IMG/VR virus record: IMGVR_UViG_3300023175_000149
Span: 1-29,367 of that record
Length of the DNA stretch: 29,367 nt
Source of the DNA: a virus
Direction: 5' to 3' (one strand)
A program made the translations under genes and the position numbers. Shown here in pieces: positions 1 to 29,367 of this stretch. Below the pieces are notes generated by a model. It ran no database searches and was not told where the DNA came from. It was given only the letters and a program-made list of their open reading frames with translations. The stretch's first letter is position 1. Each line of letters opens with the position of its first letter.

Positions 1-381
1 ATACACATAACGTATACGTGACATAATTTCCTGTGCACCTGTGTATTTGTGCGCTGCGATAAGAATAGTTTGATCTGGATTAAACATAGCATACCATGCT
101 AGATAGATACTAGCACAAGTGGTTTTGCCTGTTTGTCGTGGCATCATGTTTATATTAAATCTATAGTTATGATAACTTTCCATCAAACCTAATTGATAGT
201 CAAACGGTTCAAACAACAATTTACCTTTTACAGGATGCTGTATGTGTGCAAAATGTTCTGCAAAATACAAATAACCAGTATCAGGATCCATACATTTTAG
301 CAAGTGCTCGACTTGTTCATTAGTATACGTTTCCTGTTTGTTGGCTTTTTTAATTAAAACGCCGTCTAGTGATTTACTCAT
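1..381 (-). CDS. 17: Terminase large subunit gp17, N-terminal part (runs off left edge)
   Basis: Large terminase ATPase that drives DNA packaging into the prohead through the portal. Only the first 127 codons are in the window and the frame is still open at base 1. The Walker A P-loop MPRQTGKTT is at about residues 79-87, in the same setting as T4 gp17 (RQ.GKTT followed by the segment IYLAWYAMFNPDQTILIAAH, which matches the T4 region after the P-loop). The ATG is at 379-381. A late-promoter box AATAAATA ends only 4 nt before it, so no Shine-Dalgarno sequence fits. The upstream radical SAM gene stops inside that box. The ATPase region starts closer to the N-terminus than in T4, where about 160 residues come first. 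The nuclease domain is outside the window. Family assignment is firm. Confidence 0.93.
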   Translation of the reverse strand, partial: MSKSLDGVLIKKANKQETYTNEQVEHLLKCMDPDTGYLYFAEHFAHIQHPVKGKLLFEPFDYQLGLMESYHNYRFNINMMPRQTGKTTCASIYLAWYAMFNPDQTILIAAHKYTGAQEIMSRIRYVY

Positions 382-385
382 ACAG

Positions 386-393
386 TATTTATT
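386..393 (-). promoter_or_regulatory. T4-type late promoter for gp17
   Basis: On the minus strand this reads AATAAATA, close to the T4 late consensus TATAAATA recognised by the gp55 late sigma factor. It ends 4 nt before the gp17 ATG and overlaps the stop codon of the radical SAM gene. With T4 spacing the transcript would begin at the ATG itself. Confidence 0.6.
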
Positions 394-1555
394 CCAAGGT
401 TCTTAGGTCAAGTTTTGTTTTTGTTGGCGTTGCTGTCATTAGATAACGCTTAGGCGGTTTATCAAACAATTGCATATTTTTGTTTTTCCAAGCATTACGC
501 CTAATAATTTGATTTAAAAAATTTGTAGTTCCACCAGGTACAAAATAACTCCAAGGACCTGAGATTAAATTTTCCATATCAATGTCGTATTCATCGCACC
601 ACTGTATTAATCTAATAGTATGAGGTCCTAGTTTAACCATTATATGATATAAATTGTTATCACTGTTTTCCATTAATCTAAAAGGTATATTTCTTTTATC
701 ACACCAATCTTTAAATAGATTAAAAATGTCACTTAAATATAATCTTTCTTGACCAATATTTCTTCCGATATCACTACCATACCTAATTCTATAATGCCAA
801 GGCTTCCAATTTTTAGTTGTTATTTCAGTAAGTATGTCATCCATTTCTTGTAGTGTTGACATAGTATAACTAATGTATCCTACATTTATTCTATTTTTTA
901 ATAAATTTTCTATACCAGTTTCTTGCTTTTTTCTAATAGTAGAATTATTGATATATGATGGATGATTAAGTCCTACTAGCACACTTGTGACTTTTGCATT
1001 TTTTACAGCGTTAACAAATTTCATATCTGCAAACTTTATACCATTTGTCATAATATCAATGTGTATAGCAGGATTATACTCATGTACTGCTTGAATTAAT
1101 TCTGTAAAGTTTTTGTGTAAAGTTGATTCAGCGCCAGCAAAACAAACAGTCCAACCTTTCTTTTGTAGTGTAGGACTTAGTTGTTTATCAATAATTTTAA
1201 TTTGATTTAATAGTGTGTCTACTGTAGGATCTTTAATTTTGTTATTGGGTATATGATAACAATGAGGACAATCTAAATTACATTTGTCACTTACTTCAAT
1301 CATTACATAATCGTTAAAATGATAAGACTGATAACTGCAATTTAAACTCTTGTAAAATTCATAATCATTTTCAATTACGTATCTATGTGTGCCGTGTTCT
1401 TCACAATGTTTTACCATGTAAAGTTTATTGTCAATTTCATACTTTAATGCAGGAACGTGTTTATAACATTCGTGACATATAGATACTGTTTCTTCTAATG
1501 GATTGTTTACTTGTGAATATAGATAGTCTATATGTTCTGCTGAAAAATAACTCAT
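389..1555 (-). CDS. Radical SAM protein with MJ0619/Tes-like N-terminal domain
   Basis: A 388-aa radical S-adenosylmethionine enzyme. The [4Fe-4S]-binding CxxxCxxC motif is C92-C96-C99 (KCNLDCPHCY), and FAGAEST at 139-145 stands where the GGE SAM-binding motif is expected. The N-terminus has a second Cys/His set (C27, C30, C51, H54) in a context of the type SICxECxKxxPA...VKxCxEHG. That is typical of the MJ0619/tetraether-lipid-synthase (Tes) group, where it precedes the radical SAM barrel. The substrate cannot be read from sequence. Transfer or modification of a methyl, lipid or cofactor group are all open. The gene sits between two packaging genes but has its own late-like promoter and an upstream terminator, which is the layout of an inserted cassette. 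Spot counts of three 60-base lines in the gene give 15, 15 and 21 G+C, against 23 in a neighbouring line, so it may be more AT-rich than its surroundings. Confidence 0.85.
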   Translation of the reverse strand: MSYFSAEHIDYLYSQVNNPLEETVSICHECYKHVPALKYEIDNKLYMVKHCEEHGTHRYVIENDYEFYKSLNCSYQSYHFNDYVMIEVSDKCNLDCPHCYHIPNNKIKDPTVDTLLNQIKIIDKQLSPTLQKKGWTVCFAGAESTLHKNFTELIQAVHEYNPAIHIDIMTNGIKFADMKFVNAVKNAKVTSVLVGLNHPSYINNSTIRKKQETGIENLLKNRINVGYISYTMSTLQEMDDILTEITTKNWKPWHYRIRYGSDIGRNIGQERLYLSDIFNLFKDWCDKRNIPFRLMENSDNNLYHIMVKLGPHTIRLIQWCDEYDIDMENLISGPWSYFVPGGTTNFLNQIIRRNAWKNKNMQLFDKPPKRYLMTATPTKTKLDLRTLE

Positions 1556-1559
1556 ACAA

Positions 1560-1567
1560 TACTTATA
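1560..1567 (-). promoter_or_regulatory. Late-like promoter for the radical SAM gene
   Basis: The minus strand reads TATAAGTA, one mismatch from TATAAATA. It ends 4 nt before the ATG and lies just downstream of a terminator hairpin. The position again predicts a leaderless transcript. It is weaker than the other boxes because of the mismatch. Confidence 0.5.
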
Positions 1568-1570
1568 AAC

Positions 1571-1596
1571 AAAAATAGCGCCCAGAGGCGCTATTT
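1571..1596 (-). terminator. Rho-independent terminator after the 157-aa gene
   Basis: A perfect 10-bp stem (AAATAGCGCC at 1573-1582 with GGCGCTATTT at 1587-1596), loop CAGA, followed on the minus strand by a run of T (1571-1575). It lies 18 bases downstream of the stop of the 157-aa gene and just before the radical SAM promoter, so it would insulate the radical SAM gene from readthrough. Confidence 0.85.
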
Positions 1597-1613
1597 GACT
1601 TATGTGTTATAAA

Positions 1614-2087
1614 TTATAACTCTGCTTTCTTTTCGTTTAGTGCTGCCCACAAACGATCTTTAATTGATGATTCAACTGCTGGGTCTTTTACACGCATTGC
1701 TTTTAATGGCTTTTTGCGGTGTAAGTCGTCGCCACTCGGAAGTACATCATCTGTATCCATGTATTCTTCTTCTGGTTCATTGTCCATTTCGTCGCCATAA
1801 GATTCCAGTTCCTCTTCTGGCTCCGGTGCTGGAAGTTTCATTTTTATAGGCATATCCATTGGCATATCCATTGGTGCATCCATAGGAGGCATATCCGGTT
1901 TACTACCTGACTCTACACCTGCTAGTGCTCTTAAAATTTCTGCCATTTCACTTGCACTGCTTGTTTTAAGTGTTACACCACTTTCCATTCCGCCTTCGCT
2001 CATGCCACATTCTGTAACTTCGGTTTCTGTTAGGCGTCCTGCTTTTAAAAAGTTAGACAATATGTCTTGCATTGTTTTATCTTGCAT
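1614..2087 (-). CDS. Acidic low-complexity protein, unknown
   Basis: A 157-aa protein I do not recognise. An N-terminal part (residues 1-60) of mixed composition looks alpha-helical around residues 47-57. It is followed by a methionine/proline/aspartate tract with repeated MDMP units (about 66-80), a strongly acidic stretch (about 88-118), and a basic C-terminus ending in a short helix-like segment. The charge pattern and the place between gp16 and gp17 would suit a packaging accessory, scaffold-like or virion-associated protein, but that is inference from location. The ATG follows the upstream stop by one base, in the context GGGGAACTAAAATG. A strong terminator follows the gene, so it ends the transcription unit that starts upstream. 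Confidence 0.7.
   Translation of the reverse strand: MQDKTMQDILSNFLKAGRLTETEVTECGMSEGGMESGVTLKTSSASEMAEILRALAGVESGSKPDMPPMDAPMDMPMDMPIKMKLPAPEPEEELESYGDEMDNEPEEEYMDTDDVLPSGDDLHRKKPLKAMRVKDPAVESSIKDRLWAALNEKKAEL
1849..1899. repeat. 12-bp tandem repeat within coding sequence
   Basis: The unit GGCATATCCATT at 1849-1860 and 1861-1872, a variant at 1873-1884, and another variant after a 3-base insertion at 1888-1899. It encodes the MDMP-type repeat of the acidic 157-aa protein. Copy number could vary by slippage without shifting the frame. Confidence 0.75.
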
Positions 2088-2088
2088 T

Positions 2089-2637
2089 TTAGTTCCCCAC
2101 TACGCTTTGGTTATTTTGTGGTTCTTCTTTTGTTGCTTCCATTTTAAAACCACTGGACGCATCGTCTTTTTCTTTACGTGCTGCTTCAAGTTCTTTTAAT
2201 AGATCCATAATGCGTGATTCGCCTGCATCTTTTTGCGCACTTTCGCCGCCCATGTCTTCTTTAGTTAATATTGTTTCATAAGGGCCATCATTTTTTTCTT
2301 GCTGGTAAAGTTCTTGTGGCTCTTCAGGATGTCTTACAATAATGTGACTTGCTGGAACATTGCAGCATTGTGCAATGTATTCTTGTACAGCATCTCTTGT
2401 TGTAGGATAACGTACTTCAGCATCCCAATACTGCACATCAATATTTTCTAGTTGTGGAAAATCTAACGGACGTTCTTGGATAGGAGTTTTCTTACCTTTT
2501 GTCCAACTTGCAACTGTCCATTTTTCCATGCATCTTTTGATCTGTTCTTCGCAACCTTCAGGAAGCGGACCAGCAACGCCAATCTTCCAAGGATATGTTC
2601 TATGCGATTCAGTTATAAATTCTTTAATCTTTTTCAT
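2089..2637 (-). CDS. Conserved marine T4-like phage protein, unknown function
   Basis: A 182-aa protein. The N-terminal 110 residues look like a compact alpha/beta domain: KIGVAG near 18-23, a helix with CEEQIKRCMEKW, then TPIQERPLDFPQLENIDVQYWDAE and a segment ending in SHIIVRHPEEPQE. The C-terminal third is charged, probably helical and disordered (LLKELEAARKEKDD). I associate this type with T4-like marine phages near the terminase genes, but I cannot name a function. The ATG is preceded by GGATCC at a short distance and by a late box 21 nt upstream. The late box overlaps the gp16 stop codon. The stop is one base before the start of the 157-aa gene, so the two are probably translated together. 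Confidence 0.75.
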   Translation of the reverse strand: MKKIKEFITESHRTYPWKIGVAGPLPEGCEEQIKRCMEKWTVASWTKGKKTPIQERPLDFPQLENIDVQYWDAEVRYPTTRDAVQEYIAQCCNVPASHIIVRHPEEPQELYQQEKNDGPYETILTKEDMGGESAQKDAGESRIMDLLKELEAARKEKDDASSGFKMEATKEEPQNNQSVVGN

Positions 2638-2657
2638 TGTAAGGATCCCATTATATA

Positions 2658-3137
2658 CTATTTATCTTTATCGAGACCTTTGAGACGTTCTAGCAAACTG
2701 TTTCTGTCTGTAACAACATAACCTTCGCCTTCGGAGAATCCACCGTTATCTCCAAAATTGTCTTGATCCATTTTTTGTTTTTTAAGTTGTAATTCAACCA
2801 TTTTTAGTTTTTTATCTAGTTTTGCAACCTTGGCATCTAAACTTGTTTTCAGCATGTTGCCTGCTACTTCAAATACCCTACCACTGTATCTACTTTCAAC
2901 ATTCATGCCAAGATCCATTAGATCATCATATGCACTCATTGCTTTATCTGCAACTTCATTTAGTTCTCGATCTGCTAATTCACCAAGACCTTTAACTTGA
3001 GGCAATGCTGCTGCTATTTTATCAAGTTCTTCGATATCTCTAAAAGTATCTTGTTGTGCCGCAATAGGCTTTGGCTTCTCTTCGGCCATTTCTTTTGCAT
3101 CGGGTAAGTTTAATAAATCTTCGAGTTTTTTAGTCAT
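2658..3137 (-). CDS. 16: Terminase small subunit gp16
   Basis: A 159-aa protein close in length to T4 gp16 (164 aa), the small terminase that recognises DNA and stimulates the gp17 ATPase. It starts with KKLEDLLNLPD, which resembles the T4 LLDISDLP opening. A long helical centre follows (about 36-122, SAYDDLMDLGMNVESRYSGR and AKLDKKLKMVELQLKKQKMD), predicted here as the coiled-coil oligomerisation core. The C-terminus is short and glycine-rich before a final helix. The match rests on architecture and on the gp4-gp16-...-gp17 neighbourhood. The start at 3137 has only a weak ribosome-binding sequence, with a late box 26 nt upstream. Confidence 0.8.
   Translation of the reverse strand: MTKKLEDLLNLPDAKEMAEEKPKPIAAQQDTFRDIEELDKIAAALPQVKGLGELADRELNEVADKAMSAYDDLMDLGMNVESRYSGRVFEVAGNMLKTSLDAKVAKLDKKLKMVELQLKKQKMDQDNFGDNGGFSEGEGYVVTDRNSLLERLKGLDKDK
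2659..2666 (-). promoter_or_regulatory. Late promoter for the 182-aa gene
   Basis: The minus strand reads GATAAATA, ending 21 nt before the ATG. It overlaps the stop codon of gp16. The downstream leader carries the element GTATATAATGG, which also follows the gp16 promoter. Confidence 0.6.
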
Positions 3138-3163
3138 AGAGATATTCCATTATATACTACTAT

Positions 3164-3171
3164 TATTTATC
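3164..3171 (-). promoter_or_regulatory. Late promoter for gp16
   Basis: The minus strand reads GATAAATA, ending 26 nt before the gp16 ATG and overlapping the gp4 stop codon. The leader holds GTATATAATGG, shared with the next gene downstream, so the two leaders look like copies. Confidence 0.6.
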
Positions 3172-3604
3172 TTCTACCACCAGTATGGAAAATATCTTTT
3201 TCGCTTACAACTCTAAACTTGATGTTGTTTTGTTTACAGTAAGCATTTGCTGCTTCCCATTTTGCTTTGTTCAAAACTACATGTGCTTGATTACGTTTAT
3301 TACGTCCAGCACTTTCCATTGTCATTTGATTGCTTGGTTTAACTTCAATTAATTCTGCATGTTGTTTGCCGTTAGCATCAACATATGCAATAAAAAAATC
3401 TGGTACATAAATTGTGTGTTTGCCTGTAAATGGATTTCTATAAGGTATTTTTACTGCTTCGCTTGCCCATTTACTTACACTAGGATGTTCGTCGCAAAAA
3501 CGCATAAAAGCAAATTCCCAACTGCTTCTATAAGTTGGAGTTCTACCACCTACATACTTGTCAGGGTTTTTTGGTGTAAATTTGCCTTGTGCATATTGTT
3601 TCAT
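3167..3604 (-). CDS. 4: Head completion protein gp4, nuclease-like
   Basis: A 145-aa homologue of T4 gp4 (also called gp50/65), needed to finish the DNA-filled head before tail joining. It has the family opening FTPKNPDKYVGG, then YRSSWEFAFMRFCDEHPSVSKWASEAVKIPY, which is near-diagnostic. A PD-(D/E)XK-like catalytic set is visible: E30, D69 (VPDFF) and E87-V-K89 (LIEVKP). The family is thought to have a TnsA/PD-(D/E)XK-type nuclease fold, so trimming of packaged DNA ends is a reasonable inference and is not shown here. The gene starts one base after the stop of the 121-aa gene in the context ACTAAAATG and is probably translationally coupled. Confidence 0.9.
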   Translation of the reverse strand: MKQYAQGKFTPKNPDKYVGGRTPTYRSSWEFAFMRFCDEHPSVSKWASEAVKIPYRNPFTGKHTIYVPDFFIAYVDANGKQHAELIEVKPSNQMTMESAGRNKRNQAHVVLNKAKWEAANAYCKQNNIKFRVVSEKDIFHTGGRR

Positions 3605-3605
3605 T

Positions 3606-3971
3606 TTAGTAAATTATATTACGAGCAGATTTGTTTTCTAAATTTAATGCTGCTCTAAATCCTATTCTGCTGATGTTGTCTCTATTGTTGTTTAATATTG
3701 CACCAATTAATTCATTTAGTTGAGGCTTTTCAAACTTTCTTAGATTATCTAGCAGTTCCATAACATTATAATTGTCAACTTTTGCTTGTTGTAGAAGAAC
3801 AGTAGCAGTATTAATTGCTGCTGTTTTTTCAAATCCTCTTGATTCAAAAAATCCAACAACAGCGTCAACTTGATTACTTGGATAACTTATCCTATCTTTT
3901 TGATAATTGTCAAAATAACTTTTTGTTTTAACAGTTACATCTTTGTTTGTTAATGTAGATTGATAACTCAT
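3606..3971 (-). CDS. Small conserved structural-type protein, unknown
   Basis: A 121-aa, mostly helical protein: FFESRGFEKTAAINTATVLL at about 42-61, then QAKVDNYNVMELLDNLRKF, and a C-terminal LIGAILNNNRDNISRIGFR. I associate this sequence style with T4-like marine phages, where a gene of this size follows the tube-like protein, but no function is known to me. The ATG overlaps the stop codon of the tube-like gene (ATGA), which implies translational coupling and possibly a joint role in tail or neck assembly. Confidence 0.75.
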   Translation of the reverse strand: MSYQSTLTNKDVTVKTKSYFDNYQKDRISYPSNQVDAVVGFFESRGFEKTAAINTATVLLQQAKVDNYNVMELLDNLRKFEKPQLNELIGAILNNNRDNISRIGFRAALNLENKSARNIIY

Positions 3972-5044
3972 AATAAGTCATTCCTTGATTGTGCATCTGT
4001 TGTATTTTGTCCAAATGCGCCTGGAATAAGAACATCGGTTATAGCACTTTCTCCTGTGCTAATTATTTCATTTACAATGCTTCCTAGTGTAAGTCCTCTT
4101 CCATTACGAACAGTGTTTGCACCCGTAATTAAAGCACCGAGCAAATTACCTGATTGTATGTTTCCTAATGTAGTTGCTGCACCTGCTAGAACTCCGCCTG
4201 TGCCAAATAAACTTGAAGCACCACCACCTGCTGGACTTAATGGGCTAGGTCCTTGATCATATCTATACTCACCAAACCCTGCTGGAATAATATCAGGCAC
4301 TGTGTAATCTCTATCAGTTAACACAGTTTCGTAACTAAAACGCATTCTGTTGATTGCAAATTCGCTACCTTCGCTGTTTGCTTCATCATGATCCCATTGA
4401 TCAATTAGCGGATTTATAAATGTATAACTTGTATTAGTAGAACGTCCATTTTGTGGATGTAATTGGAATACTTGAATACTTGTAAAAAAGTTATCGTTTT
4501 TACCCGGTCTATCTAAACCAAATCTATTTTTCATTACGCCGCCTGCACCGTATGCACTGTTTTTATTACTTACTCTGTTGTAAGCAGCATCGGTTACAGC
4601 AGGAGGACCCTCAGTTTGTTGCACATGCTGTGCATCGCTGTAATAATAGTTAAAATAGTTTTTCCAAAGAAAATTAGTTAATCCTGCATTGTCATCGTGC
4701 CATACCATATTAATAGGATCATAGTTAACACTGGTTTGTATAACTTTTTTACGATTGTATTGATTAAGTGTTTCTGTTTGCATACTGAAACTAGGCAAGT
4801 CAACACTTTTACAAAGTAAGTTTATTTCACGTTTAGTAGTATTTGTCCAACCGCTGTTACCATTTAGTGTAACGTTAGGATTTATATTCAAAACCACATG
4901 GAACATGTGTTTGAATTTAGGTGCAAGCCTCATATTGCCATCTACAAATACTTTGCTCGCATGGGTGTAATCTCCTAAGTCACCTTTTGGACTAAGAGCA
5001 CCATTAATTAAATTATCAAATAAACCTGAAAACGGATTTGCCAT
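3968..5044 (-). CDS. Second tail-tube-like (gp19-fold) structural protein
   Basis: A 358-aa protein that aligns in part with the gp19 encoded just upstream. Residues 79-118 (KSVDLPSFSM..., NQYNRKKVIQ, NYDPINMVWHDD) parallel gp19 residues 54-93 (MDVTRPTITF..., PVYNSKINLA, TWSPLSLNMRDD). The spacing of P, YN, K and the final DD is shared. It therefore probably has the tube fold and may form a special ring, such as a tube initiator, terminator or neck-tube adaptor. The C-terminal 100 residues are glycine/serine/alanine rich. T4 gp48 and gp54 are of similar length, but I see no direct resemblance to them. A late box ends 5 nt before the ATG, and the stop overlaps the next start. Confidence 0.8.
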   Translation of the reverse strand: MANPFSGLFDNLINGALSPKGDLGDYTHASKVFVDGNMRLAPKFKHMFHVVLNINPNVTLNGNSGWTNTTKREINLLCKSVDLPSFSMQTETLNQYNRKKVIQTSVNYDPINMVWHDDNAGLTNFLWKNYFNYYYSDAQHVQQTEGPPAVTDAAYNRVSNKNSAYGAGGVMKNRFGLDRPGKNDNFFTSIQVFQLHPQNGRSTNTSYTFINPLIDQWDHDEANSEGSEFAINRMRFSYETVLTDRDYTVPDIIPAGFGEYRYDQGPSPLSPAGGGASSLFGTGGVLAGAATTLGNIQSGNLLGALITGANTVRNGRGLTLGSIVNEIISTGESAITDVLIPGAFGQNTTDAQSRNDLL

Positions 5045-5049
5045 AATAA

Positions 5050-5057
5050 TATTTATC
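5050..5057 (-). promoter_or_regulatory. Late promoter for the second tube-like gene
   Basis: The minus strand reads GATAAATA, followed by TTATT and then the ATG. With T4 spacing the first transcribed base is the A of the start codon. It lies about 25 bases beyond the terminator of gp19. Confidence 0.62.
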
Positions 5058-5081
5058 TTTTCTAATAAGTGCGCACATAAT

Positions 5082-5110
5082 AAAAAAGGAGTACATAAAA
5101 ATGTACTCCT
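5082..5110 (-). terminator. Rho-independent terminator after gp19
   Basis: A perfect 10-bp stem (AGGAGTACAT 5087-5096 with ATGTACTCCT 5101-5110), a 4-base loop, and six T residues on the minus strand. It lies 28 bases past the gp19 stop and closes the gp19 transcript. Confidence 0.92.
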
Positions 5111-5137
5111 CTAAATTGGCAATCATTTTAATTTTTA

Positions 5138-5761
5138 TCAGCCGGCACCTGTTGCTGCTGTACCAAGTGTTCTGCCTACATCTGTACCAACACCTGTTTC
5201 TTCTGGTGTTTGGATTGCGTTGTCATATGTAATGCTTAGTGACACTGTTGCTGGTTCGTTTGTTGCATAGTTAAGTGTGTTGTAATTTGCTTCGTTAACA
5301 TAGCAACCATAACATTCCCAAGTTTCTAATACATTCGGAGTTAAGTCACCATTACCGCCATCTAGGATTTCAATTCTTGTTAAGAACTTGTAATCAATAC
5401 CAGATGCTGCACTTGCTTGTTCCATAAAGTCAAACTGTTTCTGTAACTGTTCGCCAACTAGTTTTTGAACGTTGCCGTTTACATCGTCACGCATGTTAAG
5501 TGACAATGGGCTCCATGTGTGCTTACCAGCAAGATTAATTTTACTGTTGTATACTGGAATTTCCATGTTTTCAAAAGTAATTGTTGGACGAGTTACATCC
5601 ATTACTTGCTTTGTAAGTTCTGTTGTTGGTGTTGATACACCAAAGTTTTCTAAAGTAACACGAAAACGGTACTGTAGTTTTGGCATTAGCAAACCTTGTG
5701 ACGCTGCACTGTCATTAGTTGCTAATGGTACTGTTAATTTTGATAGACTTGAGATTGCCAT
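5138..5761 (-). CDS. 19: Tail tube protein gp19
   Basis: The 207-aa major tail tube subunit; it polymerises into the inner tube through which DNA passes. Length and sequence fit marine T4-like gp19: a core strand region YRFRVTLENFGV (31-42), a central TITFENMEIPVYNSKINLAG (60-79), and a C-terminal NYATNEPATVSLSITYDNA. It directly follows the sheath gene, as in T4. The ATG has a good AGGAG ribosome-binding site and a late box 22 nt upstream. A hairpin precedes the promoter and a terminator follows the gene, so gp19 is its own transcription unit, fitting a protein made in high copy. Confidence 0.93.
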   Translation of the reverse strand: MAISSLSKLTVPLATNDSAASQGLLMPKLQYRFRVTLENFGVSTPTTELTKQVMDVTRPTITFENMEIPVYNSKINLAGKHTWSPLSLNMRDDVNGNVQKLVGEQLQKQFDFMEQASAASGIDYKFLTRIEILDGGNGDLTPNVLETWECYGCYVNEANYNTLNYATNEPATVSLSITYDNAIQTPEETGVGTDVGRTLGTAATGAG

Positions 5762-5783
5762 ATAATATACTCCTATTCACAAG

Positions 5784-5791
5784 TATTTATC
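5784..5791 (-). promoter_or_regulatory. Late promoter for gp19
   Basis: The minus strand reads GATAAATA, ending 22 nt before the ATG, with AGGAG between. It sits immediately after the hairpin that ends gp18. Confidence 0.68.
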
Positions 5792-5795
5792 ATAT

Positions 5796-5821
5796 TAGGG
5801 GGTTAAATCAATAACCCCCTA
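5796..5821 (-). terminator. Hairpin terminator between gp18 and gp19
   Basis: A 10-bp stem, TAGGGGGTTA (5796-5805) with TAACCCCCTA (5812-5821), and a 6-base loop. It starts 9 bases past the gp18 stop. The T-tract after it is poor (TATGATAAAT), so termination may be partial or the hairpin may protect the mRNA 3' end. Confidence 0.65.
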
Positions 5822-5830
5822 TATTATGAC

Positions 5831-8800
5831 TTATAAACCTGCGATTTCTCCTGTGTTTTTAAGGCGTAGCGGAATGTAAATAAATTCAACTGCCTTAACT
5901 GGTTCAATAGCGATATCAACATATAGTTCGTTTCTATCAATTCTATTTGGAGTGTTGTTTGTTTCATCACACACAACCAAATAGTCATAAATTGCTCTCA
6001 AACCAATCAGTTCAACCATTAAACTTTCAACCTGTTGTTTGATTTCATCACGTGTGATTTTATCATTTGGTTCAAAGATGTATGGTTTTGCAAGTTTCTT
6101 AAGTTGGCTACGTAGATATACAACCAATCTTGCAACGTTGATTCTGTCAACTGCACTTGCGTTTCTAGCACGAGTTTTCTGACCAAATACAACCAACCCT
6201 GCTCCATTTAGGAATGTAATTGGGTTAACGTTGTTTTGATATAGTGTGTCACGCTGTCCTTCGTTAAGTGCAATACTTACAAATTCGCCTTCTGCATTAA
6301 TGTAACCTGATGCTGTTGCGTTAGTAACACCACCACGTCTTGTACCTGCTGGTGCAAACCATGGGTAAGAAACTTGATCACTTAGTGCAATTGTACGTAG
6401 TGCCATGTGTGATGCTGGAACAACAATGTTGTTTCCTGCATTGTCACTACTAAAGCCTGCTGGATAGTAAACGCCTAGATATTCATCTCTGCTTACTAGT
6501 CCTAAGTCGTTATCTTCAACTGCTTGATTAACGTTGGTTGCCCATTCGCTAATCGAAGTAGTATTTGGTGCAAGTCTCATTGGGCTATCACCTACAACAA
6601 ATGCTGTTAATCCTCTGTCATAGTTTAGGCTAATCATTTCGCCAATTAATTCTGGATAACCTGGTGCTGCAATCAAGTTAAAGATACGTGTTTCGTCATC
6701 ACGTAGATCTTCAGTTGAGTTGATTGTTGCTTGCATTGCTTGAACAACAACTTTACGCTGTGCATTACGTCCAAATGATCCGCTGCCATCTGCATTGTTT
6801 GCTGATTCAGTAACCCAACGATGTGGATAGTAACCGCTCATTGCTTCGTCGCTGTTGCGTACATTTTCACCTAGTGTGTCAATGTAGTCACGTTCAAAAC
6901 GCTTGACGTTAAATCCGCTTCTACGTGTGTTCCAAAGCAACATGCCTTTTGGATATAGTGCTGGATCTGGAGCATCTGGATCTAAATAATCGCTTACTAG
7001 TAGATCTGCAATATCTGTTGCATCTTCTGATGCACCTGCTGATGCCCAACGTGCATCATCAAATAGCACACCGTTTTCAGTAGTTTGATCAGTTTTGTCT
7101 AGTAATACCCATTTAGTTGTTCCTGCATTCCAACGATAAATTTGTGGGAAGTTTTCTAAGTCTGCTGTGCTAACCCATAGGTCGCCTTCGACTAGAGTAC
7201 TTACACCATCTGATTGCTTTGTTGGAGCACTTGCTGCAACAATTGGACCAGTTGCGTTGTTTGTGCTTGTAGGACCTACTGCGCCTGTACCTGTGTGGTC
7301 ATAGTTATGATAACCAACCCAGTCTGTACCGTTATGAATCATAATGTCAACTTCGTCAACAACACTGCTGTACCATAGTGCTCCATCTGCTGGAGTTGTT
7401 GTTGGTTCACCGTCTTTTGCAGTATATGTTAAATCTGCCCAGTTACTTGCTGTGAACTTTTTAGGTGAAGTGTTAACATCAGTCCCTGGTGAGTAATATA
7501 GATTTGCAGTTGAACTCGGAACAGTTGAATCAAAAGGTGTAAACACATTATCTAATGTGCTATCCCAGTCAATAAATCTCATTTCTCCGCCAAGTGCGTG
7601 TGTGATAACAATTTGGTTTTTAGTGTTAACACTTGCAGTTACGTTTACCATGCCTGCGCCGTTGATAGCATCTGCCATTGCTTCTGCGTCTGTTGTTGCA
7701 CCTGTTGCTGTCCAAGAAATGATACTTTGAGTACTTAATGCTTCTTGTCCTTTGATGCTTTCTTGAATTTCAAATGTGTAACTACCGCCATTAAATGTAG
7801 TTGCTGTAACTGCTGCACTAGTAATAGTTGTTGCACCAGTTGAGTTTCTACGCTTAAATGCAAATGTACCTAAAGGCTCACTGTCTTCGCCGATGTTGTA
7901 TACTGTGTATACGCTTCCTAGTGGAATGTTTACACCACCGCCTGTTGAGTCAAGATTGTAAATTGCACTTTGACCGCTTGCATACATTGGTGCTGAAATA
8001 GTTGACCAAGTGCTTGTTGCGTCACTGTATGTTTTCATTGCAATGTTTGCACCCAAGTTTGGAGTAGTTGTTTTAATCCAAATTGAACCAGATGGACGTG
8101 GATTTGTATCACGTGACTTGTATTCTGGTACTTGTGTATGTGGTGCAATTGTTACTTCTGGACCGTAGTATGTTTTTGCAGTAATACCTAAATCTGATAA
8201 TAGTTGTGCATCACCTGCAACAATAATGTCGTCCATCATGTCGTCTGCTGTTGGTGCAAAGTATAGTGCTAGTGCACCACCAACTGCTGCTGCCGAAATA
8301 CCATTTGATGATAAATTTGCATTGCCGTTAATGTCTGCTACTACCTGAGTTAATGTTGTGCCTGTTGTTGTTACTGTCCATAGAGAAGATCCGTCAACTG
8401 TAAATGAAAGATTACCTGTACCTGAAATTGTTGGATTTGCTGAACCAACAACAAATGGCCAACTATTTTTCCAGTTGTTACTACCAACTTCTACCCAAGT
8501 ACCGGCAGTATTTTTATACCAAATTCTGTTTACAGTAGTTACTGCTACAACTGCGTAATCGCCGATGCCGCCTACGCTGCCTTTTGGTGTATAATCACCG
8601 CCAGCAAAATTAACAACTTTTGTTGTATCTGTAATTACATGTGGAACTTTATTTGAGAATGTTTGTCCGCCTGCTGCTGATGCTGCTGCGCCATTCCATT
8701 CAAAAATACCGTAGAATGAATCGTTTGTGTCAAACCAGTATGACCCGTCTGTTGGGTTACCAGTTGTTGCTGTTGCACTACCTGTAATTGCATCTAGGTT

Positions 8801-9142
8801 TAAATCTGTACGCACAACATATGCTCTGTTTGCTACGCCAAGGAATGAATATGCTGCTTGTAGACCATATTCGTTTTGCTCGCCGCCGTGAATTGGATTG
8901 TTGTTTTCGTCTGTGTAGAAAAGCGGATCGCCAAATGTTTCTGCTAGTTCACGTTGTGAACTCATCAAATAAACTTTGTTTGCATTCGCTTTTAACGTAC
9001 CAGGTGCTACACCTGTGCCACCTGGATTAGTTTTGTTTTCTTGTGTTGCCACAAAAATAATTGGTGTTGTGCCTGGTTCAGCAGGAGTATAAAAACTCTC
9101 GTCAATAACTGAAACCTGTACACCTGGTGATACTAATGCCAT
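5831..9142 (-). CDS. 18: Tail sheath protein gp18, strongly enlarged
   Basis: The contractile sheath subunit. The N-terminus (MALVSPGVQVSVIDES, then FVATQENKT and AAYSFLGVANRAYVVRTDL near 95-113) and the C-terminal 350 residues are typical of gp18. The latter include LIGEMISLNYDRGL, the NPITFLNGAGLVVFGQKT stretch, INVARLVVYLRSQLKKLAKPYIFE and the ending FIYIPLRLKNTGEI. At 1103 aa it is far longer than T4 gp18 (659 aa). The extra length is an insertion of roughly residues 120-750, rich in T, G, S and N, with repeated W-centred modules near residues 132, 350, 587, 654 and 737 (for example DGSYWFDT, SGSIWIKT, DGALWYSS, EGDLWVST). Insert domains in sheath proteins face outward, so this would decorate the tail surface. 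It has a GAGGAG ribosome-binding site and a late-like box upstream. Confidence 0.95.
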   Translation of the reverse strand: MALVSPGVQVSVIDESFYTPAEPGTTPIIFVATQENKTNPGGTGVAPGTLKANANKVYLMSSQRELAETFGDPLFYTDENNNPIHGGEQNEYGLQAAYSFLGVANRAYVVRTDLNLDAITGSATATTGNPTDGSYWFDTNDSFYGIFEWNGAAASAAGGQTFSNKVPHVITDTTKVVNFAGGDYTPKGSVGGIGDYAVVAVTTVNRIWYKNTAGTWVEVGSNNWKNSWPFVVGSANPTISGTGNLSFTVDGSSLWTVTTTGTTLTQVVADINGNANLSSNGISAAAVGGALALYFAPTADDMMDDIIVAGDAQLLSDLGITAKTYYGPEVTIAPHTQVPEYKSRDTNPRPSGSIWIKTTTPNLGANIAMKTYSDATSTWSTISAPMYASGQSAIYNLDSTGGGVNIPLGSVYTVYNIGEDSEPLGTFAFKRRNSTGATTITSAAVTATTFNGGSYTFEIQESIKGQEALSTQSIISWTATGATTDAEAMADAINGAGMVNVTASVNTKNQIVITHALGGEMRFIDWDSTLDNVFTPFDSTVPSSTANLYYSPGTDVNTSPKKFTASNWADLTYTAKDGEPTTTPADGALWYSSVVDEVDIMIHNGTDWVGYHNYDHTGTGAVGPTSTNNATGPIVAASAPTKQSDGVSTLVEGDLWVSTADLENFPQIYRWNAGTTKWVLLDKTDQTTENGVLFDDARWASAGASEDATDIADLLVSDYLDPDAPDPALYPKGMLLWNTRRSGFNVKRFERDYIDTLGENVRNSDEAMSGYYPHRWVTESANNADGSGSFGRNAQRKVVVQAMQATINSTEDLRDDETRIFNLIAAPGYPELIGEMISLNYDRGLTAFVVGDSPMRLAPNTTSISEWATNVNQAVEDNDLGLVSRDEYLGVYYPAGFSSDNAGNNIVVPASHMALRTIALSDQVSYPWFAPAGTRRGGVTNATASGYINAEGEFVSIALNEGQRDTLYQNNVNPITFLNGAGLVVFGQKTRARNASAVDRINVARLVVYLRSQLKKLAKPYIFEPNDKITRDEIKQQVESLMVELIGLRAIYDYLVVCDETNNTPNRIDRNELYVDIAIEPVKAVEFIYIPLRLKNTGEIAGL

Positions 9143-9177
9143 TGTAATTTTCTCCTCATGGATCTCGTTTATACTAT

Positions 9178-9185
9178 TATTTAGC
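9178..9185 (-). promoter_or_regulatory. Late-like promoter for gp18
   Basis: The minus strand reads GCTAAATA, ending 35 nt before the ATG, with a strong GAGGAG ribosome-binding site between. The C in place of AT makes it a variant of the late box. The spacing is the longest seen in this window. Confidence 0.45.
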
Positions 9186-9217
9186 AGATCCTGGGGAAAA
9201 ATACCGGTTTTTAGCGG

Positions 9218-9233
9218 TTAACTACGTAGTTAA
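9218..9233. repeat. 16-bp perfect palindrome at the kinase stop codon
   Basis: TTAACTACGTAGTTAA is its own reverse complement and contains the TAG stop of the dNMP-kinase-like gene. As RNA it could form a 6-bp stem with an ACGT loop. It has no T-tract close behind it, so it may be a weak terminator, an mRNA end protector or a dimeric protein site. A weaker ACCG/CGGT stem followed by ATTTTT lies just downstream on the minus strand. Confidence 0.6.
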
Positions 9234-9725
9234 TTTAAATTTATACAGTTCGTCTACCCAAAACTCTAGGTCTTTAAGCGTACCATTGTTGTCAATATGA
9301 TAATCTGCCATCCAAGGTTTGAGGCTCATACTATCTTCAGATTCAGGAGGTAAGTAGTCGCTACGGTCAACCCAAACAGCATAATCAAACACACCAGCAA
9401 TTTTCATAGCATAAAATTCACGCTTGTTACGTAGTCCGCAATAGATATCGTGGGCTTTAAATATTTCTCTGCCTAACTTAGCAGCATCAGGAACATTGTA
9501 ATCACAAATAGCATTATACCATTCTGCTCGATGATTGTGTCTATCATTATAACACTCATCTTCGCTGTTATAATTGTATTTCTTTTTTAACATGTCATAG
9601 ATAAACAATTTAGAGCAGAACTGACTACTACTCTCAAAACTATAACCGTATTTGTCTCTAAGGATTTCACACACAGTGTCCTTGCCGTGACGACCATGTC
9701 CAATAATTAATAATTTTTTACGCAT
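9222..9725 (-). CDS. P-loop nucleotide kinase, dNMP-kinase-like
   Basis: A 167-aa P-loop protein with Walker A GHGRHGKDT at residues 9-17. The G-x4-GKD-T form is typical of deoxynucleoside monophosphate kinases such as T4 gp1. After it come FESSSQFCSKLFIYDMLKKK, RHNHRAEWYNAICDY and LGREIF, then FDYAVWVDRSDYLPPE, which gives the pattern of a small NMP kinase with a lid-like arginine-rich region. The protein is shorter than T4 gp1 (241 aa). The likely role is phosphorylation of dNMPs for phage DNA synthesis, an early or middle function. It sits among late structural genes and is preceded by a sigma70-like promoter rather than a late box. The ATG has no Shine-Dalgarno sequence. Confidence 0.75.
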   Translation of the reverse strand: MRKKLLIIGHGRHGKDTVCEILRDKYGYSFESSSQFCSKLFIYDMLKKKYNYNSEDECYNDRHNHRAEWYNAICDYNVPDAAKLGREIFKAHDIYCGLRNKREFYAMKIAGVFDYAVWVDRSDYLPPESEDSMSLKPWMADYHIDNNGTLKDLEFWVDELYKFKLTT

Positions 9726-9730
9726 GATTT

Positions 9731-9759
9731 ACATTAACATAAAATGTTATGTTTGTCAA
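9731..9759 (-). promoter_or_regulatory. Sigma70-like promoter for the dNMP-kinase-like gene
   Basis: On the minus strand, TTGACA (9754-9759), a 17-bp spacer ending in TGT (extended -10), then TAATGT (9731-9736). The -35 box is a perfect match and overlaps the gp13 stop codon. The -10 ends 5 nt before the ATG, so the transcript should start at or next to the start codon. Confidence 0.65.
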
Positions 9760-10526
9760 CCAATAGTAAATGCGTATCCTGTTCCACCCGAAACTGCTAG
9801 TGCTACTTCTGCTTCTAGTTTTTCCATTTCGCTTTGGGCTTCTGCTTTAAGACTCGCTCCATTAAGGCTAGTACCGCCTTGAGGACCTGCAATAGTAGCA
9901 AACTTCTCACGTGCTTCTCCTAACATGTATTTGCAGGCAGCAAGTGTATAATCTTTGATCCATTGTTTTGCAAGATAATCATCCAATAATTGCATATCAG
10001 GACGATACATATAAACTTCTAGCAATACATCTTCGCCTTCGCCTGCTCTAGGACGTTGTAATATAGTTAGTTTCTTTGTTGTAGTGTTCCAAGTAAATTC
10101 AATAAAACTACCAAACATTCTACCAACTAGTTCTTGTTGTTGAGCAAACAATTCGTATGTTGCTAATCCGCCCATGCCAGATCCAGCAAGCAAATAAGCA
10201 TTTGTATATGCAAGGTTAAACGGTTCGTATAATGTTCCGCCGTCTCCGCCGCCGCTACGTGAACCAACACTTCGTCTATATACTTTGTTCACTTCTACAA
10301 TTTCATGTGGAAGTGTATAATCGTTTTGATCTTCTAATAATTTTAATCCAACGTATGCTTCTTCTACGCTGTGATCGCTGCGCATACGATAACGTGTTAA
10401 TGCTTTTTGCAATGCTGCTTCATAGTGCATTGGGTCTAGTTCTACATCAACCATACCGCCGCCGAGCATTGCGTATACATAATCAAAAACGTGTTGTTTT
10501 GCTGTTGCTAGGTTTGTGTCTGCCAT
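9756..10526 (-). CDS. 13: Neck protein gp13
   Basis: A 256-aa head-tail connector (neck) protein. With gp14, T4 gp13 forms the collar that closes the filled head and docks the tail. The family signature is at the N-terminus: VFDYVYAMLGGGMVDVELDP (13-32), then EAALQKALTRYRMRSDHS, followed by a beta-rich segment (DYTLPHEIVEVNKVYRR). T4 gp13 has the same start pattern, LG.P.I.VEL. followed by a helix with ALE.Y. The C-terminal third is helical (CKYMLGEAREKF, LKAEAQSEMEKLEAEVALAVSGG). The start has a GGAG ribosome-binding site and a late box 17 nt upstream. It is transcribed divergently from gp14, unlike T4, where 13-14-15 run in the same direction. Confidence 0.85.
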   Translation of the reverse strand: MADTNLATAKQHVFDYVYAMLGGGMVDVELDPMHYEAALQKALTRYRMRSDHSVEEAYVGLKLLEDQNDYTLPHEIVEVNKVYRRSVGSRSGGGDGGTLYEPFNLAYTNAYLLAGSGMGGLATYELFAQQQELVGRMFGSFIEFTWNTTTKKLTILQRPRAGEGEDVLLEVYMYRPDMQLLDDYLAKQWIKDYTLAACKYMLGEAREKFATIAGPQGGTSLNGASLKAEAQSEMEKLEAEVALAVSGGTGYAFTIG

Positions 10527-10543
10527 AGGTGTTCTCCGTACAG

Positions 10544-10559
10544 TATTTATGCATAAATA
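10544..10559. promoter_or_regulatory. Palindromic divergent late promoter (gp13 / gp14)
   Basis: TATTTATGCATAAATA is a perfect 16-bp palindrome that reads CATAAATA on both strands. It is the only intergenic space (38 bp) between the divergent gp13 and gp14 genes. On the minus strand the box is 17 nt from the gp13 ATG, with GGAG between. On the plus strand it is 5 nt from the gp14 ATG, with no room for a leader. Confidence 0.75.
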
Positions 10560-10564
10560 TAACT

Positions 10565-11716
10565 ATGCCAAGACTTAGTTTATACAGACCAAACAAAACA
10601 CAGGATTATGAATTTTTAGACAAGATTGTCTATGAGCAATTCAGTGTAGGCGGAACTGACATACATGTTCACAAGTATTTAGGACCGTTAAATCCAGAAG
10701 AAGGAGATGCAACATCAGCAACTCCACAATATAATGCTGTGAGTGAAACAAACATACAAGATATGTTGTTTATGGAAAATAGAGATCGCAAGTATGATCC
10801 TGATGTATATACTATGCGTGGAATATACAACGTAAGCGATACTGATTTTAATCTAAGTCAGTTTGGATTGTTTTTACAAAATGATACATTGTTTATGACC
10901 ATACATATTAATAGCAGTGTTAAAACACTTGGCAGAAAAATAATGAGTGGAGATGTTATTGAATTTCCGCACCTAATGGATGAATATGCTCTAAACGATT
11001 ACAGTGTAGCATTAAAAAGATTTTATGTTGTTGAAGATGTAAATCGTGCAGCAGAAGGATTTAGTCAAACTTGGTATCCTCATTTATATAGAGTAAAATT
11101 AAAACAAATCATTGACAGTCAAGAATACAAAGAAATACTTGATTTACCTGCAGAAGATGAAGACGGAAATACACTTAGAGATATACTAAGTACATTTGAA
11201 AAAGAAATGCAAATTAATAATGCTGTGGTTGCACAAGCATATGATGATGCACCACTATCAGGTTATGATGTAAGTCATTATTATACATTGCAAGTTGACG
11301 AAAACGGTACACCAGAAATTCGTTCAGCAGAAACAGATGAAATTACAGCAGATGCAGACATGACTGCTGATAGAATAAATGCTAAACCTAGCAGAGCAGG
11401 TTATAAAGGTTACTTGCTTGGTGTAGGCAGTTTGAATGGTGAAGTGTTTGGTAGCGGTATAAGTTTTCCTACTGACAACGTTGTAGGCGATTACTTTTTA
11501 AGAACAGACTTTTTTCCAAATAGATTGTTTAAATATGACGGAGTTAAATGGACTAAAGTGCAAGATAGTGTAAGAGCAGAACTTTCGAATACAGATACAA
11601 AACGTACACAAGTTGCATCGTTTATAAACAACACAGCAACAAACGAAATTAGTGGTGAAACAGTGAATGAAAGACAATCGTTGTCAAAAGCACTTAAACC
11701 AAAGGCAGATAACTAA
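10565..11716 (+). CDS. 14: Neck protein gp14 with C-terminal extension
   Basis: A 383-aa partner of gp13 in the neck. The core FGLFLQNDTLFMTIHINSSV, then GDVIEFPHL, then WYPHLYRVKLKQIIDSQEYKEIL matches the T4 gp14 plan (F..FG...Q...TL.I....F, then GD.I.FP). T4 gp14 has 256 aa. The extra C-terminus holds a GDYFLRTDFFPNRLFKYDGV module and the ending RQSLSKALKPKADN, which I associate with marine T4-like gp14. I chose the ATG at 10565 over an in-frame GTG at 10529, because the GTG would lie inside the divergent promoter and the conserved start is MPRLSLYRP. The stop overlaps the gp15 start by one base. Confidence 0.85.
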   Translation: MPRLSLYRPNKTQDYEFLDKIVYEQFSVGGTDIHVHKYLGPLNPEEGDATSATPQYNAVSETNIQDMLFMENRDRKYDPDVYTMRGIYNVSDTDFNLSQFGLFLQNDTLFMTIHINSSVKTLGRKIMSGDVIEFPHLMDEYALNDYSVALKRFYVVEDVNRAAEGFSQTWYPHLYRVKLKQIIDSQEYKEILDLPAEDEDGNTLRDILSTFEKEMQINNAVVAQAYDDAPLSGYDVSHYYTLQVDENGTPEIRSAETDEITADADMTADRINAKPSRAGYKGYLLGVGSLNGEVFGSGISFPTDNVVGDYFLRTDFFPNRLFKYDGVKWTKVQDSVRAELSNTDTKRTQVASFINNTATNEISGETVNERQSLSKALKPKADN

Positions 11717-13197
11717 TGCAGTTTTTTTATGACGGACAAGTAAGAAAATATATTACTCAAATTGTTAGAATTATGAGTGGATTCAGTGTACAAGACGGAA
11801 ATGGTAATTTAAAATCTGTACCTGTAACATATGGCGATTTAACTAGACAAGTTGGCAATATTTTAAGAGACAACAGTGAAAACAAACTTCCGACTGTTCC
11901 TCGCATGAGTGTGTATGTTACTAACATTGAAATGGATAGAAGTCGTACAGGCGATGCAAGTTATGTTGATAAAGTTAATATTAGAGAACGTGCATTTGAC
12001 GAACAAAACAACGAGTATCTAAATACTCAAGGTAAAAACTATACAGTTGAAAGACTTTATCCAGCACCGTATACATTGAGTGTTAACGTAGATTTATGGG
12101 CAAGTAATACAGAACAAAAATTACAAATGCTAGAACAAATATTAGTTTTGTTCCGTCCTAGTTTAGAATTGCAAACAACAGACAACTATGTAGACTGGAC
12201 AAGTTTAACAGTATTACACATGACAGATGTAAGGTGGAGTAATAGAACTATTCCTATCGGTGTTGATTCAGAAATTGATATTGCAACAATGAGTTTTGAA
12301 ACACCAATATTTATTACGCCGCCTGCAAAAGTCAAAAAACTTGGAGTTATCACCAGTGTTATTGCTAACATGTGGGACGAAAACAAAGGAACTATTGACT
12401 TAGGATTAAGTAATCCAGAAATCAATGCATACGGCGACGATTTACCTCCGTTACAAACAACTAACCAAGAAGACGGTACTACCGACGATGGAAGACTTGA
12501 TACAATTACAAGGATCGATCCAATGCTTGGAAATAGAGCAACTAATGCAACAACATTTAGAGATTACGGAATCTATGTTGAAGGTAACATTGCAAGAGTA
12601 GTTGACAAAGACAACAAGGTAGGAACTATTAACTGGAGAAAAATTATAGAATCTTATCCAGGGCAATATAGAGCAGATGTAAGTGAAATTAGACTACGTA
12701 CAGACACAGGGTTTATTGTTGGAACATTTACACTTAATCCGTTGGATGAAAATCAAATCAGTGTTAATTGGGATGCTGATACATTGCCAAGTGGCGATGT
12801 TATCGACGGTCCAGCAAGATCTGTAAATAGTTGGACAAGTTTTGATAAAGTTATCGATCCACTTGTCTACAATCCAACAGCAGATAAAGTACCGGGATTT
12901 AGAGTATTAACACTAGGCGATATTAACAATAGTCAAAGTGTAGGCGACAGTGCATACGATGGTCCAGATGCCTGGAAAAATGCAGACGGCACTGATTTTG
13001 TTTGTGGAGCAAACGACTTGATAGAGTGGACTGGCACAAGTTGGGTAGTTGTCATGGATGCAACAGACAGCACCAATGGTATCAACAGTAAAAATCTTAA
13101 TACAAATATTATTTACAAATGGACTGGCGAGGAATGGTTACAAGCATACGAAGGTTACTATCCAGTTGGTACATGGGACATTTATCTTGATGCATAA
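11716..13197 (+). CDS. 15: Tail sheath stabiliser gp15 with C-terminal extension
   Basis: A 493-aa homologue of T4 gp15 (272 aa), which caps the tail sheath and tube and contacts the neck. The N-terminal 210 residues match the T4 plan: FFYDGQVRKYITQIVRIMSG, VPVTYGD, LPRMSVYVTNIE, APYTLSVNVDLWA, LQMLEQILVLFRPSLEL, then a conserved WTSLTVLHMTDVRWS and FETPIFITPPAKVK. The remaining 280 residues are an extension rich in D, N, T and W. It ends in repeated W modules (LIEWTGTSWVVVMDATD, IIYKWTGEEWLQAYEGYYP) like those in gp14 and in the sheath insert. It is translationally coupled to gp14 (TAATG). Confidence 0.83.
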   Translation: MQFFYDGQVRKYITQIVRIMSGFSVQDGNGNLKSVPVTYGDLTRQVGNILRDNSENKLPTVPRMSVYVTNIEMDRSRTGDASYVDKVNIRERAFDEQNNEYLNTQGKNYTVERLYPAPYTLSVNVDLWASNTEQKLQMLEQILVLFRPSLELQTTDNYVDWTSLTVLHMTDVRWSNRTIPIGVDSEIDIATMSFETPIFITPPAKVKKLGVITSVIANMWDENKGTIDLGLSNPEINAYGDDLPPLQTTNQEDGTTDDGRLDTITRIDPMLGNRATNATTFRDYGIYVEGNIARVVDKDNKVGTINWRKIIESYPGQYRADVSEIRLRTDTGFIVGTFTLNPLDENQISVNWDADTLPSGDVIDGPARSVNSWTSFDKVIDPLVYNPTADKVPGFRVLTLGDINNSQSVGDSAYDGPDAWKNADGTDFVCGANDLIEWTGTSWVVVMDATDSTNGINSKNLNTNIIYKWTGEEWLQAYEGYYPVGTWDIYLDA

Positions 13198-13205
13198 TTA
13201 TTTGT

Positions 13206-13637
13206 ATGAAGAAAATTATTTGTAGTGGTGCACTTTTTTATACATTAGATACTAATCGATTTTTACTTTTGCATAGAGCACAAAGTAAACAAAATAATGT
13301 TTGGGGATTAGTAGGCGGTACAAACGAAGATAGTGAAACTCCTTGGGAAGCATTGAAAAGAGAAATGCAAGAAGAAATAGGAACACTTCCATCTATTGTA
13401 AAAACTATTCCACTAGAAACTTTTATTAGCAACGATTCTCATTTTGAATTTCATACTTATTTGTGTGTTGTAAGCAAAGAATTTATTCCAGTATTAAACG
13501 ACGAACACAACGGTTATGCTTGGGTAAGTTTTAATAACTGGCCAAAACCACTACACAAAGGGTTGTTAAGTACATTGCGTAATAAGAATAATGTACAAAA
13601 ATTAGAAACTATCTTTAAACTTATTGAATTCATTTAA
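13206..13637 (+). CDS. Nudix hydrolase
   Basis: A 143-aa MutT/Nudix protein. The Nudix box G-x5-E-x7-RE-x-x-EE-x-G is complete: G38, E44, R52, E53, E56, E57 and G59. Only the final hydrophobic position is replaced, by T60. Family members cleave X-linked nucleoside diphosphates, such as oxidised dNTPs, NDP-sugars, dinucleoside polyphosphates or capped RNA; which of these applies cannot be read here. It follows gp15 by 8 bases with no clear ribosome-binding site and is probably transcribed with gp14-gp15. Its last 36 bases overlap the 3' end of the convergent glycosyltransferase-repeat gene. Nearby glycosyltransferases make an NDP-sugar substrate possible, but that is only a guess from position. 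Confidence 0.88.
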   Translation: MKKIICSGALFYTLDTNRFLLLHRAQSKQNNVWGLVGGTNEDSETPWEALKREMQEEIGTLPSIVKTIPLETFISNDSHFEFHTYLCVVSKEFIPVLNDEHNGYAWVSFNNWPKPLHKGLLSTLRNKNNVQKLETIFKLIEFI

Positions 13638-16600
13638 CAACCAGTTAAAGTCGTTGATTTTTCCAAGTTGATCTTTACTAGTTGCAGATTCACCATATTT
13701 TTTGCCTTGAATAGCACCATTGATTGCTGCAAGACCAAAAGGTTTATCTTTACCTCTTGTACACCAAACTTTTAACCTAAATTCAGTTTCTTCATCTAGT
13801 TGACCGTTAATTGCTTTACTCGACAGTTTAACACATTCTCTAAATGCACTACGCCATGCACTAAATTCGTCTGTATTAAATTTAGTAACGTTACTGATTC
13901 TATTTACAACTTTAAATGATTTACCAATGCTTGTTGTCATATCTGTAGTAGTTGTATCCATATTTAGTGTTAGTTCTCTAGGAAGCAATTTGACTGCACC
14001 GTAACCATAAATTAAACCATTAATTGGATTTTTGCTTTTCCAAACATGCACAGCATTTTTACTATCAGGATCATATGCAGGAACATAATAATCAAAATTA
14101 AAATTGTCAACAATTTCTGCATCTGCATCAACAATCCAAATCATATCTGTGTTGCAAAGTTTTGCTGCTGCAATGTGTGCATTATGAATACCTTCAACAC
14201 CGTGTACACGCTTTGCTCTTGGAAATCTTATTAACAAATCTTTGTAATTCTTGTCCGCATGTTCTTCGTCTTTGCTAATAAACACAATATCATATAATTT
14301 TGGAGTACTTGCAACAATATTATATTGTTTTTTATTTGTAAGAAATCTCATATTAATTTCACGTTCAGTAACATTGGCATGTTTACTCACAAGTGAAATG
14401 CCGTCCCATGCATCACCATTTTTAAAAACATGATGTGTCTTTCTTTCAAATATTTGATCATGTGTGAAATAAGTATTAAAATTAAATGAGTTATCTACAA
14501 CAACTTCGCTTGGTATCATCCAAAACATTTCTGTTTTTGATTTCTTAAATGCTTCTAAATAGTCTTGGTAATTTTTTATTTTAAATTTATCATATTCAAC
14601 AGGACCACTGGCAACAATATCCCATTCTTTACGATTTGCTATTGTTCTAAATTCAATTTCTTTTTGTGTAAGCGGTACATTTTTTGACAACAAAAATAAA
14701 CCATTGTAATGTTTTTTGCCATTAACTTCGTGCGCAAAAACATGATTTATATTTCTGTCATAAGTGTTATGATGACTAAAATAAAAATTAAAATCAAAGT
14801 CTTGTGCAATTTTTATATTATTAGTAGTAGCCCAAAACATTTCTGTTTTACTAGTTTCAAGAGCATTTAAATAATCATTATAAGTTTCTATAACAAATTT
14901 GCTAAATTGTTTAGGATAACTTGCTATGACATTGTGTTCTTTTTTGTTAACTAAAAATCTTGATTTTATTTCTTTCTCTGTTACCGGACTGTGTTTACTA
15001 AACAAAATTATTCCATCATAATTTTTATCATTTAAAAATACATGATTTGTAGTTCTTTCAAAAACTTGATCATGAGTAAAGTAATAATCAAATTCAAAAT
15101 TTATATCAACTTCTACATCACTAGGAATACCCCAAAACATTTCAGTCTTAGACGATTCTAATGCCATGTTATAATCTTTGTAATTATTAATTACAATTCT
15201 ATCATACCAAACAGGCCTACTTGCAACTATATTCCATTCTTTTGCATTAACAATATGTCTATGTTCTATTTCTTTTTGTGTAACTGGACTGTGTTTACTA
15301 AACAAAAATACTCCATTACGGTATTCTTTACCGTTAACTTTATGAATAAAGTTATGATTTATTTTTCTGTCATATTCGTTATCATGCGTAAAGTAATGAT
15401 CAAATGCAAAGTCTCTACAATCAATGTTTTCGCTATACCCATAAAACATTTCTGTTTCGCTGTTATCTAATGCACGAAGATAATCGTCATAAGTTTCAAT
15501 AATAAATCTTTCATAAAACACAGCAAAACTTGCCATTATGTCCCATTCTTTTGCATTTGCAATATGGCGATATTCAACTTCTTTTTTAGTTAAAGGTTTG
15601 TGTTTGCTGCAAAGAAACAATCCGTTGTAATATTCTTTTCCATCTACCATGTGTACAAAAGCATGATTTTCCTTTCGATCATATTCGTTTTCAAAATCAA
15701 AAGTCATTTTAAAATTAAAATCAGTTGTATCTATGTTTGGAGAATCCATCCAAAACATTTCAGTTTCACTGGTTTCTAATGCGTGTAAATAATCCTCATA
15801 CGTTTCAATATTGAAATGATCATATCTTTTATTTTTACTTACAATATTAGTGTGTTCTATGCGATTTACTGGATGCCTATATTCAACTTCTTTTTGTGTT
15901 AAAGGCGTGTGTACACTACACAAAATCATTCCATTAAATGATACACCTTCGTTGTTTTGATGTAAAAACACATGATTTTGTTTACGTAAATTTCTATCGT
16001 GATGACTAATATAAACATTATAAATGTCTGTAAGCATTTGAATGTTTGAACTACTCATCCAAAACAATTCGTTTGGTGTTTTCTTTAATGCTTCTAAGTA
16101 TTCATCATACGTGTCAATTTTGTACACAGGAAAGATTTTTGGATGGCTTGCAACAATATTCCATTCTTTCTTTTCAGCGTAAAATCTATAATCAACTTCA
16201 CGTTCAATTACTTCGACATTTTTACTAAACAGCACAATACCGTCGTATGTTTTACCATTAGCAAACACATGTGTAATATTTCTATCGTATGTGTTATGAT
16301 GTGTAAAATAAATGTCAAAATCAAAGTCATCTGAAACTTCAACATCATCGGGCACACCCCAGAACATTTCAGTAGTACTACGCTCCATTGCCAGTTTGTA
16401 ATCAGCGTAGTTGTTGATCACAAACTGATCAAACTTTTTTGGCCGGCTATATACCTCCGGGTGTTCTTTTTTGTTTGCAATAAATCTGTGATTAAATTCT
16501 TTTTCAGTTATAGGACTATGTTTACTAAACAGTACTACGCCATCATATTCATTATCATTTAAAAACACATGATTAATACGTCGATCATATTGATTATGAT

Positions 16601-17462
16601 GATCAAAATACAAATCTAAATCAACTACGTCTTGAACGTCCGTTGGAACATACCAAAACAACTCGCTTTCTTTTTCTAACGCTAACTGATATTCTTCAAA
16701 TGTTTCAAAGTTATACACAGGATATTTTTTAGGAGTACTTGCAATTAATGATACTGTTTTTTTATCTGCATAAAATCTGTGTTGTAATTCTTTGTCAGTA
16801 GGGTTGTATGCTTTTGGAAATAATGCAATACCATCAAACACTCCTACATTACCATTTCCAAACACATGCACAAATTTGTGACTCCAGTCATCAGGACGAT
16901 AACTAAATTTAAAAAACTTTCCCAATTCAATATCATTAGGCACAAGCCAAAACATATCCGTAGTAGACATGTCTTGTGCTTGTTTATGCGAACTAACAAC
17001 ACGAGCATGTGGAGCACGTTCTTGTATTTGTGTAAATAGTTCGTCTGTTTCTAAACCTAAATAAAATACATCAAACACATCTTTGCCACAATATACATCA
17101 TAGATTGCTGCAATATTTTTGTGTTCAATTACACCTGTATATTCAACTTTAGTAGGAATAAGTTTTGCATATTCCCAACTTTTAATTCTTTTGCTGCTTT
17201 TATAAACATACGGAAATACATGTTTTTTATTTAATTGTTCTTCGGTTGGTTTAAAGTGCCAAGGAAAAGTTCTAAGTACATTAATATTTTTGTTAACAAT
17301 CCAAACGTAATCTGCTTTATCAGCATATTGTGTTGCAACAGTCTCGTCGTCGCAATTGTCAGTATAATGTATTGGATAGATTTGTAAAAAATGATTTTTT
17401 AATACATCTTGTCCGTTGTATGTTTTTTGACCGTATCTTTCAAACTTTTCAAATATATTCAT
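13602..17462 (-). CDS. Giant repeat protein of degenerate glycosyltransferase-like units
   Basis: A 1286-aa protein built from about eleven units, each centred on a motif of the type TEMFWxxPxDxE. The centres lie near 17299, 16946, 16652, 16360, 16059, 15750, 15440, 15131, 14831, 14521 and 14134, giving a period of about 292-310 bp (98-103 aa) through the middle. Each middle unit reads roughly FDFDxYFTHHNxYDRxINHV, then YDGxxLFSKHxPVTxKEIxHR, then NxKEWxIVASxP and YxDYxxALExSxTEMFW. Only the last unit keeps a GT-A-type acidic motif, DMIWIVDADAEI. In the others DAD has become P.D or been lost. This suggests one possibly active glycosyltransferase domain and a stack of decayed copies used for binding or spacing. 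The start is ATG 17462, one base after the upstream stop. A TTG at 17498 is in frame but would overlap the upstream gene by 35 bases. Confidence 0.85.
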   Translation of the reverse strand: MNIFEKFERYGQKTYNGQDVLKNHFLQIYPIHYTDNCDDETVATQYADKADYVWIVNKNINVLRTFPWHFKPTEEQLNKKHVFPYVYKSSKRIKSWEYAKLIPTKVEYTGVIEHKNIAAIYDVYCGKDVFDVFYLGLETDELFTQIQERAPHARVVSSHKQAQDMSTTDMFWLVPNDIELGKFFKFSYRPDDWSHKFVHVFGNGNVGVFDGIALFPKAYNPTDKELQHRFYADKKTVSLIASTPKKYPVYNFETFEEYQLALEKESELFWYVPTDVQDVVDLDLYFDHHNQYDRRINHVFLNDNEYDGVVLFSKHSPITEKEFNHRFIANKKEHPEVYSRPKKFDQFVINNYADYKLAMERSTTEMFWGVPDDVEVSDDFDFDIYFTHHNTYDRNITHVFANGKTYDGIVLFSKNVEVIEREVDYRFYAEKKEWNIVASHPKIFPVYKIDTYDEYLEALKKTPNELFWMSSSNIQMLTDIYNVYISHHDRNLRKQNHVFLHQNNEGVSFNGMILCSVHTPLTQKEVEYRHPVNRIEHTNIVSKNKRYDHFNIETYEDYLHALETSETEMFWMDSPNIDTTDFNFKMTFDFENEYDRKENHAFVHMVDGKEYYNGLFLCSKHKPLTKKEVEYRHIANAKEWDIMASFAVFYERFIIETYDDYLRALDNSETEMFYGYSENIDCRDFAFDHYFTHDNEYDRKINHNFIHKVNGKEYRNGVFLFSKHSPVTQKEIEHRHIVNAKEWNIVASRPVWYDRIVINNYKDYNMALESSKTEMFWGIPSDVEVDINFEFDYYFTHDQVFERTTNHVFLNDKNYDGIILFSKHSPVTEKEIKSRFLVNKKEHNVIASYPKQFSKFVIETYNDYLNALETSKTEMFWATTNNIKIAQDFDFNFYFSHHNTYDRNINHVFAHEVNGKKHYNGLFLLSKNVPLTQKEIEFRTIANRKEWDIVASGPVEYDKFKIKNYQDYLEAFKKSKTEMFWMIPSEVVVDNSFNFNTYFTHDQIFERKTHHVFKNGDAWDGISLVSKHANVTEREINMRFLTNKKQYNIVASTPKLYDIVFISKDEEHADKNYKDLLIRFPRAKRVHGVEGIHNAHIAAAKLCNTDMIWIVDADAEIVDNFNFDYYVPAYDPDSKNAVHVWKSKNPINGLIYGYGAVKLLPRELTLNMDTTTTDMTTSIGKSFKVVNRISNVTKFNTDEFSAWRSAFRECVKLSSKAINGQLDEETEFRLKVWCTRGKDKPFGLAAINGAIQGKKYGESATSKDQLGKINDFNWLLNEFNKFKDSF
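14100..17310. repeat. Tandem ~300-bp coding repeats
   Basis: About eleven diverged tandem copies (period 292-310 bp in the centre, about 350-390 bp for the outer two intervals) inside the glycosyltransferase-repeat gene. Short blocks such as ACATTTC after CCAAA recur at nearly constant spacing. Divergence between copies is large at the DNA level, so the array is old rather than a fresh amplification. Confidence 0.85.
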
Positions 17463-17463
17463 T

Positions 17464-18057
17464 CTATAACCTAAATGACTTTGTACCGTAATGTGCAATT
17501 TCTTGGCTTAAACTTGCATCAACATACACATCAATTCCTGCATCGTTTGCACATTTACAAAAATATATATCTTCGCCTGACAAATCTTGTGTATCGTTAT
17601 TGTATAGATATGTATGCCAAGGTTTTCCTAAAACTTTATAGACTTCTGTTGAAACTAACATACATCCCATACCAACTGCAAACACTTTGTGTAAGTCGGT
17701 GATGGCAGATAATCTGTTATCTAAATTATCTGCATCAACAAATGCAGTACTTTTGTAAGGCGGAACTCTTGTGCTGTATGCTGCTGCTACAATATCTTTA
17801 TTGTGAGACAATAAGATTTCTGCGGTGTTAGACGGCAAATGCATATCACTGTCTAACCACAGTATATGTGTAGCACCCCAATCTAACGCTTCGTCTATTA
17901 GACTATTACGTTGTTGAGGTATTACTGTTCCTAGATTAAACAATACAGTGTGTTCAACATTATGTTCTGTAAGTTTACTTGTAATCTTAGAGAGACTTAA
18001 TGCAAATCCTGCATGAACTGTATCCCGTGATGGAATACAAATTGCAAGTTTTATCAT
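17464..18057 (-). CDS. GT2-like glycosyltransferase
   Basis: A 197-aa GT-A-fold protein. The opening LAICIPSRDTVHAGFALSL and the metal/nucleotide-sugar-binding motif WLDSDM (D69-S70-D71) are typical of family 2 glycosyltransferases in phages. GMGCMLVSTEV (about 129-139) and a later GEDIYFCKCANDAGI (about 161-175), with the ED acidic pair, match the acceptor side. It would transfer a sugar from an NDP-sugar to an unknown acceptor, possibly a virion protein, given the tail fibre and the repeat glycosyltransferase protein beside it. The start overlaps the stop of the 127-aa gene (ATGA), and the next gene starts one base after its stop, so three genes are tightly coupled. Confidence 0.85.
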   Translation of the reverse strand: MIKLAICIPSRDTVHAGFALSLSKITSKLTEHNVEHTVLFNLGTVIPQQRNSLIDEALDWGATHILWLDSDMHLPSNTAEILLSHNKDIVAAAYSTRVPPYKSTAFVDADNLDNRLSAITDLHKVFAVGMGCMLVSTEVYKVLGKPWHTYLYNNDTQDLSGEDIYFCKCANDAGIDVYVDASLSQEIAHYGTKSFRL

Positions 18058-18437
18058 GTAATTGTTTCAGAAATTGTGTCGTTTTTGATTGCTGTTTCTG
18101 CTGCAATAGTATACTGGTTCAAATCATTTGCACCTTGTACTGCAACTTTTACTGCTTCTTGAAAATCTTCAACACTGAGAGAAGACGCTGCTAACATGTT
18201 TTCTGGCTGTACTTTGCCAATAGTTAACAAGTCTGCACCCATAATACGTCCAATTTTTTGAACCCAATGATAACGTTCATCTGATTCTGGAATATCTAAT
18301 TCTGCAATCGCTGCACGTACTTCTTCTTCTAGTTCTGCACCTAATTCAGTTGCAAGTTTTTCTACTACTGCTAGTTTGCGTTCTTTGGTATATTCTTGTG
18401 CTAAGTCAATGTTCATGACTTCAAATAATGTTTTCAT
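18054..18437 (-). CDS. Helical protein of unknown function
   Basis: A 127-aa protein I do not recognise. It is nearly all helical by composition: an acidic N-terminal helix (KLATELGAELEEEVRAAIAELD, about 27-48), then RYHWVQKIGRIMGADLLTIGK (about 55-75) and VEDFQEAVKVAVQGANDLNQY (about 89-109). No signal peptide or membrane segment is seen. The start has a GGAG ribosome-binding site. It lies downstream of the tail fibre and the 53-aa gene and is coupled to the glycosyltransferase by an ATGA overlap. A fibre-assembly or chaperone role would fit the position, but there is no motif to support it. Confidence 0.7.
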   Translation of the reverse strand: MKTLFEVMNIDLAQEYTKERKLAVVEKLATELGAELEEEVRAAIAELDIPESDERYHWVQKIGRIMGADLLTIGKVQPENMLAASSLSVEDFQEAVKVAVQGANDLNQYTIAAETAIKNDTISETIT

Positions 18438-18451
18438 AATGTGCTCCTGTG

Positions 18452-18613
18452 TTATGTACCTTGTCCACCAAACGTTGCACTCATATTAATAGTATTACCT
18501 ACACTAATACCCATATAAGTGCCAAGATTACCAAGACTGTATGCTCCGGAAGCAGAGAAGTAGGTGTAGATCTGTGTCATTGTTACTGCTGATCCGGTTG
18601 CTGGTATAGCCAT
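18452..18613 (-). CDS. Small tail-adhesin-like protein (53 aa)
   Basis: A 53-aa ORF, ATG at 18611-18613 and TAA at 18452-18454, preceded by AGGA 7 nt before the ATG. The protein begins MAIPATGSAVTMTQIYTYFS and ends in MSATFGGQGT. The opening resembles the short MALPxxGxIS-type leader seen at the start of many phage tail adhesins and minor tail proteins, where it introduces a beta-rich tip. Glycine, serine and threonine dominate, with no long helix. It is the first gene after the fibre terminator, behind a sigma70-like promoter, so it heads the operon that leads to the glycosyltransferases. A tail-tip or fibre-associated role is inferred from the leader resemblance and the location. Confidence 0.7.
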   Translation of the reverse strand: MAIPATGSAVTMTQIYTYFSASGAYSLGNLGTYMGISVGNTINMSATFGGQGT

Positions 18614-18633
18614 ATAATAATCCTATTTCGTTT

Positions 18634-18662
18634 ATATTAACACGTTATTTAAACATTGTCAA
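18634..18662 (-). promoter_or_regulatory. Sigma70-like promoter upstream of the 53-aa gene
   Basis: On the minus strand, TTGACA (18657-18662), a 17-bp spacer ending in TGT, then TAATAT (18634-18639). It has the same design as the promoter at 9731-9759. The predicted start near 18627 leaves a leader of about 14 nt that includes AGGA. Confidence 0.65.
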
Positions 18663-18664
18663 CG

Positions 18665-18691
18665 GTAAGAGCCGACAAAATCGGCTCTTAC
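18665..18691 (-). terminator. Hairpin terminator after the tail fibre
   Basis: A perfect 11-bp stem, GTAAGAGCCGA (18665-18675) with TCGGCTCTTAC (18681-18691), and a 5-base loop. It starts 6 bases beyond the fibre stop. There is no good T-tract on the minus strand, where the next bases are CGTTGACA and lead straight into the next promoter. It probably marks the end of the fibre transcript. Confidence 0.7.
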
Positions 18692-18697
18692 TATATC

Positions 18698-20038
18698 TTA
18701 TTTATCCAGTAGTTTTTGCACCATTGCTTTGAGTTCATCAATCTCTTTTTGCTGTTCTTTGATTGCTTCAATTAATACAGGCGCAATACGTTCGTATTTG
18801 ACTGTCAGATAATCTTCGCCGCTTTTGCTTTCGCCTGTATCAGTATCAATATCAAATGGTGCCGGAGCAACTGCTTCAGGCAATACTTCTTGAACTTCTT
18901 GAGCAAGTAAACCAACTTCACGTTTTTCAGTATCAACATCAAGTCCCCACTTGTGACCTTCGTTGGTCCAGTTATAAAGCACACCGTTCAATGCTTTGAC
19001 TTTGTCAAGTGCATTTGGAATGTTTTCGATGTTGGTTTTAAGTCTAGCATCTGATGAGTATGCTGTAACTTCGCCTGGGAATAGTGTATTACCATTATTA
19101 TCTAATATAGTTGCAGTTCTTACAAGTGTACCAGTTAATGGGGTACCTGGGCCGTACTGTCTATGATAATGCGGTTCGGCACTTGTACTCTGTCCATCAT
19201 CACCTGTTGAGATTTCCAAATAACCTGCGTTTGATGCAGTAGCAGCACCACCGAAGAACCACTGATCGTTGTCTCCCATTGTACCAGTAATACCGCGTTT
19301 AGCAGTACCGCTATTACTAAATGTAATGTTTGCTGTAGCAGCGTTTTCACCAGTTGTTCTTAACAGTCCAGTTAGTCCAACGCCACCGATACTATCAGCA
19401 GTAATGCCACTTAGTCCGCTACCATCGCCGCTATATCCAGCAGCCGTGATAGTACCAGTAATGTTAATGCTACCAGTACCACTTAGTGTACCACTAAACG
19501 AATCGTTAGAATCGCTGCGTAAGAAACTACTAGCGTGTATACCATCTACTAAGTCAGCATCTAGTCCTGATCCATTACCATCATTATTAGCATGCCAATA
19601 TTTGTAGAAGGTTGCACCATCGCTGGTATATCGAAGTTCACCTGTAGTAAACATAACAATGTTACCGCCACTAGCGGCGTGCATGTACATATCATAAGCA
19701 CCAAATATTGCATTACCTATGTAACCCATTGTTGCATCGTTTTGATCAGTAAAATACAGGTACGATGTAGCGTTTGCACCGGCACGATCGGAACGTTTTA
19801 ATGTAAGTGGTTGCGAACTTGTACTGCTTATAACGTAAGCACCTGTTAGTGTATCATTTGCGTCACTGCGTACAAAACTTAGACTGTCAACACCATCTAG
19901 TGTTGCTGCATCAACGCTGGTTAGGCCACTACCGTTACCAGTAAATGTATTTGTACCAATGTTGATATCGCCAAATCCGCTGGTAATCTGACCTGCATCT
20001 AGTGCACCGGTACCAGTAATACCTGTGTAACTACCTGT
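18698..20038 (-). CDS. Tail fibre C-terminal part with S74 self-cleaving chaperone (frameshifted)
   Basis: 446 in-frame codons that continue the giant fibre after a one-base frame break near 20038. The segment carries fibre repeats with G[ND]GSGL motifs and SFLRSD/SFVRSD, then a C-terminal peptidase-S74-type intramolecular chaperone domain. AYSSDARLKTNIENI (around 19030-19066) holds the self-cleavage site before SDARLK. It is followed by VGLLAQEVQEVLPEAV, YLTVKYERIAPVLIEAI and a final coiled coil KEQQKEIDELKAMVQKLL. Such domains trimerise the fibre, then cut themselves off. The first ATG in this frame is 19729, with no ribosome-binding site, so separate translation looks unlikely. Read with the upstream ORF it completes a single fibre gene. 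Confidence 0.85.
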   Translation of the reverse strand, partial: TGSYTGITGTGALDAGQITSGFGDINIGTNTFTGNGSGLTSVDAATLDGVDSLSFVRSDANDTLTGAYVISSTSSQPLTLKRSDRAGANATSYLYFTDQNDATMGYIGNAIFGAYDMYMHAASGGNIVMFTTGELRYTSDGATFYKYWHANNDGNGSGLDADLVDGIHASSFLRSDSNDSFSGTLSGTGSINITGTITAAGYSGDGSGLSGITADSIGGVGLTGLLRTTGENAATANITFSNSGTAKRGITGTMGDNDQWFFGGAATASNAGYLEISTGDDGQSTSAEPHYHRQYGPGTPLTGTLVRTATILDNNGNTLFPGEVTAYSSDARLKTNIENIPNALDKVKALNGVLYNWTNEGHKWGLDVDTEKREVGLLAQEVQEVLPEAVAPAPFDIDTDTGESKSGEDYLTVKYERIAPVLIEAIKEQQKEIDELKAMVQKLLDK

Positions 20039-20650
20039 ACTCTTGCACTTGGAACAGTTCCGCTACCCAAGTTAGTAGCATTTAGACTTGTTAGTCCGCT
20101 ACCATTACCGGTTGCAGTACCACCAAACACAATGTTTTTAACAACACTTAAACCACCGCTAAGTCTTACTGCACCGTTGCCTGTAGTAGTTGCTTCAGTT
20201 GTATCACTAAATGTTTTGATACCACCCATTGATTGGTTGCCACCAAGTCTTGCGCCTGCAACTGTACCAGTACTCAAGTTACTTGCATTTAGACTGCTCA
20301 GTCCGCTACCATTACCTGTAAATGTACTTGTTCCAATATTGATGTTGCCAAAGTTGCTTGTAATACTACCGCTATCAAGAGCACCAGTACCTGTGATATC
20401 ACCTTGGTGTTGTGTAACACTACCTGAAGTAATACGTGCATTTGGTACGCTGCCAGATGCAAGATTGCTTGCATTCAAGTTGCTTAAACCACTACCGTCA
20501 CCAGTAAAGATACTGCTACCAATGTTAATATTACCAAAGCCACTTGTGATACTACCTGCATTCAACGCACCTGTACCTGTGATACTTAACTGGTGTTGTG
20601 TAACACCTGATACTTGGATACGTGCATCCGGAATAGTACCGCTTGTTAAA
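19900..20650 (-). repeat. Imperfect ~180-bp fibre repeats around the frame break
   Basis: Copies encode TGTGALDxGxITSxFGxINIGxSxFTGxGSGLxxLNAxNLxSGTV with variable inserts such as TQHQ. The copies near 20340-20440 and 20520-20600 are intact. The copy at 19980-20040 carries the frame break and lacks the TQHQ segment. Confidence 0.75.
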
Positions 20651-23600
20651 TAACCAGCATCCATATCACCCATAAAGTTATCAGCAGCAACATCTTTTGC
20701 AACTCTTAGACCGCCGCTGATTTTAACTGCTGCTCCATCTGTTGCAAACGCTACTGCTATGTTTGCATTGTCAGTTGCTGTAAACCTTGTTAGATCGTTT
20801 GATGACAATGTAGTAAATGCACCTGTGCTTGGAGTATTTGGACCAATTGGAACATTATCAATATCGCTAATATACAAGTCACCGTCGATATACATATCAG
20901 CATTTGTTCTTAAATCCAAGCGCACAATTACTTCTGGATTAACTTGACCTGCTGCAACTGCTGCTGCTTTGGTTTCACCAATAGTCATTTGTCTTGCTGC
21001 TTGACCAAATGCAATGTTTGTTGCGTTATCTTTCAGCAAGTTAAATGTGCCTGTTTCGTCTGTATCTAATGTATTACCGTTTACAAACAAGTTACCTGCA
21101 AAGTTTGCTGTTGCGTTGTTAACACCAAAGTCACCTGTTGTTGCACCTATGTTAATATCTGTTGCTGCACCAAATGCATTTATTGTAGTTGCTGTAGCAT
21201 TTAACAAATTAAATGTAGCAGCGTTGGTTGTCAAATCGCCGCCGTCTATATTAACATCTAAGTCTACATCTAAATTGTTATGTACAGTTGTTGTACCTGT
21301 TGCTGCACCAATTGCAACTGCTGTTGCTGCACCACCAAAATTGATAGTTGTAGCAGTTGTGTCAAGCAAGTTGAATGTTGTTGTGCCTGCAACAATGCCT
21401 GTACTCATAGTTGGATTAGTTCCAAATACTAGAGCACCACTACCTGTTTCGTCACTCATAACACTTGCTAGTTGAGCACTTGTTGTAGAAGCAAACTGTC
21501 CAAGTCCTGATGTGCTTACAGCAACAGTACCGCTTGTTGGTAATGTTAAACTGGTGTTACCTGTTGTTGTTAATGACAACGTGTGCGCACCTGTATGTGT
21601 AAAGTTACCACCTAGTGTGATAGTTTTGCTACCATTGTTTACACCAGTACCACCGTATGTTGGAGATATAACTGTACCTTGCCATGTACCTGTACCAATT
21701 GTACCTACTTGTTGTAAACTTGAATTTACAACACCTGATCCTAGTGTAGTTGAACTTAGAACATTTGCATCGTTAACATAGTATGCTTTACCACTTGCTA
21801 GATTGAAGTCTTCGCTGCTATCCCAACTTGTGTTTGCTGCATCGTAAGTTAATGTTGCATTTGCGCCATCTACTTCAATACCTGCGCCGTTTGCTGCTGC
21901 TGCATTTAATGCACCACTTGCAACTACAATTCTCAAGTCATCAACTGTTAATGTTGTACTGTTAATTGTTGTTGTATCACCATTAACTGTAAGATCACCT
22001 GTAACAACAAGATCGTGTCCAATTGTAGTTGTACCGCCGCCATCGCCGCCTGTTCCAATGTTAACAATAGTTGCGCCTGCACCTATCACAACCGAACTTG
22101 GTGATGATAACAAGTAGAACGATGATTGGTTACTGTCTAGGTCACCGCCGTTGATGTCAACATCATGTGCAAATGTTGTTTTGCCTGTTGCTGCACCAAC
22201 GTTAATTGCTGTTGCTGCACCTGCAAAGTTGACAGTAGTTGCTGTATCATTTACAACATTTACAGTTGTTTGATCAGTACCAATGTCTCCTGAGAACACA
22301 ACTTCGCCACTGATATTAACTTTTCCGCTGGTATCAATACGCATACGTTCAGTACTTGTTTGTTTGATATCACCTGTAGTTCCAACTTCACCAGTCTTGA
22401 ACACAATGTCGCCACCTACGGCACTACCAGTACCAACACCTGCTTCGATAGACAATTCAGAACCGGCTACGTTAGTACCAACACCGTCAACGCCTTTGAG
22501 TGTTGAGTTAGTTGGTGTTGCACTGTGTTCTGCATCACCTAAAACAACTTTGGTATTTCTAATTACCATGTTGTTGTCAATGCTGATAGAACCTGCAACT
22601 ACGTCTGTAGGTAAAACAGTTACGTTACCGTCAGTTTGAACTGTAAACGATGTAGCATTAAATGTTGCACCAACAACTGGCCAACTACCATCTAAGTTGG
22701 TTTTTGTACTACCAGCAATGTTAATTGTGTCACCTTCTTTAACACCTAATGTATAAGGAGTGTATGTAAATGTTAGTGTTGTACCTGAGATAATAGTACC
22801 TGTGGTATCAGCACTGATGTAAACATACAAATCAGTAACACCAGTAACAGTTGTATTTGAAGGAATACTTGCACTACCTGTAACAAGCATACCAACTTGA
22901 ACTGCTGACGTATCTGCCATTGGAATTTCATTTTCACCGTTGGCAACAGCACCGTTTGTATCTTCTTCAATTTCTGCTAAGTTTACAGCAACGTTTTGAC
23001 TTGCTGATGATTCATAACCAGAAACAAATGTAAGTAGACTTCTAGTAGTACTAGCACTACCGATTTTAATGTTAGTAGCATCGCCGCCAATTTCTAAACT
23101 TGTTACATTTTCATTGTAAAGTTGTCCTGCACCTGTACTTGTTGAACTCAATTTAGCAGAACCAACATCCAAGCCTTCTGCAAGATCAAGTGCTGTACCC
23201 CATTCTGGTGTAGTACCATTTGATTTTAAGAAGTTGTTTGCTCTACCAATGTTTAGAGTGTTCAAACTACCAGTTGATTGTGCATAAAGTATGTCACCAA
23301 CTGCATATGTACTAATAGCAGTACCACCTCTATCAACTGGAACAAGACTTGTTAAGTTGGCAGGGTTTAGGAAGTATGCACTGTCAAGACCATCTACTGT
23401 ACCTGCATCAACAACACCGTCTTTGATGAATACTTCACCGCTTCCATCAGCGTTAACATCAAACTGTGTTTGTAGGAATCTTGCTGTACCTAGTGTTGAG
23501 AAAGTACCGCCGATGTTAAAGTCTGCGTTAGCAATACCAATATTAACTGGATCACCATAAAACTCTCCGTTTACGCTGTTACCAGTTAGTGTAATTGGGT

Positions 23601-26600
23601 TATCAGTAGTTGTTGCTTTCTTGATACTTTGTACAACTGTTTGATAACTACTGTCACCTCTCAAGAAACTATCACTGTTTGCAATACCTGCACTTGCAAG
23701 ACGTGATGGCGAAATTGTACCAGAAATAATGTTTTCTGCGTCAATGTTTGTAACAGCAAGTGTATTCCAGTTTGCTAACAATCTACTTGAAGTATTAATT
23801 ACTGTGTTAACTTGTACGTTGTTAGCAATAACTCTTGCACTACCAACACCAGTTGTTTCAAGGTCTTTGGCATTGGTTACCAGGTCATTGATACTGCTTA
23901 GTGCATCACTGCGCAAGTCGTGTAACGTAAACGAGTTGGTTGTAACACTACCGATAAAGAATCTGCTACCGCTGTCAATTGGTTCTGCATTAATGTCTGG
24001 TAGTGCATTAACAGTTGATCCGTCATCAAGACTTAGAATTCTTACAGCATCACCTGTTGTCAAACCATGACTTGGTACAACAATACTGTTGTCTGTAATG
24101 TTAACTGTGAAACGTGTAATGTTATGGTTGTTGTTTGCAGGAGTACTTGTAAACTCAACTTGGTTAAGCAATGCAAAACCTTCGTATAGTTCAATTGTAT
24201 CTGTATCAATAACTTTTACATAATAAACACTGCCATTTAACAATCCGCCAATAGCAACATTACCTAATGTGTTGTATGTTACAGGATCACCGTTGCTATA
24301 TCCGTGTCCAGTGATACTGATTCTGTATGCTGTATAATCAACTGCACCGCCAGATCCTGTAGTACCTGCTAAGAAGTTATGACTAATTTGGTTGTCTAAA
24401 CCAATATCGATAGCATTTTGCACTGCTACGTTATCTTCAACAAAGTCAACGCTCGATGTACTAGCAACGAACAACTCACCGCCTAAAATGTCAACATAAG
24501 CACGTTTTTCAACTGCACTTACTTCAATTTCAAAACCGCTACCTGAGCCGCCAACATCATTTGCATTACAACTTAACAAATCGCCTACTTCGTAGCCAAT
24601 ACCACCTCTGTCAATATCAACATCGGTAATCTGACCTGCTGTAACAGTAATGTTTGCTCTTGCACCAGTACCTGTACCAGTGTTTGCTGTTAATGAAACT
24701 GCTTTATAAACTTTAGTACCTAGTATAGGAGTGTAACTACTGCCTCCTGTTAAGTTAGCATTGTCTAAGTTTACTGCAATACCGTAACGTGTTTCTGTGA
24801 CTGCACCTTGAGCATTACCATCAGCACTAGTAACAATAGTGTTTGCTGTTGCATCTGTTACTGCTTTAGTTGTTTCGTCATCACCCACGTTTGCAATAGT
24901 AAATGTTACTGCGTTAGGAGTGCTTAAAACAACACCGTTTTGATTGTATGTTTCATCATCATTTACTTTAACTCTAACGTTATTGTCAACAAGTAAGTTG
25001 TGTGCACCGCTTGTGGTAATTGTTGCAATATCACTCGAACGAGATACTGCTGTAACTGTTGCACTTGTGAATACATATGTGTCATCAGGATCTAGTACCA
25101 AGAACTGGCTGCTGTTTGAACTTTTCAAGAACCAGTTGTCAACAATTTCTGTGTTAGCACCTTTACTTGAAATAGTTAATCCAGAATCTGAACCGTTAAC
25201 ATACAATGTACCTGAACTTACTTCCCATGGATCGCCGGTGCTGTCATCTGTTTCGTCCCATGCTGCTCCTTGTGTAACAACAATGATTGTGTTACTATTA
25301 AGAAAATCACCTTTTGCATAACCAATTGCGCCTGAAACACCAGGCTGTGTAATAAGATCACCATCAACTGCTGTAATATTACCGCTTAGTGTAAGTTCAA
25401 TTTGTTCATAGTTTTCAGTGGCAATATCACCTGCTTTTAAGTCAATAGCAGGAATATCATCAACTTGCACAAGACGTGATTGATAACCACTTGTGTTTGT
25501 GTTAGTGAACTGACGTGTTGCTGGAATTAAGTCTGCGTTCAACTGACCGTTAACGTTCAACTGAACAATAGCGCCCGGAACAGCCGCAGTTGACACAGTT
25601 TTGTCAACAAAGCCGCCGAGTCTGTTACTAATAAACTGACGTACTGCTAATTGTGTTGGAAGTCTTGAATTGCTCGGGCCACCAATTTCATCATCACCTA
25701 AGTTGACACTGGTTGAAATTTCTTCAATAGCAACATCAGAAAGACTTAGACGTAGTGCATCAAGTTCATCCACCTGAACTTTGTTACGGAATGTAATGTT
25801 ACCAGTTCTGTTGAACGCTGTAATAAAGTCACCAACTTTAAAGTCACCAAGTTCGTTTGTACCTGATGAGTACACACGCCCCGGTAGTTCTTCATACTGT
25901 TCGTATTCGCTTCTTGTGTTACCACCGTTCTGTGGTAGAGCGTTATAGTCTGTACCTGAACCTGCATATTCCCAAGTGTGTGCAGATGAGTTAACAATTG
26001 ACGGTCTGTGGAACCAACATGCTTTTTCAGGCAGTGCTGTCAAGTTTGTTAAACTTGAACTACCGTCTGTTGCAGTAATTGAGAATGTTGCTGTACCTAG
26101 TCCTAACTTGGTTGCTGCCTCGTTAACACCAACATTTGTATTAGGTGAAGCAGAATGGTCTTCGGTAATTGTACTAGTTTCATCAAATTGTACACGTAGT
26201 GTACTTGATCCAATTGTAACTTGTTCGATACTTACAACAAGTCTTCTATCTCTTGGTTCCCAACTATGAACAATAGCACTGTTGTTTAATGCTCCTGTTG
26301 TACCTGTAATTTGTCTACCTGGTACAAATTCATGATTTTCAGTTCCTGTTGCTAGGATAAGTGTCTGATAAGTTGTATGTGAACTTAAAATTTCTTCAAC
26401 ATAAAATTCAATAACACCTGATAAGAATTTCTGTGTACCAACACCTACGCCAAATACATTAACATCAAATTCTAATGAATCGTCATATGTTAGTGTAAAT
26501 TCGTCATCGTTGATGATTTTAACATAATAAGTTTGTTCAGGGTCAAGACCACCAACAACAGTACCGCTATCATTGTCGTAAATAATTTTTGTACCATTTG

Positions 26601-29367
26601 CAAATCCATGTCCAACGATTGTAAAAATGTTAGTTGTTGGATTAACATCAACTGCTGCATCAAAAGTTACTTCGGTAGCATTGGTTTTATAATTGTTTGT
26701 AATGTCACCTGCAGATGAAACTTCAGTATAGTCTGGAGTATCATTTGGATCGTTTAAAATTGTTTTAACAACATCAAATCTTGTTCCAGCAAAGTTTTGT
26801 ACTGCTGTTGACAAACCTGAAATATAAGTTAATGCATCAGTTTTTGCATATTCAATTGCTGCAATAGTTTGTAGTTCTTGTCCGCTGATACTAATTTCAG
26901 ATGAATCTCTTAAGTTTTGTCTATAGTATGCTAGACCCGCACTACGTGAGTATCTGTTACCAGTATCCCATGTATCTTTTGCAACTGCTTCAACAATTAA
27001 CTGTGTATCTCTTTCGCATTTTGCACTATCGTATGTGAATCCATACCAAATGTTTGCTTGGATTTGTTCGTTAATCCATTGTGTTGTATTTTGAGCAATG
27101 TTAATTGCGTTTTCAGGTTGTAACAAACCAAATGCTTCGATTTCAGTACCCGTAACCCAACTTAAATCTGGCTCAACTCTTACAACTTCTTCAGTACCGT
27201 CGCTTGTAATAAATGCAACGATTTCGTCGATGCGATCACCAATAAAGTCTGCTGCTGCTAAACTACCTGCTGCTGCACTTGTGTCTTGAGTTTCTAAGTT
27301 GCCAGGAGCAACAGTGATTGCAATGTCTTGTGCAATATCTGCAAGAACTTCTTTTAGGTGTCCCCATGATGCTAAAGTTTGGTCTTTTTTACCAGAACCG
27401 TATACTGGAACTCCGTCTACAAAATATGCTTGTGCTGCAATTTTACTTTGTAAGTTACCACCATACGTTAAATCATAAACAAGTGCATCAATAATTAAAC
27501 CAATGTCGTTTTCGCATTTGGCTAAATCATATGCAGTTGTTTGTGGGTATGTAGTATTGATAAAATCGATGGTATTTGCAATAATTGTGCTTCTTGCAGT
27601 AACAATATCGCTTCTAGCATCTTGTAGTTCAGTGCTTACACCTAGTGTTGCTAAGTCTGGATTAACCAATGCTACTAGGTTATCTAAATTACCATCTGTG
27701 ATAATTGTTTCAATGTAACCTACTAGTGTATCAAGTTGTGTTGCTTCAGTTGTACCTGCATTGTTACCACTTGTATCTTGAGTTTCTGTATTGCCAGTTG
27801 TTACTGTAATTGTGTTACCTTGTACAATATCTCCGACAATATCCGATAAGTGTGCGTATGCTGCTGCTGTTGCAGTTGCTTGGTTTGCTCCTAATTGAGA
27901 AATTTCTCCAACATAGTATGCTTGTGCTGCTTGTCTTGTTGCACTGTTACCACCATACATGATATCGTATGTTAATGCATCAACAATATAGCCAATATCT
28001 CTCTCACACTTACCTGTGTTAAAGTCAATATTTGAATAATAGAAATTCAAATATGCTAGAACTTCTGCTTGAATAAATGCTCTGTTGCTTTGTAGTCTTG
28101 TTGCTGCATCATCAGCATCGGTAGTTGGAAGTACTGCTGGAGCAGGGAACGAAAGTGTATCTGCTACACCTGATCCATTGCTTAAAATGTCAACAATTTC
28201 GTCAAAACCTGTAGTTGTTCTAGTTTCTGCAGTTACACTATCATCAACGTTAGGTAATGCTAAAACTTGTGATTTAGTATAGTTAATAGCGCCAACTGTT
28301 TCTGTTTTTTGGTCTGAAATAACATAAGCACTATTTGCTCTAGTATATGCTAGACCTGCTGTAACACTGTTATAGTTTGTGCCTAATGCAATGTCAAACC
28401 CTACACTATCAAGAATAATACCAGTATCACGTTGACACTTGGCAAAACTGTAACTAAAGTCTTTGCTAAACGGTGCAATGTTTTGATATGACTGATCTGA
28501 AATCCATGCTGTAACTTCTTTTCTAACAAAGTCTTTGTTGTTTAAAATTTGAGAGACTGCATTTGCAAACCCAGAATCACTTGCATTGTTTGTACCACCA
28601 GTTGGAGTTGGATAAGAATATAAATCTACAACATCTTCACCTGGAACAGAAAGTGAACTACTGTTTGTTAAAATTTCAATAATTTCGTCCCATAATGCAT
28701 TAGAACGAGAAATAGCAGTTGCATCAGTAAGTGCATTTGCTGTGTATGTTTTTGCTTGTGCCAATGACGCAATATGTTGGTCTTTTTGGTCGGCATATGC
28801 ATCAAATTGCCCTGAAAAGTATCTTAATGCTGCACTGATACTTCTGTAGTTAGAATTGAATAAAATATCATATCTTACAGCATCAACAAGCAATGCAGTG
28901 TCTCTACGACATTTTGCTTCGTTGTATGTAAACCCAGACCAAATGCTAGGTGTTGCTGCTGCAATTTGTGCATCAATCCAAGTTACAACATCTGCTGCAA
29001 TAATATCTTTGTTTAATTGTAATAAATCATGTGCAGTTTTGTAATCTGGTTCGCGGAAACGTAAAACAAATTCTTCAACCGGTGCGTCACGATTGATACC
29101 TACAATACTAACAGTTTGCTTACCTTCGGACTGACCTGTTGCTGTTATATGGCTTCTGTCAAAAGAGAATGCTTTTGGTGAATAACCACTTGCTCTAAGT
29201 GAGTACAAACCAAAGTTAGTAGCAGAGTTGGTAATCGAACAATATCCACCTGACTGACAGTAAACACCGTTGAGTAGGAAGATTTGGAAACACGAAACGA
29301 TCTGTGCATAAGCATCGTTAAGTAGTCGCCAACCTGTACCACCAAACTGTAGCATGGTAAATGCGTT
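19999..29367 (-). CDS. Giant tail fibre / distal tail protein, partial at right edge
   Basis: Over 3120 codons are in the window. The frame is open through base 29367, so the true start lies outside, and the first ATG inside (29355) is internal. From the N-terminal side: five repeats built on a KCxRDxxxIVDALxYDxxxGGN motif (about 29000-26750); beta-sandwich-like repeats of the type VGHGFxxGTKIIY...GLxxxxxYYVKIINxDEFTL (about 26650-23850); a fibre stretch with DRGGTAIST; repeats of the type TxNLLxxTATTINFGGAATxINIGAATG (about 22260-21000); and GNGSGLxSLNAxNLxSGTVPxAR repeats (about 20650-20040). It stops at 19999 after 13 out-of-frame codons (VQVVTQVLLVPVH). The intended reading continues in the -1 frame into the S74 part. 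The role is host recognition or baseplate-attached fibre. Confidence 0.85.
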   Translation of the reverse strand, partial: NAFTMLQFGGTGWRLLNDAYAQIVSCFQIFLLNGVYCQSGGYCSITNSATNFGLYSLRASGYSPKAFSFDRSHITATGQSEGKQTVSIVGINRDAPVEEFVLRFREPDYKTAHDLLQLNKDIIAADVVTWIDAQIAAATPSIWSGFTYNEAKCRRDTALLVDAVRYDILFNSNYRSISAALRYFSGQFDAYADQKDQHIASLAQAKTYTANALTDATAISRSNALWDEIIEILTNSSSLSVPGEDVVDLYSYPTPTGGTNNASDSGFANAVSQILNNKDFVRKEVTAWISDQSYQNIAPFSKDFSYSFAKCQRDTGIILDSVGFDIALGTNYNSVTAGLAYTRANSAYVISDQKTETVGAINYTKSQVLALPNVDDSVTAETRTTTGFDEIVDILSNGSGVADTLSFPAPAVLPTTDADDAATRLQSNRAFIQAEVLAYLNFYYSNIDFNTGKCERDIGYIVDALTYDIMYGGNSATRQAAQAYYVGEISQLGANQATATAAAYAHLSDIVGDIVQGNTITVTTGNTETQDTSGNNAGTTEATQLDTLVGYIETIITDGNLDNLVALVNPDLATLGVSTELQDARSDIVTARSTIIANTIDFINTTYPQTTAYDLAKCENDIGLIIDALVYDLTYGGNLQSKIAAQAYFVDGVPVYGSGKKDQTLASWGHLKEVLADIAQDIAITVAPGNLETQDTSAAAGSLAAADFIGDRIDEIVAFITSDGTEEVVRVEPDLSWVTGTEIEAFGLLQPENAINIAQNTTQWINEQIQANIWYGFTYDSAKCERDTQLIVEAVAKDTWDTGNRYSRSAGLAYYRQNLRDSSEISISGQELQTIAAIEYAKTDALTYISGLSTAVQNFAGTRFDVVKTILNDPNDTPDYTEVSSAGDITNNYKTNATEVTFDAAVDVNPTTNIFTIVGHGFANGTKIIYDNDSGTVVGGLDPEQTYYVKIINDDEFTLTYDDSLEFDVNVFGVGVGTQKFLSGVIEFYVEEILSSHTTYQTLILATGTENHEFVPGRQITGTTGALNNSAIVHSWEPRDRRLVVSIEQVTIGSSTLRVQFDETSTITEDHSASPNTNVGVNEAATKLGLGTATFSITATDGSSSLTNLTALPEKACWFHRPSIVNSSAHTWEYAGSGTDYNALPQNGGNTRSEYEQYEELPGRVYSSGTNELGDFKVGDFITAFNRTGNITFRNKVQVDELDALRLSLSDVAIEEISTSVNLGDDEIGGPSNSRLPTQLAVRQFISNRLGGFVDKTVSTAAVPGAIVQLNVNGQLNADLIPATRQFTNTNTSGYQSRLVQVDDIPAIDLKAGDIATENYEQIELTLSGNITAVDGDLITQPGVSGAIGYAKGDFLNSNTIIVVTQGAAWDETDDSTGDPWEVSSGTLYVNGSDSGLTISSKGANTEIVDNWFLKSSNSSQFLVLDPDDTYVFTSATVTAVSRSSDIATITTSGAHNLLVDNNVRVKVNDDETYNQNGVVLSTPNAVTFTIANVGDDETTKAVTDATANTIVTSADGNAQGAVTETRYGIAVNLDNANLTGGSSYTPILGTKVYKAVSLTANTGTGTGARANITVTAGQITDVDIDRGGIGYEVGDLLSCNANDVGGSGSGFEIEVSAVEKRAYVDILGGELFVASTSSVDFVEDNVAVQNAIDIGLDNQISHNFLAGTTGSGGAVDYTAYRISITGHGYSNGDPVTYNTLGNVAIGGLLNGSVYYVKVIDTDTIELYEGFALLNQVEFTSTPANNNHNITRFTVNITDNSIVVPSHGLTTGDAVRILSLDDGSTVNALPDINAEPIDSGSRFFIGSVTTNSFTLHDLRSDALSSINDLVTNAKDLETTGVGSARVIANNVQVNTVINTSSRLLANWNTLAVTNIDAENIISGTISPSRLASAGIANSDSFLRGDSSYQTVVQSIKKATTTDNPITLTGNSVNGEFYGDPVNIGIANADFNIGGTFSTLGTARFLQTQFDVNADGSGEVFIKDGVVDAGTVDGLDSAYFLNPANLTSLVPVDRGGTAISTYAVGDILYAQSTGSLNTLNIGRANNFLKSNGTTPEWGTALDLAEGLDVGSAKLSSTSTGAGQLYNENVTSLEIGGDATNIKIGSASTTRSLLTFVSGYESSASQNVAVNLAEIEEDTNGAVANGENEIPMADTSAVQVGMLVTGSASIPSNTTVTGVTDLYVYISADTTGTIISGTTLTFTYTPYTLGVKEGDTINIAGSTKTNLDGSWPVVGATFNATSFTVQTDGNVTVLPTDVVAGSISIDNNMVIRNTKVVLGDAEHSATPTNSTLKGVDGVGTNVAGSELSIEAGVGTGSAVGGDIVFKTGEVGTTGDIKQTSTERMRIDTSGKVNISGEVVFSGDIGTDQTTVNVVNDTATTVNFAGAATAINVGAATGKTTFAHDVDINGGDLDSNQSSFYLLSSPSSVVIGAGATIVNIGTGGDGGGTTTIGHDLVVTGDLTVNGDTTTINSTTLTVDDLRIVVASGALNAAAANGAGIEVDGANATLTYDAANTSWDSSEDFNLASGKAYYVNDANVLSSTTLGSGVVNSSLQQVGTIGTGTWQGTVISPTYGGTGVNNGSKTITLGGNFTHTGAHTLSLTTTGNTSLTLPTSGTVAVSTSGLGQFASTTSAQLASVMSDETGSGALVFGTNPTMSTGIVAGTTTFNLLDTTATTINFGGAATAVAIGAATGTTTVHNNLDVDLDVNIDGGDLTTNAATFNLLNATATTINAFGAATDINIGATTGDFGVNNATANFAGNLFVNGNTLDTDETGTFNLLKDNATNIAFGQAARQMTIGETKAAAVAAGQVNPEVIVRLDLRTNADMYIDGDLYISDIDNVPIGPNTPSTGAFTTLSSNDLTRFTATDNANIAVAFATDGAAVKISGGLRVAKDVAADNFMGDMDAGYLTSGTIPDARIQVSGVTQHQLSITGTGALNAGSITSGFGNINIGSSIFTGDGSGLSNLNASNLASGSVPNARITSGSVTQHQGDITGTGALDSGSITSNFGNINIGTSTFTGNGSGLSSLNASNLSTGTVAGARLGGNQSMGGIKTFSDTTEATTTGNGAVRLSGGLSVVKNIVFGGTATGNGSGLTSLNATNLGSGTVPSARVQVVTQVLLVPVH
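26750..29000 (-). repeat. Five ~430-500 bp protein-coding repeats (KCxRD modules)
   Basis: KCRRD, KCQRD, KCERD, KCEND and KCERD cores lie near 28912, 28438, 28010, 27514 and 27018, spaced 474, 428, 496 and 496 bp. Each is followed by a helix-like IVDAxxYD and a Y-rich segment, and each carries a single conserved cysteine. They form the N-terminal third of the visible fibre. Confidence 0.8.

Follow-up and report, generated by a model that had tools for sequence, protein, structure and literature searches.

An uncultured tailed phage was found to encode, next to its tail-fibre gene, a protein whose C-terminal domain is by high-confidence prediction a GT-A fold with a DxD metal-binding motif, preceded by eight repeats of about 100 amino acids that, as judged by profile comparison, share descent with that domain. 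The array glycosyltransferase gene lies on the minus strand at 13602-17462 of the window (the whole 29,367-nucleotide stretch analysed here), with its ATG at 17462 and its stop at 13602, and encodes 1,286 amino acids, confirming the coordinates and length given in a preliminary description of this DNA. A 1,298-residue form with a TTG start appears as an alternative in the list of open reading frames, but is less likely because 11 homologues with an aligned N-terminus start at the ATG methionine or at most 3 residues from it. From N- to C-terminus the protein comprises a weakly GT-like region, a degenerate GT-A unit (u2), the eight repeats and the C-terminal glycosyltransferase (GT) domain.

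The catalytic-looking C-terminal domain (13605-14297, minus strand; residues 1068-1298 in the 1,298-residue numbering) was modelled with AlphaFold2 together with the last repeat, and was predicted to have a GT-A fold (model pLDDT 90.4). Foldseek matched this model to 103 PDB chains at E ≤ 0.001, the best 50 of which are glycosyltransferases of GT-A type, and VIA aligned it to B4GALNT1 with a Z score of 11.8 (rmsd 2.6 over 139 residues) and to hyaluronan and cellulose synthases at Z 9.4-9.8 (rmsd about 4.5). The Foldseek TM-scores are low (0.23-0.33 by query length) and the rmsd values large; what carries the GT-A assignment is the E-values together with VIA, which covers about 140 residues of the core. 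The DxD motif, here DAD (14121-14129, minus strand; D1124-A-D1126 in the 1,298-residue numbering), is D174/D176 of the model, at the end of core strand 169-174, and is invariant in 95 of 95 alignment rows for catalytic or stand-alone domains. A fold unrelated to GT-A had been named in the preliminary description as the outcome contrary to its reading; for the C-terminal unit, the three programs instead point to GT-A with the DxD where a core strand ends.

The domain shares its GT-A core and DxD with ppGalNAc-T, SunS/ThuS, WrtF, B4GALNT1 and the polymerase K4CP, which Foldseek lists, at 8-14 % identity in structural alignments, but the array protein adds a helical C-terminus and the preceding non-catalytic half-GT-A repeats. 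In BFVD, where a Che8 glycosyltransferase is also listed, its best structural matches are A0A6J5LK21 (E 4.5e-22) and A0A6J5L5L5 (E 1.1e-21), uncharacterised proteins of uncultured Caudovirales phages with no annotated function, at 20 % identity. No described GT family was matched above cut-off by the C-terminal domain in Pfam, in NCBIfam or when the GT profile was run against PDB sequences; Pfam Glycos_transf_2 stayed below cut-off, with a best E of 0.016, in 8 of 18 members (12.5 bits for the window protein, where the cut-off is 23.3). For the array protein as a whole, Pfam gave chance matches below cut-off (TcpQ at E 0.003, CheR_N and others), PHROGs a best E of 0.04 and NCBIfam no match.

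Ten TEMFW-type cores were located in the protein, at spacings of 98, 98, 100, 103, 103, 103, 100, 104 and 128 residues (294-312 bp in the DNA, with a final interval of 384 bp), and self-comparison gave 258 high-scoring windows at an offset of 103 residues, where none of 50 shuffles gave more than 17. The preliminary description had counted about eleven units spaced by 292-310 bp; ten are firm and the spacing fits the middle intervals, but the last interval is longer and the eleventh unit, at the N-terminus (17154-17462, minus strand, limits approximate), is plausible but weak, with hhalign probabilities of 24 % to the GT domain, 15 % to the repeats and 53 % to u2. The core of this N-terminal unit, placed by eye, is separated from the next core by about 345 bp. 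In a subgroup of relatives (L017, L060, L033 and L034) the corresponding unit reads VDKD; should the unit be GT-derived, this would add a further DxD-like motif to the protein.

The eight repeats, all on the minus strand, were assigned to two subtypes and are given here with the residues found at the DxD position and their HMM scores: repeat 1 (16491-16778, PTD, D-type, 128 bits), repeat 2 (16188-16487, PDD, D-type, 148 bits), repeat 3 (15879-16187, SSN, N-type, 148 bits), repeat 4 (15570-15878, SPN, N-type, 152 bits), repeat 5 (15261-15569, SEN, N-type, 154 bits), repeat 6 (14964-15260, PSD, D-type, 152 bits), repeat 7 (14652-14960, TNN, N-type, 162 bits) and repeat 8 (14349-14648, PSE, D-type, 145 bits; the repeat included in the C-terminal model). 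The unit HMM was built from these same eight repeats, so their scores are high by construction. With NKN and PND in the two preceding units, ten units of the protein lack a DxD, which is present in the C-terminal unit alone, as first described. Of the others, described there as P.D or similar, four of the ten read P.D and the rest NKN, SSN, SPN, SEN, TNN and PSE.

A profile comparison found the repeats homologous to the C-terminal GT-A domain (hhalign 96.7 %, with a score of 54.1, whereas 200 column shuffles never exceeded 24.1). In the model and the profile alignment each repeat corresponds to the middle part of a GT-A domain, without its first strand and helix and without the helical C-terminus. 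Unit u2 (16779-17090, minus strand) retains the first strand and helix and links the GT domain and the repeats, being aligned by hhalign both with the former (98.9 %) and with the latter (99.4 %); its VIA Z score to B4GALNT1 was 8.8. No DxD was present in any of 371 distinct full units counted across the family (matches above 50 bits to the window-derived HMM; about three are gapped at those columns), where distinct means differing by at least one residue and many units come from near-identical phages; very divergent units may be missed owing to the origin of the HMM and the 50-bit floor. The serial duplication of a GT-A domain with catalysis lost in all but one copy, as originally suggested, thus stands at the level of prediction as regards homology and the absence of DxD, but the copies are not whole domains.

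A model of the array reached a pTM of only 0.43, too low to fix the arrangement of the units; in it the repeats are strand-rich, with a long strand running from one unit into the next at most borders. Its best Foldseek E was 0.03, with a few rows that are not GT-A (TS-DHFR, FKRP), and VIA on this model mainly probes u2 (model residues 124-247). The GT-A origin of the middle repeats rests on the profiles and on the repeat within the C-terminal model. The repeats are under purifying selection (dN/dS 0.06-0.14 in 7 pairs); the array is conserved and not decaying.

Among the loci examined, relatives carry 0 to 15 repeats; some members have no full repeat, and there are also paralogues that consist of a single domain. 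The group to which the window belongs has 8-15 repeats in the subtype order DD-N(n)-DND, and the two unit subtypes show coupled positions (D/D in 133 and N/N in 129 of 371 units). A metal site in the D-type units was considered from the D48/D86 coupling but is not claimed, as the coupling is indistinguishable from subtype ancestry. Repeats descend position by position in L014 (8 of 8 best matches in order) and partially in most others, for example L017, L023 and L061. A tblastn search of 50,697 cultured-phage records (INPHARED; records very near the window possibly excluded) found no match to the array, whether the query was the full protein, at an E limit of 1e-5, or the window GT domain, at a limit of 10; the domain of L062 gave four weak matches (E 5-7), and the neighbouring 197-residue GT matched 106 records, so the search itself works. 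No description of GT-A-derived repeat arrays came up in searches of the open-licence PMC literature.

The preliminary description had placed the array gene directly after a glycosyltransferase and next to the tail fibre, and both neighbours were borne out. On the minus strand, 1 nt upstream, lies the gene for a 197-residue GT-A-type glycosyltransferase (17464-18057) that matches phrog_1574 (function unknown) at E 1e-18 and two glycosyltransferase PHROGs at E 0.001-0.01, with Pfam Anp1 at 9e-6, below cut-off; several relatives of it are annotated as glycosyltransferases. Farther upstream on the same strand come the gene for a 127-residue protein whose function is unknown, which belongs to the same run of genes (18054-18437; phrog_1409, E 2e-8), the C-terminus of a tail fibre with an S74 chaperone (18698-19729; PF13884, 2e-19) and the bulk of the giant tail fibre (19999-29355), which is a single open frame of 3,924 residues in the near-identical contig L161 and contains 12 % Thr and 8 % Ser. 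On the plus strand a Nudix hydrolase gene (13206-13637; PF00293, 8e-18) converges with the array gene, beyond which is a gp15-like tail sheath stabiliser (11716-13197; PF16724, 4e-21). The neighbour at 10529-11716 is a candidate neck protein gp14, and a deoxynucleoside monophosphate kinase-like protein is encoded at 9222-9725. The nearest cultured relatives of the window's tail genes are in the large myoviruses Atu_ph07, Phosso and PA5oct, and the cultured relative Cassandra has its S74 fibre gene one short gene from the Nudix gene and no array.

Context was counted in 148 loci with the family, near-copies included and many incomplete: the 197-residue GT was directly upstream in 50, the 127-residue gene kept its place at -2 in 45 and the fibre cluster was at -3 in 35. 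The Nudix gene is present in 81 loci and converges at +1 in 80 of them; the 81st is the window itself, listed in mirror orientation. An S74 fibre was found in 21 of 26 contigs tested (no match in L061, L133, L082, L107 and L088), and in every one of these 21 it lies 1.3-3.3 kb upstream of the array gene, in the same orientation. For cluster 0 the anchor gene alone was used because GT and radical SAM proteins had merged there, probably via the fusion L073. Some neighbour labels rest on single members: the epimerase label of cluster 14 on one, another having no Pfam match, and the fibre label of cluster 13 (a second lineage) on one Gly-rich domain match, another having no PHROGs match; a methyltransferase label for cluster 16 was withdrawn for want of Pfam support. 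Promoter-like and terminator-like sites were no commoner than in shuffles. Repeat number looked related to fibre length by eye but was not significantly correlated with it (Spearman 0.52, P 0.10, n 11, including a 2,206-residue frame in L051 that may be broken; 0.40, n 5, by groups set by the analyst); this count leaves out L101, L025, L017, L030, L083, L093, L108, L014 and L016, where the frame reaches the contig end, L097, whose 222-residue frame stops short of it, and the 5 contigs without S74.

We tentatively propose, at somewhat less than even confidence, that this is a phage GT-A glycosyltransferase with a catalytic C-terminal domain behind a self-derived, non-catalytic binding arm, acting on the phage's own tail fibre. 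The arm units would be copies of the same GT-A fold that were serially duplicated, truncated and deprived of their metal site. The C-terminal domain would transfer sugar from a nucleotide sugar, and the units would bind, without catalysis, an extended repetitive acceptor such as the Ser/Thr-rich tail fibre of about 3,900 residues or a growing glycan. The arm may present successive acceptor sites to the single active domain, so that array length would tune reach or processivity, and the most likely end effect would be glycosylation of the fibre, jointly with the adjacent 197-residue GT. The second GT, the tail fibre, and the sugar and radical SAM genes near some relatives form a context that favours an enzyme. 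O-GlcNAc transferase (OGT), a GT-B enzyme, likewise has a repeat arm, of TPR repeats, which precedes one catalytic domain and holds the acceptor; the array protein shares the plan of a repeat arm and one GT domain, but is GT-A with self-derived repeats, and Pfam found no TPR match in it. To our knowledge no repeat array occurs in the virion-glycosylating glycosyltransferases of mycobacteriophages. Those enzymes (Freeman 2023, as cited in PMC12619734) are phage-encoded like the array protein, whose target is here only proposed.

That the acceptor is instead a host surface glycan (O-chain or capsule), with the protein acting in the infected cell to alter the receptor and exclude other phages and the array holding the growing polysaccharide, is in our judgement unlikely, though a serious alternative. 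The position of the array gene between the S74 fibre and the Nudix and gp15-like genes matches that of the host recognition cluster of pelagimyophages, a hypervariable region by the neck genes with GTs, tail fibres and radical SAM cassettes, for whose GTs beside tail fibres the authors propose modification of the host O-chain (PMC7029224); in the portions of that paper available to us GT8 is the commonest family named and no repeat array is named. The polymerase and synthase matches of the C-terminal model fit such a role, as do the genes beside certain relatives that have few full repeats or none, namely UDP-glucose dehydrogenase (L062), epimerase (L128) and radical SAM (L138, L132). Against this, the array protein has by Pfam neither a lipid-carrier nor a membrane domain, and the window has only one other GT and the 127-residue gene between the fibre and the Nudix gene, with no sugar-nucleotide gene. 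That the protein is instead a virion adhesin derived from an enzyme, its units binding host glycans multivalently, we consider improbable: the repeats are strongly conserved without catalysis, their copy number varies and tail genes adjoin, but an adhesin would not need the invariant C-terminal DxD, no fibre, S74 or receptor-binding domain was matched in the protein (Pfam, PHROGs), and the family includes members without full repeats and single-domain paralogues. Slightly more doubtful still is a structural spacer or oligomerisation scaffold without ligand, for which the conserved repeat positions (R, S, Y, H, G, L and E) may be packing residues and the strand across unit borders would also speak; the fixed DD-N(n)-DND order and coupled positions suggest more than this, although subtype ancestry alone could explain them. 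Glycosylation of modified bases in phage DNA, for which phage GTs exist (PMC12619734), is very improbable for a gene that sits with tail-fibre and tail-completion genes in a window where no replication or base-modification gene was found among the proteins scanned, save the monophosphate kinase-like one.

Returning to an enzyme with a binding arm, it is possible, though we hold this with less confidence than the fibre-directed role, that the array represents a new class of repeat protein with solenoid-like arms of truncated GT-A units, the dead units serving as a glycan- or fibre-reading ruler for the live domain. With the subtype order fixed and the central block expanding and shrinking, the phage would tune a glycan-coding machine by repeat number. 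The array is frequent in uncultured phage contigs, yet the search of cultured-phage records gave no example of it. This is a clear case of a repeat arm made from an enzyme fold that was shortened, inactivated and copied many times, and its forms with 0 to 15 repeats allow the route to be studied. If tail fibres are decorated by it, a layer of host recognition about which little is known, the glycosylation of phage receptor-binding proteins, would become directly testable.

The array gene (13602-17462, minus strand) encodes a product of 1,286 amino acids (residues are numbered here on a TTG start giving 1,298), in which an N-terminal region with weak glycosyltransferase (GT) resemblance is followed by a degenerate GT-A unit, u2 (16779..17090), eight full repeats and a C-terminal GT domain (13605..14297), and we hold this layout with high confidence. 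TEMFW-type cores lie 98-104 residues apart, with a final interval of 128, and comparison of the protein with itself gave 258 high-scoring windows at an offset of 103, where the highest count from 50 shuffles was 17. A gene for a second GT of 197 amino acids (17464-18057) ends 1 nt before the array-gene start and overlaps a 127-aa gene (18054-18437) by 4 nt, and because of these two junctions the three genes look, from their coordinates, like one translationally coupled run; by the same coordinates a convergent Nudix gene overlaps the 3' end of the array gene by 36 bp.

A profile of 371 distinct repeats was aligned by hhalign to a profile of 95 GT domains with a probability of 96.7 % and a score of 54.1, while 200 column-shuffled GT profiles scored no more than 24.1 and the reversed profile 18.2, so on profile evidence the repeats are degenerate parts of a GT-A fold. 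The metal-binding DxD motif was invariant in the C-terminal and stand-alone domains (95 of 95) and was found in none of the 371 repeats, where its position reads PxD (111), SxN (88), TxN (44) or other pairs. Eight positions (R1, S14, Y30, F42, H73, G87, L90 and E101) are nevertheless 97-100 % conserved across these repeats. Nei-Gojobori dN/dS for seven homologue pairs was 0.056-0.138 in the repeat region (residue 216 to the GT domain) compared to 0.018-0.175 in the GT domain, values which are rough since three of the pairs approach saturation at their synonymous sites; as judged from sequence, the repeats lacking DxD are not in decay. The u2 unit keeps the first strand and helix and matches both the GT domain (98.9 %) and the repeats (99.4 %) by hhalign, thus linking the two forms, and the u2 of four relatives (L013, L014, L016 and L030), from which one common stretch is absent in the alignment, is an apparent intermediate.

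AlphaFold2 modelled residues 951-1298 (95 aligned rows) with a mean pLDDT of 90.4 and pTM of 0.84, and a strand at residues 169-174 of this model ends in the DxD. Foldseek matched it to 103 PDB chains at E <= 0.001, with low TM-scores; the best 50 of the 103 we take to be all GT-A-type glycosyltransferases, and at the top were ppGalNAc transferases, K4CP, SunS/ThuS, GtrB, RmlT and WrtF. In VIA-align the model matched B4GALNT1 with a Z of 11.8 and an rmsd of 2.6 across 139 residues, WrtF with a Z of 10.6 and the related IspD nucleotidyltransferases with about 10.7. The long array model (residues 13-1062, pLDDT 83) has a pTM of only 0.43 and hence an unreliable arrangement of units; u2 within it reached Z 8.8 against GT-A structures, and the whole model a best Foldseek E of 0.03, most matches listed being GT-A or related nucleotidyltransferase entries.

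Family ORFs lying clear of locus ends numbered 160, a count that takes in near-copies, single-domain paralogues and the window itself; 62 of them had no full repeat and the others 1-10 or 15. Repeats fall into D-type (PxD with DG) and N-type (S/TxN with NG) subtypes, the pairs being coupled as D/D in 133 and N/N in 129 of the 371. The window's group reads DD-N(n)-DND before the GT domain, with 8, 9, 10 or 15 repeats in total (L021, with 15, has T in place of N at one position of the block), and a related group (L017, L060, L033 and others) reads DNNN(N)DDD with 7 or 8; from this order, arrays appear to grow or shrink in their central block with the ends constant. Best-match positions of repeats kept strict order only in L014 and partial order in more distant members. 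In L045 (7995-11375) one repeat is apparently fused from two part repeats, like an in-frame deletion relative to L034. The array is spread across two overlapping ORFs in L099 and L104, and the array protein has an additional C-terminal extension in L096 and L101 (6504-9809), that of L101 matching SCP2 sterol transfer (E 3e-6).

A first IMG/VR scan gave 61 loci. Of the 600 candidates among the matches listed by a profile-based scan, 593 were confirmed, and from these 80 loci, single-domain relatives among them, were retained. Bacterial MAG contigs contributed ten loci, possibly binned phage DNA, and a search of INPHARED for the array family gave nothing beyond chance matches. The GT-domain tree (95 rows, long branches, midpoint root for drawing only, bootstrap not fully settled) separated a clade of 19 rows (18 stand-alone) from one of 76 (61 with full repeats), both at 100/100, with full repeats gained or lost at least four times. 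L068 (7986-9587) carries two full GT domains in tandem, one from each clade, and no repeats, and in L073 (6969-8876), a MAG contig labelled Oligoflexia, a radical SAM-SPASM protein is fused to a family GT domain.

The family cluster comprises 148 loci, among them the window and near-copies, and many of these loci are truncated. A convergent Nudix gene lay at +1 and a gp15-like tail sheath stabiliser gene at +2 in 80 each, the window being the 81st in mirror orientation; on the other side, 50 loci had the 197-aa GT at -1, 45 had the 127-aa gene at -2 and 35 had the fibre cluster at -3. A fibre with the S74 chaperone domain was present in 21 of 26 contigs tested, in all 21 upstream on the array gene's strand, at 1.3-1.5 kb in 18 and 2.3-3.3 kb in three. 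No S74 match was found in the other five, of which L082, L088 and L107 extend no more than about 1 kb upstream of the array gene, and L061 and L133 also lack the Nudix/gp15 neighbours within the available sequence. In the window the giant tail fibre (18698-29367, minus strand) is broken into two ORFs; a single 3,924-aa open frame spans both in the near-identical contig L012 (L161), so an intact copy exists. Directly after the fibre stop lie a 12-pair hairpin (18664-18692) and then a minus-strand promoter-like site (10/12 with TG), though such scans overall were not above shuffles. The minus-strand gene at 389-1555 encodes a radical SAM protein that carries an HMPTM-type zinc ribbon at its N-terminus. 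The closest cultured tail genes are those of large myoviruses (the Phosso, Atu_ph07 and PA5oct group), of which Cassandra carries, in this order, gp15, Nudix, a single 202-aa gene and the S74 fibre gene, and has no array.

In more distant members the neighbours of the gene are radical SAM/SPASM proteins (L138, L132), a UDP-glucose dehydrogenase (L062) or an epimerase (L128), and in some of them it also adjoins Gly-rich, possibly fibre-like proteins. The arrangement resembles the 'host recognition cluster' of pelagimyophages, a region bounded by VrlC and the neck gene gp14 that contains tail fibres, GTs and cassettes of radical SAM genes (PMC7029224). For such GTs the authors of that study suggest modification of host glycans, and this is the main rival account of what the array enzyme does.

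We consider the protein probably an enzyme with a binding arm, in which the C-terminal domain would be the predicted transferase and the repeats the putative arm; the strongest support is that DxD is invariant in the domain at one end and wholly missing from the conserved repeats. As acceptor we prefer the phage's own tail fibre to host glycans, tentatively and at slightly less than even confidence, for three reasons: fibre, GT and array gene form one block, the cultured relative has its fibre near Nudix and no array, and the fibre itself is a long protein rich in Ser and Thr (12 % Thr, 8 % Ser). The array enzyme may thus be one that glycosylates the fibre of its own phage.
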